Assembly: GCF_000024025.1 (NCBI RefSeq) | Contig: NC_013131.1 | Coordinates: forward strand, 4,340,001 to 4,404,000 | DNA: 64,000 bases | Source of the DNA: Catenulispora acidiphila DSM 44928 | GTDB taxonomy: Bacteria; Actinomycetota; Actinomycetes; Streptomycetales; Catenulisporaceae | Direction of reading: 5' to 3' | Shown: piece by piece, positions 1 through 64,000 of the stretch | How the letters are laid out: the number at the start of each line of letters is the position of its first letter | Position numbering within the stretch: position 1 is the first letter of the stretch | Notes under the pieces: generated by a model | What the model was told of the DNA's origin: nothing | The model's database searches: none | Seen by the model: the letters and a program-made list of their open reading frames with translations, nothing else | Position numbers and translations under genes: made by a program

Positions 1-1637
1 GCGTTCACGCCGGTGAGGGCGTAGCCCACGGCGATGCGTGTCGGTAGCCCCGCGGATCTGGCCAGGACGGCGAACGCCGAGACATGCTGCTCGCCGTATG
101 CTGCGGCGGATTGCGGATCCTCGGCGTCGAGCATGCGTTCCAGAGCGGCGTAGGACTCACCTGGCTGCGCGTTCACGTTGTACGGCAGCTGGCGCAAGTA
201 CCGTTCGATCGCCACGGCCTTTGCATAAGGGCCCTGATAATTAGACGTGATCGTCGCCGCCAGCGCCGACAAGTCCGGTGGTACGGAAGGCAGAGCCAGA
301 TACGGCGCGTACGCGGAGCCTGTGCCGACCGGGGCGTTCTCCAGCGCGGAACTGGATGGACTTACTGCGGAGGTGACCTTGTAGGACACACCGGAGAGCT
401 TTGCGGCGTCGGTGACCAGCGTTCCCGAGACGGTGTCGAAGCCGACCACGGCGTCGGTGCCGAAGCTCCCGGTGATGGTGGACGGACGGCCGATCGTCGG
501 CAGGAACGGGCCGCTGAGACCGGTGAGCGAGATCTGCTCCGTCAGACGTGTCGCATCGGGCTGGACGGGGCCGGGCGCCAGGTCGGGACCGGAGACCAGG
601 TAAGCGGCGGAGCTGCTCCACTGCGATCCGCTGAAGCTGTCGAGTGCGGCGCACTGGATCAGGTCGATTCCGCCGCCGAGCCCGTCATCGCCGGCGGCGC
701 CGGTGTTCGTGGCGCGTGAGGAGAGCCGTTCGCCGCCGTTCGCGCCGGATATCCTCACACTGAACAGGTCCTCCGCCTGCGGGCGCTGGAGTTGCGCACG
801 CACCTCGGCGAGCGGGTTGACCGTCGGATGCAAGGACAGCGCCGACCGCACCAGCGTGGATGGATCGAAACGCTTGCCGTCCATTGGCAGCGCGCGAGCG
901 CCGAGGGTGGCGATCACCATCACGACGAGGACGGCGACGGCCTGGATGGGAGCCGGATTTCCTGCGCGGATGCGCATCGGCCCGGTTCGCAAAGCATGCG
1001 TGCGCAGTGCGCTCAAGACGAGTACGAGCACGAATAGCCCTGCGCACTGTGCGAGGTGTGTCGTGGGCTGGACCCCGGCGAAGAACAGGGCGACCAGCTC
1101 GGCCACCATCAGCGCCGCGGCAGGCGCCAGGGCCACCCGGGTACGCCTGGCGAGTATCAGTGCTGTGAAAGCTGCGGTGTAGGTGACGGCATACGGATCC
1201 ATGACCAATCGAGCTGTCGTCCCGGCGGGGGCGCCCACCGAGAGCATCGCCGCCCAGCCGCCGACCAGCGCCTGCCTGCCGACGCGCAGCGTGGACGTCT
1301 GTGGCAGGCCGTGTGTCAGGGTGTTGCCGAGCACGATATACACGGCGCTGACCGCGAGTCCCGCGGCGCCCACGGCGGCGATAGCCAGAGGCCGTCGAAG
1401 AAACACCGCACACAGCCAGGCGATGACACCGCCGGCGATCGCGCCCTCCGCCAGCCGTATGACGGCGTTGCCGGAAGCGAAAAACGACCCGTACGGTACT
1501 GCCGTGAGCGCTGCGCCTGCGATACACAGCAACGCCGCCAGCGGGCCCCGGTTCGATGGCGACGGCGCCGGCGCGCCTCGGGGATCGGCGGCCAGGGGCG
1601 GCGTCGCGCGGCTCAGCCGCGTACCAGGCGCTTCCAT
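1..1637 (-). CDS. Transglutaminase-like membrane protein (TgpA type), 3' end outside window
   Basis: This open frame reads from an ATG at 1637 and runs off the left edge (about 545 residues visible). The first ~220 residues after a Pro/Arg-rich tail are hydrophobic helices, followed by an extracytoplasmic region with a transglutaminase-like core near the window edge (AFAVLARSAGLPTRIAVGY). TgpA-like proteins are usually encoded with DUF58 and MoxR proteins, as here; the start overlaps the DUF58 3' end by 25 nt, so the three are one operon. In the family a Cys precedes the Glu/Asp-Gln-Phe-Ala-x-Ala-Phe stretch. Here the aligned residue is Gly515 (nt 93-95) and no Cys lies nearby, so the protein may be catalytically inactive. 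The substrate is unknown. Confidence 0.8.
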   Translation of the reverse strand, partial: MEAPGTRLSRATPPLAADPRGAPAPSPSNRGPLAALLCIAGAALTAVPYGSFFASGNAVIRLAEGAIAGGVIAWLCAVFLRRPLAIAAVGAAGLAVSAVYIVLGNTLTHGLPQTSTLRVGRQALVGGWAAMLSVGAPAGTTARLVMDPYAVTYTAAFTALILARRTRVALAPAAALMVAELVALFFAGVQPTTHLAQCAGLFVLVLVLSALRTHALRTGPMRIRAGNPAPIQAVAVLVVMVIATLGARALPMDGKRFDPSTLVRSALSLHPTVNPLAEVRAQLQRPQAEDLFSVRISGANGGERLSSRATNTGAAGDDGLGGGIDLIQCAALDSFSGSQWSSSAAYLVSGPDLAPGPVQPDATRLTEQISLTGLSGPFLPTIGRPSTITGSFGTDAVVGFDTVSGTLVTDAAKLSGVSYKVTSAVSPSSSALENAPVGTGSAYAPYLALPSVPPDLSALAATITSNYQGPYAKAVAIERYLRQLPYNVNAQPGESYAALERMLDAEDPQSAAAYGEQHVSAFAVLARSAGLPTRIAVGYALTGVN

Positions 1638-2812
1638 TGCCCCACAAGGTCCTCACTGGTCTTGATGCGAACGCATTCGACATCCTTGACACGGGTCACA
1701 GGTACCTTTTCGCCGACCTGGACGACATAGGCGGCCTCAAACCTCTGCCGGGCCCGGCTCAGTGCCGTCGCTGTACGGGTACTGAGAAAGCCGGTCACCA
1801 CGCCGAGTACGACCGGGCCGGCGTTCTCCGATCGGAACGCCGCGCCGCGTCGCGCGACGTCTGCCCGGCCGCGTCCCAAGCCGGCCAGCACGGCAGCCAG
1901 ATCAGGGCCCTGTTTCAACGGCATCTGCTCGACGTCGCACAGGAGCTCCATCGCGGCGGTGGCGCTGGCGGACCGGCCCGTGCGCCGCAGCCGCGCGACC
2001 GCGGGCCCGCACACGGTGCGCAGTTCCAAGGCCAGGCCCGCTCGCCGCGCGGCGACCGCCAGCGAGGCGGCGACCCGCACCGCGTGCTCGAAATCCTCTG
2101 CGTTCAACGAGAGTGCGCTGTTGTCCAGCACGATCAGCTGTTCGGCCTCGTCCGGCACCTCCAGGCGCCGCACCAGCGGCTCCCCGCGCTTCGCCGTGGC
2201 GCGCCAGTGGATGAGCCGTAGCGGATCACCGGGCTCGTAGTCGCGCAGCGAGTGGAAGTCGTACTCGCCGCGGGGTACCCCGACCGTGCCGCGGCCGACG
2301 CGCGCGTCCGGGCCCAGGATCGGCGCGATTCCGCTGTGCCAGCGCGGATACACACGGATCTGCGTGTCCTGACCGTCCAGTTCGGTTCTGCGGACCAAGC
2401 CGATCGGATCGGTGTTCGCTGCCGGCGCGCGGCTGACCGTCAGCTGTCCGCGTCGCGGTGCGACGAACGTGTAGGTCCCGTCGTGTTTCTGTGCGGCAGC
2501 CAGTTCCGGGATTTCCAGTCCGTAGGCGTCGGCGCCCACCTGCTCCACGGCGACCATCGGCCGGCTGGTACGCCGCCCGTGGTTCCGTACGTGCACGGTT
2601 GCCTCGACCAGCTGCCCGTCCTCGGGCCGTGCGGGTGCGTACTCACTGGTCGCGACCAGGTTGGTTCTCTTCGAGGCAGCCCAAGCGATCGCGATCGCCA
2701 GTGTTGTCGCGCAGCCGATGGCCAGGAGCAGCAGTTCCCGGTACCGGCTCACCGCCCCGAGCACTCCGAGCAGTGCGGCGGCGAAGGCGACGGCCACACC
2801 CGATCGGGTCAC
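1613..2812 (-). CDS. DUF58 domain-containing membrane protein
   Basis: A 399-residue protein with two N-terminal transmembrane helices (residues ~5-22 and 27-45), a beta-rich middle and a C-terminal DUF58/vWA-like domain. The family signature is visible around residues 180-215 (FHSLRDYEPGDPLRLIHWRA). DUF58 proteins work with MoxR ATPases, probably as chaperone or assembly partners; the precise substrate is not known. Its start overlaps the MoxR stop by 4 nt, and its 3' end overlaps the transglutaminase-like gene by 25 nt, so it is the middle gene of a tightly coupled operon. Confidence 0.88.
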   Translation of the reverse strand: MTRSGVAVAFAAALLGVLGAVSRYRELLLLAIGCATTLAIAIAWAASKRTNLVATSEYAPARPEDGQLVEATVHVRNHGRRTSRPMVAVEQVGADAYGLEIPELAAAQKHDGTYTFVAPRRGQLTVSRAPAANTDPIGLVRRTELDGQDTQIRVYPRWHSGIAPILGPDARVGRGTVGVPRGEYDFHSLRDYEPGDPLRLIHWRATAKRGEPLVRRLEVPDEAEQLIVLDNSALSLNAEDFEHAVRVAASLAVAARRAGLALELRTVCGPAVARLRRTGRSASATAAMELLCDVEQMPLKQGPDLAAVLAGLGRGRADVARRGAAFRSENAGPVVLGVVTGFLSTRTATALSRARQRFEAAYVVQVGEKVPVTRVKDVECVRIKTSEDLVGQWKRLVRG

Positions 2813-3801
2813 TGCGGTCCCTCAGGCTTCTTGCAGTCCACATCGGACGGCCCCGGCAGGTTGGTACTGGCGAGGATGTCCCGGACCAACGCATCGGATG
2901 TCTTGTCGGTCAGATCGGGGTCCATCAATACCCGGTGCGCCAAGACGGCGGGCGCCACCTGTTTCACATCCTGAGTGACGGTGTAGTCCCGCCCCATCGC
3001 CGCGGCATGGGTCCTCGCGGCCGCGACGAGCGCGATGCTTCCGCGCGGACTGGCGCCGAGCCAGACTCCCGCTCGGGGATTGCGGGTGGCGTGAACGACC
3101 TCGACAGCGTATTTCTTGAGCAGCGGCGCCACGTAGACCTTGCGGGCCTGACCGATCATCCGAAGCGCCCTGGCCAGATCCACCACGGGCTCGGGCTCCG
3201 CGGACGACTCGGTGGCGGAGGGCTCGGCGTCCACCAACTCGTCGGTGACCACCTGGACCTCGTCGTCGACGGTCGGGTACTCCATCGACAGCATCATCAT
3301 GAACCGGTCGATCTGCGCCTCCGGCAGCACGTAGGTGCCCTGGTGCTCGACCGGGTTCTGCGTCGCCACGCACATGAACGGGCGCTCCAGCGGGCGCGTC
3401 TCCCCGTCCGTGGTCACCTGGCGCTCGGCCATCGCCTCGAGCAGCGCCGACTGCGTCTTCGGCGAGGCCCGGTTGATCTCGTCCCCGATGACGATGTGGT
3501 TGAACACCGGCCCGTGTTCGAATTCGAGCACGCCGCCCTGCCGGTAGACGCGCGACCCGGTCACGTCGGAGGGCAGCAGATCCGGGGTGAATTGGATCCG
3601 CGCCGGCCGGATATCCTTGATCGACTGCGCGATCGCCTTCGCGAGCGACGTCTTGGCCACCCCCGGAACACCTTCGATGAGCAGGTGCCCCTCCGCGAAG
3701 AAACAGATCAGGGCGAACCGTACATTCTTGTCGTTGCCGCGGATGGCGGCGCGGATTCTCGCTTCGAGCCGATCGAAGTCAATTTTGAAGGATTTCTCCA
3801 C
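2809..3801 (-). CDS. MoxR-family AAA+ ATPase
   Basis: A 330-residue AAA+ ATPase of the MoxR family. Walker A is GVPGVAKT (residues 44-51) in the MoxR-typical form with Ala before Lys, Walker B is IVIGDEINRA, and the sensor region has CVATQNPVEHQGTYVLPEAQIDRF. MoxR ATPases remodel partner complexes together with vWA/DUF58 proteins. The chosen GTG start at 3801 is preceded by a GGGATGGGG ribosome-binding stretch. It is the first gene of the MoxR-DUF58-transglutaminase operon and must be transcribed from the gap at 3802-4280. The domain assignment is firm; the cellular target is not known. Confidence 0.92.
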   Translation of the reverse strand: MEKSFKIDFDRLEARIRAAIRGNDKNVRFALICFFAEGHLLIEGVPGVAKTSLAKAIAQSIKDIRPARIQFTPDLLPSDVTGSRVYRQGGVLEFEHGPVFNHIVIGDEINRASPKTQSALLEAMAERQVTTDGETRPLERPFMCVATQNPVEHQGTYVLPEAQIDRFMMMLSMEYPTVDDEVQVVTDELVDAEPSATESSAEPEPVVDLARALRMIGQARKVYVAPLLKKYAVEVVHATRNPRAGVWLGASPRGSIALVAAARTHAAAMGRDYTVTQDVKQVAPAVLAHRVLMDPDLTDKTSDALVRDILASTNLPGPSDVDCKKPEGPQ

Positions 3802-4280
3802 TGCCCCATCCCTTGATCGCCGCCTCAGGCGGTCGCCCCACCCGGCCCGACGTGGCCGGTGCCATACCCTGCGCGTTTCGATCCGGATGCCGAGAAGATC
3901 CCCACGAATATGGGCTCTGATAAAGATTGTCGCATGTCCGGCCCGGCTCGCACATCTCGAAAAGGTGCGGCGGAGTTGCGGGCTTACCCTGCCTTCCGCG
4001 TTCTGTCGGATTGCGGGTAGGACTGCGCCTAATCATCGGGGGGTTACATGCGATACTTGCCATACCCGCGTCTTTTGAATGCAAGGCCGCAGGCAAGCTC
4101 GGTCCTGCGTGCGGACCATCACCAATCGGCCGGCGCGTGCCACCCGATTCTTCTCGCTGATATCGGTTTTTACAGAGTTCTGTCGGTTGCGACCGCAAGC
4201 GTCGAATTCATACTGCTTCCGCGGTTTCGTTCCAGCGTGGCGTGGCGTCGATGGCGGTGCGCGTCAGCTGACCCGCCGGT
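3802..4280. other. Gap without a gene, upstream of the MoxR operon
   Basis: Open frames here lack actinobacterial codon bias and resemble no family I know. Its base composition is more AT-rich than the flanking genes. The minus-strand promoter of the MoxR operon should lie here, but I cannot name a convincing -35/-10 pair. Confidence 0.4.
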
Positions 4281-4994
4281 TCAACTGCCTTTGCGAAGCA
4301 AAGCTGTGATCTTTCGGCCAGAGCCGGCATCAAGACGTCCCGAGGGCGTCTCGACTCCCAGTGCGGACGCCAGCTCCGTGCCGAACACATCAACTGCGGC
4401 CTCGACCAGGACGGAGAGCTCGGAAATCGCCTGGCGTCCTGCGTGCCATCCGATGAGGAACACCGCGATGCCGACCAGCACGCATGGCCACCACCATGGA
4501 CCGATCGCTGCGTAGAGCAGCCCCCAGCCGGCAAGCGCGCCGGATCGCGACCACGCCTCTGTCGCTCGTGTCACCTCCTCGCGGATCGCAGGCGAGAGGA
4601 GGAGCCACAGACGCGGCCACGTGCTGGCGAGGTCCAAGCCGTACTGGGCCCGGACCCTGGCGTCGACGGCAGCGATGCGATCGCCCATCCACGTCGGTCG
4701 TTGTGGTTCGGCTGGGCTGATCGATGCACGGACCCGGGCGAATCGCTCATACTGGTCCCGATCTCCGCGGCGTTCCGCAGTTGCGGCCGCTTGTCTCGCG
4801 GACTGCCAACGGCGACGTCTGGAGGCGGTGAGCGATGCTGACCCGATCCAGTTGTCGGCCAGCCAGAGCGCCCGCACCAGATGGCCCAGCGCCCTGTCCA
4901 CGGAACCGGCGACCACTGCCCCGATGAAGAAGGCGGCGGCCAGCACGCACGTCGTGACCCACCCGTCGGCCTGGAGCGCCGTCGTCTTTCTCAC
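4281..4994 (-). CDS. Actinobacterial membrane protein of unknown function
   Basis: A 237-residue protein starting at GTG 4994. One transmembrane helix lies near residues 14-34 and a hydrophobic pair near 150-185; between them is a basic cytoplasmic stretch carrying the conserved segment RVRAQYGLDLASTWPRLWLLL (about residues 113-133). I recognise this YGLD...WPRLW block from other uncharacterised actinobacterial membrane proteins, but it has no established role. Its neighbours are a transposase scrap upstream and the MoxR operon downstream, without overlap to either. Confidence 0.6.
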   Translation of the reverse strand: MRKTTALQADGWVTTCVLAAAFFIGAVVAGSVDRALGHLVRALWLADNWIGSASLTASRRRRWQSARQAAATAERRGDRDQYERFARVRASISPAEPQRPTWMGDRIAAVDARVRAQYGLDLASTWPRLWLLLSPAIREEVTRATEAWSRSGALAGWGLLYAAIGPWWWPCVLVGIAVFLIGWHAGRQAISELSVLVEAAVDVFGTELASALGVETPSGRLDAGSGRKITALLRKGS

Positions 4995-5040
4995 GAACGT
5001 TTTGGCCAGACCCGCCGAATCGTGGTGGCCACCTCGACCA

Positions 5041-5274
5041 TCACCATGCGCCGTGCCTTCGCTGGTACTCGGGTGCCAACGCCAGTTCTACCAGCGTTTT
5101 CACCGCGCCGTCCGTGCATAGCACCGCGTCTGCCAGCTCGAATAGCTCATCGCGCCGCGCGGTCAGCGCGTCGTAGAAGCCGCGGCGGAACCCGGCCGAT
5201 ACCGCCAACCGGCCGCAGACGATCGCAGGTTGCAGGACACTGGGCACGGCGGCCCCCTTCGTGACACTGGGCAT
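5041..5274 (-). pseudogene. N-terminal fragment of a DDE transposase (IS701-like)
   Basis: The 77 residues (FRRGFYDALTARRDELFELADAVLC...TLVELALAPEYQRRHGA) match the conserved N-terminus of IS701-like actinobacterial transposases, in which the sequence continues as RGHGALYDALN. Here the frame closes at Trp-stop right after HGA, and no DDE catalytic domain follows. It is therefore a truncated relic of about 400 lost residues. Family assignment is from memory of the motif. Confidence 0.6.
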
Positions 5275-5605
5275 TCTTCGCAGAACCCATAGTCACGCGG
5301 AGGCCGTCGCCCTGTCCGGGGACTCGTCTAACACGCCGCCACTGAGCTGCATCAGGCCGTCGCCGCATCGCAGAACAGGAACATGCCCTCAGGGCATTGA
5401 TCGATTTCTGACCTTAAGCGACAGGCTTACACCCAGTCACCGCCGATGATCCAGTCAGTGCGATTGCCGGACGGATGACGGCTCCGCAGCGCGCAGTACG
5501 GCGCGCACGCCGATTCCCCTTCTCGTATCAGCCGCGCTGATGCCTGCCCACCTCCGGCGGCAGCCGCCGACGTCCTCCTGACCTTCTGATAAGGAAGTCC
5601 CTTCT
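5275..5605. other. Gap between transposase scrap and recombinase remnant
   Basis: No supported gene. The last bases contain an AAGGAAG ribosome-binding stretch (near 5590) serving the GTG start of the recombinase remnant at 5606. I see no terminator or clear promoter. Confidence 0.35.
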
Positions 5606-6185
5606 GTGAGTTTGATCGATGTCGGAGCCACACGCCTGGCGCGCAACGGACTCCATTTCGCTTTCTACGGCCGGGTGTCCACCGAGGACAACCAGGACCC
5701 CGAGGCATCCCGCAACTGGCAACGCACCCGCGCGCTCGGGCTGATCGAACCGCTCGGTCGCCGGCCTGCGGAAACAACTCGCCGACTGCGAGCGCAAGCT
5801 CACCCAGTACTGCGCGCTTCTGGATGAGGGCGCCGATGCTGCCACGGTCGCCATATGGATGCGCGAAGTCGAAACCGAGCGTATTGGCGTCCAAGCCAGG
5901 CCGCGTTCGATGGTAGGGCAACAAAGTATGAGCCCGGAGGAGATCACGGCCATCGTTCACGCCCTCGGCGACCTCATCAAAGTCCTGAACGGCGCCGACC
6001 CCGCAGACAAGATCGGGATCTACGAACAGCTCGGACTCCGGCTGACGTGCAACCACGGCGCCAACGCTGTTGACGTAGAGTTGGAGACATTAAACGGACC
6101 GGGCATGGAAGCCCGGTCCGGAGAATATGTGCATAATTCCAGTGTCCGAAGGGCGTTCGACTCCATAACCCCACGAAATCCCTAA
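5606..6185 (+). pseudogene. Large serine recombinase, copy A (internally deleted remnant)
   Basis: The GTG start at 5606 opens a frame with the catalytic N-terminal motif of serine recombinases (FAFYGRVSTEDNQDPEASRNW). After about 50 residues the homology jumps, with a frame change near 5755, to the C-terminal coiled-coil/tail (LRKQLADCERKLTQYCALLDEG... to IGIYEQLGLRLTCNHGANAV), ending at TAA 6183-6185. The rest of the resolvase domain, the recombinase DNA-binding domain and the zinc ribbon, some 300 residues, are missing. It has the same gene organisation as the loci at 24.4, 30.2 and 62.9 kb and is followed by the shared 3' box. It must be inactive. Confidence 0.75.
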
Positions 6186-6282
6186 GGTATTCTGTGGCGA
6201 TCTGAAAATGGCATATTCCATACCGTAAAGCCTCTGGTGAAGGCCCGCTTTGCTCAAATCGCTCGGCCACGCTCCGGACACT
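6141..6282. repeat. Conserved recombinase 3' box, copy A
   Basis: A 142-bp segment bounded by AGTGTCCG (6141-6148) and its inverted copy CGGACACT (6275-6282). Inside, at 6162-6182, is CCATAACCCCACGAAATCCC, shared exactly with the box after recombinase copy C (32960-33099, 140 bp) and nearly with copy B. The outer homology continues past the right arm (ACTT...TGTC.CGCT). The centre has diverged. The equal length and boundary position suggest an attachment or boundary site of the recombinase element. Confidence 0.6.
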
Positions 6283-6475
6283 TGACTGTCTCGCTTCCGC
6301 GTCTCGGCGCAAGCGGAATGAAAGTTTAAGACAGCGATCTTTTCGCTCCGTACGCGGCGTACGAAGATTGGAAACAAAGCATCCTCGAGTGTCGCGGGGC
6401 AACGGTTGCGTTCGCCGTCGTCCGAACGGCCCTGGGTGCATGGACTCTGCTCGAGATGCGGGTATCGCTGGTGGC

Positions 6476-7936
6476 ATGAGCGTTTCCGAAAGGTCGTCCA
6501 GTGAGATGCACGCCTCCCGGCCTGACGCTGTCGCTGATGCGGCGCCGCCGCTGGTGCGGCAGATCAACGACGGCAGGTGGCTGGACCAGCGGGAGGCCGA
6601 GGAACTGCGCTCCGAGTTGTTCTTCCACCGGGCGGTCCACGCATATCTGACGATGCTCCCGGCGCTGAACGTTATCGGGATGCGGGACGGGTCCGAGGGT
6701 GCGTTCGGTGCCGGGTATCACGTGCTGCCGGTGTGGAAGGACCGGATGGACAGCAGGACGTGGGTGCCGACCCCGAACGCGGACGTCATCTACTCGATGG
6801 GCTACCTGGACCTCGGGGAGACCGGGCCGTTGGTGGTGAACGCCCCGGCGAACGTGATCGGGATGTTCACTGACTTCTTCCAGCGCACCATCACCGACGT
6901 CGGCGCGATCGGGCCGGACCGGGCGCGCGGCGGGCTGTACCTGCTGCTGCCGCCCGGCTACGACGGCCATGTCCCGAACGGGTACTTCACGTTCCGGTCC
7001 TCCACGTTCAACGTGTTCCTGTTCTTCCGCACGATCATGGGCAAGGGCGACGGCGGGCCGGATCCGTCGGTCGGCGCGGCCACGGCCGAGCGGACCCGGA
7101 TCTATCCGCTGTGGGAGGAGGAGAAGGACGTCCTGCCGATGCAGTTCCCGAACGCGAGCGGCGTCCGGGTGAACATGATGTACCCGACGGACTTCTCCTA
7201 CTGGACCATCTTGAAGGAGTTCGTCGACTTCGAGCCCGTCGGCGCGATCGTTCCGGAACTGCGCGGCGTGCTGGCCTCGATCGGCATCGTCAAGGGCGAG
7301 CCGTTCGCCCCGAACGCCTGGCAGCGCGAGCAGTTGGAACGTGCCGTCCGGGTCGCTCCGCGGATGACGCTCGCCCTGGCCCAACTCGGCCGGGACGACC
7401 AGCGCAATCTCTACTACACCGACCGGCAGTGGGAGCAGGCTTGGTGCGGCGGCACCGCGGAGTGGATGCAGGCCAGCTACCTGGACATCAACGCCCGCTC
7501 ACGGTTCTTCCAGTACGCCTATTCCTCGGCCCCGGCGATGGTCGTGCATAGCACCGGCGCCGGCTCGAAATACCCGTACTCCGCCCGCGACGCCGACGGG
7601 GCGTTCCTGGAGGGCGCGAAGACCTACCGGCTGCACCTGCCGCCGAACCCGCCGGCCGACCTGTTCTGGGCAGTGACCGCCTACAACATCACTGACGGCA
7701 CCATGCCCGAGACCGAGCAGCTGCTGCCGTCCACGAACAGCTACTACGACATCCCCAAGAACGATGACGAGTCGGTGGACGTCTGGTTCGGTCCGCGGAA
7801 GCCCGACGGCGTCGCCGACCACGCTTTCATCCAGACCGTGCCCGACCGGAACTTCGTTGTGGCGCTGCGCCTGTACGGCACGGCGCCGGCCTTCTACGAC
7901 CAGACCTGGAAGCCGGACGACATCGTCAAGGCATGA
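6476..7936 (+). CDS. DUF1254/DUF1214 domain-containing protein
   Basis: A ~486-residue protein counted from ATG 6476; the frame is open further upstream, so the start is uncertain. The N-terminal half matches DUF1254 (VPTPNADVIYSMGYLDLGETGPLVV) and the C-terminal part DUF1214 (LPPNPPADLFWAVTAYN...DVWFGPRKP). These paired domains are widespread in bacteria and no reaction is established for them. No signal peptide is obvious from this start. The next gene follows after about 100 bp in the same direction. GC bias is normal for the window, unlike the mobile DNA upstream. Confidence 0.85.
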   Translation: MSVSERSSSEMHASRPDAVADAAPPLVRQINDGRWLDQREAEELRSELFFHRAVHAYLTMLPALNVIGMRDGSEGAFGAGYHVLPVWKDRMDSRTWVPTPNADVIYSMGYLDLGETGPLVVNAPANVIGMFTDFFQRTITDVGAIGPDRARGGLYLLLPPGYDGHVPNGYFTFRSSTFNVFLFFRTIMGKGDGGPDPSVGAATAERTRIYPLWEEEKDVLPMQFPNASGVRVNMMYPTDFSYWTILKEFVDFEPVGAIVPELRGVLASIGIVKGEPFAPNAWQREQLERAVRVAPRMTLALAQLGRDDQRNLYYTDRQWEQAWCGGTAEWMQASYLDINARSRFFQYAYSSAPAMVVHSTGAGSKYPYSARDADGAFLEGAKTYRLHLPPNPPADLFWAVTAYNITDGTMPETEQLLPSTNSYYDIPKNDDESVDVWFGPRKPDGVADHAFIQTVPDRNFVVALRLYGTAPAFYDQTWKPDDIVKA

Positions 7937-8033
7937 CGTCGTCGTCCACGGCCGGTCAGCCCTGACGCCGTCGGCCTGAGCGGCGCCGACGCCGATGCGT
8001 CGGTCCCGCCGATGGAGAAGCGGAGGTTCGGCA

Positions 8034-8669
8034 GTGCTGTGGGAGGCGATTCCGACCGCGCTGGTCGCGGCGTTCTCCCCGAGCATGCTCCTGATCGTCG
8101 CTGGACTGCTCGACCAGAAGCGTCCGTTGCGCAACGCCCTGGTGTTCCTGACCAGCGCGGCGGCTGTGACCCTGATCGCCGGTTTCGTCATGTACGCGCT
8201 GCTCCACAACACCGGCTTCGACGACACCCGCAAGCACCGCACGGTGCCGCCGACCCTCGACATCTTCCTCGGCGTGCTGATCCTGCTGTTCGGCTGGTTC
8301 GTGGCGCGCCGCCCGCCGGCCGAGCCGAAGGCGGCCCGGCAGCGGGAGGGACGGCTGCTGGTCGTGGTGGGGCTCGGCCTGTTCATGGGCTCGCCCTCGC
8401 CGTTCTACCTGGCGTCGATCCATTCCATCGCCAAGGGCGCCCCGGGCCCGGTGCTCGGCGTCGTGGACGTCCTCGTCATCGCGGCCGTGGTGCTCCTGCT
8501 GGCCGAGGTGCCGATCATCTGCTACCTGTATGCCCCACAGCGCACCGCCACGACTTTGCGGACAGTCAACGGCTGGCTGGCCCGCCACGGCCGGGCCATC
8601 GCGGTGGCCGCGGCGGTCGTCGGCGGCGCGTACTTCGTCATCAGCGGCCTCATCCGGCTGCTGCGGTAG
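8034..8669 (+). CDS. GAP-family (Sap) integral membrane protein
   Basis: About 211 residues from GTG 8034, chosen because GGAGG lies at 8022-8026. Six hydrophobic segments and the start LWEAIPTALVAAFSPSMLLIVAGLL fit the actinobacterial GAP/Sap family (sulfolipid-addressing-protein-like, related to LysE-type exporters). The mid-protein segment LGLFMGSPSPFYLASI is typical. In mycobacteria such proteins help export glycolipids; the substrate here is unknown. The gene converges with the SulP gene, with 58 bp between stops. Confidence 0.8.
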   Translation: MLWEAIPTALVAAFSPSMLLIVAGLLDQKRPLRNALVFLTSAAAVTLIAGFVMYALLHNTGFDDTRKHRTVPPTLDIFLGVLILLFGWFVARRPPAEPKAARQREGRLLVVVGLGLFMGSPSPFYLASIHSIAKGAPGPVLGVVDVLVIAAVVLLLAEVPIICYLYAPQRTATTLRTVNGWLARHGRAIAVAAAVVGGAYFVISGLIRLLR

Positions 8670-8727
8670 CCGATCGCCCGGATGTGCGGTTCGCATACGG
8701 CTGCTCTTTCCGTCGGCGGCTTCCCTC

Positions 8728-10479
8728 TCACCGCAGCGAGTCGTCCGCAACACTCTGGAAGGTCTGCGCCGCGGTATCGGCGTCCGGAAAGATCTCAGCT
8801 GGACGTCCCAATTCCGGCGCCGCCGTGCCCGGGTCGTGCCGGCGCACGTGTGCGAACCACACGTCGACGTCTTCGCGTTTCAGGCGTGCGACCAGTTCCT
8901 CGATCGCGTCCTGGCTCGGCAGGCCCATTCCGTAGCTGGCGGACAGGTCCAAGACGACGGTTCGCGGCTTGGGGTTCGCGTTCGCCACATGCGCCAGTAC
9001 GTCGTCGGTGACTCTTTGCGTGTTGCCGAAGAACAGTTGCGCGTCTGGTCGGAGCACCAGCAATCCCGGCACTGTTCGGGCGTCGTCGTGCAGCGTGATG
9101 TCGCCCCAGACCCGTCCGGTGCCGACACGTCCGAGTTCGGCGAGCCGCGGTCGTGACGAATAGGCGATGAACAACACCAGGGACAACACCACCGCGATGA
9201 CCAGACCGGGCAAGAGATCGAAGACGAGGACACCGAGCAGCGCGGTGGCGGCCACGGCGAAGGACATGCGGTCCCGATGCCAGTAGCGGCGCAGTTCGGC
9301 GACCTTCAAAAAGCTGCGTACGGCGACGATGATGATGGCTCCGAGAACCGGCTCGGGCAGATCGGTGAACAGCGGCGTCAGCAGGAGGCCGGTGATCAGT
9401 ACCGCGACCGCCGCCACCACGGACGTCATCGGCGTCGAGGCTCCGGCCGCTTCGGCCGCCGCCGACCGGGAGGCGCTGCCGGAGACGGCGAAGCCTCGGA
9501 ACAGGCCGACGGCGGCGTTCGCGGCGCCCATCGCCGTCATCTCCCGGCCGGCGTCCACACGCTCGCCGTGCTTGGCGGCCAGTCCCTTGGCGATGCTGAA
9601 GCTCTCGGCGAACACGATCAGCGCGACGCCGAACGAACCGGCGACCAGCGCCGTCCAATCCGAGGACGACAGGTGCGGCCACGACGGCGTCGGCACGGCC
9701 CGCGGGATCTTCCCGACCACATCGACGCCATGGTCCTGGAGATTCAGCGCCGCGGAGACCGCGATCCCGGCCAGCAGGACCACCAATGCCGCCGGCAGCT
9801 TGGGCACCGACCGTTCCAGCGCCAGCAACGCGGCGATCGCGATCACGCCGACCGCGATCGAGGTCCAGCTCCAGTCCGAAGCGTGCCCGAACACGTGCCA
9901 GAGCCGCTGGAAGAAGTCCCCGTCTCCGGTCGGGACACCGGCGATCTTGCCCAGTTGCCTGACCATGATGGTCAACGCCATGCCGAACAGGAACCCGAGC
10001 AGTACCGGCTCGGCCAGGAAGTCGGCGACGAAGCCGAGCCGGGCCACACCGGCTGCGATCAACACGGCGCCGGCGATCAGTGCCAGCGCCGTCGAGAGCG
10101 TCGCGGCCTTGGCCGGATCGCTCGACACCGCCGAGACCGTGGACGCCGACAACACCGCGGCAGCCGAGGTCGCTCCGACGATCAGGTGGTTGCTGCGCCC
10201 GAACAACGCATAGGCGAGCAGCGCGACAGGCGCCCCGTAAAACGCGTTCTGGACCGGCACGCCGGCGATCTGCGCATAGGCCACGCACTCAGGCACGATC
10301 AGCGCCCAAGCCGTCAGCGCCCCGATGGTGTCCGGTGTCAAACGGCGCCGGTCATAGCCGCGGAGCCAGGCGGCGACCGGCCAGTCCCGGTCACCACGCT
10401 CAGCCCTCCCGGATTCCGTCACCTCAATCGCCGCCCGCTTCTGCCAGGCCCTGGCCTCGTGGCGGCCGCGTCGGAGCAC
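8728..10479 (-). CDS. SulP-family inorganic anion transporter with STAS domain
   Basis: A 583-residue protein with about ten transmembrane helices and the SulP N-terminal signature (DTIGALTAWALIVPECVAYAQIAGVP), then a cytoplasmic C-terminal STAS domain (about residues 470-575). SulP proteins move sulfate, bicarbonate or other anions; the ion cannot be told from sequence. The listed start is GTG 10479. A GTG at 10422 with GGCGG upstream would remove 19 arginine-rich residues and is an equally possible start. Confidence 0.88.
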   Translation of the reverse strand: MLRRGRHEARAWQKRAAIEVTESGRAERGDRDWPVAAWLRGYDRRRLTPDTIGALTAWALIVPECVAYAQIAGVPVQNAFYGAPVALLAYALFGRSNHLIVGATSAAAVLSASTVSAVSSDPAKAATLSTALALIAGAVLIAAGVARLGFVADFLAEPVLLGFLFGMALTIMVRQLGKIAGVPTGDGDFFQRLWHVFGHASDWSWTSIAVGVIAIAALLALERSVPKLPAALVVLLAGIAVSAALNLQDHGVDVVGKIPRAVPTPSWPHLSSSDWTALVAGSFGVALIVFAESFSIAKGLAAKHGERVDAGREMTAMGAANAAVGLFRGFAVSGSASRSAAAEAAGASTPMTSVVAAVAVLITGLLLTPLFTDLPEPVLGAIIIVAVRSFLKVAELRRYWHRDRMSFAVAATALLGVLVFDLLPGLVIAVVLSLVLFIAYSSRPRLAELGRVGTGRVWGDITLHDDARTVPGLLVLRPDAQLFFGNTQRVTDDVLAHVANANPKPRTVVLDLSASYGMGLPSQDAIEELVARLKREDVDVWFAHVRRHDPGTAAPELGRPAEIFPDADTAAQTFQSVADDSLR

Positions 10480-10744
10480 GGTCTTTCTCTGGCTGCCACG
10501 GATTCCACTGCGCCGGCCACGCGCCGTCGCTCAGATGATCCGCGCACGAACCGGACTCGGTGATGTTTATACTCCGCCGCCGGCTTGGCCGTCTCGAGTT
10601 CGGCGACCCACGCGCGCGAGTCGCTGATCGCCGCGCGATCGACGGTGCTTCCGTCGCCCGGTGCCGGTATCGGACCGGATCCCATCGGTGCTCCTCGCCG
10701 TCGTCGGTTCCCACCTCGTGATCGATACCGCGATCGGAGCGGGT

Positions 10745-11101
10745 CTAGGCTGCGCCGTCCGAGTGGCCGGAGCCGCCGGCAATCGCTTCGGCGGTAGTCC
10801 GCAGCGTCGGCTCGGCCGCGAAGTCGTCGCCGGTCGCGCGCACCAGCCGGAATGACAGCTCCGGGTGGTCGATGACGCCGCCGGTCGAGCGCATAGAGGT
10901 CTCCCGTAGCCGGGCGTGTCGCTCCTTGGCGTTCATCAGCAGATCGACGACGGCCTCGGCGATCGCGCGGCGCCTCGTCGGATCCTCGGACGGTACTTCG
11001 AACGCGACCAGGGCACTGAGCGCCTTCGGCTCCAGTCGCTCTACGCTCCCGGCGGACGACGTGGCCGGCGCCGGGCGGGCGTCACCCGGCATCCGTGACA
11101 C
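10745..11101 (-). CDS. Hypothetical protein, 118 residues
   Basis: A short open frame with reasonable codon bias and an alpha-helical middle (RRRAIAEAVVDLLMNAKERHARLRETS) but no domain I recognise. It is divergent from the secreted NHL protein gene, with 88 bp between starts. It could be a small cytoplasmic protein or a chance frame in GC-rich DNA. Confidence 0.4.
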   Translation of the reverse strand: MSRMPGDARPAPATSSAGSVERLEPKALSALVAFEVPSEDPTRRRAIAEAVVDLLMNAKERHARLRETSMRSTGGVIDHPELSFRLVRATGDDFAAEPTLRTTAEAIAGGSGHSDGAA

Positions 11102-11189
11102 GTCATGTGTGGTGATTGTTCACAGCGGCGCCACTCATCGGTCACGAATGATCTCCGCCTCGGCAGCCGGGTTCTTTCTTAATTAGCCT

Positions 11190-14100
11190 ATGAAACTTCC
11201 TATCAAGCTCCGCTGGGCGGCCGTGGCGGCGAGCGCCGTGGTCGGGTCGGCGGCGATCGGCCTGGGGGTGGCCGCTGCCGCGGGCGGTCCCGCCGCGTCG
11301 ACCGGCGGCGGGCAGAGCTACTCCGCGGTCTGTCCGGCCGCGGACGTGGTCACGCCCGCGTTGAACAGCAACCTGATCGAGAACCCCGGGGCCGAGGACT
11401 ACACGGCCCTCACCACGCTCGGCGAACCCGCTACCGACCTGCAGTACGCGCCCGACTGCTGGGTGAGCACCTCCCCGATGGGCGGCCAGGGCGCCGTCCT
11501 GGAGTCGGCGGCGTCCTCCGCGGTGCCCGGCCAGACCGGCAGCCGCACCTTCTACGGCGGCTACGACTACGACTCCCCTCAGGTCTCGATCGTGGGCGTG
11601 ACGACCACGGCCACCCAGCTGATCGACGTGAGCTCGCTCGGCGCGGGCACCCGCGCGTACACGCTGACCGGCGAGATCGGCGGCTACACGACCCAGACCG
11701 ACTACGCGACGGTCACCGCCCGGTTCGAAGACGCCGCCGGCGCCCCGCTCGGCTCGGCCGTCCTCGGCCCGGTCGACCCGGCCCAGCGCACCAACGTCAC
11801 GAGCCTGATTCCGCAGGCGGCGACAGGCACCGTGCCGGCCGGCACCGCCCAGATCCTGATCACCGTCGCCTCGACCGGCGTCAGCGCCGGGTACGGCATC
11901 GACGGCCGCGCCGACAACCTGAACCTGACGATCTCCTCCGGCGACTCCGGCCAGAGCTACACCGTGCCGTGCCCGGCCTCCGACACGGTCACCCCGGCGC
12001 TGAACAGCAACCTGATCGAGAACCCGGGCGCCGAGGACTCCACCGCGGCGACCGCCCTCGGGGCACCCGCCGGCGACGACCAGACCGTCGCTGACTGCTG
12101 GACGAGCGCCTCCCCGCTCGCTGCGCCCGACGGGACGCAGGAGTCGAGTCCCTCGACCAACCCGGGCGTCACCGGCAGCCGCGTGTTCTACGGCGGCACC
12201 AACCCGAGCACCGTCGCGGTGGCCGGCGTGGTCACCACCGGCAGCCAGGTCATCGACGTCAGCTCCCTGAAGGCGGCCGGCCAGCCGTTCAAGCTGACCG
12301 GCAAGGTGGGCGGCTACTCGACCCAGAGCGACTACGCCGAAGTCGTCGCCACTTTCGAGAACGCTTCCGGCGCCAGCCTCGGCACCGCCCAGATCGGTCC
12401 GGCGACCCCGGCCGACCGCGCCAACGTCTCGGAACTGCTCCCCGACGGCGCCTACGGCACCGTCCCGGACGGCACCGCGAAGATCCTCGTCACGATCATC
12501 ACGGGGGGCGTCAACGCGGGCGCGAACAGCGACGGCACGGCCGACGACCTGAACCTGACGATCGGTCAGAACGCGGTCGGCCAGAGCTACACCGTGCCGT
12601 GCCCGGCCTCCGACACGGTCACCCCGGCCCTGAACAGCAACCTGATCGAGAACCCGAGCGCCGAGGACTCCACGACGGCGACCGCACTCGGCGCGCCGCT
12701 CGGCGACGACCAGACCGTCGCGGACTGCTGGACGAGCGCGTCCCCGCTCAGCCCGCCCGACGGCACGCAGGAGTCGCGCACCTCGACCTACCCCGGCGTC
12801 ACCGGCAGCCGCGTGTTCTACGGCGGCACCAACCCGAGCACCGTCTCGATCCCCGGCATCAGCACCACCGGCACCCAGTCCGTCGACCTGAGCGCGCTCG
12901 CCGTCGGCGGCCAGCCGTTCAAACTGTCCGCCGACCTCGGCGGCTACTCGACCCAGGGTGACTACGCGACCGTGACGGCGGCGTTCCAGGACACGAAGGG
13001 CGCCACGCTCAGCACCGCCAAGATCGGCCCGGTCACCGCGGCGCAGCGGGGCAACGCCTCCAGCCTGATCCCGCAGGCCTGGTACGGCGATGTCCCCGCC
13101 GGCACGCAGAAGGTCGTCGTCACGATCGCGACGGTCGGCGTGAGCAGCGGCGCGAACAGCGACGGCACGGCCGACAACCTGAACCTGACGATCGGTCAGA
13201 GCGCCGTGCCGAGCGGCCCGGTGCTGCAGACCATGCCGTACGCCTCGGTGGGCGACGACACGGGCACGCACGTCGACCCGGGCAGCGGCGCGGTCGTCCC
13301 GAACGTCGTGCCGGGCGCCCTGGACCGGCCGGCCGGTGTGTCGGCGTTCAAGGGCACCGTGGACGTGTCGAACACCGGTGACAACGTCGTCTCCGCGCTG
13401 CAGAACGGCTCCACCTCGGTCATCGCCGGCTCGCTGGAGGCGTACGGCGAGCACGGCGACGGCGGCAAGGCCACGTCCGCATCGCTGTATCAGCCCTCTG
13501 GCAGCGCCACGGACGCCGCCGGCGATCTGTTCGTCGCCGACGCCGGCGACAACGTGGTGCGCGAGATCGCCGCGAACGGGACGATCAGCCGCTTCGCCGG
13601 CACCGTCCCCGGCGGCTCGTGGTCCGGCGCCGGCCTCGGCGGCCTGGTCCCGCTCGACCATCCCGAGGCCGTCGCCGTGAACGCCGCCGGCGACGTGTTC
13701 ATCGCGGACACCTACGCCGACCGGGTGGTCGAGCTCACGCCGCGGGGCCTGCTGCTGCGCCTGATCGGCACCGGCCGCGCCGGCTACTCCGGCGACGGGC
13801 GACCGAGCCCGCTCGCGCAGCTGAACCAGCCGATCGGGCTCGCGCTCGACGCCCAGGGCGACCTCTACATCGCGGACTCGGCCAACAACGTGATCCGCCG
13901 CGTGGACGCGCGCACCGGGATCATCACGACCGTCGCGGGCGACCACGCGGCCGGCAAGGCGGCCGGCGGCCTCGGCGGATTCTCCGGCGACGGCGGGCCC
14001 GCGACCTCGGCGCAGCTCAACGACCCGCAGGGGGTGGCGGTGGACGGCGCCGGCGACCTGTTCGTCGCGGACACCTTCGACAACGCGATCCGCGAGGTCA

Positions 14101-14330
14101 CCCCGGACGGGACCATCAGCACCGTGGTGAACTCCTCCGCCGCTCCCGGCGGGGAGAGCAGCGGCGCGGCCCCGACCGCCTCGCACCTGAACACCCCGTA
14201 CGCCGTCACAGTGGATCCGTCCACGGACCTGCTGTACATCGCCGACACCCGCAACAGCGTCATCGCCCAGGTGATCGGCCTGGCCCGCGCCGGCCACGCG
14301 CCGGGCCCGGTGGCCCCGCCCGCGTCCTGA
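11190..14330 (+). CDS. Secreted protein: three tandem ~211-residue repeats plus NHL beta-propeller
   Basis: A 1046-residue protein with a Sec-type signal peptide (basic MKLPIKLR, hydrophobic core to about residue 36). Three tandem copies of a ~211-residue unit follow (about 41-252, 254-463 and 464-672), each beginning QSY...CPA.D.VTPALNSNLIENP and ending NLNLTI. They resemble carbohydrate- or cell-surface-binding beta-sandwich modules but I cannot name the fold. Residues ~690-1040 contain at least five NHL repeats (PSGSATDAAGDLFVADAGDN, QPIGLALDAQGDLYIADSAN, DPQGVAVDGAGDLFVADTFD), which should form a beta-propeller. The phosphoesterase gene follows 29 bp downstream, so the two exported proteins are probably co-expressed. 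Confidence 0.85.
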   Translation: MKLPIKLRWAAVAASAVVGSAAIGLGVAAAAGGPAASTGGGQSYSAVCPAADVVTPALNSNLIENPGAEDYTALTTLGEPATDLQYAPDCWVSTSPMGGQGAVLESAASSAVPGQTGSRTFYGGYDYDSPQVSIVGVTTTATQLIDVSSLGAGTRAYTLTGEIGGYTTQTDYATVTARFEDAAGAPLGSAVLGPVDPAQRTNVTSLIPQAATGTVPAGTAQILITVASTGVSAGYGIDGRADNLNLTISSGDSGQSYTVPCPASDTVTPALNSNLIENPGAEDSTAATALGAPAGDDQTVADCWTSASPLAAPDGTQESSPSTNPGVTGSRVFYGGTNPSTVAVAGVVTTGSQVIDVSSLKAAGQPFKLTGKVGGYSTQSDYAEVVATFENASGASLGTAQIGPATPADRANVSELLPDGAYGTVPDGTAKILVTIITGGVNAGANSDGTADDLNLTIGQNAVGQSYTVPCPASDTVTPALNSNLIENPSAEDSTTATALGAPLGDDQTVADCWTSASPLSPPDGTQESRTSTYPGVTGSRVFYGGTNPSTVSIPGISTTGTQSVDLSALAVGGQPFKLSADLGGYSTQGDYATVTAAFQDTKGATLSTAKIGPVTAAQRGNASSLIPQAWYGDVPAGTQKVVVTIATVGVSSGANSDGTADNLNLTIGQSAVPSGPVLQTMPYASVGDDTGTHVDPGSGAVVPNVVPGALDRPAGVSAFKGTVDVSNTGDNVVSALQNGSTSVIAGSLEAYGEHGDGGKATSASLYQPSGSATDAAGDLFVADAGDNVVREIAANGTISRFAGTVPGGSWSGAGLGGLVPLDHPEAVAVNAAGDVFIADTYADRVVELTPRGLLLRLIGTGRAGYSGDGRPSPLAQLNQPIGLALDAQGDLYIADSANNVIRRVDARTGIITTVAGDHAAGKAAGGLGGFSGDGGPATSAQLNDPQGVAVDGAGDLFVADTFDNAIREVTPDGTISTVVNSSAAPGGESSGAAPTASHLNTPYAVTVDPSTDLLYIADTRNSVIAQVIGLARAGHAPGPVAPPAS
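11313..13205 (+). repeat. Three tandem in-frame repeats of ~630-639 bp
   Basis: The units begin at about 11313, 11952 and 12582. Units two and three are nearly identical at DNA level across long stretches, for example their first ~50 bp, and the first is more diverged. This order suggests duplication of the first unit followed by a recent copying or conversion of the second into the third. Copy number could vary by homologous recombination without breaking the frame. Confidence 0.8.
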
Positions 14331-14359
14331 CGCCGACCCGCTCCACGAAGAGAGAGACC

Positions 14360-15928
14360 ATGAACGACAAGAGCAGTTCCGCTTCTCCGGCGGTCTCGCG
14401 CCGCCGGTTCATCACGGGCGCGGCAGCCCTGGCCGGCGCGGCGGGCATGGCCGGCGTGCTGCCGGAGAACCTGGCCAGGGCCGCGGCCGCGAAGCCGGGG
14501 CAGGGCAGCTTGTCCCAGATCAAGCACGTCGTGTACGTGATGATGGAGAACCGGTCCTTCGACCACTACTTCGGCACCTTCCCCGGCGCCCGCGGGTTCG
14601 GCGACCCGACGGCCATCCGGCTGCCGAACGGCAACTCCGTCTTCCAGCAGCCGGACCCGGCCAACCCCGACGGGTACCTCGAGCCCTACCACATGTCGAC
14701 CATCACCACCGGTGCCGCGGCGGTGCCCTCGCTCTCGCACGACTGGCGCGACCAGCACGCCTCGTGGAACCAGGGGGCGATGGACGGGTGGCTGAGCACC
14801 CATCTCGCCTCCGACGGCGAGGTCAACGGCTCGTTCACGATGGGCTACTTCACCCAGGAGGACATCCCGTTCCACTGGGCGCTGGCGCAGTCGTTCACGC
14901 TGCTCGACAACTATCACTGCTCGGTGCTGGGCCCGACGGACCCGAACCGGCTCGTGTGGATGTCCGGCACGAACGACCCGCAGGGCCTCAACGGCGGCCC
15001 GGTGCTCGAGACCGTCACGCCGAACCCGCTGACCTACCCGTCGGCGGCGGAGATCCTCCACCAGGGCGGCTACAGCGTCAAGACGTACTTCTCCGGCGCG
15101 ACCAGCGGATTCAACGTGTTCTCCTGGTTCGCGAACTTCCAGAACAAGACGACCCTGCCCGCGGCGCTCTACAACGCGGTGATGAGCGGCGGCACGCTGT
15201 TCGGCGACGGCACCGTCGGCGGGGTCGGCAACCCGGCGAACCCGACCGCGGCGGCCGATCCCGATCTCGGGTTCGAGGAGGACTGCGCCAACGGCGTCCT
15301 CCCGGACGTCAGCTGGCTGTTCATGCCGAGCGAAGCCGACGAGCACCCGCCGAACCTGCCGGCCGCCGGCGCGCAGTACCTGGCGTCCAAACTGGAGGCG
15401 CTCGCCTCCAACGAGGAGCTGTGGAACTCGACCGTGTTCGTGCTGAACTACGACGAGAACGACGGGTTCTTCGACCACGTGCCGCCGCCCGTCCCGGACG
15501 TGCGCCAGTACCCCGAGGAGTTCGTGAAGATCCCTTCCCCGAAGGGCACGCCGGGCGGCGGCCTGCCGGTGGGCGGGGGCTTCCGGGTGCCGTGCATTAT
15601 CGTCTCGCCGTGGACGGTGGGCGGCCGGATCTTCTCCGAGGTCTGCGACCACACCTCCGGGCTGCGGTTCATCGAGGCGATCACGGCGGCCGGCGGCCTG
15701 TCCGGCCACGGCGCGGTCACCTTCGCGCCGATCAGCCGATGGCGCCGCCACACCTTCGGCGACTTCACCGGCGCACTCCGGTTGTCCAAGCCGCAGCCGG
15801 CACCCGCCAACACGCAGTTCGACGCGGACACCACGGCAGCCAACCTCGCCGCCCAGACGACCGCCTCGAAGCAGCCGATGCCGGCCCGTCCGGGCGCGGA
15901 CCAGACCTGGCCGCGGCAGACACACTGA
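14360..15928 (+). CDS. Tat-exported phosphoesterase (phospholipase C/acid phosphatase family)
   Basis: A 522-residue protein from ATG 14360 with a twin-arginine signal (SRRRFITGAAALAGAAGMAG). It belongs to the phosphoesterase family that includes bacterial phospholipase C and AcpA-like acid phosphatases: the N-terminal metal/nucleophile motif is MMENRSFDHYFGTFPGARGF and the distal metal site is YDENDGFFDHVPPP. The substrate is a phosphate ester, perhaps phospholipid. It acts outside the membrane. The gene lies 29 bp after the NHL protein and is followed by a strong hairpin, so the pair forms an operon ending here. Confidence 0.9.
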   Translation: MNDKSSSASPAVSRRRFITGAAALAGAAGMAGVLPENLARAAAAKPGQGSLSQIKHVVYVMMENRSFDHYFGTFPGARGFGDPTAIRLPNGNSVFQQPDPANPDGYLEPYHMSTITTGAAAVPSLSHDWRDQHASWNQGAMDGWLSTHLASDGEVNGSFTMGYFTQEDIPFHWALAQSFTLLDNYHCSVLGPTDPNRLVWMSGTNDPQGLNGGPVLETVTPNPLTYPSAAEILHQGGYSVKTYFSGATSGFNVFSWFANFQNKTTLPAALYNAVMSGGTLFGDGTVGGVGNPANPTAAADPDLGFEEDCANGVLPDVSWLFMPSEADEHPPNLPAAGAQYLASKLEALASNEELWNSTVFVLNYDENDGFFDHVPPPVPDVRQYPEEFVKIPSPKGTPGGGLPVGGGFRVPCIIVSPWTVGGRIFSEVCDHTSGLRFIEAITAAGGLSGHGAVTFAPISRWRRHTFGDFTGALRLSKPQPAPANTQFDADTTAANLAAQTTASKQPMPARPGADQTWPRQTH

Positions 15929-15935
15929 CGCGTCA

Positions 15936-15973
15936 GGGTCCTGCGGCGCCGGGAACTCGGCGCCGCAGGACCC
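15936..15973 (+). terminator. Perfect 15-bp hairpin after the phosphoesterase gene
   Basis: Arms GGGTCCTGCGGCGCC (15936-15950) and its exact complement (15959-15973) enclose an 8-nt loop, starting 7 bp after the stop codon. There is no T-run, which is common for actinobacterial terminators. Confidence 0.8.
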
Positions 15974-16212
15974 GCGAGGCCGGGGCGGGAGCGCCGGTTG
16001 CAGTTGACGACGCCCCGAGGCTGAGGCGCGGGCGGGACACTGGCGCCGGGCTCGATCCCAGGGCTGAAATCAACGATCAGTCGTCAACGCTTAACATCTC
16101 GCGCTGCCCGTCGGCGCGAATCACCGCGATGCTCTCACTCGGAGGTCGAACAGCGAGCCCCCTGGGCTGGCTTCATCGCCCCGGCCATAGCCGACCACTT
16201 CTGGGGAAAGGG
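15974..16212. other. Convergent gap between two terminators
   Basis: The two flanking genes converge here. Apart from the hairpins at 15936-15973 and 16213-16237 I see no gene or regulatory element. Confidence 0.4.
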
Positions 16213-16237
16213 ACCCGGCCGCCGTCGGCGGCCGGGT
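16213..16237 (-). terminator. Hairpin after the GH3 gene
   Basis: An 11-bp perfect stem (ACCCGGCCGCC, 16213-16223; complement 16227-16237) with a 3-nt loop, beginning 10 bp beyond the GH3 stop on the minus strand. It is a likely intrinsic terminator. Confidence 0.75.
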
Positions 16238-16246
16238 GAGGCGGAA

Positions 16247-19210
16247 TCAGGGAACCGTGATGGTGCCGGTCAGCGGGAGGTTCCTGGACGAGTCGCCGAC
16301 GAGGATCTGGTAGGCCCCCGACGTCGTCGTCCAGCCGCCGGCCGAGTCCGCCCAGTGGGCCAGGTCATGGCTGCTCACGGTGAACTGCACGGTCTGGCTC
16401 TGGCCGGGGGCGAGGCTCACCCGGACGAAGCCCTTCAGCTGTTTGGGCGGCTCGCCGGTGGACGAGGGATCGCCCACGTAGAGCTGCGCCACTTCGGCTC
16501 CCGCCGTAGTCCCCGTGTTGGTGACCGTGGCGGTGACGGTGCTGGTGTTTCCAGAGAGGGCGCCGACGCTCAGGTTCGAGAACCCGAAGCTGGTGTAGGA
16601 GAGCCCGTATCCGAAGGGGAAGAGAGGTGTCTTGTTCTGCGAGTCGTACCAGCGGTAGCCGACGTCGACGCCTTCGGAGTACTGGACCTGGTTGTTCGTG
16701 CCGGGCCACTGCGCCGTGGTGTGCGCCGGTACGTCGGCCAGGCTCGCCGGGAAGGTGACCGGCAGCTTACCGGACGGGTTCGCGTCGCCGAACAACAGGG
16801 CAGCGATGGCGTTGCCCGCCTCCTGGCCGGCGTACCAGTTCTCGAAAACACCGGCGACCGAGCCCAGCCACGGCATGGTGACCGCCGAGCCGGTGTTGAG
16901 GACGACGATGGTCTTCGGGTTGGCCGCGGCCACCGACGAGATCAGCGTGTTCTGGTTGCCCGGGAGGTCGATGTTCGAGATGTCGCTGCCCTCGGACTCC
17001 CCGTAGTTCGCGAAAACGATCGCGACGTCGGAGGCCTTGGCCAGGTTGACCGCGCGGGTGACGCCGGCGGCGTCGGTGCCGGCCTCGTAGGAGACGGTCA
17101 CGCCGGAGCCCGCCCGGTTCGTGATGCCGGTCAGCGGGGAGACGGTGCCCGAGCTGCTGACGCCGGCGCTGCCGCCGCCGCTGGTCTGCACGCCCGAGCC
17201 GCCGTCGTTGCCCAGCACGGCGATCGAGTGCGTCGTCGAGGTGGACAGCGGCAGGAGGCTGTTGGCGTTCTTGAGCAGGACGGTGCCTTCCTCGGCGACC
17301 GTCCGCGCGGTGGCCACGTGGGCCGGCGTGGTGACGGTCGCGCCGGTCGAGCCGCTGGGCGCCTTGTCGAAGAGCCCGAACTCGAACATCTTCGTCAGGA
17401 CCCTGCCGACCATGGTGTTCAGCGTGGCCGTGGTCACCGTGCCCGCCGTGACGGCCGAGGACAGCGCCGTGCCGAAGTAGCCGCTGCCCGGCATCTCCAT
17501 CGTCAGGCCGGAGTTCGCCGACGCGACGGTCGAGTGCGTGGCGCCCCAGTCCGAGGTGACGAACCCGGTGAACGCGTCCTGCTGGTACAGCGCGGTGTTG
17601 AGGATATACGGGTTCTCACACGCGTAGGTTCCGTTGATCGTGCTGTACGAGCACATCACCGAGGACGCGTTGCCCTTGGTGATCGCCGCGTTGAACGCGG
17701 GCAGGTAGATCTCCTGCAGCGTCTGGTTGTCGACGATGGCGTTGTCGGCCGGGCTGTTGCGGTTCGTCTCCTGGTTGTAGACGGCCGCGTGCTTGACCTG
17801 GGCCATCACGCCCTGACTCTGGATGCCCTGGATGTTGGCGGCGGCTATCTGGCCGGCCAGGTAGGGGTCCTCGCTGAACGTCTCGAAGGCCCGGCCGAAC
17901 CGCGGGTCGCGGACGATGTTGACCGTCGGGCCGAGAGCGACGCTCACGCCCTTGCCGGCGAACTCGGTGCCCTCGGTCGCCCCGTACTGGTTCTCCAGCG
18001 CGGTGTCCCATGTCGCCGCCGCCGCTACGGGCGCGGGCAGCTGGGTGACGCCGCCGAGCCCGTCGCCGACGCCTTGGGGACCGTCCTGCAGATTGAGGCC
18101 GGGGACGCACAGGGCCGGGATCGGTGCGACGACCCCGACGTACGCGCCGCCGACGCCGTGCAGCAGCGAGATCTTCTGGGACTGGTTCATGGCCGCGATG
18201 ACCTGGCTGACGCGCGTCGCGACCGGAGCCGCGGAGCCGACCCACGGGCAGTTGGGGGGAGGCGGGGTGCCGGTGCCGGTGAGGACCTGGAACTCCCAGA
18301 GCGAATAGCCGTACGGGGTGGCCCTGGCAGTACCGTACATGCGGACGTACCGGCCGGTGCCCGTCACGTTGAGCGACTGGGTGCCGCCGGGGCCGCTGGT
18401 GGTCGAGTAGACCGTCGTCCAGGTCGCCGCGTCCTGCGACGTCTGGATCTGGAACGCCGAGGCGAACGCGGCCTCCCACGTCAGGTCGACGTGGCAGATC
18501 GGCTGGGACGAGCCCAGGTCCACTTGGACCCACTGCGGGTCGCTGAAGGCGCTCGACCAGCGGGTACTGGTATCTCCGTCGAAGGCGGCGCTCGCCGGCG
18601 TCATCGCGTTCTCGGTCGACGAGGCGGTGGCCGGCCTGCCCTGCGCGGCGTTAGCCGGTCCGCAGGTTCCGCCGGTGTCACCGGTCGTTCCGTAGACCTG
18701 GAACTCCCAGAGCGAGTAACCCCACGCGGTTCCACGGGCGGTGCCGTACAAGCGTATGTACCGGCCGGTGCCTGTGACGTTCAGGGTCTGGGTTCCACCG
18801 GTGCCCGTGGTGGTCGAGTAGATACTCGTCCACACGGCGGCATCAGGAGAGGTCTGGATCTGGAAGGACTTGCCGTAGGCGGTCTCCCATTGCAGGACGA
18901 CCTGGCTGATCGTGTCACTCGCACCGAGGTCGACCTGGATCCACTGCGGGTCGCTGAAGGCGCTGGACCAGCGGGTGGTGGTGTTGCCGTCGACGGCGGC
19001 GCTCGCCGGAGTCCCGGCGTTCTCGGTGGAGGACGCGGTCGCCGACTTGCCTTGCGACAACAGCGTCGTGCCCGCAGCCGAAGCCTTGCTCGGCACGGCC
19101 AGCTGGGTACCGCCGACCAGTGCCGTGAGGATCGCCAGGACGGTCAGGAGGGTGAACAGCACCCTGAGTCTTCCGTGACGTCGCGATGTGCCAGGACTCG
19201 AGCGGGCCAT
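16247..19210 (-). CDS. Secreted glycoside hydrolase family 3 protein with two discoidin (F5/8 type C) domains
   Basis: 987 residues from ATG 19210, chosen for GAAGGAG 7 nt upstream; the open frame extends further but lacks a signal. A long signal peptide/membrane anchor (residues ~15-50) is followed by two near-identical F5/8 type C/CBM32-like domains (about 52-175 and 187-320), then GH3 N- and C-terminal domains and a C-terminal fibronectin III-like domain (LKGFVRVSLAPGQSQTVQFTV). Landmarks are RDPRFGRAFETFSEDPYLAG, KHAAVYNQETNR and FVTSDWGAT, where the Asp before Trp is the family nucleophile. The enzyme likely trims beta-glucoside or xyloside ends of polysaccharide held by the discoidin modules. 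A palindromic operator lies 65 bp upstream. Confidence 0.9.
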   Translation of the reverse strand: MARSSPGTSRRHGRLRVLFTLLTVLAILTALVGGTQLAVPSKASAAGTTLLSQGKSATASSTENAGTPASAAVDGNTTTRWSSAFSDPQWIQVDLGASDTISQVVLQWETAYGKSFQIQTSPDAAVWTSIYSTTTGTGGTQTLNVTGTGRYIRLYGTARGTAWGYSLWEFQVYGTTGDTGGTCGPANAAQGRPATASSTENAMTPASAAFDGDTSTRWSSAFSDPQWVQVDLGSSQPICHVDLTWEAAFASAFQIQTSQDAATWTTVYSTTSGPGGTQSLNVTGTGRYVRMYGTARATPYGYSLWEFQVLTGTGTPPPPNCPWVGSAAPVATRVSQVIAAMNQSQKISLLHGVGGAYVGVVAPIPALCVPGLNLQDGPQGVGDGLGGVTQLPAPVAAAATWDTALENQYGATEGTEFAGKGVSVALGPTVNIVRDPRFGRAFETFSEDPYLAGQIAAANIQGIQSQGVMAQVKHAAVYNQETNRNSPADNAIVDNQTLQEIYLPAFNAAITKGNASSVMCSYSTINGTYACENPYILNTALYQQDAFTGFVTSDWGATHSTVASANSGLTMEMPGSGYFGTALSSAVTAGTVTTATLNTMVGRVLTKMFEFGLFDKAPSGSTGATVTTPAHVATARTVAEEGTVLLKNANSLLPLSTSTTHSIAVLGNDGGSGVQTSGGGSAGVSSSGTVSPLTGITNRAGSGVTVSYEAGTDAAGVTRAVNLAKASDVAIVFANYGESEGSDISNIDLPGNQNTLISSVAAANPKTIVVLNTGSAVTMPWLGSVAGVFENWYAGQEAGNAIAALLFGDANPSGKLPVTFPASLADVPAHTTAQWPGTNNQVQYSEGVDVGYRWYDSQNKTPLFPFGYGLSYTSFGFSNLSVGALSGNTSTVTATVTNTGTTAGAEVAQLYVGDPSSTGEPPKQLKGFVRVSLAPGQSQTVQFTVSSHDLAHWADSAGGWTTTSGAYQILVGDSSRNLPLTGTITVP

Positions 19211-19274
19211 GGAGACTCCTTCTCTTGGCGAGCTGACGTCAGTAGTCGAAGTCCCCGTGGTGACGCGCGGTATC

Positions 19275-19290
19275 GGGAGAGCGCTCTCCC
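19275..19290. promoter_or_regulatory. Perfect 16-bp palindrome, LacI/CebR-type operator upstream of GH3
   Basis: The sequence GGGAGAGCGCTCTCCC lies 65-80 bp before the GH3 start. The central GAGCGCTC core is the hallmark of LacI-family operators, and the CebR site of cellulose-utilising Streptomyces is TGGGAGCGCTCCCA. The GH3 gene is therefore probably repressed until an oligosaccharide inducer is present. No LacI-type regulator is encoded in the window. Confidence 0.7.
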
Positions 19291-19575
19291 ACCCCTCAAG
19301 TGAGATATACGCTCGCGTTTCGGGGTTGTCAAACAACCCTGATACGGCCGCCGGCACGATGGCCGACTGCGTGAAAAGGCTCATTTGACGCCGAGGTGTG
19401 CGCGCTCTGTGACGTACCACCGGGCACTCGACGAGCGGCTTCGTGTGGCCCGGGTGTGGCGGGGCGGGTTCTAGGGGTGGTCGCAACACCTGAGTAGGGG
19501 AGTAGATCGTGCGGGAGAGGCGGGAGCTCGGGAAGCGCGCCTAAGAGGGACAAGCGTGATCGGTATCTTCGGTTG
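19291..19575. other. Gap between the GH3 promoter and IS30 remnant
   Basis: No coding frame with support. The left part should hold the GH3 promoter and the right part the end of the IS30-like element; I could not find its inverted repeats. Confidence 0.35.
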
Positions 19576-20079
19576 ATGGCGCAGCGATTGAGCAACGCCG
19601 CTGCGTGTCGCGAGGTGGGGGTCAACCCCAAGACCGGCTATCGGTGGAGATGCGGTCGCAAAGTTGTCGATCGGGCTGGGCGTGAGCGTGTCTATGCACC
19701 GATCACCGATCACCGATCACCGAACAGCGTGACGGCGACGAGGTCTTGTCGCGGTTCTTGTCCGAGGACGAGCGCATCGCCATCGCCGACTTGCTGCGTG
19801 CCGGCAGGTCGCTGCGGGCCATCGCGCGGGAGTTGGGCCGTAGTCCTGCCACGGTCAGCCGGGAGGTCGGTCGCAACAGCCATCCCCGCACCGGCAAATA
19901 CAACCCCTTCTACGCTCAACAGCGGGCTGCAGTGCGGCGGGCGCGGTCCAGAGACGGCAAGATTCGACGTGATCCGGAGCTGAAGGCATATATCCAGCCG
20001 CGCCTCAACCAGCGCTGGAGCCCGGAGCAGATCAGCCGAGCCCTGCGTGAGGTCGAAGGGATCGCTGATCAGCGATCCC
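19576..20079 (+). pseudogene. IS30-family transposase, frameshifted and 3'-truncated
   Basis: The first frame (ATG 19576) reads RLSNAAACREVGVNPKTGYRW. After 19697 the frame changes and continues as EDERIAIADLLRAGRSLRAIARELGRSPATVSREVGRNS...KYNPFYAQQRAAVRRARS...RWSPEQISRALRE, the HTH part of IS30-family transposases. The frame change coincides exactly with four 7-bp units (see repeat). Homology stops at about 20057, before any DDE catalytic residues, so the gene is inactive. Confidence 0.75.
19697..19724 (+). repeat. Heptanucleotide repeat CACCGAT x3 + CACCGAA
   Basis: Four 7-bp units run from 19697 to 19724 inside the IS30 transposase. With only two units the reading frame would be continuous (YAPITEQRDGDEV), so two extra units (14 bp) explain the frameshift. 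Gain of one further unit would restore the frame. Confidence 0.85.
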
Positions 20080-20139
20080 GGCCGGGCGTCCGGTACGTCA
20101 CCAGGTCGTGCGCTGCTTGGCGAACACAGCGCACGACCT
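20058..20139. terminator. 22-bp perfect palindrome followed by a 13-bp-stem hairpin
   Basis: 20058-20079 is a perfect palindrome with arms GGGATCGCTGA. At 20103-20139 AGGTCGTGCGCTG pairs exactly with CAGCGCACGACCT across an 11-nt loop. A third weaker stem (TCCCGCG/CGCGGGA) lies at about 20140-20168. Together they sit at the 3' end of the minus-strand gene at 20183 and of the IS30 relic, so a bidirectional terminator is the simplest reading. Confidence 0.55.
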
Positions 20140-20182
20140 CCCGCGTCCGATCTGTCAGGGCGCGGGAGACCGCGGCGGGGTA

Positions 20183-20485
20183 TCAGAGGCCGAACGCTTC
20201 CTTGGTCTTCTCCCGCTGCGAAGGCGCCACGCCGCGCATGACCTCGTAGCTGCTACCGTCCGTGGTCGACACGATGATGACGTCGTGGCCCTGAAGCTCC
20301 TCGACGGTGGCGATGGCGTCGCGCGACAGGGAGATGTTGTCGTTGAAGATCAGCCGGAACGGGACTTTGAGACGGATCGTCTGTTCGTCGAAGTCGTCCA
20401 CGGCCCAGCGCTTGTTCTCGGACTTTTCCTCGGACTCGTCCTCGGTCTTGTCGTCGGTCTTGTCGTCGGTCTTGTTCTCAGTCAT
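20183..20485 (-). CDS. Small acidic protein with a charged N-terminal tail
   Basis: 100 residues. The first ~28 are almost only Lys, Asp, Glu, Thr and Ser with DDKT repeats and should be disordered. The remainder (IRLKVPFRLIFNDNISLSRDAIATVEELQGHDVIIVSTTDG) looks like a compact alpha/beta fold. I do not recognise the family. The gene stands alone between the IS30 relic and the MarR-PDZ gene and is followed by the hairpins at 20058-20139. Confidence 0.6.
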   Translation of the reverse strand: MTENKTDDKTDDKTEDESEEKSENKRWAVDDFDEQTIRLKVPFRLIFNDNISLSRDAIATVEELQGHDVIIVSTTDGSSYEVMRGVAPSQREKTKEAFGL

Positions 20486-20590
20486 GCCTGCTAGCGTGGC
20501 GTCGGCGGAGAACTGACGGCGGTACAGGTAGGCCGTTCGGGTGTGTCGCCTGAGTGCACCGCCACGTCCGGTGCCGGGTCGAAAGCGTGG

Positions 20591-21568
20591 TCAGACCTGG
20601 TGGATCACCGTGTCGTGTGCGAAGGCCGCAGGTAGAGATTTCTGATCCGCGCAGTGTGGACTCAGGTCCAGCACCGCTTGGTGGGGTGCGTCAACGCCGC
20701 GGATCAGGTCGACGGTCAGCGTGTCGGCCTCGGCCTCGGCTGCGCCGCGGAGTGCGGCGTGCAATGAGGCCACTGAGCGCAGTTCGCGGCCGCCGGCGTT
20801 GATGAGGACGTCGCCGGTTCTGATGTCGGCGCGGTCGGCGCGGCTGTCCCGGTCGACGGCCTTGACGAGCAGCCCGGCGATTTCGGGGAGGCCGACGGCG
20901 CGCCGGATTTCGATCGCGCGGTGGGCCGGGGTCAGGGAAAGGCCCAGGCGCGGCAGGGCGCCGGTGGAGACCGACCCTTCGAAGGCGACCAGCAGGAGGC
21001 GCAGCAGTGCGGACAGGGTTTCGCGCTGTTCTGAGTCCAAGGCGGCGAGCAGGCGGCTCTCGGTGCTGAGGTGGGCCGGAGTGACGCGGTCCAGGAGGTC
21101 GCGGCCGGCGGGGGCGAGGCTGACGAGGGTGTTGCGGCGGTCGGCCGGGTCCGGTGCGACGGCGACAAGGCTGCGGTCGGCGAGGCGTTCGATGCGAACG
21201 CTGATGGTTCCGGAGGTGAGACCCAGCTCCCGCATGAGGCGGCGCTGGGGGACGCCTTCGGGCTGGTCGAGCTGGCGCAGAGTCGCCAGGGCGATGTAGT
21301 CAGGGCCGTTGAGTCCGAACTCGGCGAACGTGGCCTCGACTTCGGCCTCGATGATGCGTCGAACCCGGCCCAGGCGCTGCACCACTGCTACCGGCGACAG
21401 GTCGAGGTCGGGCTGGACCTGGGCCCAGCCCTCCAGGAACCGGTCGACGGAGTCCTGCAGGCCGACGGAGTCCGTGGCGGCCGCAATGGCGGCGGCGCCG
21501 AGGAGGCCACCGGCAGGGACGTCGGCGCCGGGTCCGTCTGCGGCGGGGAGATCAGTAGACAACGGCAT
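20591..21568 (-). CDS. MarR-family regulator fused to a C-terminal PDZ domain
   Basis: 325 residues from ATG 21568 (the frame is open to 21646). Residues ~75-200 form a MarR winged helix (YIALATLRQL...QRRLMRELGLTSGTISVRIERLADRSLVAVAPDPADRRNTLVSL). Residues ~225-310 look like a PDZ domain (LPEIAGLLVKAVDRDSRADRADIRTGDVLINAGGRELRSVASLHAALR). MarR proteins usually respond to small ligands; a PDZ would bind a C-terminal peptide, suggesting protein-mediated control. It is transcribed divergently from the SDR gene and probably represses it and itself through the palindrome at 21606-21625. Confidence 0.8.
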   Translation of the reverse strand: MPLSTDLPAADGPGADVPAGGLLGAAAIAAATDSVGLQDSVDRFLEGWAQVQPDLDLSPVAVVQRLGRVRRIIEAEVEATFAEFGLNGPDYIALATLRQLDQPEGVPQRRLMRELGLTSGTISVRIERLADRSLVAVAPDPADRRNTLVSLAPAGRDLLDRVTPAHLSTESRLLAALDSEQRETLSALLRLLLVAFEGSVSTGALPRLGLSLTPAHRAIEIRRAVGLPEIAGLLVKAVDRDSRADRADIRTGDVLINAGGRELRSVASLHAALRGAAEAEADTLTVDLIRGVDAPHQAVLDLSPHCADQKSLPAAFAHDTVIHQV

Positions 21569-21605
21569 GCCTCGGAGCTTACCGTCTAGCCAATGGCTTT
21601 GGCCC

Positions 21606-21625
21606 AAGGTATTTGCCAAAACCTT
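21606..21625. promoter_or_regulatory. Imperfect palindrome in the MarR-PDZ/SDR intergenic region
   Basis: AAGGTATTTGCCAAAACCTT is a 20-bp palindrome with 8 of 10 pairs matching, between the divergent starts at 21568 and 21670. Its size and AT-rich centre fit a MarR-type operator. An overlapping TTTGGC...GCCAAA repeat lies in the same stretch. Confidence 0.5.
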
Positions 21626-21669
21626 CTGCGCAACCTTTTCCCACACCTGCCCAGTGAGGATCCGAATCC

Positions 21670-22473
21670 ATGGACCTGCAGTTGCACGACAAGCGTGCCC
21701 TCGTCACCGGAAGCACGAGCGGCATCGGCCGGGCGATAGCCCTGGGTTTGGCCCGCGAGGGCGTCGCGGTCGTCGTCCACGGCCGGGACGCCGAACGCGC
21801 CCAAGCTACCGCTGAGGCCATCATCGCGGCTGGCGGCCGGGCGGCCGTCGTCCTGGGCGATCTGACCGACGACGCCGCGGCGGCCGCGGTCGCCGAGGAG
21901 GCAGCCGGCGCGTTCGGCGGCGTCGACATCCTGGTCAACAACGCCGGCGGCCTCGGCGCCGACGGTTGGTCCGAGGCTTCGGCCGAGGACTGGATCAGCC
22001 TCTACAACGGCAACGTCGGATCCGCGGTCCGCCTGATCCGGGCCCTGACACCGTCGATGAAGGCGAACGCCTGGGGTCGGATCATCCAGATCGGCAGCGC
22101 CGCCAACCCCAACCCGATCCCGGCCCGCGCCGCGTACAGCGCCGCCAAAGCCGCCCTGGCCAACCTCACCGTCAGCCTCACCAAAGAACTCGCCGCCACC
22201 GGCATCACGGTCAACACCGTCAGCCCCGGCCCGAGCCGCACCGACGGCTTCCGCGACCTGGCCGCCGGCTTCGCCGCCCACCACAGCCTCGGCGACGACC
22301 TCGAAGCCGCGACCCGCAGACTCCTTGACGGGCCCCTGGCCAGCCCGTCGGACCGCCTGGCCGAACCCGAGGAGATCGCGGCCCTGGTCGCCCTCGTCGC
22401 CAGCCCGCTTGGCGCCTCGGTCAACGGCGCCAACCTGCGCATCGACGGCGGCCTCATCCCGACCGTCAACTAG
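21670..22473 (+). CDS. Short-chain dehydrogenase/reductase
   Basis: A 267-residue classical SDR. The nucleotide-binding motif TGSTSGIGRAIA lies at residues ~14-25 and the NNAG motif near 87. The active-site Ser lies in IIQIGSAANPNP and the YSAAK Tyr-Lys pair about 12 residues later. The end IDGGLIPTVN is typical. It should reduce or oxidise a small alcohol/ketone with NAD(P)(H) in the cytoplasm; the substrate is not predictable. Expression is probably governed by the divergent MarR-PDZ regulator. Confidence 0.9.
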   Translation: MDLQLHDKRALVTGSTSGIGRAIALGLAREGVAVVVHGRDAERAQATAEAIIAAGGRAAVVLGDLTDDAAAAAVAEEAAGAFGGVDILVNNAGGLGADGWSEASAEDWISLYNGNVGSAVRLIRALTPSMKANAWGRIIQIGSAANPNPIPARAAYSAAKAALANLTVSLTKELAATGITVNTVSPGPSRTDGFRDLAAGFAAHHSLGDDLEAATRRLLDGPLASPSDRLAEPEEIAALVALVASPLGASVNGANLRIDGGLIPTVN

Positions 22474-22694
22474 CGACCTGTGTCCAGAGGGAGGTAAGCC
22501 GGAACCGGCGCGTGCCAGGCGTCGGCGCTTGTTTGCCGACGGCCCGCCACACCAGCACGGCGGTGCGCTGCGGCCAGTCCTTTGGGACCGGGTTCCCGGC
22601 CAGGGTCCGGGTGTCGATGGCGGTGTCGCGGATTCTGCCTGGGGCACCGGCACAAACTCCAGCCTGCGGAGACCTTTTCCTATGCACGGCTGTG
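22474..22694. other. Gap after the SDR gene
   Basis: Together with the operator region this makes a gap of about 380 bp to the next start at 22857. A minus-strand frame at 22466-22708 has fair codon use but no start context or family I can support, so I do not call it. Confidence 0.35.
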
Positions 22695-22728
22695 TTGTAT
22701 CTCAACAATACAATTCTGTACCGTATTG
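22695..22728. promoter_or_regulatory. AT-rich overlapping inverted repeats upstream of the haemoglobin operon
   Basis: TTGTAT (22695-22700) and ATACAA (22708-22713) are inverted with a 7-bp spacer. CAATAC (22706-22711) pairs with GTATTG (22723-22728) across 11 bp. The three half-sites occur in an unusually AT-rich patch about 130 bp before the start at 22857, which suggests a regulated promoter. I cannot name the regulator; a nitric-oxide or redox sensor would suit the gene content. Confidence 0.5.
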
Positions 22729-22856
22729 AAATATGACGTGGTCCGGCTGGATGCCCTGCCGCCGGACGCCATCCAGCGCCGTCTCCGATCTGGCATCCGC
22801 CAGGTCACGCGCATATCAGCACACGTACAACGACTGGTTCAACCGGAGAGCGCACC

Positions 22857-23648
22857 ATGATCGTCGAATACATCCGTTACCTGATACCCGCTGACAGCAG
22901 CGAGCAGTTCGAGTCCGCCTATGCCCGCGCCGCCTCAGCCTCGCTCGCCGTGGCCCCGCAGTGTGTGGAATATGAACTGGCCCGCTGCACGGAAGCTCCC
23001 GACCACTACATCCTGCGCATCGTCTGGACCTCCGCGGACGACCATCTGCACGGCTTCCGCGGCGGCCCGCACTTCGCGGCCTTCTTCGCCGAGATCAAGC
23101 CCTACGTGACGGCGATCGAGGAGATGCGGCACTACGAGCGCACCGCCGTGCGCGGCCAGGGCGGATCGGTTCCGACCATGTTCGACTGGCTCGGCGGCGC
23201 CAAAGCCCTGGAGCGCCTGACAGACGTGTTCTACGACCACGTCCTGGCCGACGAGGTGGTCGGGCCGCTGTTCGCGCACATGGACCCGGCCCATCCACAC
23301 CACGTCGCACTGTGGTTGGGCGAGGTATTCGGCGGTCCGTCGCGCTACACCGCCGAACGCGGTGGCTATCACCACATGATCACCCAGCACCTCGGCAAGG
23401 CCATCACCGAACCGCAGCGCCGCCGCTGGACCAACCTTCTGATGGACGCCGCCGACGAGGTGGACCTGCCGTCCGACCCGGAGTTCCGCGCGGCTTTCGC
23501 CTCCTACATCGAGTGGGGCACCCGCCTGGCGCTGACCAACTCCCAGCCCGGCGCGACCCCCTTCACCCATGCACGGGTCCCGCACTGGGAATGGGGCGCC
23601 GGCATCACCCCGCCCTACCGGTCCGCCGCATCCAAGGCCGCGTCATGA
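22857..23648 (+). CDS. Antibiotic-biosynthesis-monooxygenase domain fused to group II truncated haemoglobin
   Basis: 263 residues with two domains. Residues 1-95 form an ABM ferredoxin-like domain (MIVEYIRYLIPADSSEQFE...YILRIVWTSADDHLHGFRGGPHFAAFF). Residues ~105-235 form a truncated haemoglobin (group II): Tyr-B10 in TDVFYDHV, the proximal His in HHMITQHLGKAI and Trp-G8 in RRRWTNLL. Such globins bind O2 and NO and often serve NO or peroxide detoxification; the ABM domain may supply a redox partner or act on a quinone-like compound. Its stop overlaps the RibA start (ATGA), so the two are translationally coupled. Confidence 0.88.
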   Translation: MIVEYIRYLIPADSSEQFESAYARAASASLAVAPQCVEYELARCTEAPDHYILRIVWTSADDHLHGFRGGPHFAAFFAEIKPYVTAIEEMRHYERTAVRGQGGSVPTMFDWLGGAKALERLTDVFYDHVLADEVVGPLFAHMDPAHPHHVALWLGEVFGGPSRYTAERGGYHHMITQHLGKAITEPQRRRWTNLLMDAADEVDLPSDPEFRAAFASYIEWGTRLALTNSQPGATPFTHARVPHWEWGAGITPPYRSAASKAAS

Positions 23649-24325
23649 CACAGCCCTGTGCCACCGACGAGCGGCAGGGACAACTGCCGGCCGCCTCGGT
23701 CCGGGCCGCAGTCCGAATACCGCTCCAACTGCCCGACGGACTGTGGACCGACGGCGAGGCCTTCAGCTTCAACGGCCTGGCCGACGGCCAAGAGCACCTC
23801 GCCGTCGGGCTCGGGAACCACCGGGGCACGGACGTACCGCTGGTGCGGCTGCACTCCGAATGCCTGACCGGCGATGTACTGGGTTCAGCACGCTGCGACT
23901 GCGGCCCACAACTCGCCGATGCCGTCGACCAGATTTCCCGGACCAGCGGATACCTCATCTACCTGCGTCAAGAAGGCCGCGGCATCGGCCTCTACAACAA
24001 GCTCGACGCCTACGCGTTGCAAGACCAGGGCCAGGACACCTACGCGGCCAACGAGTCCCTGGGCCTGCCGGCGGACGGCCGCGACTACGGCGCCGCCGCC
24101 CAAATGCTGCACGCCCTGGACGTACGGGAGATCAGGCTCCTGTCGAACAACCCCGACAAGCAGGCCCAACTCGCCCGGCACGGCATCGTGGTGCGCGACC
24201 AGGTCCCGACCGGTGTGTTCGTGACCACCTCGAACACCCGCTACCTCCAGGCCAAGATCGACGTCGCCGGACACCAGATCGCGCTACGCGCACCCACGGA
24301 GCACGGGGGAGGTGTACCGGCGTGA
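23645..24325 (+). CDS. ribA: GTP cyclohydrolase II
   Basis: 226 residues starting at the ATGA overlap with the globin gene. GTP cyclohydrolase II converts GTP to 2,5-diamino-6-ribosylamino-4(3H)-pyrimidinone 5'-phosphate, the first step of riboflavin synthesis. The three zinc ligands are Cys73, Cys84 and Cys86 (ECLTGDVLGSARCDC), and the catalytic segment YLIYLRQEGRGIGLYNKLDAY is intact. Only the RibA part is present, without the RibB half found in many actinobacterial fused enzymes. Outside a rib cluster and coupled to a globin fusion, it may supply flavin for a reductase or flavin-derived metabolite. Confidence 0.9.
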   Translation: MTQPCATDERQGQLPAASVRAAVRIPLQLPDGLWTDGEAFSFNGLADGQEHLAVGLGNHRGTDVPLVRLHSECLTGDVLGSARCDCGPQLADAVDQISRTSGYLIYLRQEGRGIGLYNKLDAYALQDQGQDTYAANESLGLPADGRDYGAAAQMLHALDVREIRLLSNNPDKQAQLARHGIVVRDQVPTGVFVTTSNTRYLQAKIDVAGHQIALRAPTEHGGGVPA

Positions 24326-24374
24326 CCCTCAGGGAGAACCGAAGCGTCCCTGTGGCGGCGCGGCGCGCGCGGTG

Positions 24375-25110
24375 AGCCGAGGCGCACGACCTGATCATGA
24401 GCGTGCTCGGCGGTATGTCGAAAGGCGAGCATAATCGCGTCAAGATCCGGGTCCGCTCCGCCATGTCCGCCCAAGCCAAGATCGAGGGCAGATACCTCGG
24501 CGGTCGACCACCCTACGGCTACCGCCTGGCCGACCTGGGCCCACACCCCAAGCGGCCAGCAGTCCAACGGCAAGTCGCACTACCGGTGCCGGTACCCCAA
24601 GGAGTACGCACTGGCCAACCACGTGCAGCACCCGGACAACGTCTACGTCAAAGAAGAGGACCTGCTCCCGGTCATCGACCAGTGGCTCGTCAAGCTCTTC
24701 GCCCCGCACCGCATCGGCGACACCATCCGCGCCATGGCCGACAACGCCGCCGCCCTCGCCGAGCCCGCCCCGGCGGCCGATCCCGCTGCGGACGTCGCCG
24801 CGAAGATCGCCGATTGCGACGCCAAGCTCGACAAGTACCGCGCCGCGCTGGATGCCGGAGTGGATGCCGAAACCGTCGGCGGCTGGATCGCGGCGGTGAA
24901 AGCCGAACGCGCCCGCGCCAACCCTCAGGCGCGACTCAGCGAGGAAGTCATCAAGAACCTGATTCAGGCGCTCGGAGACATACGAGCGGTCATCGAGAAC
25001 GCCGCGCCCGAGGCCTACGCCCCGGGCACAAAAACGATTAGGGCCGAGATGAATCTCGACCCTAACAATCATGGGGTTATAGGTAGTGTCCGAGGGGGGA
25101 ATTGCCCCAT
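24375..25110 (+). pseudogene. Large serine recombinase, copy B (truncated, internally deleted)
   Basis: The catalytic N-terminus is absent. The first fragment (24375-24556) encodes AHDLIMSVLGGMSKGEHNRVKIRVRSAM...EGRYLGGRPPYGYRLADLGPHP, the recombinase DNA-binding domain. After a deletion and frame change near 24556 the second fragment continues with the zinc-ribbon end and coiled coil (SNGKSHYRCRYP..., EDLLPVIDQWLVKLFAPHRIGDTIRAM). It ends in a tail that runs into the conserved 3' box. It belongs to a different subgroup from copies C and D and cannot be active. Confidence 0.75.
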
Positions 25111-25118
25111 AACCCCAA
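25071..25118. repeat. Conserved recombinase 3' box, copy B (left part)
   Basis: TGGGGTTAT (about 25072-25080) and ATAACCCCA (about 25108-25116) form a perfect 9-bp inverted repeat around the shared core AGTGTCCGAGGGGGG. The right arm continues AAGAAAT, close to the ACGAAAT of copies A and C. The far CGGACACT arm seen in A and C was not found here. Confidence 0.55.
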
Positions 25119-25499
25119 GAAATGCTTCCCGATTCTCCTCTGAGATTAGCGTCGAGGACGCTTCGAGTCGAGTCCTTGGCGATCCAGTTGCCGTTCGCAG
25201 CTGGGCGCGCAGCCATGGACTGCAAGTTGCTGACCGCGGCCGCTTGTCCGGCGCAGTGATCAAAGCATGGCAGGTTGCCCAGAGCTGATAGGGCGTAGTG
25301 CAATCGAGACGAATCGTTACCGGGAAGTTGCGCAGACTTGGGCCTAGGTTCGGGGGCCGCCATATGGCGGCCCCCGAACCTTCGACGAGGCGTTCACGAT
25401 GTCCCGTTCCCCACGCCACCCGACCGGATCCGACGTTGGCAATGGATGTCGTTCCGCATGCCACGATCGCGCCCTGAGCCAAGACCGGCTTCTGGAATC
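25119..25499. other. Gap between recombinase remnant and membrane protein gene
   Basis: About 380 bp with no supported gene. It is probably decayed mobile DNA; the minus-strand frames here are not credible. Confidence 0.35.
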
Positions 25500-26174
25500 C
25501 TAAGGCTTCCACGCCTCCTTCTCGTAATAGTTCAGCAGCTCGATCTGAATGGACGCGCGACCGAAGTTGAGTCCCTGGCCCCGGTATCTCTTGTGCCGCC
25601 CGAGGGCTTCCTCCATTGATTTCTGATACTTCTCTGCATTGCTTCTAACTTTACGACGCTTCGCATGGAGGGCTGTATACCCGTAGCGTGCTGCCAGCCG
25701 GGTTCCTTCGTCGGTGATCACTGGATTGGAAAGGGTGTCGAGCCAACGTTCCAAGTTCGCGTGACTGGTGTCCCTGAGCACGCCTTCGACGAAGAAGGGA
25801 ATACGTTTGGCCACGTTTGCCGGAAATTCGGCGGCCTTGGCGGGCGCACCGCCGTGGGCTCGGGTAACGATGTTGCCTGCCGTTCCACCAGCGACAGTTT
25901 TTGTGGCAGCTCCGCTGGCAAGCGATTTCGCCACAGTCCCGGCGGCCACCAGCGCGCCGATGCCCCACCAAATAGCGATGCCCGTCAGGACGAGGACGAC
26001 AAGGTAAATTGTCAGACAGGCGACAGTCGCCCTTCGCCCCGTCCAGTGATTCCAGTAGGTAATTCGCTTCCATGGAATACCGAAGGCCGCTGGTATCACG
26101 ATCAAGCCCAGTATGATGAGGAGGGGCACGACCATCACCTCCGGTCGCGTAATCGCTTTCATTATAGTAGTCAA
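25500..26174 (-). CDS. Hypothetical protein with two N-terminal membrane helices
   Basis: Up to 224 residues from TTG 26174. Helices lie at about 13-32 (VMVVPLLIILGLIVIPAAFG) and 47-80, then a basic C-terminal region (YTALHAKRRKVRSNAEKYQKSMEEALGRHKRYRGQGLNFG). I do not recognise the family. Start choice is doubtful: a minus-strand TATAAT covers 26162-26167, which would make the upstream codons promoter, and GGAGG sits 8 nt before a GTG near 26131. The mRNA would diverge from the sigma-factor gene, so the two may be co-regulated, for example as a sigma factor and a membrane protein under its control. Confidence 0.55.
   Translation of the reverse strand: MTTIMKAITRPEVMVVPLLIILGLIVIPAAFGIPWKRITYWNHWTGRRATVACLTIYLVVLVLTGIAIWWGIGALVAAGTVAKSLASGAATKTVAGGTAGNIVTRAHGGAPAKAAEFPANVAKRIPFFVEGVLRDTSHANLERWLDTLSNPVITDEGTRLAARYGYTALHAKRRKVRSNAEKYQKSMEEALGRHKRYRGQGLNFGRASIQIELLNYYEKEAWKP
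26162..26169. promoter_or_regulatory. Overlapping divergent -10 elements
   Basis: The short stretch ATTATAGT reads TATAGT on the plus strand (26164-26169) and TATAAT on the minus strand (26162-26167). A plus-strand transcript from it would begin at about 26175-26180, at or next to the GTG start of the sigma factor, which would make that mRNA leaderless. No good -35 was found. Confidence 0.45.
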
Positions 26175-26179
26175 GAGCT

Positions 26180-26770
26180 GTGTCGCGATTTGACGAGGCG
26201 GTCAGACGTTGGGCCGGGTCCACCCCCGCGGGACCAGGACCTTCGCTCAGTGCTGATGACTACCTACTGATTCGGCAAGGTCTTCTTGACTTCCTGGTCC
26301 GACCCGACGCCGATCTCGATGACGTCGATCGGCAAGAAGCCGCTGACGAAGCGATAGCCCGAATGGCGTATGCCATCGCCGAGGGACGGGTCGATACGGG
26401 CAAGTCGCCGGCAGGCTATCTGCTTGTCATCGCGCGGCATGTTCTCGTCGATCGCTATCGTGAATCGGGGAGGGCCGCCGTTGTCCGGGGTCGACTGGGC
26501 GCCGAGAACGGCGACGATGCGGTCGTGCGGCTTCTGGATCGCTTGACGACTGTCGACCAGGTGCGTGCGGCGCTCCGCCGCGCCGCCCGTCGTCGCGACA
26601 CCACTACTGTCACAGTCATCACCACCTGGCTGAATCTTGCCGCGCAGCACGGTCGTGGGCCCACGTCCAGGGAGGTGTCGGCGCAGGTCGGAGTGTCCAA
26701 GACAGCCGTCGCCTATGCGCTGGAGCGATTTCGGGGTGACCTCGATCGGGTTCGGGAGAAGGAGCAGTGA
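26180..26770 (+). CDS. Sigma-70-like (ECF-type) RNA polymerase sigma factor
   Basis: 196 residues from GTG 26180. Region 2-like sequence is QEAADEAIARMAYAIAEG...SPAGYLLVIARHVLVDRYRESGR, and region 4-like HTH is HGRGPTSREVSAQVGVSKTAVAYALERFRGDL. It is shorter and more diverged than standard ECF factors, so it may instead be a sigma-like DNA-binding regulator. No typical anti-sigma factor (zinc or membrane) lies beside it, but the divergent membrane protein and the downstream 230-residue protein are candidates for partners. Confidence 0.65.
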   Translation: MSRFDEAVRRWAGSTPAGPGPSLSADDYLLIRQGLLDFLVRPDADLDDVDRQEAADEAIARMAYAIAEGRVDTGKSPAGYLLVIARHVLVDRYRESGRAAVVRGRLGAENGDDAVVRLLDRLTTVDQVRAALRRAARRRDTTTVTVITTWLNLAAQHGRGPTSREVSAQVGVSKTAVAYALERFRGDLDRVREKEQ

Positions 26771-26856
26771 AGACCCAACTTGCCAGAGCCTCTCGCTGCT
26801 ACGTACTTGTGATGTGACCAAATTGGTCACCAGATCAACGTGCAAGGAGTCCGGCC

Positions 26857-27549
26857 ATGGGTTTCGGGAGAGGTGGACGGGTGAGCAAAGAGGAAGTCAG
26901 TGAGGCCCTGGAGGCTGTGGCGGCGCATCGTTCGGAGCTTGCCGGCCTTGGCTCGCTACCTGACGGGCTGCAAGAAACAGTCCTGCAGATGCTTCCTCTC
27001 GGCACACGTCTCGCACTGGAGACCTACAATCTTGTGGACGTTTCCCCGGTTACTTCTCGTAGCGTGCAGATCCTTCGCCTCAACCCATTGGGAAAGGCTG
27101 TCCTGAAACAACTGAAGAAGGGTGATGATCCTGCTCCGTCCTCACTCGACGAGCTTCTCGAAGAAGATGCGGACCAAGAAGTCGCCCTCGTCGGCCTGAC
27201 CCCCGTCACGGTGCGTGTCGAGCAAGTCCGGGGCTGGCGAGACAGTGTTGCTGAGGATTCGCCCTTCACCGAATGGCAAGACGTTTCAGAAGGCCCGGTT
27301 CCGGTTGCCGTCGAGGTGGGTGAGGAGCTGGCGGCGACTGTGGTGGCCCATCTCGCTCTGGAGAAGGCGGGTTCGACTGTCGTGGTTTGGCAGGAATCGG
27401 GCCTGGCGTCAGTGATCGACAGGAGGACCGGCGAGCCACTGCCACATCGAGACCGTCCGCTGGCGATCGCGGCCCTGGACGAGACGATCGAGGCCGTCGA
27501 GTCACGTCTTGCGGTTGCTCCCAATCCGTCCGGCAGTCCATCGGCCTGA
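26857..27549 (+). CDS. Hypothetical protein, 230 residues
   Basis: The ATG at 26857 has AAGGAG 8 nt upstream. The protein is acidic with an alpha-helical start (SKEEVSEALEAVAAHRSELAGL) and alternating beta-like segments (VALVGLTPVTVRVEQVRGW, PVPVAVEVGEELAATVVAHLALEKAGSTVVVW). I see no membrane helix or known motif. It follows the sigma-like gene by 86 bp in the same direction and could be in its operon. Its 3' end is close to an IS fragment (27552). Confidence 0.55.
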   Translation: MGFGRGGRVSKEEVSEALEAVAAHRSELAGLGSLPDGLQETVLQMLPLGTRLALETYNLVDVSPVTSRSVQILRLNPLGKAVLKQLKKGDDPAPSSLDELLEEDADQEVALVGLTPVTVRVEQVRGWRDSVAEDSPFTEWQDVSEGPVPVAVEVGEELAATVVAHLALEKAGSTVVVWQESGLASVIDRRTGEPLPHRDRPLAIAALDETIEAVESRLAVAPNPSGSPSA

Positions 27550-27551
27550 TG

Positions 27552-27840
27552 GCCTGAGGGTGCCGACAACCTCGGCGAGCTGTGATGATGCGGTGCTGTG
27601 GCGTTGAAGCTTGTGTATCTCGCGGCGAGTCGCTTGTTCGCTTGGACCAGGCTCGCGGCGCGGGATTCGACGGCCAAGGACGTCGAGATTCTGATCTTGC
27701 GGCACCAGCTCGCAGTCGCGCAGCGCCGGGATCCACGGCTGGCCCTCAAGCTCACCTGGGCCGACCGTGCGTGGCTGGCTCTTCTCGCGGGCTGGTTCCC
27801 AGGCACCGGATCGGCCGCATCCGCTGGATCGTCACGCCCG
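27552..27840 (+). pseudogene. 5' fragment of an IS transposase gene, first copy
   Basis: The stretch begins with GGCCTGAGGGTGCCGACAA, a likely element terminus, and encodes KDVEILILRHQLAVAQRRDPRLALKLTWADRAWLALLAG from about 27598. A small frame change follows, then IGRIRWIVTPE before homology ends near 27840. This is the N-terminus of an rve-type (IS3/IS481-like) transposase. A diverged relative with the same leader lies at 42558. The catalytic part is missing. Confidence 0.7.
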
Positions 27841-27896
27841 AGGCTGCTGAGATCCTTCCGTGCAGACAGCACCGTTTCGACGAGCCCCATCATCGA

Positions 27897-29939
27897 TCAA
27901 CTGGACGGAAGTCCCAATTTGTCGAAGAACGCTCGGTTCCGCTCAGTGGCCGCGTTGACAAGACGGTCGAAGCTCACCACTTCGATGTATGCCTTGTACG
28001 GCTCGTTGTAACCGAAGTAACCGAGTCCGTCGTGGGTGGGACGCAGGCTCGCATATTTACACCGCTGCACCATCGTCGGCGTGAGATCGGCGATGACGTA
28101 GCAGAAAGCGGGCGCCTCATGCGTCTCGGGGATCTGCCGCCCTGATGCGGTCTTCACGCCACCAGCGCGCACACGGTTCACATATTCCAGACATTGCTGG
28201 ATCGGGTCTTTGTCCTCCGACGCGTCGTTACGCATCGGCCGCTTGATCTCGATTACGACGATGGACGGCAGCGGGAGCGACTCGCCCTCTGAGGCCAGCA
28301 CCGGGGAGCCGACGAGCCGAGTTGCGAGCACATCGGGCTCCATCGTGGACTCGGATCCTGTAATCGGCATGCTCTTGAGCGTCTTGTCGGAGGCAAGGTA
28401 GTCGTGGAACGCAAGCCCCTCGTCGATGATCCACAGGTTCGAGGCGTCGGTGCCAATCCCGTTCGAGTCGGCCCGCATCGGGATGAGCAGCGAGTGGATG
28501 GCGTCTTCCCTGCTGTACCTGCCGTGGTCGTCGGACCTGATCAGTCTGGCGAGCACGTCGAGGATCACTCGTCGGCGCGAGACGTACGCGGCCAGGTCGG
28601 ACTGGTTGATGTCCTTCACCGTGTCCAGATACCGAGCGAGGCGTTCGGCGTAGTCATCCGACCGAGAGGAGCCGGCTTCATCGAAGACGGCCTGACCCTC
28701 GGCAATCGCGGCGGCTTCGAGCTTCTGTAGGCTGCTGTGCAGCAACAACTCAAGGTCGTGGTCCTTGATGGACGGATCCACGGACACGCCGAGCGACTCG
28801 ATCCGCGACAGAACTGGCCGGTACCTCGGCGCACGGTTGCTCACGAACTCGTTGACGCGGACCTTGCCTTCCTCGCGCGCTGCACTGAGCGGGGTGGCGA
28901 GGATACTCTCGACTTCCCTGAGCACGCCCTCGCGGATGTCCTCCAGCGACACGTCTTCGAACAGCGTCGCGCCCGGCACACGCTCGGCAATGTCGAAGCC
29001 TGTGCGGTCGGCCCGGACGTGGTTGTCGAGAGAGCCGGAAGATAGGTAGCAGACGTAAGTGAATGGGGAGGATGCTTCGTCCTTGAGTCGGCCGTAAAGC
29101 CCTGGCACCTTGCTCGTGAGGTTCTCCTCCATCACCACGCGGCTCGCGGCGCACCAGTACAGCCGTGGCGTGAGACTGCGTGTCGAGGACTTGAGGCGAA
29201 GGTTAATCATATCGAACTTCTCACCTTTGACGTCGATAGAAGTTATCGACATCGTAGAGAACACAAATTCGTCCATCAGATCCTTGAGCGAGACCGTCTC
29301 GTCGTCGTCGGTCACCGTAATGTCAGGCGCGCCGCCTGGGCGGAGGAAGTACCAGATACAGTGCTCGAACGTCTCGCGAGCGATGGCGTCGACGGACTTC
29401 ACCGCGTTCTGCTGGAACGGCTTCTTGAACCCTTCGAGGTTCACGATCGTGCCGACATTGCTTAGGCCGTCCGCTTCCCCGTCCAGCTCCACCTCCCCCT
29501 CTACGGAGAACCGGAACTGCCGTCCGTGGAGGCCACCGGCTTCGTCCTCATAGGCGCTGCAGACCGAGACCCTGTCGAAGGCCTTGAGCCAAAGCAGGCG
29601 TCCCACACCACGGCAGCCGATGGCGGCCTTGTGGTCGCTGTCCAACGTCTCGAATGACGTCATGTTCGCCGAGGTGAAGCCCACCCCGTTGTCCTCGACG
29701 CTGAAGGCGACTATTGGCTTCAGCGCCACACGCCCAGGGCCAGCGGGACCAAAGTCGAGTTCCTCCTGCTGGCTGCGCTGGATCCTGACGCTCAGACGAC
29801 CACGCTCGACGTCGTCGCCGAATCGGGCGTCGATCGCCTGAATGCCGTTAACGACAGCCTCAAGGAGCGGCAAGAGCGCATGGCTCTTCGGCAGGCTCGT
29901 GTTCCGGACTCGGCCAGCCAGCGACGTGGTCAGCGCCAT
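27897..29939 (-). CDS. GHKL (HSP90/MutL-type) ATPase fused to a PD-(D/E)XK nuclease
   Basis: 680 residues. The N-terminal ATPase has the Bergerat motifs: N box EAVVNGIQAIDAR (~27-39), G1 VEDNGVGF (~80-87), and G2 GCRGVGRLLWLKAF (~107-120). The C-terminal ~150 residues carry PD at about 533, then IVVIEIKRP (~560-568) and QCLEY (~583-587). These are the proline-aspartate, E-x-K and Q-x-x-x-Y elements of a RecB/Cas4-like nuclease. ATP-dependent conformational change probably controls DNA cleavage. GAGGAG precedes the ATG at 29939. The gene stands alone beside IS and recombinase DNA, as expected of a defence gene. The exact system is not recognised. Confidence 0.8.
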   Translation of the reverse strand: MALTTSLAGRVRNTSLPKSHALLPLLEAVVNGIQAIDARFGDDVERGRLSVRIQRSQQEELDFGPAGPGRVALKPIVAFSVEDNGVGFTSANMTSFETLDSDHKAAIGCRGVGRLLWLKAFDRVSVCSAYEDEAGGLHGRQFRFSVEGEVELDGEADGLSNVGTIVNLEGFKKPFQQNAVKSVDAIARETFEHCIWYFLRPGGAPDITVTDDDETVSLKDLMDEFVFSTMSITSIDVKGEKFDMINLRLKSSTRSLTPRLYWCAASRVVMEENLTSKVPGLYGRLKDEASSPFTYVCYLSSGSLDNHVRADRTGFDIAERVPGATLFEDVSLEDIREGVLREVESILATPLSAAREEGKVRVNEFVSNRAPRYRPVLSRIESLGVSVDPSIKDHDLELLLHSSLQKLEAAAIAEGQAVFDEAGSSRSDDYAERLARYLDTVKDINQSDLAAYVSRRRVILDVLARLIRSDDHGRYSREDAIHSLLIPMRADSNGIGTDASNLWIIDEGLAFHDYLASDKTLKSMPITGSESTMEPDVLATRLVGSPVLASEGESLPLPSIVVIEIKRPMRNDASEDKDPIQQCLEYVNRVRAGGVKTASGRQIPETHEAPAFCYVIADLTPTMVQRCKYASLRPTHDGLGYFGYNEPYKAYIEVVSFDRLVNAATERNRAFFDKLGLPSS

Positions 29940-30235
29940 GGTTTTCTCCTCGCTCCGACGCCGCCCACCCTATCGGTGGGCCCGGTGGGGAGCATGCTCG
30001 GCGACGGAGATCCTCACGGCGTGGCCTCCCGGTCGACCTCGCCATCGCCCCAGTCCGTCACCGACCCCTCAATCGCCGACATTCTCGACAGCGTGGCATT
30101 GATGGTCAGTAGGCGGAACGCTACGTCGTCGCTGGCACGCGCTTTCGGACGCCAGTATTGCCAACGTCCACGACCCCTGAGACACCAAGTACAGAGCCGA
30201 CTTGGCATCTGACCAGTGCAAACAGGCGGTGCTCC
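29940..30235. other. Divergent gap between the GHKL-nuclease gene and recombinase copy C
   Basis: It should contain promoters for both directions, but I could not identify -35/-10 elements. No gene is supported. Confidence 0.35.
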
Positions 30236-30610
30236 ATGGCGAGAAAGCAGGCTGTGCGACCGGCGCTGTTCCCGGTTTCGGCGCTGCAGTCGGCGCCAGC
30301 ACACCGAACGGTCTCCGCTCCCACCGTGGTGCTGGCATGTCCGGTAGACCTGGAGGACCTGGCATCCTGGGCCGCTGCGCATCAGGCTCGTCCGGCACGC
30401 CTGGTCACCGGCGGGCTTCGGTTCGCGTTCTACTGGCGGTGCTCGACGGAGGACAACTAGGATCCTGCGACCTCGCGTTCCTGGCAGCTGGGACAGGCAC
30501 TGTCGACGATCAACGGCGAGGGCCGGATCGTCGTCGAGTTCTCCGATGTGGGTAAGAGCCGGTTGATATCACCGTTCCAGCGTTCCGGCTCGGCGGCGCT
30601 GTTGGCAGCC

Positions 30611-31486
30611 TTAGAGCGACCGCCACTTGATGGTATAGGGGAGTCGGCGGCTGGTTGGTCGGGTGTCCCAGCGGTAGCGGTTGCGGGCTTGGCGGATGAG
30701 TGCACGGACGGTGACGAACGCGGCGGCGAGGTAGAGGTAGAAGTCGATGATCTCGCCGTCGCGTTCGAAACAGCGGCGGATCTTGCCGTAGCCGTTCATC
30801 CAGCTCTGGCTGCGTTCCACGACCCAGCGTTTGCCGACCTGGATCGGAGCCGGCACCCCCTTGGCGGCTATCTCGCCGATCAGGTGGTGCTCGTCCAGGA
30901 CTTTGCGGCACGGTTTGCCGTTGTAGGCGGAGTCCAGGTGGATCGTGGCTCTGTCCGGTAGGTGTCCGACCTGCTGTTTCGCTGCCTCGATGGTGGGTTC
31001 CAGCAGCTTTGAGTCGTGTCGGTTGGCGCCGGCCGAGGCCAGGCCGAGCGGAACGCCGTCGCCGTCGACCAAGGTGGAGCGTTTCAAGCCCTGCTTGGCG
31101 CGGTCGACCGGTGAGGGTCCGGCCTTGTCGCCTTTGCATGGGGCTTTGGTGTGGCAGCCGTCGGCGGACAGGTCGTGGAGGTCCAGGCCGATCATCGTGT
31201 CGTAGGCGGCCAGCACAATCCGGTGGAGTTCCTGTGCCAGGCCTATGTGGGCCCATTGCTTGACGCGGCGGCGGATGGTGGTCGCGGAGCACCCTTGCGA
31301 GGCGATCCGCTCGTACCCCGAACCGTGGACCAGGGCGTCCACGACGTGCCGGAACACGACCAGGTCCGGTATCCGGCGGCGGTGGCATCCCCACGGATGG
31401 GCCGGGTCGAACTCGGGCCGCTCGGGCAGCAGAGCTGCGAACTGGTCCCACAACGCATCGAACAGAGATGATGGGACTGCAGGCAC
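30611..31486 (-). CDS. IS5-family DDE transposase
   Basis: 291 residues. The catalytic triad is visible: first Asp in HDLSADGCHTKAP (~107), second Asp in ATIHLDSAYNGKPC (~193), and Glu in RWVVERSQSWMNGYGKIRRCFER (~228) with the YREK-like spacing of the family. The last sense codon (Leu, 30614-30616) is the end of the IS; the TAA stop is the complement of the TTA target duplication. The protein catalyses excision and insertion of its own element. No frameshift is present. Confidence 0.92.
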   Translation of the reverse strand: MPAVPSSLFDALWDQFAALLPERPEFDPAHPWGCHRRRIPDLVVFRHVVDALVHGSGYERIASQGCSATTIRRRVKQWAHIGLAQELHRIVLAAYDTMIGLDLHDLSADGCHTKAPCKGDKAGPSPVDRAKQGLKRSTLVDGDGVPLGLASAGANRHDSKLLEPTIEAAKQQVGHLPDRATIHLDSAYNGKPCRKVLDEHHLIGEIAAKGVPAPIQVGKRWVVERSQSWMNGYGKIRRCFERDGEIIDFYLYLAAAFVTVRALIRQARNRYRWDTRPTSRRLPYTIKWRSL

Positions 31487-31609
31487 GGATCCTCCGGCGG
31501 TTACGAAGCGTAGAGAACTCCGAGATCACCGGGATCCGTGCCTGTCTGTCAATCCCCTCAATCACTTGCCGTCCACAGCCAGCTGCACCCCATCAAGTGG
31601 CGGTCGATC
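30614..31609 (-). mobile_element. IS5-family insertion sequence, 996 bp
   Basis: Inverted repeats GAGCGACCGCCACTTGATGG (30614-30633) and GATCGACCGCCACTTGATGG (right end, 31590-31609) match at 19 of 20 positions. The 3-bp target TTA is duplicated at 30611-30613 and 31610-31612. A TNA target and one DDE transposase gene are typical of the IS5 family subgroup using 3-bp TNA sites. The element lies inside recombinase copy C and appears intact, so it may be the youngest event in this region. Confidence 0.92.
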
Positions 31610-32767
31610 TTAGCCGATCCGGACCGCGGCTTTGACGCGGTGGTGATCGGCTCGCACGAGCGGGCGTTCTCCGGCAACCAGTACTCCCTGGTCGCACCAC
31701 TGTTGGCGCTGCATGGGGTGCAGCTGTGGATGCCGGAACTCGGCGGCCGGGTCGACCCCGCGCTCGACACGATCGAGGACCTCATGGCGCTGCTCGGGAT
31801 CCTGTCCCGGCGCGAGGTTCAGCGGGCCAGGCGCCGTGTCATCAACGCGATGACCGTCCAGGTCAGCGAGCAGGGTCGGTACGAGGGCGGCCGGGTGCCG
31901 TACGGCCTGAGGCTGGTCGAGGCTGGACCGCACCCCAACCGGCGTCTGGCCCGGCGCGGTATCTGTCTGCAGAAGTTCGACACCGATCCGGACACGGCAC
32001 CGATCGTCGCGGGGATCTTCGCCAGGCGGTTAGAGGGATTCAGTCTGGCCCGGATCGCCCGGGACCTGAACAACCAGCACATCCCGTGCCCGTCGGCCGA
32101 GGACCCCGAAGCCAACCCGCACCGCACCGGCGCCGGATGGACTTTGGGCACGGTTCGGGAGATCCTGCTGAACCCCGTCTACACCGGACGCATGATCTGG
32201 GGCCGCAGCCGCACCGACCGCGACCTGGCTGATGCCGGCAACACCGCGCTCGGCCACCGCGAGGTCCGGCGGCGCAACGGCCCCGAGCAGTGGGTGATCT
32301 CCCAGCGGCGGACTCATTCCGCGATCGTCAGCGACACCGACTTCATCGCCGTCCAGAACCTGCACGCCGAACACGCCCAAGCGACGCACGACTACCGGCT
32401 CAAAGGGCTGCTACGGTGCGCGATCTGCGAACGCGCCTTCGAAGGACACTGGGTCAACGACACCCCCGGCTACCGCTGCCGGCACGGACACCGCAGCGTC
32501 AAGGACGCAGCGACGCCCCGGCCGAAGAACGTCTACCTGCGTGAGGACCGCGTCCTGGCCAAACTGCCGCTGCTCCACCACAGACTCACCGCCGCCGAAC
32601 CGGCCGCGGCCATCACCGGCGCCACTGCCAGCGCCGCCCGCGCCGTATCGCCCAGCCCTGAGGAGGTGATCGACTACCTGCGCGCGCACGCGATCGTGCT
32701 CCGCTTTGACCGCAGAACTCGGACGCTGGAGACCAGCAGCGAACACCCGGTGCGCATCACCATCTGA

Positions 32768-32959
32768 CCGGACCGTCACCGCGAACAACCACGGAAGGAG
32801 AACCCGAGCACGTCGCTTGAGCTGTCCCACGACGGCCGGCGACAAGACACGCACTGCGACGGGAGGTGATAAGAGGCACGACCAGCGCCCGGGATAGCGC
32901 GAGAATAAGCCCGGGTGCCAAAAAGTGCTGCCCTAAGGCAGCCCGATATGGGGTAATTG
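32768..32959. other. Gap between recombinase copy C stop and its 3' box
   Basis: No gene is supported. The end of this stretch includes TGGGGTAAT (about 32950-32958), the left arm that pairs, with one mismatch, with ATAACCCCA inside the box. Confidence 0.35.
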
Positions 32960-33099
32960 AGTGTCCGAGGGGGGTTTTATTCCATAACCCCACGAAATCC
33001 CTGGGCATTCAGTGATTATTTGCACCTGGCGGGTTCCGCCGCGTAACACTGCTAGTGGAGGAGCTCTTTGGCCAGAGTGTCGGTCACATTCCGGACACT
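32960..33099. repeat. Conserved recombinase 3' box, copy C
   Basis: AGTGTCCG (32960-32967) and CGGACACT (33092-33099) bound a 140-bp segment, almost the same length as copy A (142 bp). CCATAACCCCACGAAATCCC lies at 32982-33001. The first ~55 bp and last ~15 bp match copy A, and the centre differs. Confidence 0.6.
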
Positions 33100-33127
33100 T
33101 AGAGTGTCCCGCTGGGCGGCGTCGCAG

Positions 33128-36013
33128 TCAAGCGGATCCAGCCTTTTCGAGCGAGATCTCTTCCGGCGCCGTGAGGCCCTCCGCATTTCTCGCGATCGGC
33201 ACGAATGATTGAACGGCTCCAGCGCTCGGAAATGCATCTGCCGTTTTGCCGAATGTCTTTACGAAGCCGCTTAGTCGTGGAAGGTGATCGGATTCTTCAG
33301 CGACCCTAGCGTGTGGAAATGGCGGGCGAGCCACTCGTACGCGAAGTTGGATGATGGTCGCGAGCTGCCGAGTGGGGTGGTGTCGTCCTCGAGCATCGGC
33401 AGGTGGCAGGCGGTTCGTGATCCCGGGCGCGGGCCTTGGGGCCGGTGCCAGTACGGCCAGCTTCCGAGTGAGGTTTCGGCTCGAAGTTCGACGGGCCCGG
33501 GTATGCGGGTCGTGGCTGGGGTCCTGGACCCAGGCGAAGTTCAGGCCGACCGGGTGGTGGTGGGTGCCGGGGGTAGGTGATCGTGCCCTCGACGCGCGCG
33601 GGCAGGAGGCTGTTAAGCCGGAGGGCCGGCCCGAAGCCCGGGAGTTTTCCACCAGGTCGCGGTATCCGGCGATCGCTTCGATGAGGATCTCCGCAGTGGT
33701 CGAGACGGCGAGTTCGGTGGAGTACCCCTGCCAGCGCAACCGCCGTCCCGCAGGGAGATCGCTGCAGGTGCTCGCCGTCCGGTCTGCCACTGCTCGTTCA
33801 GCCAGATGACGTCCGGCGACTTGGATGTGTAGCCGCCGCGCTGCCCGGTGGAGGAGACGCTGGTGTTCACCGTCTCCATCATCGGGGCGACCTTCTCGCG
33901 GAGTGCATCGAGCGGGATCGTGTCGCGTCCCAGCTGCACTCCGGCGTCGCTGATGGCCAAGCTCGCGAGGATTCACAGGCGCTCGTGGTTGATGCGGGTG
34001 CCGGCCGAGGTGGGCAGGGCCTGGCGTTGGATCACCTCGGTGAGGGTCTTCAGGATACGGTTGCGGTCCCAGTGCCATCGGCCGTAGTCGCCGCAGGGTT
34101 CGGTGAACATCTGCGAGGCACGCCACCCGCCGGGGCGAAGGTCGCGCAGGTGGGTGAAGTCCGGTAGCGAGACCATCGCGGGGATGGTCTGGCCCCAGTG
34201 CTCTGGCAGAGTCATGTATCCGGAGGCGAGGTGCGTGCCCCATTGCACGAGGCGGTCCTCGCTATGGTGTGCCAGCGGCGTGGCCAAAGAGCCGTAGCCG
34301 TCGAGCAGCGCCTGGAGCGCTTCGCGCAGCCACAGCCCGGCGGCAATCGCCGAGTCGGCCTGAGTGTCGCTGCTCGTGCCGGGTCCTCCGGCGTTTCGAT
34401 CCAGGTTCGACGGGGCTTCGTGAGAGCCAGCGTTGGCGTTCCGGCAGGTGGCCTCCGGCTCGATCTCGTCGAGGATCCAGGACAGCGCTGCCGGATTGGT
34501 GCAGGCTACTCGGCACAGCGGCTGCTCCCGCTCAGCCGAATCCGGGCAGGTGGCGACCGCGGATGCGATTGAGTAGCGCCAGGAGGGGAAGGAGTCGCGG
34601 CTGGCAGCGGCTTCGATCTCGAAGGTGCCGGATGAGATCGCCGGTGCGCCGAAGTGCTGCTCGAAGACCGGGAGCGCGAAGCTCAAACTGCCGTCGTGCT
34701 CCACGACGAGCCGGGTATCGGTCAGCTGCCAGACCTGCGCCTCGTTTCGATCGCGGTCGGCGGTACCGGCTCCTGCGCTTGCAAGTCAAGACGCCCAATC
34801 GGGACAGCGCTTGCCACACGCCGCGCTCGGCCGGCGCCTCTGGATGATGGTCTTCGGGTGGTCGTGCAGCAGTTGCAGCCGGGTCACGTCCGCGTCCTGA
34901 CCCGACGCCAGTCGGGTAGCCAGCGCCAGGATCGTCAGAGGCCGCCGCAGCAGGTCGGTCGTCTCGGTGTTCCGCTGCCGCCATGGCAGCTCACTGTCGG
35001 ATGCGATCTTCATCAGCTGTGCGTCGCGCTCCACAGTCCACGCTTCGACGTCCAGACAGACGGTGCAGTCCGTCGCGCCGTGCCCGGCTGGGTGGTTGCG
35101 AGGATGGCGGCCTTCGGCCACACGCTGACCATCTCGCGGGCCTCACACACAGCCGTTCGGCGTCGACTGGATCGATCCGATCCAGATCATTCAGCACCAC
35201 CCGGCACACAGCCCTCGAGTCCTGACCCAGCCGAAACCGGACCGTTTCTTCCACGCCATTCTTCGCCTCACGCGCCTCAAACCAAACTGGGACGGACACC
35301 GCGTCATCGTCGCGTGCCTGCTGAACTCCCTCATCGAGCCAACGTGCCGCCTGCTCTGTCTTGCTGGCGCCCATCGGGGTGACAAGAATCCGCAGTTGCC
35401 CGGCCAGCACGGCCACGACGCCGTCCGGCAGCTCTCTTATCCATCGCGGCACCTGCTCAACCCGATCGGGCGCCACGGCTTCGAGGCGCTCGACACGCGC
35501 GGCGTGCAGGCGGCGGTCGACAAGATCAAGCGCCTCGGTTTGGGGCGCTGGCGAGGTGAGAACGGCAGCCGGTCCGCAATTGCGTCCGCGACATCCTCAG
35601 GGGTGAATGAGGTCCGGGCGACCTCGGCGGCCTGCTCATCGGTCATGTTCCAGCCTTGCCGGAGGCGCTGATGCTCGTCGCGCTGAGCCTGCTTCCACTG
35701 CCGCAGCATCGGCTCGGGAAAGTCGTCGGGCGTGTCGTCGATCTCGGAATCGTGCGGGATGCACAGCAGAAGGAGGCTTCCCGGGCTGCGGTTCTCCTCG
35801 TTAGACATGGCGCCGTTCCACTGCGGACCGCCTTCGCCGCGGGCGTGGGTGTGGGCGATGCGGATGTTCAGCTGAGTCTTGCCAGACTCGAAGTTCTGGC
35901 TCGCGACATTCGGGTTCCGCGCAGCGGAACGAGGTTCCGTGGAGCTGCTTGACCGTTCCCGGCGGCGGCTTCGGATGCTCGATCGGCTTGTTGGATGCCG
36001 CGTTCTTCGCCAC
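33128..36013 (-). pseudogene. HNH-like/NACHT NTPase conflict gene, multiply frameshifted
   Basis: Reading from GTG 36013 with at least five frame changes gives one recognisable protein. Order: GTVKQLHGTSFRCAEPECREPELRVW plus RIAHTHARGEGGPQWN...LLLLCIPHDSEID, an HNH-type treble-clef domain; then LRILVTPMGASKTEQAARWLDEG, a P-loop where the usual GxGK[ST] reads GASKT; Walker-B-like CRVVLNDLDRIDP; TTDLLRRPLTILALATRL; and a helical sensor half to about 33128. Similar intact actinobacterial genes combine an HNH effector with a NACHT NTPase. Frame changes occur near 35890, 35560, 35170, 34800 and 33780. The gene is dead unless the sequence is in error. Confidence 0.6.
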
Positions 36014-36259
36014 CTCTCCATCGTCGCAGGCGCCGCCCACGGCAGCTGCTGGTCAGTCGTCAGCGGTCAGGCGCTGGCGTTGAGGCATGCCGATCTGACG
36101 CCGCCATGGTCAGCCCTAGCCGAGCGAGATGGGGCGGTGGCTGGCAGGGGTTTCCCTCCGGCGAGGTAACGGGACTACAGAAAGACGGAGGCTAGGTATG
36201 GTGGTCTCCAGCGAACCTGCTGCGCACGGCCAGGAGATACAGCGATCCAGGGGGGTTCG
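36014..36259. promoter_or_regulatory. Divergent intergenic region before the CHAT operon
   Basis: It separates the minus-strand NACHT relic from the plus-strand CHAT operon and should carry the operon promoter. A GGGGGG ribosome-binding run lies just before ATG 36260. I found no convincing -35/-10 pair. Confidence 0.35.
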
Positions 36260-36568
36260 ATGAGCACGGAGGCACAGAACCAGGATCCTGCGTCCGAGGT
36301 GTCTGCGGCGGTCGCGGCACAGTCGGGTTCCGTCGCACAGTGGACGGGAGCAGCGCAGACCGTTGCCAAGCAGGCGTCAGAGCCCAAAGTCGCGACTGAG
36401 ACTGCAGTGGTGGCCGACGCTGCTGCGGAGGCAGGTTCGCGAGGCGCGCTTAGGACGGCAAAGCCTACGTTTGAGATCACCTTTGAATTGCGGAGAAGGG
36501 CTCTCGACCGGCCCGTTCGCGAGCCGGATGCGGCCGACGGCGACGACGCACAGCCGGACCAGCGATGA
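36260..36568 (+). CDS. Small Ala/Glu-rich low-complexity protein, first gene of the CHAT operon
   Basis: 102 residues with no predicted fold: Ala, Glu, Gln, Ser and Thr rich at the start and charged at the end (FEITFELRRRALDRPVREPDAADGDDAQPDQR). The ATG at 36260 follows GGGGGG by 6 nt, and its stop overlaps the membrane-protein start (ATGA at 36565), so it is translated with the operon. I do not recognise it. As the first gene beside a CHAT protease it could be a protease substrate, an inhibitor of the membrane protein or a sensor adaptor. Confidence 0.6.
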   Translation: MSTEAQNQDPASEVSAAVAAQSGSVAQWTGAAQTVAKQASEPKVATETAVVADAAAEAGSRGALRTAKPTFEITFELRRRALDRPVREPDAADGDDAQPDQR

Positions 36569-37143
36569 CCGACATCTCACAGGCCGATCAGGCTTCCCTC
36601 TCCACCTCGACTACACCGGCGGGACCGGATTCGGCTGCGTCTGCGCTCGCACGAGCGAACGGGGCGATCGCTGAGTTCATCGGGCAGCAGGTCGAGTTGG
36701 AGCGAGTGCAGCGCGAGTCGTTGGAGACACGGGCACGGGCGGTCATCACCACGTCGGGCGGGATGGTTACCATCCTGCTCGCACTTGCCGGGCTTGCGGC
36801 GAAAAGCGGGACGCAGGTACTGCCGCATGGCGCTCGCGACTGTGCTGCAGCGGCAGTGGTCGGGTTCGTGCTCTCGTCGATGGCGGCGATGTTGCCCTCC
36901 TGGCCTCGGCGGACGCTGCTGGTCAGTACGGACTCGATGGACGAGGCGCTGCGGCAAGTGGGTCAGATGGCCGAAGAAGACCTTGCGCGCGCCTTCTGCG
37001 CCGCGCGTGTCCGTCATATCGCGATCGCCCGGGACATCAGCGACAGGATGGCTGGCCTGCTGCAAGTGGCGCTGGGTGTGCAGTTGCTCGCCGTTGCACT
37101 GCTGGCGACTGCAACCTTCTGGACGGTTCTGTTCGCACGCTGA
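36565..37143 (+). CDS. Three-helix membrane protein, probable effector of the CHAT system
   Basis: 192 residues. A helical N-terminal region (LARANGAIAEFIGQQVELERVQRESLETRAR, ~27-57) precedes transmembrane helices at about 58-79 and 92-112. A soluble helical stretch (DSMDEALRQVGQMAEEDLARAFCAARVRHIAIARD) leads to a third helix at ~167-190. The layout recalls SLATT-type and other 2-3 TM effectors of bacterial conflict systems, which damage the membrane when activated. It overlaps the small gene by 4 nt and lies 27 bp before the CHAT gene. Topology is seen by eye; the effector role is inferred from context. Confidence 0.65.
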   Translation: MTDISQADQASLSTSTTPAGPDSAASALARANGAIAEFIGQQVELERVQRESLETRARAVITTSGGMVTILLALAGLAAKSGTQVLPHGARDCAAAAVVGFVLSSMAAMLPSWPRRTLLVSTDSMDEALRQVGQMAEEDLARAFCAARVRHIAIARDISDRMAGLLQVALGVQLLAVALLATATFWTVLFAR

Positions 37144-37170
37144 CCTAGCTCGAATCGAAGGTGGCTCCGG

Positions 37171-40100
37171 ATGGATATGGGCGCGGGTCTGGGTGACAGC
37201 CATTCGGCGGTGCTGCAGATCGACGGCGGGCTGGTGCGTTTCAAGGCCGGCGCGGGGTCCGTCGCGCAAGAGCACAGTGGCCTGACGTACCGCGCGCGTG
37301 AAGCGCTTCGGGAGCTGCGGGAGCTCCGCCAAGGCACCGATGCGGTGTGGTGGGAGCTCGGGCTCGGGCTCGGGGAATCCTTTCTGGACGGGCCGGTCGG
37401 GGTTGCGCTGGCGGCCGAGCTCGGGCGCGCTGCGCAGACCGAAGTACCGTTGCGGCTCGCGCTTGACATCGCCGAGCCAGCATTGGTGAACGTGCCGTGG
37501 GAAGCAATGGTGCTCCCGGAGAGGTGTGATCGGTCGCGGCGACAGATCCCGCTGGCGCATGACAGTGCGGTGCAGGTTTTCCGGCTCGTGGAACAGGAGT
37601 CTGCGACGGGGACGGCGGTCAGAGCGACACCCGGAGTGGTAGGCAGGACCGCAGGCGGCGTTGCCGGCGGGCCGGCAAGGCTGCCGCGGGATGCCGGATC
37701 AAACGGAGCGCCGCTGGAGGTGTTGGTGGCAATCGCGTTCCCGGAGCGCAGCGGGCTGGACCGGCTGGACTACGAACGGGAGCTTGTGCTGGTCCAGCGG
37801 GCGATGCGGCCGGCGATTGAGACTGGCATGGTGTCGCTGCGGCTACTCACATGGGGGACTGCGGACTCGATCGGCGCCGCGCTGCGTGAGCGGCCTGCAG
37901 ACATCCTGCACATCTCGTGCCACGCCGCGCCGGGCGTCCTCGCTCTGGAGACGGTCGACGGTGAAGAGGACTTCGTGGACGCCGGGACGCTGGTCTCGCG
38001 AGTGTTCCCGCAGGACCGACCAGTCCCGATGGTTGTGCTGGCGGGCTGTTCCAGCGCGCTGGGCACGGTGGACGACGTACAGGGGCCACTACCTGGCCTG
38101 GCTCACGCGCTCGTGGCTCGAGGAGTCGACGCGGTGGTGGCGATGACCGCGGACATCTCGGACGACTGTGCCGTCGAGTTCACTGCGGGACTATATGCGA
38201 CGCTGGCGCAGGATCCAACGTTGGCGCCGCTAGACGTCGTGACCCAGACCCGGGCTGCATTGGCACCTTTGCCACCGCGCGAGCCGGGGATGACGGAGCC
38301 GCAACAAGAACCGGCCCGAGAACGGGGGCGAGAGCAGGCTGACAGAAACGGCCGAGAGGCGAGGACGACGCTGATTCCAGCCTTGTTCCTCAACTCGGCG
38401 GGGGTCGGGCTGAGGAATGTGCAGGCTGGGAGTGCTTCCGTGCCCGGGGCGGCGTCAGAGCCGGGGCTAGGATCTGGGGTTGGGTTCGGCGCAGGACTGC
38501 GGGCCAGCTCGCGCTCGGAAGTCTTGGGTGGGTGGAATGAGGGCTCTGGCTTTGTCGGGCGGCGCACGGAGCTGCGCGGTCTTCTGCGTATCTTGCGGTC
38601 GGATCTGCCGCGTGTGATCTTGTTCGGGATGACCGGGATCGGCAAGAGCGCGCTGGCCGCTGAGCTCATTACGCTCCTCGACCCGGGGGCGTGGGTGGTC
38701 GTGCCCCTGGATGCAGGGGCGGCTGCGGACAGTGTGGTCAGCACTCTGCTTGGGGTGTTAAACAGGGTTGGCGCGTTGGGCAATCCGATGCTCGAGTCCT
38801 GGCTTTCCGATCCGGATACGCCATGGATCAGGCGTCTGGATCTCGTAAGTGAGAACGTGCTGCCGCACACCCGCGTGCTGCTGATGGTTGATGGGGTCTC
38901 CTGTTCAGGCGATCCGGCGACGGGAGCGTACGCAGCAGAGCCTGCGGAGCTGGGTTGGTTTCTGGACGCTTGGTCGCGACTCGGGCCGAACGCGGGGCTA
39001 CTCGTCACGTGTCGTCATCCGATTTCATTCGAGACGCGTGGTAGGAAGCTGGTGCAGCATTGTCTACTCGGGCCGTTGTCGGCGTCCGACACGCAGACTT
39101 TTCTCTATCAGCATGCGCCGCAGCGGAGTGCTCTGTTCGCGAAGCTGCCCGATGCTGGGTTACTCGGCGGCCATCCTGCAGCGCTTGGGCTCGTCGCGAA
39201 TGCCGTGCGCAACGCCCAGGACCCGACCGCGCTGAGCCCAGAGGTGATCCATCATGCGCTGAACGAGACAGCGCCGGCTCTCGACGAGGTCTTCGAGCTG
39301 TTCGCGGGCCTCGATGCCGGGCATCCAGTGCGCCAGCTGCTTGTTGGCGCGTCGGTATACCGGGGGCCGGTACGGCGTGAGGCCTTGGAGCAGCAGCTTG
39401 CCTTGACGGATCAAGCTGCTACGAATCCGGAGCGCACGACGCGGCTGACCGTAGCCTTGGAGAATGTTCTGCGCGAGGCCCAGACCGAGGACGTATCCGA
39501 GCTGTGGTGGGAGGATGGAGAGCCGTTACAATTCTCTGAAACGCTGCTCGCGGACCTCGAGGATGCACAGCGACCAGTCGTAGATCCGTCATTCCCTGAG
39601 GTGCTACGTAGCGCGCTGGGCACCGGACTCATCTTCGGGTCTTATGACAACCGGTCCGGAGTGGAGAATCAGAACGGAGCGGACGACGGAAACGAGGCGA
39701 ACCGCGAGCCGTTCAAGGTTCATCCATGGGTGGCCGCGCAGATTAGTGCGCTGGCCGACCAGGCTGAGGTGGACGCCGCTCGCCGCCGGGCTGCGTCCTA
39801 CTGGCGCCGCCGACTGAACATGGACCTGGCGCGCGGGCACCTGCCGTCGCTAAGCGAAGACGCTGAGCGTCTGTTGGAGCAGTTCGACGCTCTAGGCGAC
39901 ATGGCCGCAGCCAAGGAGCCGCTGCTGAGATCGGTGAGCCTGGCGTACCTGCGCGGGACCGGGGGCTACGAGCAGTTGCGAGAGCGTTGCGAGCTGGGCC
40001 TCGCGCACCTGCCGCTCGAACCGAAAGAGACCGTGGTGTTGCTGCTCCTGCACAGTGTCGCCTGCTACGCGATGGGTGACGAGGCCACAGGGGCGTGCAG

Positions 40101-42381
40101 CAGCGAACGAGCTGTCGAGGCAGCACGGAGCCTGCCCATGAACTCGCCCACTCGAGTGCAGACCGTCATCATGCATACACGCAACCTACTGAGACTGCCG
40201 CAACGGGCCGGCGAAGTCGCGACACTCATCGATGAGGCTGCGGAGGGCGCACGGGCCTGCGGATACGACCTCCTGGATGGAGCCGTTGACCATCTGCGGG
40301 CGATGCTGGCAGTCAGGCGCCAACAATTCGACGAATGCGACCAGTTCGCTCGCGCGGCCTTGCACACGGTCGCCGGGGTCGCACCTATCTGGTACACCCG
40401 GGCGGTGCAGTGGGAGGACGTCGTGGACCTCTCCGAGGCGTTGAGGTTGGGCGAGTTGGCCGGGGCGGCAAGTGATCAGGCCATCCTGGCGGAAGGCCTC
40501 GGGATCGCCGCCGACACAGCCGAACTGGGCTGCCTCGGCCTGTGCGCCGCCATAGCGCTGGAGCGCGGCCGGCTCGATGAAGCGGCCGCGTTCATGGACA
40601 GGGCACGGCAAGTGGCCGACCGCACTCCTCTACCCGGCCAGCTTCCGCCGATTTACGCCCTAGACTCGACCATCGCCCTGCTCCAAGGCGATATCTCTCG
40701 GGCCGGAGAGCTGTGCCGAGCCGGTGTGACCTCGGCTCGGGCGTTCGATGACCGAGTGAGCGAGACCCGGTGCCTTAACCTGCTGGGCCAGATCGCCATG
40801 CACGGCGGCCAGGCGAACACCGCGCTGCGCGAATTCGGCGCGGCGTACGCCTGCGGAATCGGCACCGTGGCGGACGACCAGGCCAGGGTCTCAGCAGTGT
40901 TCTGCGCCTTCGTCTACACGACGATGGAGGATCCGCGTGCGCGGGACTGGCTGGACAAGGTCGGCGACACGCTGCCCACTGATCCGGGGGCAAACTCCCT
41001 CGCACAGTACATGATCGGCCAAACCGCCCTGGTCGAGGGCGACTTTGCAACAGCCACGCGGCACGCGCAGGACATGCTCCGCGTCATCGAAGAGGGCGAC
41101 TATCCTCAGATCTCTTGCATGGGGAAGCTGCTACTAGCGCAATGCGCCGCCGGGCGCGACGACTGGGACGCCGCTGGAGAACTGTTCAGCGAGGCGATCG
41201 ACGCCTCCGAGGTATGCGACCAGCCTTTGCTAAGGTTCGACGTGCTGCTCAGCGGAATCGAGATGGTCCTCACGATCGACGAGCCGGTGAGTGTTGGCGA
41301 CCTCGACGCGCTCGATGAGATGGCGCAGGAGGCAGAGGCGATTGCGCAGGGGGCGGATGCGCCAGGACTGATCGCCCGGGTCTTGCAGGCCCGGCAACTG
41401 ATCAGGGGCCGCAGACGCGGCCCGCTAGGGTCCGGCTTTGCCGGTCCGCTGCTCAGGGCGAGCCGTGATGTCGGGGACGCGGAGGCCGTCGAGAACGCAA
41501 TCGTGGCGCAGTTCCACGAGGCGCTCAACGCTGAGCGGTTTGAGGAGGCCTCGGAGCACCTGGCGTGGCTCAAGTCGGTCGTCGAGGCCGGCAACGAGGG
41601 CAAAAGGCTCTTGCTCGGGTTGATGGAGGCCTCGCTTGACCTCGAACAAGGGCGTCTCACCGAAGCCGAGGAGCGTATGCTGCAGGTCTACGCCGCAGCC
41701 GACGCGGGCGGACCGGACATAGCCGAACTCGCCGCGATGGCTGCGGGCCTGCTGGCCGCGATGGCCGCAGAGACCTCGGATCTCCACAAGGCAGAATGCT
41801 GGCAGGCGACTGCGTTAAGGCATCTAATCACGGGCACCGCAGAGTGGTACCAGGAACTCGACGGGTTGAAAGATATGGCCGAGGAACGCGCGGCAGCCGA
41901 CCCCGCCGCCTGGTGGCAGAACCTGGAAGCGATCGCCGACGACGCTGTGGCCCGTCACCCCGCGCTTCCCGACCTCGCCGCGGCGGTCCACCAGATCTTG
42001 GCCAAGATCGCGGATGACCACGGGCCCGCAGCACAGCGGGAACGCTGGCTGCGGCAGGCGTTAAGTCTGTGGCCGACGGACGTGCCGGAGCACTCCGATT
42101 ACGGGCCCCGGGCGACCAGGCACGCTTTGGCCCGGCTGCTCGCGCGCGACGAGGAGACCCTCGACGAGGCGACCTCGCTATTGATCTACAACCTGTGCCG
42201 TTCCGAGGAGGACGGAAGCGGCTACCACGACCCATTCGACGAACTTCTTCTCGGCGTGCTGCGGCAGTACTGGGGCGAACCGGTATTTGCTGCGAAGCTT
42301 GCCACGCAGGCAGACGCCGAGCAGCAGGCTCGGATTCTCGCCGCCACGAGTGACTGGGGAAGTGCTTCCGACCAGATGTAA
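37171..42381 (+). CDS. CHAT protease-STAND NTPase-TPR protein
   Basis: 1736 residues. The CHAT caspase-like domain spans about 60-420: LVNVPWEAMVLPER, catalytic His251 in ILHISCHAAPG and Cys293 in VVLAGCSSALG. The NTPase begins FVGRRTELRGLLRIL with P-loop GMTGIGKS (486-493), Walker B LLMVDGVS (~570) and LLVTCRHP. A winged-helix-like linker is followed by roughly 850 residues of TPR-like helix pairs (880-1730). STAND NTPases with TPR tails act as sensors that oligomerise and switch on the attached effector, here a protease. The intact dyad says it can cleave. The gene has five TTA codons (about 38758, 39157, 39526, 41814, 42061), rare in such DNA. It is the last gene of the operon. Confidence 0.85.
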   Translation: MDMGAGLGDSHSAVLQIDGGLVRFKAGAGSVAQEHSGLTYRAREALRELRELRQGTDAVWWELGLGLGESFLDGPVGVALAAELGRAAQTEVPLRLALDIAEPALVNVPWEAMVLPERCDRSRRQIPLAHDSAVQVFRLVEQESATGTAVRATPGVVGRTAGGVAGGPARLPRDAGSNGAPLEVLVAIAFPERSGLDRLDYERELVLVQRAMRPAIETGMVSLRLLTWGTADSIGAALRERPADILHISCHAAPGVLALETVDGEEDFVDAGTLVSRVFPQDRPVPMVVLAGCSSALGTVDDVQGPLPGLAHALVARGVDAVVAMTADISDDCAVEFTAGLYATLAQDPTLAPLDVVTQTRAALAPLPPREPGMTEPQQEPARERGREQADRNGREARTTLIPALFLNSAGVGLRNVQAGSASVPGAASEPGLGSGVGFGAGLRASSRSEVLGGWNEGSGFVGRRTELRGLLRILRSDLPRVILFGMTGIGKSALAAELITLLDPGAWVVVPLDAGAAADSVVSTLLGVLNRVGALGNPMLESWLSDPDTPWIRRLDLVSENVLPHTRVLLMVDGVSCSGDPATGAYAAEPAELGWFLDAWSRLGPNAGLLVTCRHPISFETRGRKLVQHCLLGPLSASDTQTFLYQHAPQRSALFAKLPDAGLLGGHPAALGLVANAVRNAQDPTALSPEVIHHALNETAPALDEVFELFAGLDAGHPVRQLLVGASVYRGPVRREALEQQLALTDQAATNPERTTRLTVALENVLREAQTEDVSELWWEDGEPLQFSETLLADLEDAQRPVVDPSFPEVLRSALGTGLIFGSYDNRSGVENQNGADDGNEANREPFKVHPWVAAQISALADQAEVDAARRRAASYWRRRLNMDLARGHLPSLSEDAERLLEQFDALGDMAAAKEPLLRSVSLAYLRGTGGYEQLRERCELGLAHLPLEPKETVVLLLLHSVACYAMGDEATGACSSERAVEAARSLPMNSPTRVQTVIMHTRNLLRLPQRAGEVATLIDEAAEGARACGYDLLDGAVDHLRAMLAVRRQQFDECDQFARAALHTVAGVAPIWYTRAVQWEDVVDLSEALRLGELAGAASDQAILAEGLGIAADTAELGCLGLCAAIALERGRLDEAAAFMDRARQVADRTPLPGQLPPIYALDSTIALLQGDISRAGELCRAGVTSARAFDDRVSETRCLNLLGQIAMHGGQANTALREFGAAYACGIGTVADDQARVSAVFCAFVYTTMEDPRARDWLDKVGDTLPTDPGANSLAQYMIGQTALVEGDFATATRHAQDMLRVIEEGDYPQISCMGKLLLAQCAAGRDDWDAAGELFSEAIDASEVCDQPLLRFDVLLSGIEMVLTIDEPVSVGDLDALDEMAQEAEAIAQGADAPGLIARVLQARQLIRGRRRGPLGSGFAGPLLRASRDVGDAEAVENAIVAQFHEALNAERFEEASEHLAWLKSVVEAGNEGKRLLLGLMEASLDLEQGRLTEAEERMLQVYAAADAGGPDIAELAAMAAGLLAAMAAETSDLHKAECWQATALRHLITGTAEWYQELDGLKDMAEERAAADPAAWWQNLEAIADDAVARHPALPDLAAAVHQILAKIADDHGPAAQRERWLRQALSLWPTDVPEHSDYGPRATRHALARLLARDEETLDEATSLLIYNLCRSEEDGSGYHDPFDELLLGVLRQYWGEPVFAAKLATQADAEQQARILAATSDWGSASDQM

Positions 42382-42557
42382 CGCACGGCCGCCGCGTTGC
42401 GCGCCGACCTTGCGCCTGCCGAGAACTGTATCCGCGCAGGTCAACAATGCACGGGATTGGTTGTCGGTGCCCGGTCGGTGATGTGCCCCGGGTTCTGTGG
42501 AGTCGGGATGCTGGACAATCGTTCTTCCACCAGGCTTGAAGGCTACTGCTCCGTAGT

Positions 42558-42850
42558 TGGCCTGAGGGTGCCGACAATCCCTGCGAGCTGGGATGATGCC
42601 ATACCGTGGGGTTTAAGCTGATCTATCTGGTCGTGACCCGGATGTTCTCGTGGCTGTGGTTGGCCGAGCGAGATTCGGCGGCGAAGGACGTCGAGATCCT
42701 GATGCTGCGGCATCAGCTTGCCGTCGCACAGCGTCGTGATCCGCGTATGGCACGAAAGCTGACCTGGGCCGATCGGGCGTGGCTGGTGTTGCTGGCCGGG
42801 CTGCTCCCCCGTGGCCTGTGGGTTCGACAACTCCGCCAGCGGCTTGAGCT
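42558..42850 (+). pseudogene. 5' fragment of an IS transposase gene, second copy
   Basis: It opens with GGCCTGAGGGTGCCGACAA, as at 27552, and encodes FKLIYLVVTRMFSWLWLAERDSAAKDVEILMLRHQLAVAQRRDPRMARKLTWADRAWLVLLAGLLPRG. After about 42835 the homology ends and the frame closes. About 280 bp are related to the 27552 copy but clearly diverged. It is the N-terminus of an rve-type transposase with no catalytic part. Confidence 0.7.
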
Positions 42851-42887
42851 GGGCCGATGTGGGTTGCGCCCACCTCGTCGTGGATGA

Positions 42888-42980
42888 TCGTCAGTGTGTC
42901 CCAGCGCCTTGTGTACTTGATGTTCGTCCGGATCCTTGACTGGCTGGTGCTGCTGACTCGCAGTGACGCGGCCAAGAACG
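42888..42980 (+). pseudogene. Start of an IS481/IS3-like integrase gene
   Basis: About 30 residues (MIVSVSQRLVYLMFVRILDWLVLLTRSDAAKNA) match the usual N-terminus preceding [14 protein letters not shown] in this transposase type. The body of that type occurs without its own start at 46313. After 42980 the sequence is unrelated. Either the same element was split by rearrangement or these are two separate relics. Confidence 0.55.
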
Positions 42981-43046
42981 CCATGTGGACGATCGCGTAT
43001 TTCCCTGAGGCTGCGATCACGCAATTCCCCAGGTCCCCGCTGTGAA

Positions 43047-43550
43047 TCAGGGCTGCAGTCCGGACCGGTGCCGTTCGGCGGCCTGGGCTGGCGTGTCGTA
43101 GTAGCCGGGTCTGGCCAGAAGCACCGTGGTGAAGTAGTGGCCCTGTGCCTCGAGTGGTTCGTCGTCGGCCTCGAACGGTCGCCACAGACTGAGCAGGAGC
43201 TCGGGTGCCACGAACGATGCTGGGTCGTCTTCGGCAGGCTCGACCGGAGTGTGTTGGCGTAAGCGCTCGACGACCTCTCGCGCCGGCAGAGTGAACAGGT
43301 CGACGTCCCTGAACCGGACGGTGTCGGCGTGGATTTCCGGTCGGGCGAGTTCGATTGCTTCCAGACGGTCACGCATGCAGCTGATGCTGATCATCAGACC
43401 ACTCGGCCTGAAGATGTGCTGCCCCGGACGATCGGACTGGGAGAGCGAGTCTGCATCGCGCAATAACAGCAAGGCGGCGTCGGCCTCTGCGCGTGAGATG
43501 CCGATGCGCAGCGGGCCGACGCCGTGGGGCGGATCGAGCTCGAAGTCCAT
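43047..43550 (-). CDS. Hypothetical protein, 167 residues, possible immunity-type protein
   Basis: The ATG at 43550 opens MDFELDPPHGVGPLRIGISRAEADAALLLL, a start I know from uncharacterised actinobacterial proteins. The rest is beta-rich and acidic (GLMISISCMRDRLEAIELARP, FVAPELLLSLWRPFEADDEPLEAQGHYFTTVLLARPGYYD). The size and composition are like immunity proteins of polymorphic toxin systems, but no toxin gene is next to it. The IS21 element lies immediately upstream, and an IS fragment lies downstream, so the original neighbours may be lost. Confidence 0.6.
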   Translation of the reverse strand: MDFELDPPHGVGPLRIGISRAEADAALLLLRDADSLSQSDRPGQHIFRPSGLMISISCMRDRLEAIELARPEIHADTVRFRDVDLFTLPAREVVERLRQHTPVEPAEDDPASFVAPELLLSLWRPFEADDEPLEAQGHYFTTVLLARPGYYDTPAQAAERHRSGLQP

Positions 43551-43627
43551 GCGTGGATCATGGCAGAGTCGCTCATCGCTGAAGAAGCCGTCAAACGGAC
43601 ATCCCTGTCCGCAGTGGGTCTTCGGCG

Positions 43628-44419
43628 TTACCGCTTGACTTTGGCAGCGGGCGTCTCGGGTGTGTGGACCGTGTCGGTGGAGTTCTTGGGCCGCTTGTTG
43701 GGCCGGTAGCTGGGGCCGTTCATGATGACCTGGTGGCTGGTGTTGATCAGCCGGTCCAGGAGTGACTCGGCGACGACGGGGTTCGGGAACAGCGGATACC
43801 AGTCGGACGGGGCACGGTTGCTGGTGATGATCAGGCTGCGGCCCTGACGTTCGCTGACCAGCTCGTAGAGGTCGTCGGCCTGGGGTGCGGTCATCTGGCG
43901 CATGGCGAAGTCGTCGAGGATGAGCACGTCGGGCCGCACCAGTTCCCGGACGCGCTTGTCCCAGGTGCGGTCGGCGTGTCCGCCGGCCAGGTCGGCCAGC
44001 ACGCGGCTGGTCTTGGCGAACTGGACGGCTGCGCCTTGGCGGACCGCGAGATGTCCCAGCCCTTGGGCGACGTGTGTCTTGCCGACCCCGACCGGCCCGA
44101 ACAGGATCACCGACTCTCCGGCGTGCAGCCAGCGCAACGCGGACAGGTCTCGGATCTGGGCGGCGGGCAGCTTGGAGGAGGCGTTGAAGTCGAACTCCTC
44201 CAAGGTGACCTGCTGCTCGAACCGCGCCTTCTGCAGCCGGCGCTGGAACGCGACGGTCTCCCGGCGGGTGATCTTGTCCTGGCAGAGCACCTGCAGGAAC
44301 TCCAGGTGTCCGAGCTCCCCGCCGTGGGCCTGGATGAGCCGGGCGTCCAGGGTCTCCAGCATCCCCGACAGACGCAGGGCCTTGAGCGACTCGCGCAGGG
44401 CATTGCCGATCGGGTTCAT
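43628..44419 (-). CDS. istB: IS21-family helper ATPase IstB
   Basis: 263 residues, DnaC-like AAA+ protein. Walker A is GPVGVGKTH (in SVILFGPVGVGKTHVAQGLGH) and Walker B is DVLILDDFAMRQM, followed by IITSNRAPSDWYPLFP and LLDRLINTSHQVIMNG. IstB binds target DNA and directs the transposase. Its start overlaps the istA stop by 4 nt (44416-44419), the normal IS21 arrangement. A short extra tail (RPKNSTDTVHTPETPAAKVKR) is basic. Appears intact. Confidence 0.92.
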   Translation of the reverse strand: MNPIGNALRESLKALRLSGMLETLDARLIQAHGGELGHLEFLQVLCQDKITRRETVAFQRRLQKARFEQQVTLEEFDFNASSKLPAAQIRDLSALRWLHAGESVILFGPVGVGKTHVAQGLGHLAVRQGAAVQFAKTSRVLADLAGGHADRTWDKRVRELVRPDVLILDDFAMRQMTAPQADDLYELVSERQGRSLIITSNRAPSDWYPLFPNPVVAESLLDRLINTSHQVIMNGPSYRPNKRPKNSTDTVHTPETPAAKVKR

Positions 44420-46032
44420 CGGGCACCGTCCTCGGCGTCGTCGCTGATCTGGGGATGGACCACGTCGTCCGTCACCCCCATGGCCGCGTCAGCGGCGAAC
44501 AGCCCGGCCGGGCCGTGCAGGAACGCCGCGGCCCCGGCGTCGCCGGTCTCCGGCTCGGGGTCGGTCTCGGTGCCGGCGATCAGGACGCCCTTCACCGTGC
44601 GATAGGACGGGTCCCCGACCGTGATCGCCTTGGCGCAGGCCGCCTCCAGCCGCTGGTCGCCGTACTTCTTGCGCAGCCCGACGACGCCTTGGGCCGCGCG
44701 CAACCGGTAGAGCGCGTTGACCTCCAGCAGGCCATCGACCAGCTCGCGGCAGGCGTCGCCGACCTCCGATGCCTGGGTGCGGCACCAGACCGGGGTCCGC
44801 ATCTGGAAGGCGATCTTCTCCGGCGGGTAGTCGTTCTTGTCGGTGCGCTTGCCCTGCTCCAGCGCGGCGTGGGTCTTCACCATCTCCCCGTCCAGGAACA
44901 CCTGGACCATCGTGGCCGTCGAACGAACATCGACGCGGCGGCCGATCAGCTTCCACGGCACCGAATACAGGGTGCGGCCCACGCGGATGTGGATGTCCGG
45001 CCCGACCGTGGCCGTCGACCAGCGCGCGAGCGTGAACGAGGCCTGCGGCAGCGGCAGCAGTATCTGCGCCTCGGCGGCCTCGAACACCGAGATCGGCGAG
45101 GCGCCGCCCAGCGGCCGGCATGCCCTTCGCCCGGCGACCGTCGTCGACCACGCCACGGCATCGGCCTGCATCTGCTCGATCGAGGCGAACTCCCGACCGG
45201 CCCACCAAGAGTCCCGGATATAGGGCATCTGTCTTTCGACTCTGGGCTTGTCCTTCGGCTTCACCGCGCGGGCCGGGTCCACCAGCGCCCCGTAGTGCGC
45301 CGCCAGCTCGGCATACGCCCGGTTGATCTTCGGGTCGTAGAGGTCGGGCTTGTCGACTCCGGTTTTCAGGTTGTCCGGGATCAGGCGCTTGGGCACCCCG
45401 CCGAAGAACTCGAACGCCGCGACATGCGCCTCGGTCCAGGAGTGCTGGTCCATGCTCAACACTGGCCGCACGAACATGTGCCGCGAGCACGGCAGCACCA
45501 TCACGAACGCCCAGACCCGGTGCCGTTTCCCAGAGCGCGGGTTCGTCCACTGCCCCAGGAACCCGTAGTCGATCTGCGCCTCGGAGCCTGGCTCGACCTC
45601 GTCGCGCAGCACCGTCACCTTCGCCCGGTCGGCCTGCTCCGGCATCGTGGCATGCACCCAGCGACGGAAGGTGGCCACCGACACCGTCAGGCCCCGCTCA
45701 TCGCGCAGCCGCTGGTGGATCGTGGACATGTTCACCGTCCCCAGCAGGTCCTTCACGAACTCCCGGTGCGGATCGATATCACCCCAGGTGATCTGCCGCA
45801 GCGTGCGGTCGGTCATCTCCGGGAACCAGCTGCGGATCAGCTTCGACCAGTCCTCCTCGGCCATCGGCGGGCCGCCCGGCACGATCCCAGACCGCTCGGC
45901 TGGCTTCAGATACTTCCGAACCGTCTTCGGATCCACCCCCAGCGACGTGGCCACCTCGCTCTTGGAACGGCCCGCATACCAGTGGACGAAAATCTCGACA
46001 ATGTCGACCACCCTGAACGTCCTCCTCGCCAT
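44416..46032 (-). CDS. istA: IS21-family transposase IstA
   Basis: 538 residues from ATG 46032. The N-terminus holds an HTH (FRVVDIVEIFVHWYAGRSKSEVATSLGVDPKTVRKYL). The rve/DDE core follows, with EAQIDYGFLG (first Asp), IPDNLKTGV (second Asp) and KPRVERQMPYIRDSWW (Glu). The C-terminus has the Mu-like beta-barrel. It catalyses insertion of the element with IstB. It is of full length and apparently intact, and so the IS21 may still be mobile. Confidence 0.92.
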   Translation of the reverse strand: MARRTFRVVDIVEIFVHWYAGRSKSEVATSLGVDPKTVRKYLKPAERSGIVPGGPPMAEEDWSKLIRSWFPEMTDRTLRQITWGDIDPHREFVKDLLGTVNMSTIHQRLRDERGLTVSVATFRRWVHATMPEQADRAKVTVLRDEVEPGSEAQIDYGFLGQWTNPRSGKRHRVWAFVMVLPCSRHMFVRPVLSMDQHSWTEAHVAAFEFFGGVPKRLIPDNLKTGVDKPDLYDPKINRAYAELAAHYGALVDPARAVKPKDKPRVERQMPYIRDSWWAGREFASIEQMQADAVAWSTTVAGRRACRPLGGASPISVFEAAEAQILLPLPQASFTLARWSTATVGPDIHIRVGRTLYSVPWKLIGRRVDVRSTATMVQVFLDGEMVKTHAALEQGKRTDKNDYPPEKIAFQMRTPVWCRTQASEVGDACRELVDGLLEVNALYRLRAAQGVVGLRKKYGDQRLEAACAKAITVGDPSYRTVKGVLIAGTETDPEPETGDAGAAAFLHGPAGLFAADAAMGVTDDVVHPQISDDAEDGAR

Positions 46033-46282
46033 CCGGCTGCCCATCGGCCTTGGAAACCGTGGGGGCGAGCGGGACGACGAACGCCGTACTTCGCGACCCC
46101 GTCCCTCCCGACCCGAGGCCGTGCTACCCATGGGGACGAAGAACGTGCGGAACGAAATATGACAAACCTCTGAAACCACCCGTGCGTGCGGATTCGGCCC
46201 GTGGACCACGAACGGACCTCAGACCTCCACACCTACGGGACGAACGACGCCGAGGTGGGGAAATACGTGATCGCGATCATGA

Positions 46283-47295
<1,013 letters not shown>

Positions 47296-47319
47296 AGTCA
47301 CAGGTCACGGCCCCGGCAG

Positions 47320-47560
47320 AGTTTTTGAACCCCACAGGCGCTGGCGAGGTCCGCGCGGCGGCCGCGACGGCTTGGGTCGCGTGCTGCAGTTCCGTTTCGG
47401 CGGCCTCCAGCAGGCTCTGCCGGCCGGCCGCGAGCCAGCCGACGGTGACGGCCACGGCCAGGGCGGTGGTGAACAGCGCGGATCCGGTCGCCATCGCCAG
47501 GACGGCCATGACCGACGCGAACAGCAGCAGACGGCCCTGGGCGGTGGATGAGCTCAGCAT
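47320..47560 (-). pseudogene. Membrane protein gene truncated by the IS relic
   Basis: From ATG 47560 the product has two hydrophobic stretches (LLLFASVMAVLAMATGSALFTTALAVAVTVGWLAAG) and a helical tail (LLEAAETELQHATQAVAAAARTSPAP). It then runs into the IS end at about 47320 and stops at 47270. The original 3' end is lost. No family recognised. Confidence 0.45.
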
Positions 47561-47731
47561 CGTGGTAGGTCCTTCGAGGGTAACAGCCGCACTCGGCAGC
47601 CTGGGTTGGTGATGTCGGCGCCCACCGTCACGGTGCGCTCCGCGTCAACCACCCGGTCCGGCTGCCCAGGCGCGCACCGCCGCGGCCTGTTGTACCGCCC
47701 CCGGCTGGAGTGGCTGAGAGATATGCGCCCG

Positions 47732-48055
47732 CTACGTCGCCTCCACGTCCCGCACCAGCGCCTGTGACGCGATCAGCGTCTGGATGTGCCCTTCGGCCAC
47801 ACGCAGCTCAGCGATAGCGATGCCGATCGCCGCATAGTGGTCGCGCAGTGTCCCCGGCTCCGGGGGGGTCCACGGCCGTCCCAGCACGGTGGTCAGCCGG
47901 GACGCTGTCTGCACGCTGCGTTTGACCGCGTTGGCCAGCGCGGCACGGCGCTGCGTCTCGAACACGGCCCAGGGCGCTCCGGCGGCAAATTCCGCCCCGG
48001 ACTGTCCGCAGGCACGCCGCAGCATCGAGAGGCGCGACGCCGGGGCCGCGTTCAT
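47732..48055 (-). CDS. Hypothetical protein, 107 residues
   Basis: A predominantly helical small protein (RRAALANAVKRSVQTASRLTTVLGRPW, HYAAIGIAIAELRVAEGHIQTLIASQALVRDVEAT). It lies upstream of the truncated membrane protein on the same strand, so the two could have formed an operon. No domain is recognised and the start is uncertain. Confidence 0.45.
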   Translation of the reverse strand: MNAAPASRLSMLRRACGQSGAEFAAGAPWAVFETQRRAALANAVKRSVQTASRLTTVLGRPWTPPEPGTLRDHYAAIGIAIAELRVAEGHIQTLIASQALVRDVEAT

Positions 48056-48397
48056 GGAAGCGCTGTCGCTCGAAATTTGCCATTCCCGGCAACCATCGCC
48101 GCCCGTGAACGAGAACCCAACAAACGGCGATCACCATCTGGACTAGCTCCGATACGGTGGTTACGTCACGCCCGGCGACGGCAAAATGGCCGGCCCGCAA
48201 CCGGCTCCGTGCGCGCAACAGACCGACGGTGGAGGGACCCAGCCTGCGACGGCCATGTTCACCTCGATCAGCTGTTGGGCACAGGCCGCCAACAGCGCCA
48301 GCCGCAGTCACTCGGACCCGCAGGTGAAGCTTCACAGTGTTCTGGCCCGCAGGAACTCGGCTGCGGATCCACGACAGCTTCCGTAGCCTTAGCGGCC
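48056..48397. other. Gap before the DUF4238 gene
   Basis: About 340 bp without a supported gene. It should hold the DUF4238 promoter. Composition is less GC-biased than in the genes on either side. Confidence 0.35.
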
Positions 48398-49387
48398 ATG
48401 GGGCACACCTATCACCATCACCTCGTTCCGCAGATGTATCTGCGGAACTTTGCTGACGCTGGCAAGCTGAAAGCCGTCGCCCGCCAGCCACCACATCGCT
48501 CACACACCTCCTCGGTCAAGAACGCGTGTAATGAAGTGGGCTTCTACGAGCTACCGCCCGAAGAGCTGAGCCAGGACGACCCGCTCCGCGACGGTTGGGA
48601 CCCAGAGTTCGTCGAGAAGTTCCTGTCGCAGGTCGAAGGAGATGCAGCCCCGATCATCGAGGCGATGGTGGCGGGAGACTTTCCGCTGTCCGCAAAGGAC
48701 CGCAACGTGATGTCCCTCTTCATCGCCCTGCAAGTGACGCGGGGCTGGGCGTTCCGCGACCGTGCTCAGCAGACAGTTGAACGGCTAAGCCCAGATGTGC
48801 TGCAGATGTGCATGCGTGAAGAGGCGATCCGCGAGCGGCTCACTGCCGAGGGCAGACCCGTGAATCGACGCGCCATCAAGAACATTCAACGCCAGCTGGC
48901 CGAAGTGCCAGCGATCACCCTCCCTCAGGGGTCCCTGGTGGCAAGCGCGATCGAGCAAGCAGTGGAGACTTGCCGGCCGGTGATCGCAGGCCGCCCGTGG
49001 CGGCTGCTCCGGTTCGACGAAAACGTTCTGCTGACAAGCGACCAGCCCGTTGGGCTTTGGGCGCCAGGATCTCCGACATCCGTCGGGCTCGCCACCGCCA
49101 AGATGACCTACATGCCGCTCAACCGCAACACTGCCATCGCCGTCGCGGCCAGCGGCCCCGAGAAGATCTCCTTCCCGGGCCCAGCTCGCGCCCGGCAGGT
49201 CAACGATGCCGTCGCACGACGTGCCCGCCGATGGATCTTCCACCACCCCGACGATGACCCCCTCAAAGAGCTCGTCCTGCCGCCCGTCGAGGAGGTCACC
49301 GCCGAGATCGTCGCGCAACGCAAGAACCCCGACGGCACGACCGAGGAGATCGTCCGGATGACGTCGCGACCAAAACAGTCGCTGTGA
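48398..49387 (+). CDS. DUF4238 domain-containing protein
   Basis: 329 residues from ATG 48398. The start HTYHHHLVPQMYLRNFAD is the DUF4238 hallmark (H-H-x-V-P-x-x-Y-L-x-x-F). The middle is helical (DRNVMSLFIALQVTRGWAFRDRAQQTVERLS), followed by LLRFDENVLLTSDQPVGLW and MTYMPLNRNTAIAVA, also typical. No activity is established for the family, though it is often found near mobile and defence genes. The gene is complete. The 3' neighbour is an IS4 relic on the other strand. Confidence 0.8.
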   Translation: MGHTYHHHLVPQMYLRNFADAGKLKAVARQPPHRSHTSSVKNACNEVGFYELPPEELSQDDPLRDGWDPEFVEKFLSQVEGDAAPIIEAMVAGDFPLSAKDRNVMSLFIALQVTRGWAFRDRAQQTVERLSPDVLQMCMREEAIRERLTAEGRPVNRRAIKNIQRQLAEVPAITLPQGSLVASAIEQAVETCRPVIAGRPWRLLRFDENVLLTSDQPVGLWAPGSPTSVGLATAKMTYMPLNRNTAIAVAASGPEKISFPGPARARQVNDAVARRARRWIFHHPDDDPLKELVLPPVEEVTAEIVAQRKNPDGTTEEIVRMTSRPKQSL

Positions 49388-49569
49388 GATCGGCCATGGA
49401 CTGACGAGACTTCCTCGTCTGCCCGGCTGGTCATCTGCCGCCGGTGCACGACGCGGGGTCCGGCCGGAACTATCCCGGCGGACCCGGTGGCCTTGCGGTT
49501 GCGGCGCGCTCAAGCCGCCGTATCGCGACCGTGGCGCCTTGGCGAGCGCAGCATTCGTCACACGCGCAG

Positions 49570-49770
49570 TCAGCTTGGGGGTTCGCTCCGCTGGTCGCCC
49601 TCGGCGGGGACGTCCACGACCACGGCGGCGGCGTTGTCCGCATACCGGCCGCCAGTGCGCGCCGCCCAGCGCACGAGCCGTCGGGCCGCGCGGGCGGGCT
49701 GGGCTTCGTTCTGGAGCGCGTAGATGATCGCGGCCTCGGGCAGCGGCCCGTAGGTGCTTGGCGGCATACG
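49570..49770 (-). pseudogene. C-terminal fragment of an unknown protein
   Basis: The frame reads YGPLPEAAIIYALQNEAQPARAARRLVRWAARTGGRYADNAAAVVVDVPAEGD and has good codon bias but no start of its own. The IS4 transposase fragment joins it at about 49780, so an insertion or deletion replaced its 5' part. Family not recognised. Confidence 0.35.
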
Positions 49771-49779
49771 CCCGCTCAC

Positions 49780-50368
49780 CGGGCGCGGTCGGCCCGAACG
49801 CCGCCCCAATCACCGCCCGAGTCCCGGTCTCCACCAGGCACATGAGCAACAGCACCGGATACCCGGCGAACCCCGTCCGGCACTTGACCTTCCCGAACCG
49901 CCACCGGTTGCGCGCCGAGTCCGGGACCTTGATCGACGAGCAGCCGTCGAAGGCCACCGTCCGCAGACCGCGATAGCGCACTCCGGGCGTGTGCGGCTGC
50001 GCCAACGGACCGGCCAGCACCCCGAATAGGGCTTTGACCGGCGCCGGGCCGATCCGGCCCCACAGGTCACGCAGCGCCTTCTCCGACGGCGCCGCCACCG
50101 GCAACCCGTTCAGCCCCGCGATCAGCTTGCCCCACACCCCGGCCAGCCCGACCGTCTCGAACAAGCCCATCGCCAGCACCAGGTAGACCCCGACCCGGCT
50201 GGGCAGATCACGTAGCCGCTGCTGGACCGCCCCTGTCTCCTCCAGCACCGCGTCCACCAGCTCGAACGGCACGACCTGCGTCAACTCGCCCAGATGCCCG
50301 GGCGCGAACACCCCCTTCGCGACCGTGATGGCGCGAGCGAACGTGACAGTGGCAGACTTCGATGGCAA
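49780..50368 (-). pseudogene. IS4-family transposase, N-terminal part only
   Basis: From TTG 50368 the frame encodes GVFAPGHLGELTQVVPFELVDAVLEETGAVQQRLRDLPSRVGVYLVLAMGLFE, LPVAAPSEKALRDLWGRIGPAPVKALFGVLAGPLA and VRYRGLRTVAFDGCSSIKVPDSARNRWRFGK to FGPTAPGERAYAAKHL. This is the N-terminal domain and first catalytic Asp (AFDGC) of IS4-type actinobacterial transposases. The second Asp, the Glu and about 250 residues are gone. Confidence 0.8.
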
Positions 50369-50636
50369 CGAGACCTCTGATCCGGAGCAGTCCTGGAAGA
50401 CAGCCCCGGTCTATCAGGGGTCTCGTTCTCTATGCGCTGGTCAGCCCGTCAGCACGCACCGCTTGACGAGTTATCCAATTCCTTAACTTCGCGGCTTGCG
50501 TCAAGACTGAACCCACCGGGGCCACTTCAAGCGCTCATACCGACCCACCCCACCCCCTCCAGCCGGAGCCACACGAAAGGCTGAAACGGGGCCAAATCAG
50601 TTGCCCAAACTCAGAAACAAGTCACGGTCGCCGAAC

Positions 50637-51656
50637 TCATTCTTCCCGCTCAAGCAGTTCCCGCAATCGAGCCACTTGCACCTCCCACTGCTGGGTCAGC
50701 CGTATCCCATTCATCGTCCTTGTCCAATAGCCGTTCCGACGGCTCTCCAAGTACGACCCGGGTAGCCAGAGATGCATCAGCTGGTCAAATACCGTCTGCA
50801 CGACTTCCCTGCGTCCCGCCGGATCCAAGTGCTTCCTGGCCATCCGATCCGACACGAGCGCGACCGTCGAGATGAGCCACTTGTGCCGGGCCACGTCCTC
50901 GCAAAAGCGGACGATCGAATCGAGCGGCTCGTCGGAAGGCGCGGTGAAATGCAGTACAGGGCCGCGGGTCTCCGATAAATTGGCGTGGATCTTGCTGAGC
51001 TCGGAATCGCGGAGCACGGCTGTCCAGTAGAGGCGGTCGCCTGCACTACGGAAGGCGATGACGTGATCGAGGCGGCGTGAGCTCTGGACATCGTCCACCA
51101 GGCGGTCCGCGATGAGGGTAAGACCGAGGTCCGGGGGTTTCGACAGGGGAGCATCGATCAGGACGCGCAGAGTTGAATCGTCGACGACCGCCGTTCCCGG
51201 GGCAGCCAGTTTTTCACCCCAGGGACGGCGGCCTGCCGTCGACATCGGCACCACGGCCACCCAAGCCGAGCCTTGGACAATCCGCCCGCCGTAGACGACA
51301 GCCCGACCGACTGCGGTACCTAAGATCGCCCGGTTCGGGATACCGAGCACCCCCGAGTCGATGCCAGCTACTCGATGCGCCGACCAAGCCAATGGGACCG
51401 GACGTACTGTCTGCTGCACATTACCGATCCGCGTGACAACACGCTGTGGCACTATCCGGAGGATCTCCGCACTTCTCGCCAATGGCAGCGCGCCACTGTG
51501 CTGGATCAATGCCGTGCTGACCACCCCGAAAAGATGGGAGGGTGCGCGCGCCTGCCCCGAGTCGGACGCCGGCAACAGGAGACCCGCCACGTCCGGCGGT
51601 TTCTGCCACTGCCCCTCGAACTCCTGCCCTGTCTCCGCTGGCTCTTGCCTCGTCAC
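50637..51656 (-). CDS. SCO2521-like protein, last gene of the VMAP operon
   Basis: 339 residues, no membrane helix. Segments such as LLPASDSGQARAPSHLFGVVSTALIQHSGALPLARSAEILRIV, VVDDSTLRVLIDAPLSKPPDL and HKWLISTVALVSDRMARKHLD appear. The C-terminus (LMHLWLPGSYLESRRNGYWTRTMNGIRLTQQWEVQVARLRELLEREE) is helical. I think it belongs to the SCO2521 family because the next gene resembles SCO2523 and the two families are neighbours in Streptomyces; function is unknown. Start overlaps the upstream stop by 4 nt, so it is coupled to the ParA-like gene. Confidence 0.6.
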   Translation of the reverse strand: MTRQEPAETGQEFEGQWQKPPDVAGLLLPASDSGQARAPSHLFGVVSTALIQHSGALPLARSAEILRIVPQRVVTRIGNVQQTVRPVPLAWSAHRVAGIDSGVLGIPNRAILGTAVGRAVVYGGRIVQGSAWVAVVPMSTAGRRPWGEKLAAPGTAVVDDSTLRVLIDAPLSKPPDLGLTLIADRLVDDVQSSRRLDHVIAFRSAGDRLYWTAVLRDSELSKIHANLSETRGPVLHFTAPSDEPLDSIVRFCEDVARHKWLISTVALVSDRMARKHLDPAGRREVVQTVFDQLMHLWLPGSYLESRRNGYWTRTMNGIRLTQQWEVQVARLRELLEREE

Positions 51657-52576
51657 AGAGTCTCCCAGGCTTGGTGGTCACTCAGCCGCCGAGCCAAGCT
51701 CGCGTATGCCTCCACCGTGTCCTGACGGGCGATCTGAACGCTCGCGACGTCGAAGCCCGTAATGATCTGCTCCCGCAGCTTCAGTACCGGATCGAAGGGC
51801 ACCGTCCCCAACACGGCGCCGATCCCCAGTTGCTGCTCAGCGGCGAAGTTCCGCAGCTCGGCGTCCATCTCCGCCTGCCACGCCTGCTGAGCCACTTGCC
51901 CGAAACGGCCTAGGCTCGCCTTGTCGGCCACGATGCAACGGACGAACCGGAGGGCGCGCTCCACTGCCGCGGGGTCTAGCCCGGTATGGCGTGCGGTGTC
52001 CAACAGCCCTGAGGGGCCATGCACGAAGTCGCCCGCAGCATCCACGTGCAGCCGCGTCCACTGGTGGACCACCAGCCAACGCGCGACGATGTTCCGCATC
52101 TCCGGACGAGCCATGACCTCCAGAACCAGGTCGACCGCCACGGTGCGGCCACTGCCCAGATCGACGACGGTCACCGAGTACTCCGACTCCGTGCGCAGGA
52201 AGAGCTCCGAGCACCTTTGAACAATCTCTGCGGTTCGCCCGAACCACCTCGCACCGCGATCACCCGGCAGCAGCACCAGCCGCCCGGCCCCGGGAGGCCG
52301 ATTACGCAGAGCAGCTCCCGCCGTCCGGGTCGCGACATCCAACACCACGGGCCGAGGGCCGCCCCCAAGCAGGAACGAGCGGACCCCGTCCCGGGTCACG
52401 CCTCGTGCCGCGGCGTCGATGTCGAACGTCGCCCCGGCGGACGGCCGGCCGAAATCGAAGTCCAGGTACGCAACATCCTCACCCTTGAGAGCCAACTGAT
52501 AGGCCATGTTGCAGCCGGTCACCGTCTGTCCGGCGCCGCCCTTACCCGCCGCCGTGAACACCAGCATCGCTGTCAC
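51653..52576 (-). CDS. ParA/MinD-like protein with variant P-loop (SCO2523 family)
   Basis: 307 residues. The N-terminus MLVFTAAGKGGAGQTVTGCNMAYQLAL follows the deviant Walker A of ParA ATPases (KGGxGKT), but the essential Lys is Gln22; the signature Lys is kept. The downstream YLDFDFGRPSAGATFDID and SVTVVDLGSGRTVAVDLVLE correspond to switch regions. NCBI-style naming calls this an SCO2523 family variant P-loop protein. ATP hydrolysis is likely lost or altered; a scaffold or nucleotide-binding role is more probable. It overlaps both neighbours by 4 nt, so stoichiometric production with the conflict proteins is expected. Confidence 0.7.
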   Translation of the reverse strand: MTAMLVFTAAGKGGAGQTVTGCNMAYQLALKGEDVAYLDFDFGRPSAGATFDIDAAARGVTRDGVRSFLLGGGPRPVVLDVATRTAGAALRNRPPGAGRLVLLPGDRGARWFGRTAEIVQRCSELFLRTESEYSVTVVDLGSGRTVAVDLVLEVMARPEMRNIVARWLVVHQWTRLHVDAAGDFVHGPSGLLDTARHTGLDPAAVERALRFVRCIVADKASLGRFGQVAQQAWQAEMDAELRNFAAEQQLGIGAVLGTVPFDPVLKLREQIITGFDVASVQIARQDTVEAYASLARRLSDHQAWETL

Positions 52577-55500
52577 ACTCCTGTATGGGTGTACGCGGCC
52601 CAGCTCAGCGGGTCGTCCGGGAAGTCGTGCCGCATCTCATCGACGGCCCCGTGCAGAGTTCGGGCCCACTCGCCGATCTTCGGACCGGTACTCGGCGAGT
52701 CGGACCGACTCGCCGTCATGTTTGTGAGTGCAAACGCATGTGAACCGAGCTTCGGCCACAGCGTACCGATCGCCTGCCGGAACCCGGCCAGATGAAGAGC
52801 ACCGGTAACCGGGACGGTCTCCTCGACACGCACACGCGGCGTCGGGGGCGAGTCTATGCCGACGAGCAACGCCAGCCCCGCGCTCACACGCTCGTCGGCG
52901 ATCTCGCTGATGGTCAGCGCTTTGACTCCGTGTCCAAGTGTCACGACCTGGCTGAGCATGGGATTGAGAAGGTCCGAGTGAGAGCCGTGAGGAAACACAG
53001 CGACCGCGCAATGTCCGAGGTCGCGGACATCAACGGGGGCGTGTGGCTTGCTGGGTTCAGGAAAGACACGCATGCCTGAGAGAAGCCCTGCAGGAGGACG
53101 CTCGACAGCTTCCAAGAGGCCGCGGATCGTCGGCGCGTAGGAGGACACCACGCGGTCCATTACTCCAGAGACGCCGGGCGTCCGCCGAAACTCAGAAGCC
53201 GCGTGGATCGGCAGGCGGGCCAAGGGACCGAACGTGCTCCACCAGATCAGCGGACTCTGCGTGTCTGGCGCCGTAGGTTGCAGTCCCAGCGAAGCGAGCA
53301 CGGGCTCGGCGAGGGTGTCCCACAGCCAGTACAAGATGTCCGACACGGCGAACGCCACGTGCCGCCGGACGTCGGATCGTTCACCGGCCGAGAACGCCCG
53401 TGCGTACGCATCAGCCAGCGACGCGGCCTCCGCACACACCCTCTCCTCGCTGAGCCCGGGCAACGGCACGACCGTTACCGAGCTCGACCCGCCCCCGATG
53501 ATCAGCGCGTCACAGCGCGTTGGCGCAGTGTTCACCAACACAATGGGGCCCAAGCCCGCCTTGTTGACGCGCCTTACAAGGTCTCCGAAATCAGTAGCCT
53601 GCTGTGGCGGATTCGGCAGCACCGAGCCCCGAAGCATCTCCAGCAACTCCACGGCACGCTCCGGACGTCCCGCGTCGAGGGCCGACGCCACAGCCTCGCC
53701 GACCAGCCGCGCGACCGGCAAAGCACCGCGGGGTGGCGGAGACGGCAGCCGGAGCAAGTCGATCGCGTCCTCGATGAGTGACAACGCGTGTGCGGGAGGG
53801 CCCACCAGGGGGGCCAGCCGCCGGCAGGCGTTGCTCCGCACTACACGCGGCACGTTGTCATCGGAAATGACAGCGTGCAAATAGAAAGAGGCGCTGTCCC
53901 GGTCCGGGGGTGACGCTTCGGCGAGCGCTGATCCGAGGTCATACATTCGTTCCGCCGCGGTGGGGTCGTCGAACGGGATGTCCTTGAGCGCACGGCGGGC
54001 TGCCGAGACGGCGTCGTCGGGCTCGTCACCGGAGAGCAGGCTTTCTGTGAGGTTCAGGGTCCAGAGAATCTCCCGGCGCATCGAAGGTTCGGGCGGGTTG
54101 GCCAGCACGGCGTGCCGGAACGCGGCGGCGGCGTCCATCATCGCGCCGAGGTCGCCGGACCGGCGGGCGAGCCTGAGCAGGGCGTCGCCGAGGGCGAAGT
54201 GCCAGGTCCAAGGCTGCCGGTCGGTGGAGGCTCCACTCGGGACGCAGTCCATGTACGCCTCGATGCCGTCGACCAGGTCGACGATGTCGCCGGTCTGATC
54301 GGCCAGCAGCACAAGGGCCGCGCCCAGCGCCGACATCAGCTCGCCGTACCGCCGGCCGCCGGGCGGCTCCGCGGTCGCGGCGGCGCGAGCCGCCGCGACC
54401 ATCGCCAACGCGTCGTCGACGCTGGGCCGGGGCCCGTCTGGCAGCCACTGCCCGACCCCGTACCTGACCTCCTCGGGCCGCTCTCCCAGCCGCCTCATAC
54501 CGGCGGCCGACAGGCTCGCGAACGGCAGTCCTTCAGCGAGCGCCGGGCCTGTCCCCGAGACACCGGTGAGGGCGGTCCGGTCGCCGCCGAGCCGGTCGCG
54601 GCGGCGTTCCAGGTAGGCGGAGACCTCGTCGTGGACGAGGTCTCGGACCTGGCGGGTGTCGCGGCGGTACTGGCCGGTGAGTATGGCCTCGCGCACGCCG
54701 GGGACAAAGTCGAACACGGCCTGGTCCGCGGATTCTGCTTCCTCGGACGACGCGGGAGCCTCGCGGTGCAGCAGGTTGCCGAGGAACACCTCGGCGAGGT
54801 CCCCGCGGGAGGAGCCAGGAACCATGGCCCGCTGGACGAGGCGGGCGATGGGGAGGGTGACCGGTTCGACGGCCGAGAGCAGGCCGGCCAGGCGCCAGGC
54901 CGAGCCGGAGGAGGAGAAGCGGAAACGGCGGATTAGCTCTTGGGGATCCGGATCCGTGGCGACGGGATCGGGTTCTCGGTCCAGCTCCACCGTTGCGATG
55001 GCCCGGCGCTGCTCACCGGCGGGTCGGGGGCGGTCTGCTTCAATCACCAGGGCCGCCGTCCGCGCCCACCGGCCGTTCCCCGCGGTCAGCCCAGCCCAGG
55101 GCCGCAGATCTTCGGCCTCGAGCGTCAGGACGGGGATCACGGTACGGCCGGGACGCGCCGAACGCCGCCGCGACGGTCCGGTGAACGTCTGCCACCGTGC
55201 ATTCGGGGCGCCGGGCCTCGGGGCCTGGATCATCGCGGGAAGCGGTGTGGCGCCGCCCCTGGACCAAAGACCCGAGGGCAGCAAATGCAGGATCGCGACC
55301 GGGGAGGTGCGGGCCCATTCGGCCAGCAGACGTTGGGCGGCCCCGGTGTGCCACATCGGTCCGACGGTGTCCGTCAGGACCAAGATGAGCTGGCGGCCGG
55401 TGGGGTCGACGATGTCGCGGGACCGGAGCGCAAGGCCCTGGGCTGCTGTAGCGGTGTGTCGGCGCACCTCCACCGTGGTTCCATCGCTGTCGGGGCGTTC

Positions 55501-56172
55501 GGTAAATCTCCAGCGGCGAACGTCCCGGAACGCCCCGAGGCGGACCATCACCTGATGCAGCTCGTGGATCTCCGACCGCCATAGGGCCATCGACGGGCTG
55601 TCGGCCTGGACGAACGCCAGGCGCAGCCAGCGGGAAGGCCGGGGCCGCAGCGCCGGGAGCAGCATGCGCTCGTCCAGACGTCGGGCCACAGTGGCGTCCT
55701 CGTCGAGCTCGAATTCGGTGTCGGAGGGGACGTGGCGGTTTAGGGCGCGCAGCGCCCGCATCAGGTCGAGCGTATTGGTCAGCCCCGGCTCGCCGGGGCC
55801 GCGGACGAGCGCCGCAGCCTGCGTCCCGGGGCTGCCGATACGGGCCGGACTGTGTAGGCCGCCGCGGACAGTGTGGCCGGGGCCGGAGCTTGAGACGTCG
55901 CCGGTCGGCTGCGGCGCGCGCGGCTCTAGACCTGCGTTCCCATCGCGCGAACGGCCCGCGTCGGCGTCAGGTTGTGTCTCAGGTTCCTGCTTGTCACCGT
56001 CAGGGCTCTGTGCCGGATCCGAACCAGGCGCCGGCACGGTCGCTGTTCCCGCGTTAGTGTGGTCGTCGCTCACCGTGATGACAGAAGCCAGCCAGAGGAT
56101 GTCGGCCAGTTCCTCCGGCCGCGGATCCGGGGCGCCGCCTTCCCGGATCAGCTCCGCCAATTTCGGGATCAC
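52573..56172 (-). CDS. SAV_2336/vWA-like protein with C-terminal degenerate CHAT domain
   Basis: 1199 residues from GTG 56172 (GTGA overlap with the MoxR stop; the longer frame is unlikely). The N-terminus IPKLAELIREGGAPDPRPEELADILWLA is the SAV_2336 motif. An acidic, low-complexity linker follows (~30-105). A vWA-like region has RQLILVLTDTVGPMWHT, then a long helical middle. The C-terminal ~350 residues have the CHAT layout (SPLIWWSTFGPLARLPIHAA, RVVSSYAPTIRGLLEA, GALHLAGFRQAIGTLWPKLGSHAF). Where CHAT has the Cys in LSACxTA, this protein has ALLVGIDSPP (~1100) and the His motif is distorted, so it seems proteolytically inactive. It should serve as adaptor or sensor between MoxR and the caspase protein. 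Confidence 0.75.
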   Translation of the reverse strand: MIPKLAELIREGGAPDPRPEELADILWLASVITVSDDHTNAGTATVPAPGSDPAQSPDGDKQEPETQPDADAGRSRDGNAGLEPRAPQPTGDVSSSGPGHTVRGGLHSPARIGSPGTQAAALVRGPGEPGLTNTLDLMRALRALNRHVPSDTEFELDEDATVARRLDERMLLPALRPRPSRWLRLAFVQADSPSMALWRSEIHELHQVMVRLGAFRDVRRWRFTERPDSDGTTVEVRRHTATAAQGLALRSRDIVDPTGRQLILVLTDTVGPMWHTGAAQRLLAEWARTSPVAILHLLPSGLWSRGGATPLPAMIQAPRPGAPNARWQTFTGPSRRRSARPGRTVIPVLTLEAEDLRPWAGLTAGNGRWARTAALVIEADRPRPAGEQRRAIATVELDREPDPVATDPDPQELIRRFRFSSSGSAWRLAGLLSAVEPVTLPIARLVQRAMVPGSSRGDLAEVFLGNLLHREAPASSEEAESADQAVFDFVPGVREAILTGQYRRDTRQVRDLVHDEVSAYLERRRDRLGGDRTALTGVSGTGPALAEGLPFASLSAAGMRRLGERPEEVRYGVGQWLPDGPRPSVDDALAMVAAARAAATAEPPGGRRYGELMSALGAALVLLADQTGDIVDLVDGIEAYMDCVPSGASTDRQPWTWHFALGDALLRLARRSGDLGAMMDAAAAFRHAVLANPPEPSMRREILWTLNLTESLLSGDEPDDAVSAARRALKDIPFDDPTAAERMYDLGSALAEASPPDRDSASFYLHAVISDDNVPRVVRSNACRRLAPLVGPPAHALSLIEDAIDLLRLPSPPPRGALPVARLVGEAVASALDAGRPERAVELLEMLRGSVLPNPPQQATDFGDLVRRVNKAGLGPIVLVNTAPTRCDALIIGGGSSSVTVVPLPGLSEERVCAEAASLADAYARAFSAGERSDVRRHVAFAVSDILYWLWDTLAEPVLASLGLQPTAPDTQSPLIWWSTFGPLARLPIHAASEFRRTPGVSGVMDRVVSSYAPTIRGLLEAVERPPAGLLSGMRVFPEPSKPHAPVDVRDLGHCAVAVFPHGSHSDLLNPMLSQVVTLGHGVKALTISEIADERVSAGLALLVGIDSPPTPRVRVEETVPVTGALHLAGFRQAIGTLWPKLGSHAFALTNMTASRSDSPSTGPKIGEWARTLHGAVDEMRHDFPDDPLSWAAYTHTGV

Positions 56173-57287
56173 CCGGCGTCCGGCCCCGTGAGCCGGTGCA
56201 GCGTGGCGTCGGCCAACGAAGCGAGATCCTCCGGTGCGGTCCACGCCCCGGCCAGCCGCATCTGGACGGCGTTGAGCAGCTGGTCGGTCGCGACCTCACC
56301 GGACCGCCGCCGCTCGATGAAGGTGGAGATCAGGCCGCCAGGAGCGGCCGCCTCGGCCGCCGCCTCCGGGCCGATGCGCTGCTCAACAATGCTGCGAAGC
56401 TTCTCGTCATCGGGGCGCCCGATGTTCAGCCGGATGCAGCGGCGCAGGAACGGCGCCGGGAACTCACGCTCCCCGTTGCTGGTGAGGACCACGATCGGGT
56501 AGGCGTGGCAGCGGATCCAACCCCGGGACACGACGGAATGACCGTCGAAATCACTGGTGCCGACCTCGACGTCGGCCTCGTGCGCGGCCATCCGGGACAG
56601 TTCAGGTATCTCGAACTCGCCGTCCTCCAGCACCGTCAGCAGGTCGCCGGGCAGGTCGATGTCGCCCTTGTCGATCTCGTCGATGAGCAGGACCCGGGGG
56701 CGGCGAGTGGGCAGGAACGCGGTGCCGAGCGGGCCGAGCTGGAGGTAGTTGCCGATCGCGTCGGGGCGGGGTGTGCCCTGCCGTTCCGGACGGTCCGGAG
56801 ATTCTCGACGATCCCCGTCCCGGCTTCCCAGCTTGTCCTGCCGCACTCCGGTGACCATCGCCTCGGCGGCTTTCCGCTTCAACTCCCTCAGGTTGGCGTC
56901 CTCCAGCCGCCGGACGGCGTCGTAGCGGTACTGCCCCTCTCGCAACGTGCTGCGACTGGTGATCGCCCACCGCAGGACCGGTCCCAGGCCGAGGTCCGCG
57001 GCGATGCTGAATGCCAGCGTCGACTTGCCGACCCCGGGCTCGCCGGTGACCAGCAGCGGCCGGCGCAGCAGCAGTGCGGTGTTGACCACGTCGACGTCGG
57101 GGGCGTCCACGAGGTAGCCGGCGCCGCGTTCCCGCTCTCTGGCGTAGCGCGGCTCGGCCAGGTCCGGCACGACGTAGCCGTCGTCGACGACGCCGTCGAA
57201 GGTGCGCCAGCGCGGCTGATTCTCCGCCAGGAGCGCCAGGCGCTTCGAAGCGGGGCCAGATCCCTTGTAGATCCACCAGTTCTTCAC
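56169..57287 (-). CDS. MoxR-family AAA+ ATPase of the VMAP conflict system
   Basis: 372 residues from GTG 57287. The conflict-system subtype of MoxR is recognisable: FDGVVDDGYVVPDL, VDVVNTALLLRRPLLVTGEPGVGKSTLAF (Walker A 82-90), LRWAITSRSTLREGQYRYDA, GNYLQLGPLGTAFLP, RPRVLLIDEIDKGDIDLPGD (Walker B ~199-205) and VVLTSNGEREFPAPFLRRC. An acidic insert with SRDGDRRESPDRPERQ lies at ~154-172. ATP-driven remodelling should activate or disassemble the vWA and VMAP partners on receipt of an invasion signal. It lies 31 bp after the caspase gene and overlaps the vWA gene by 4 nt. Confidence 0.9.
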   Translation of the reverse strand: MKNWWIYKGSGPASKRLALLAENQPRWRTFDGVVDDGYVVPDLAEPRYARERERGAGYLVDAPDVDVVNTALLLRRPLLVTGEPGVGKSTLAFSIAADLGLGPVLRWAITSRSTLREGQYRYDAVRRLEDANLRELKRKAAEAMVTGVRQDKLGSRDGDRRESPDRPERQGTPRPDAIGNYLQLGPLGTAFLPTRRPRVLLIDEIDKGDIDLPGDLLTVLEDGEFEIPELSRMAAHEADVEVGTSDFDGHSVVSRGWIRCHAYPIVVLTSNGEREFPAPFLRRCIRLNIGRPDDEKLRSIVEQRIGPEAAAEAAAPGGLISTFIERRRSGEVATDQLLNAVQMRLAGAWTAPEDLASLADATLHRLTGPDAG

Positions 57288-57318
57288 CGACTGACTCCGC
57301 TTCTGTTCGTCCCGGCGC

Positions 57319-59385
57319 TCATGGCGCCCCCGGCGAGCGCAGTCCCGCGTCGCTCAGCAGTTCCCGGTCCAGCGCGTGCCCCGGGTCGTCCCACAGCAGC
57401 ACCACAGTGGAGCGGAGCCGAGGGTCCACCGTCGAGTCGGTCCGTAATTGCTTCACTGTGGCCGGTAGCTGGGATACGTCGTCTATAGGCAGCAACTCCC
57501 GCAGTGACGCCGGTGCTCGGTCGTCATCCGCCCGGTCCGGCCGCCGCCAGACGATCACCGGCATCCCAGCGTCCAGCGCGGCCCCCCAGCCGTCGGCGTG
57601 GCCCGGTGAGACCGCGTCCACAGCCACGCATACCGGATGCTGCCCGGCGGACCACTTGTCAATCAGCGCGTCCAGTCTCTCCAGGTCATCGACGTCCACC
57701 TGGCTCAGCCAGACCGTGGCTTCGGCGCAGGTGCCGCTGTTGGCGACGAACCAATCCCAGCGACAGCCCCACAGATACGCCAGGTTGAGGTTGCGGCGGG
57801 CCTCCGGACAGCGCACCACCACTTCGAACCGACGCCCCAACTTCCAAGGGCGACGCAGTCCGGCGGACATCGACCACTGGTCGAACCCCTCCTCCAGGAG
57901 GAACGCCTCGACCGCGAACTCGACCCGCCGCAGGCCGAAAGGCCTGGAGGCCCCGGCGGTGCTGGTACCGCCCAGGCCGGTCAGGTGCTCATCAAGGATG
58001 TCCCGGGCCTTGTCTAGCGTCACACGCTTGCGGTGCCCCTCGCCCTCTGCGGGTTCCAGGCACTGCCAGCCGGCGGCCCGCAGCCAGATGTCGAGGAAGA
58101 CCTGGTCCTCGTGCTGGGGGTCCTGATCGAGGCGGACCATCAGGGTGGTGTTCTCCGAAGTGAATACCGGAGGTTCGGGTGGCTTCGGCAACGAGTGGCG
58201 ATTGCAGACCTTGGCGACCCAGGCGGACAGTGCGCCCGCACGGTGCCGCGCCGCCGGATCCTCCTGGGCGCGGAAGCCCGCAGCGAGAGCATGGACGAAC
58301 GCGACAACCTGCGGCAGACCGTCGGTGCGGCCCTCGTACTCGTCGAGGTCGCGGGCCCAGGCGGACAGGTCTCCGTCCGGCATGGCGTAAGGGGCCTGCT
58401 CGGCGGTCTCGCCGGTGCCGAACGACCAACGGAAGGCCTGTTCACACCATGGCTCCGGGGTGACGCCAGCCAGCTGACGTTCCAAGTCCCGCCAAGCCTT
58501 CTCGTCGAGACCATCGCGCCGCGCCGTGGCGCCTGCGGCGGTCTCGTGCCAGATATTCGAGTCCTGCCAGCCCGCATAGTGCATGCGGACCGGGGTTTGC
58601 CAAGCTTCGCCAGCCGCACGCAGCTCCGCGAAACGGTTCTGGACAGCGGTGACCGTTGTGTGCACTGCCGCGTTCAGGGAGTCGAGACTCGCATCGGCGA
58701 GTTGGGCCATCAGGACCTCGGAGAGCTGGCCGCTGAGCCGGTCGGCCTGGTTCTGGGCGGCCTCGCCGACGCGGCAGGCGTACAGGACGGACTGGTAGCA
58801 GGCACGCCGCGCCGGGTGGGGCGGGTACTCCATGTCCGCGAGCCGGAGCCGACGGTCGGTGGCCGACAGACGGCAGGCATCGACGATGATCACCTGGCGC
58901 TCGAACCGGCCTGCCGGGAACACCTCGGAGCGCAGCCAGGCGAGGGTGTCTTCCAGTATCAGGCAGCTCGGATCGTTGGAGGTGGTGTCCGAGAAAGGCA
59001 GACAGAGCCGGTCGCGGTCGTCGACGATCCCGTGGCCCGCCCAGAAGAACACCAGCAGACGGCCGACGCGGCGCGGGAGTTCGTTTCGGATCACCGCGGC
59101 GACAGTGGCGCGGTCCGCAGGTCGTGCCGGGACCGGCGGGACGGCGACGTCCTCCGCCCCCTGCTCCCCGGCCGGCATCGCGGCCGCGACGCGCTCGGGA
59201 TCAGGGCTCGTCAAGAGTGAGATGTTGTCGAACGGGACACCCTGGCCGATCAGCCACGCTGCCATCCGGTGCGCGTCCTCGACCGCGCCGGGCAGTCGCC
59301 AACGACGGCCGAGGCCCGGATAGTGCTCGATACCGACGACGATGGCGTGTACGTCCTCGGGCGCCGTCGGAATCGCTAAGTCCAT
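57319..59385 (-). CDS. Caspase-like protease with VMAP middle and C-terminal domains
   Basis: 688 residues from ATG 59385 (AGGAG 5-6 nt upstream). Residues ~12-215 are a caspase-family domain: HAIVVGIEHYPG, His118 in VFFWAGHGIVDD and Cys171 in VIIVDACRLSA, so the catalytic dyad is intact. The C-terminus (WKLGRRFEVVVRCPEARRNLNLAYLWGCRWDWF, PVIVWRRPDRADD, STVVLLWDDPGHAL) matches VMAP-C, the module that joins an effector to vWA-MoxR systems. Activation should lead to proteolysis and probably dormancy or death of the cell. Its start overlaps the hydrolase stop by 10 nt. Confidence 0.85.
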   Translation of the reverse strand: MDLAIPTAPEDVHAIVVGIEHYPGLGRRWRLPGAVEDAHRMAAWLIGQGVPFDNISLLTSPDPERVAAAMPAGEQGAEDVAVPPVPARPADRATVAAVIRNELPRRVGRLLVFFWAGHGIVDDRDRLCLPFSDTTSNDPSCLILEDTLAWLRSEVFPAGRFERQVIIVDACRLSATDRRLRLADMEYPPHPARRACYQSVLYACRVGEAAQNQADRLSGQLSEVLMAQLADASLDSLNAAVHTTVTAVQNRFAELRAAGEAWQTPVRMHYAGWQDSNIWHETAAGATARRDGLDEKAWRDLERQLAGVTPEPWCEQAFRWSFGTGETAEQAPYAMPDGDLSAWARDLDEYEGRTDGLPQVVAFVHALAAGFRAQEDPAARHRAGALSAWVAKVCNRHSLPKPPEPPVFTSENTTLMVRLDQDPQHEDQVFLDIWLRAAGWQCLEPAEGEGHRKRVTLDKARDILDEHLTGLGGTSTAGASRPFGLRRVEFAVEAFLLEEGFDQWSMSAGLRRPWKLGRRFEVVVRCPEARRNLNLAYLWGCRWDWFVANSGTCAEATVWLSQVDVDDLERLDALIDKWSAGQHPVCVAVDAVSPGHADGWGAALDAGMPVIVWRRPDRADDDRAPASLRELLPIDDVSQLPATVKQLRTDSTVDPRLRSTVVLLWDDPGHALDRELLSDAGLRSPGAP

Positions 59386-60593
59386 GCGATCTCCTGGCAA
59401 ATCCGTTCATAGACGCGGTCCAGGTTCCAATACGCGCTGTGAGCCGCGGGGAACGGCTGCCGGCAGTCGACCTCGAAGTCCTCGACGCCCTCCGGGCCGA
59501 ACACCGGCGCAGCCAGATAGGACAACAGGTCGCGGCGATCGTAGACGTTGAGCCACTTGGGCATACGAGCCAACGCATCCGCCGTGTCGGCGCTGTCGAG
59601 CGGCAGACTGTGCAACGCGCCCAACTCATACAAGAACGGAGCCTGCGACCCCACCGTCACCAGCAGCCGGACCTGGCCGAATTCCCCTGGCGTGGCGGCG
59701 GCAAGCAGGTCGACCAGGGCCACTCCGCCGAGGCTGTGGCCCAGGACGATCGTATGCTCGTCGCTGGCGAATATCCGTGCTCTGAGGAAGTCGCGCAAAC
59801 CGTCACCGTGGGCCTGGTAGTTCAGGATGTCGCCGAGCATCGGGACCGCTGCCTCGGTCAGCCCGTTCCGGAAGACGCGCAGCAACGGCTGCGTCGTCAC
59901 GTTCAAGGCACGCCTGCCGAGGAACTGTGCCGTCTTCGACACCCGCCCGGATCGCTCCCCGGCGCCCAGCGCGGCGACCAGCAAGTCCGCCAGTCGGTCC
60001 AGCTGAGCGCCCGTCGGCGCGGATTCATCAGCGACGGTAAGTAACAACGCCAGCAACGCGCAGGCCACCGCCTCGGCCAAGTCTCCCGGCGCTTCAGCGC
60101 GCGCCACGGCGGCCTTGCCGAGCTCAGGCGCGGCGCGGAGCCGCCGCATGGCTGGCTCCAGGTACGGGGCCAGGCCCGTCTCGGCAAGCAGATCGGCGAG
60201 TTCCCCGGCGGGACTCAGCGCGGTGAGACGGGACAGAACGTCTGCCCCGGGTGTGTGGAAGCTGGGCGGCAGCACCTCGTCGTCAGGACCCGGCTGCTCG
60301 AACTCGGCCATAAGCTGGAGCTGGGCGAAGGGATCCTCCTGGAGGATCTCCCAGAAGCCGACCAGTTCTTCATCGGGGTCGTCTATGGCGGAGTAGTCGG
60401 GTGCGGCGCTCAGATAGGCGGGGATGGATGCGCCGCCAAGGGCGAGCTTCGCACCGTGCTTTTCGCCCCAGAAGCAGGACTCGACGACGAGATCGGGCCG
60501 ATCCAGCTTCGCGAAGCCGCGGCAGACCCGGTCGAAAAGCGCCGGGTGTTTGTCCCTTACTCCGGTTCCGTGCACAAACAAGACTCGCGTCAA
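59376..60593 (-). CDS. Alpha/beta-hydrolase, first gene of the VMAP operon
   Basis: 405 residues from TTG 60593, chosen for the GGGGGG just upstream; an ATG at 60638 has no ribosome-binding site but is possible. The N-terminus RVLFVHGTGVRDKHP is the oxyanion-side strand, and the nucleophile elbow is TIVLGHSLGGVALVDLLAAA. An Asp lies in NVYDRRDLLSYL and a His in PAAHSAYWNLDRVYE, giving a full Ser-Asp-His triad. A helical insert of ~150 residues separates the two halves, possibly a lid. A lipase or esterase effector acting on the membrane would fit a conflict system; the substrate is unknown. Confidence 0.75.
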   Translation of the reverse strand: MTRVLFVHGTGVRDKHPALFDRVCRGFAKLDRPDLVVESCFWGEKHGAKLALGGASIPAYLSAAPDYSAIDDPDEELVGFWEILQEDPFAQLQLMAEFEQPGPDDEVLPPSFHTPGADVLSRLTALSPAGELADLLAETGLAPYLEPAMRRLRAAPELGKAAVARAEAPGDLAEAVACALLALLLTVADESAPTGAQLDRLADLLVAALGAGERSGRVSKTAQFLGRRALNVTTQPLLRVFRNGLTEAAVPMLGDILNYQAHGDGLRDFLRARIFASDEHTIVLGHSLGGVALVDLLAAATPGEFGQVRLLVTVGSQAPFLYELGALHSLPLDSADTADALARMPKWLNVYDRRDLLSYLAAPVFGPEGVEDFEVDCRQPFPAAHSAYWNLDRVYERICQEIAWT

Positions 60594-60926
60594 CGTGCGG
60601 CCCCCCACATCGCCAACTTCACACCGTGACCGCACCATACCAAAAGGTCAACAGCAGCGTAGGGAAGTCGATGCACCGGGGTGGGTTCGAGGCCAACGGG
60701 GATGTCGTGAGCGCTGCTGCGTCCATTGGACGCTCGATCGATCGCAGACACCTGCCGAATCGGCCGTCGATGATGTCACTCGAACACACCCACATACGTC
60801 CGCGTACCGCCTCTCGTGCGGAGCGCTTGTGAGTGATGATTGTCAGGATACTGCCAGACTTGGCAGCGCAACCCGTGCAGTCCACAGTCAATCCGAAGCA
60901 GCGCGCCGTCTTATTAGGGGGACGCA
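60594..60926. promoter_or_regulatory. Divergent intergenic region upstream of the VMAP operon
   Basis: The region separates the hydrolase gene (minus) from the small membrane-protein gene (plus) and must hold the VMAP operon promoter. TTGACC occurs on the minus strand near 60652, but the TATGGT next to it is too close to be its -10, so I do not assign a promoter. Confidence 0.4.
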
Positions 60927-61131
60927 GTGACTGGGCTCGAAGCTGTACTCCCTCTGGCTGGCGTCGCGCTTGGCGCTGCTGGCTCCTACTGGACCTCGAG
61001 CGCAGGCGATAGACAGCGGTGGCACCGACAGCAGCAAAGCCGCTGGGACCTGCATCGCAAGGATGCGTATGTCGAGTACGGCTACGCGGTGAAGTCCGTG
61101 TCCGAAGTAAGCAAGCGAATGGCGGCGGCTA

Positions 61132-62273
61132 GAGAGTTTTCGGTGTGGGGGTTACGGGGGTTGTGGATCAAGGCCGGTCTTCGCGAGGAGGCCGGTCAGG
61201 AGGTCGGGCCGGTACTGCATGTGCCGTAGCCGCTGCTTGACGAGCTGCTGGATCTGGTCGATGTCGCGTTTGACGAGGTTGACCAGCCCGGACTTCATCA
61301 CTGCCCACACGCCCTCGACCGGGTTGAGCTCGGGGGCAGACCGGGACGCGATCAGTGCACGTATGGTCGCCGACTTGTGCCGGTTCAGGTTGTCCCAGAC
61401 CAGCACGATCGGGGCGTGAAGCCGCTGGTGGGCGGCATCCATCAGGCGGATGAAGTCCTGCTCGTCGAAGCCCTTCTTCTCGTTCTTCCAGCCGTGATAG
61501 ACCAGGCTGCGATGGATCAGTCGGACCCGTGGTCGGGCCGCGGGACGGAAGGCGAGTAAGGCGACGAGGTTGACCCGCTTGGTCCCGGCGTTCGAGATTT
61601 TCACCACCGGGGTGACGCCGCGGCGGCCCCATGTGCGTCCGCGCGGTGGCTTGAGCCCTTGGCCTGCCTCGTCTTCGAAGCAGATGAACGCGCCAAGGGC
61701 TACGGCCGTGCTTTTATGTTCGGCCACGTCTCCTTGCGCCAGGCGGCGATCGCGTGCTCGTCGCGTTCGACCGCGCGGCGGGCCGGAACCTGCCAGCTGG
61801 CCCCGATCCGGGTGAGCATCTCGTGCAACGCCCCAGAAGAGCGGAACCGGACACCGAACCGGGTCCGGATCAGCTCGGCAATCCTGGAAAGGGTCCACCG
61901 CTGGTCGAGGTAGCCGTGTGCAGCCGGACCCGCCTCGATCAGCGCCATCAGCTCCCGCTGCTGGCCGGCGGTCAGCAACGGCCGGTGCCCGGCAGCTCCT
62001 TTGGAGACCAGCGCGTCGGCACCGCCGGTCTGCAACGCGTGACGCCACCGGTTGGCCGACATCTTCGTCACCCGGAACCGCCGTGCTACCTGCTCATCAC
62101 TCTCACCAGCGGCGATGAACTCGGCCGCTGCCATCCGCACCTGCTCGCGCCGCGCCCTGGCCGCCGCATCGAGCCCACCACCTTGCGCATACCTCGTGAC
62201 CACGACATACCGCGCGAACAGCAGTGTGTCAGCCTGGCGTTCCGCCAGCGAAACACCCAAGCAGAGAATTCTC
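61132..62273 (-). mobile_element. IS630-family insertion sequence, 1142 bp
   Basis: The element is flanked by TA at 61130-61131 and 62274-62275, the 2-bp target duplication of IS630/Tc1. The ends GAGAGTTTTCGGTGTGGG and (inverted) GAGAATTCTCTGCTTGGG agree at 13 of 18 positions. Removal of the element and one TA restores the interrupted gene exactly. Confidence 0.9.
61152..62260 (-). CDS. IS630-family transposase in two overlapping frames
   Basis: The first frame (62260-61700; N-terminal [35 protein letters not shown], and [41 protein letters not shown]) ends at a stop. The -1 frame continues [45 protein letters not shown] and [16 protein letters not shown]: the Asp-Asp-Glu triad of the IS630 family, ending at 61152. 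The junction, reading ATAAAAG, is a plausible -1 slippage site, and many IS630 elements express a fused protein that way. A simple frameshift mutation cannot be excluded. Confidence 0.8.
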
Positions 62274-62601
62274 TAGAGGTTTCACGACGCGAACCGAACC
62301 TCTCGACCCTGCCGAGGGCATGGCCGAGCTGTTGGTCCTGTCCAGGGAGCGCGCCGCCAAGTGGGAGTCTCTGCTCTTGCTGGGCAGTCCCGAGGCGATC
62401 GCGGCGGCGCGTACCTGGCATCGAGTCGCATGGACCATGGAGTGGGTAGCGCGCGGGACGATCACCGACCCCGAGGCGTGGGATCGGGCGCTGGAGGAGT
62501 TCACGATTGCGCGCGAGCAGTTTTACCAGGCCGCGCGCGCCGATCTGGGGATAAGCGGGAACGACCCGCTAATAGGCGCTCACGGAACTGACCAGCACTA
62601 G

Positions 62602-62874
62602 GCTCGGGGACGGGACGTATTCAAGCAGAATGGACCGGCGCGCCCCGGAGCGTTCGAGTCCCTGAACGTTACTTCGCAACAGGGCAGAGCCTGTCGATCG
62701 CTCAGCCAGCCGTTGCTAATAGAGGCTAACCCGCCATGGGCCATGGTGGCGCTGACCTGCGCTTTGAACCGCCTACTGGTCTCCATCCAACGCATGTGAG
62801 ACATCACACATGGAAGCTATAACTGCGCAGCCGAGCATTGCCGCCGACTGAAATGAACACCGGCAAGGTGAAGT
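62602..62874. other. Gap upstream of recombinase copy D
   Basis: No gene supported. A weak AAGGTGAA precedes ATG 62875. I did not find the conserved recombinase 3' box here. Confidence 0.35.
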
Positions 62875-64000
62875 ATGAGCACGCCTAAGTTGCGGTTGGT
62901 CCCACCGGTCGAACAACCAGCTGATGGCCTGCTTCGGTCTTGGGCGCAGCGAAACTCTGACAGGACGACCCCGGAAACGCCGCCTGCCGTCGGCCAGCTG
63001 CGATTCGCGTTCTACGGCAGGGTATCGACCGAGGATCATCAGGATCCGGTCTCCTCCAGGGCGTGGCAGCGTACCCGGGCCGAGGCGCTGATCGCCGGCG
63101 CGGGACGAATCACTGTCGAGTTCTTCGACGTCGGGCGCAGTCGGGTGCTGCCTTGGGCTGCACGGCCGGCCGCCGCAGCGCTGATCGCCGCGCTGGCCGA
63201 CCCGGATCGCGAGTTCGACGCGATCGTGGTCGGCGAGGCCGAGCGGGCGTTCTACGGCCCCCAGTACGAGCAGATGGCGCCGATCTTCGCCAGACACGGC
63301 GTGCGGGTCTGGGTGCCCGATGTCGGCGGCCCGGTGGATCCAGAGATCGGCTCGCTGGAGGAGTTGATGGCACTGCTTGGGATCTTGTCCAAGCGGGAGA
63401 TCGTGCGCGCGAGAATCCGCACCGTGACGTCGATGACGATACTGACTGAGAAGCAGGGCCGGTTCCTCGGCGGCCGTGCGCCCTTTGGCTATCGGCTGGT
63501 GCCGATCAAGCCGCACCCGAACCCCACGCACGCGCGCTGGGGCAGGATGCAGCTGGGGCTGGCGCCGGACCCGACCACGGCGCCGATCGTGGAATGGATG
63601 TTCGCCCAGCGGCTGGCCGGGATGAGCTATGCCCGTATCGCGCGTGCCTTGAACGACGCGCACATCCCGACGCCGTCCGCGGCCGATCGGGAACGCAACC
63701 GGCATCGCGCCGGACTGGCATGGACCGTCACATCCGTCGCTGCCATCCTGACCAACCCTCGCTATACCGGACATGAGGTCTGGCAGCGCACACGCACCGA
63801 TCACGAACTCATCGACCCGGCCAACACCACGCTCGGCCACCGGGACCAGGTCCGGCACAACCGCCCCGACCAGTGGATCATCTCCACCGACATCGCCCAC
63901 ACACCACTGGTCAGCACCGCCGACTTCATCGCCGTGCAGGGCATGCGCGCACGTCCGGATGCAGCCAAGCATGAATACCTGCTGGCCGGCCTCCTCATCT
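62875..64000 (+). CDS. Large serine recombinase, copy D (C-terminus outside window)
   Basis: The ATG at 62875 opens an uninterrupted frame of 375 residues to the window edge. The resolvase domain begins QLRFAFYGRVSTEDHQDPVSSRAW with the nucleophile at Ser51, followed by ALADPDREFDAIVVGEAERAFYGPQYEQM and VWVPDVGG. The recombinase domain has LGGRAPFGYRLVPIKPHPNPTHARWG, IARALNDAHIPTPSAADRER and AILTNPRYTGHEVW. It is the only one of four copies with no visible damage and most like copy C. Large serine recombinases integrate and excise mobile DNA at att sites, so D may drive an element extending beyond the window. Confidence 0.9.
   Translation, partial: MSTPKLRLVPPVEQPADGLLRSWAQRNSDRTTPETPPAVGQLRFAFYGRVSTEDHQDPVSSRAWQRTRAEALIAGAGRITVEFFDVGRSRVLPWAARPAAAALIAALADPDREFDAIVVGEAERAFYGPQYEQMAPIFARHGVRVWVPDVGGPVDPEIGSLEELMALLGILSKREIVRARIRTVTSMTILTEKQGRFLGGRAPFGYRLVPIKPHPNPTHARWGRMQLGLAPDPTTAPIVEWMFAQRLAGMSYARIARALNDAHIPTPSAADRERNRHRAGLAWTVTSVAAILTNPRYTGHEVWQRTRTDHELIDPANTTLGHRDQVRHNRPDQWIISTDIAHTPLVSTADFIAVQGMRARPDAAKHEYLLAGLLI

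Follow-up and report, generated by a model that had tools for sequence, protein, structure and literature searches.

A probable single-protein anti-phage nuclease of the GHKL-Shedu kind on a mobile one-gene cassette in Catenulispora acidiphila

The question raised by this locus is what a single protein does that appears to join an ATP-binding clamp to a nuclease, and that is encoded among the remains of mobile elements. The window, by which we mean the whole analysed stretch of 64,000 nucleotides from Catenulispora acidiphila DSM 44928 (NC_013131.1, positions 4,340,001 to 4,404,000), contains on its minus strand at 27897–29939 the open reading frame that the first-pass annotation had placed there; it is intact, with 680 codons plus stop, and is preceded by a ribosome-binding site rated as good (GGAGCGAGGAGAAAACC-ATG). 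We consider it probable that the encoded protein, P0001, is of the paraMORC3 or GHKL-Shedu kind and works alone as an anti-phage nuclease, its gene being part of a mobile cassette. Judged from its sequence, P0001 is predicted to be a GHKL (Bergerat) ATPase in its N-terminal part and a nuclease with an E-D-ExK-QxxxY signature in its C-terminal part. The gene, the predicted domains and the limits of the cassette are as follows:

27897–29939, minus strand: gene for P0001, a predicted 680-aa GHKL ATPase/Shedu-like nuclease
28857–29939, minus strand: predicted GHKL ATPase with S5-type transducer, residues 1–361 (AlphaFold2 model, VIA-align)
28509–28856, minus strand: long helical linker, residues 362–477 (AlphaFold2 secondary structure)
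27900–28508, minus strand: predicted PD-(D/E)XK (Shedu-like) nuclease domain, residues 478–680 (conservation, profile comparison)
28416–28418, minus strand: codon 508 (GGG, Gly), Arg or Lys in 69/69 aligned relatives
29940–30046, minus strand: conserved upstream segment of up to 107 bp with GGAGCGAGGAG ribosome-binding site (similarity in closest Streptomyces relatives)
27883–27896, minus strand: end of the conserved cassette, about 14 bp beyond the stop codon

Conservation was scored on a 70-row alignment, whose other rows are 24–89% identical to P0001. The three Bergerat motifs that had been claimed for the ATPase half are all present (E27-A-V-V-N31, D83-N-G-V-G87 and G108-C-R-G-V-G-R114), and the key residues E27, N31, D83, G85, G87, G108, G111 and G113 are kept in at least 90% of the 70 rows. 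In P0001 itself, Pfam found a sub-threshold HATPase_c match alone (12.8 bits), members of its family gave HATPase_c/HATPase_c_3 matches, and a sequence search of the PDB with P0001 returned weak MutL and histidine-kinase matches only. An AlphaFold2 model built from the 70 diverse sequences reached a pLDDT of 83 and a pTM of 0.68; an earlier model with 31 mostly close relatives was dropped (pLDDT 67.5, with values below 50 over much of its nuclease region). The fold search that the first-pass annotation had proposed for such a model matched residues 1–361 to GHKL-S5 ATPases, with VIA-align Z scores of 15.8–19.6 to Hsp90, MORC3, MORC4, TopoVI-B and MutL and an rmsd of mostly 3.5–5 Å, and the structural alignment across these residues covers the N plus middle domains of Hsp90 as well as MutL, TopoVI-B and MORC. 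What is newly seen here is that residues 1–361 model as a GHKL-S5 ATPase, in which the GHKL domain is predicted to be followed by an S5-type domain. Behind this part, the model places linker helices at residues 371–382, 393–423 and 430–466.

The C-terminal half carries the PD...EIK...QxxxY signature that had been noticed, in the form P535-D536, E564-I-K566 and Q582-xxx-Y586; the earlier residue numbers E563/K565 were one too low and are corrected to E564/K566. Invariant in 70/70 rows are E478, H482, W503, D506, S517, D536, E564, K566, Q582 and Y586. When a Shedu profile built from seven canonical Shedu proteins was compared by hhalign with the C-terminal part of the P0001 family, a score of 47.6 was obtained (P 1.6e-6, probability 90%), and E478/D536/E564-x-K566/Q582 were paired with the E/D/ExK/Q of Shedu SduA with the order kept. 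The full-length profile gave a P of 1.2e-5 against the SduA profile. Five control profiles (HsdR N-terminus, HsdM, HsdS, portal and TerL) scored at most 22.5, and 60 column shuffles no more than 19.2; reversal of the profile gave 9.3. Profile comparison is also the basis on which we assign a PD-(D/E)XK fold to this domain: for residues 478–680, the order of secondary structure elements and the profile match fit such a fold, while the structure matches covered residues 1–361 only, and whole-model fold searches were not informative on the nuclease, as their matches were filled by the GHKL part. On profile comparison, the nuclease domain appears to be homologous to SduA_C in a broad sense. Pfam SduA_C gave no match on P0001 and 17 relatives at E values up to 0.1, and because P0001 stays below the strict Pfam cut-off for this family, it is not filed as a canonical Shedu protein; NCBIfam and PADLOC models gave no match to P0001 either. 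The nuclease had been likened to Cas4, but it resembles Shedu (SduA) instead, and none of the columns that are invariant or almost so in the 70-row alignment holds a cysteine for a Cas4-type Fe-S cluster. The original reading as a GHKL clamp joined to a PD-(D/E)XK nuclease is otherwise upheld by conservation and profile comparison.

P0001 is real beyond chance, as is evident from the homologue counts across databases together with a dN/dS of 0.15–0.26 of its gene against four relatives, which indicates purifying selection. Relatives, mostly full-length, were found in 62 plasmid records, 30 of which are predicted to be conjugative, and in one sequenced phage, and homologues occur at 48 genome-contig loci, mostly of Actinomycetota, and at 46 IMG/VR loci in one scan. 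Among evenly drawn Actinomycetota, 2/396 genomes carry a homologue, the window's own genome included, and a further sample of this phylum had a full-length homologue in 2/296 genomes. In a 68-row tree, P0001 lies among Streptomyces copies, beside those of Streptomyces torulosus (L010) and of a Streptomyces prophage (L003), and the genome of the window (G000) and that of another relative (G023) belong to one order and to different families. Patchy distribution and cross-family nesting fit horizontal transfer. As a yardstick for such transfer, the comparison with ychF is modestly informative only: against one Streptomyces strain, dS is 0.50 for ychF and 0.63 for the nuclease gene, and with four other relatives, of which three are Streptomyces, the nuclease gene has dS values of 0.22–0.80. 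With Vibrionaceae relatives, P0001 shares 46–49% identity.

The limits of the transferred unit were taken from L010, L005/L016, L017, L012, L013 and others. DNA similarity to the nearest Streptomyces relatives starts at −41 to −107 and stops no more than about 14 bp after the stop codon, and the flanks in these relatives are a type I R-M locus, prophages and chromosomal sites, all unrelated to those in the window. Since the similarity is confined to the gene and its upstream DNA, the mobile unit consists of the gene plus its upstream segment, and the claim of a stand-alone gene is borne out by this single-gene cassette amid unrelated flanks. The ychF gene lies upstream of the homologue in L034, L036, L038, L040, L042 and L044, which come from several actinobacterial genera, and the distance is a few hundred bp or less in four loci; this suggests an insertion hotspot beside ychF. 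In the last of these loci (L044:9720-11410, Brachybacterium), an insertion with a DDE_Tnp_1_4 transposase splits the homologue at the ExK motif.

In the window, P0001 sits in a 7.9-kb block of lower GC content (0.60–0.63 at 25–30 kb versus about 0.67 around) between att-like repeats:

24397–25041, plus strand: second serine-recombinase-like fragment, truncated and frameshifted (found by eye; no Pfam match)
25085–25123, plus strand: att-like direct repeat, copy 1 (AGTGTCCGAGGGGGG...CCATAACCCCA)
27550–27800, plus strand: transposase/integrase fragment of about 250 bp, with a 76% identical copy at window 42558–42809
30416–30609, plus strand: 5' part of a serine recombinase gene, cut off by an IS (sequence reading)
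30610–31613, minus strand: IS element (DDE_Tnp_1/DUF4096, IS4/5 type) inside the serine recombinase gene
31614–32767, plus strand: remainder of the serine recombinase gene (PF07508 Recombinase, zinc ribbon)
32960–32998, plus strand: att-like direct repeat, copy 2, 85% identical to copy 1 and 7875 bp away

Both 39-bp repeats lie shortly downstream of serine-recombinase genes, the 15-bp core of the repeat has three exact copies in the 10.5-Mb genome, and we interpret the direct repeats as putative att-like sites. The third exact core of the AGTGTCCGAGGGGGG repeat is located at G000:C1:4624592 (4.62 Mb), in a region that resembles window 24.4–25.1 kb. The first-pass annotation had described a transposase fragment and a serine recombinase as flanks, and both are present, but neither is intact: the former is the piece of about 250 bp, and the latter contains an in-frame TAG at 30458–30460 in its 5' part in addition to the IS, which has 24-bp terminal inverted repeats and, at 99%, two further copies in the genome. 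The element has probably lost a mobility that it once had. Elsewhere in the window are genes of conflict type: a 1736-aa CHAT-NACHT-TPR protein is encoded at 37171–42381, and ParA-like, CHAT, MoxR-type AAA and caspase-VMAP-C genes stand in a row at 51653–59400 as a conflict-type cluster. The same genome has a separate canonical Shedu gene at G000:C1:3479757-3480206.

The neighbourhoods of the relatives agree with the defence-island setting that had been claimed, as homologues occur in restriction loci, plasmids, islands and prophages, and the genome-context survey that had been suggested did not place most of them at core, non-mobile sites. Restriction helicases, HsdR, methylases, integrases, resolvases and transposases came up when 123 neighbour proteins were scanned, and other neighbours are a canonical Shedu gene, XamI, SIR2/SAVED genes, an Abi gene and LlaJI. 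One neighbourhood is conserved in six records, which are Streptomyces and IMG/VR contigs (L003, L004, L005, L011, L016 and L017), where the homologue lies between the prophage genes for the terminase large subunit and the portal protein. The order terminase large subunit, homologue, divergent 283-aa gene and portal was read directly in L003 and L016, and PHROGs confirmed terminase, portal, scaffold and major head protein in L003. The divergent 283-aa gene, which follows the homologue in L003, L011 and L016, has neither a Pfam nor a PHROG match; in L005/L016, hsdM- and hsdS-like genes are found downstream of the portal gene. A general partner gene was sought near the homologues and not found, and candidates are confined to subgroups. 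A 400-aa gene with no Pfam match (P0002, P0003) lies downstream of the homologue in L034, L036, L038, L044 and L055, with its frame split in L034 and its first part alone matched in L044, and is a possible partner in this small subgroup; DUF3800 genes are present near a few proteobacterial copies. In the window, neither the 400-aa gene nor a DUF3800 gene was found.

The domain make-up, the conservation of both active sites, the mobility of the cassette and its setting among defence and mobile genes were obtained here by computation, and the role of P0001 is most likely the ATP-gated cleavage of invading phage DNA. Two copies of P0001 would dimerise, and on ATP binding their N-terminal GHKL-S5 clamp would shut around DNA in the manner of MutL, Hsp90 and TopoVI-B. 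The clamp signal would be relayed through the long helices to license the nuclease, and the C-terminal PD-(D/E)XK domain would then cleave the invading DNA, presumably that of a phage, with metal ions held by E478, D536, E564 and K566 during cleavage. Candidate triggers are DNA ends, a replication intermediate or a phage protein, and some type I Shedu proteins sense free DNA ends (PMC12409362).

We infer that the window copy is active, but this is uncertain because Gly508 replaces the Arg or Lys of all 69 relatives (Arg in 64/69 and Lys in 5/69). This position, within the NLWIIDER block ahead of the first nuclease strand, is the only one at which P0001 deviates among the columns conserved at 80% or more, and the glycine may mean a weakened enzyme or a sequencing error. 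It is therefore conceivable, if rather doubtful, that the copy is inactive or decaying in a block of damaged mobile genes, for which the R508G exchange and the broken recombinase genes around P0001 speak. Against decay stand the complete frame, the retention of both catalytic sites and of the ribosome-binding site, and the low dN/dS given above.

Other functions have to be weighed against phage restriction. P0001 could act mainly against plasmids and other mobile DNA, or in competition between elements, with plasmid and prophage copies shielding their carrier from rivals. The many conjugative plasmids and prophages among the carriers make this a serious though lesser possibility, but phage-defence genes, too, are usually carried on mobile elements, and the characterised relative VcSduA from the Vibrio cholerae WASA lineage, a GHKL-Shedu nuclease, restricts phages (Adams et al., 2025; PMC12137116). 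The same relative bears on the idea that P0001 is an abortive-infection effector which, once activated, degrades the DNA of its host with lethal outcome. A non-specific nuclease under GHKL gating could act in this way, but cultures with VcSduA were protected at every MOI tested and the host survives, which fits direct restriction (PMC12137116), and we judge the idea unlikely. In Vibrio fluvialis and Salinivibrio, the homologue stands at the end of an hsdR-AAA-hsdM-hsdS operon, and HsdM-like genes are close to 11 homologue loci, so that P0001 could be an accessory ATPase-nuclease that is functional only with type I restriction-modification systems. A constant hsdR/M/S linkage was, however, not found: hsd genes are near some homologues only, most copies, the one in the window included, have none adjoining, several prophage and chromosomal copies have none nearby, and close relatives have only the single gene and up to about 100 bp upstream in common. 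An obligate type I accessory is, in our assessment, quite improbable. On the Vibrio fluvialis plasmid (L006:6625-10019), the GHKL-nuclease gene shares 4 bp with a canonical Shedu gene (SduA_C, 90.8 bits), and the pair closes the type I R-M operon with two adjoining Shedu-like nucleases. A housekeeping role in MutL-like DNA repair has the resemblance of the GHKL-S5 fold to MutL in its favour, but with the sporadic distribution (2/396 genomes), the mobile contexts and a gene tree that crosses host families, we give it hardly any credence.

On plasmids, islands and prophages, the GHKL-Shedu design forms a broad actinobacterial branch that escapes the models of PADLOC-DB (2023) and current NCBIfam, and a profile from this branch could extend catalogues of the PADLOC/NCBIfam type. 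More speculatively, and with considerable reserve, the branch may be a separate GHKL-gated Shedu subtype outside the reach of Pfam, NCBIfam and PADLOC models, a one-gene cassette that spreads through Actinomycetota and that some phages keep as a weapon against rivals or as a packaging-linked nuclease; if so, some Streptomyces phages would retain the gene between terminase and portal for one of these two uses. We found one experimentally tested GHKL-Shedu protein in the literature, from Vibrio, and know of no experiment on the P0001 clade, and Streptomyces would be a tractable host for studying the ATP gating of a Shedu-like nuclease.

Among known systems, canonical Shedu SduA (PF14082; PDB 8ti8, 8ps4) shares with P0001 the E-D-ExK-Q nuclease in the same order, as judged by profile, but has no GHKL domain, and its N-terminal region is unlike that of P0001. 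A second GHKL-SduA_C fusion (L164:40-2043), adjoining a Dcm-type methylase gene and with an SduA_C match slightly under the Pfam cut-off, has the two-domain idea in common with P0001, but belongs to another GHKL subgroup, and BLAST gave no usable similarity to P0001 (E 0.16). A phage-borne version is represented by phrog_6203, which carries no functional annotation and matches P0001 residues 81–674 (E 8.5e-4). The paraMORC3 proteins were described as a combination of GHKL and S5 domains with a C-terminal domain that has an E-D-ExK motif and the restriction-endonuclease fold; they are sporadic in distant bacteria, and a subset are encoded by stand-alone genes (Iyer, Abhiman and Aravind, 2008; PMC2292703). 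Compared by this published description, P0001 shares with paraMORC3 a GHKL domain with intact ATP motifs, an S5 domain and the C-terminal E-D-ExK motif; the 2008 text emphasises proteobacteria and Bacteroidetes, whereas P0001 represents an actinobacterial/Streptomyces branch on a mobile cassette. VcSduA has been tied to paraMORC3 and to Shedu type I-D, and its E27A and K557A variants each lose defence, so that both active sites are needed (PMC12137116). P0001 resembles it in the combination of GHKL and predicted C-terminal PD-(D/E)xK domains in one protein, in Glu27 of motif I, in the lysine of ExK and in the location on a mobile island, and differs in a nuclease that Pfam SduA_C (DUF4263) fails to recognise. 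In a Vibrio lentus relative of P0001, E27 and K557 carry the very residue numbers reported for VcSduA; we rejected this match as proof of orthology, since the two residues are spaced almost equally in the distant L164 fusion (E36/K564). Orthology of P0001 and VcSduA is likely, though unproven, and the design of P0001 is one already known, from paraMORC3 in 2008 and, with phage defence demonstrated, from VcSduA in 2025.
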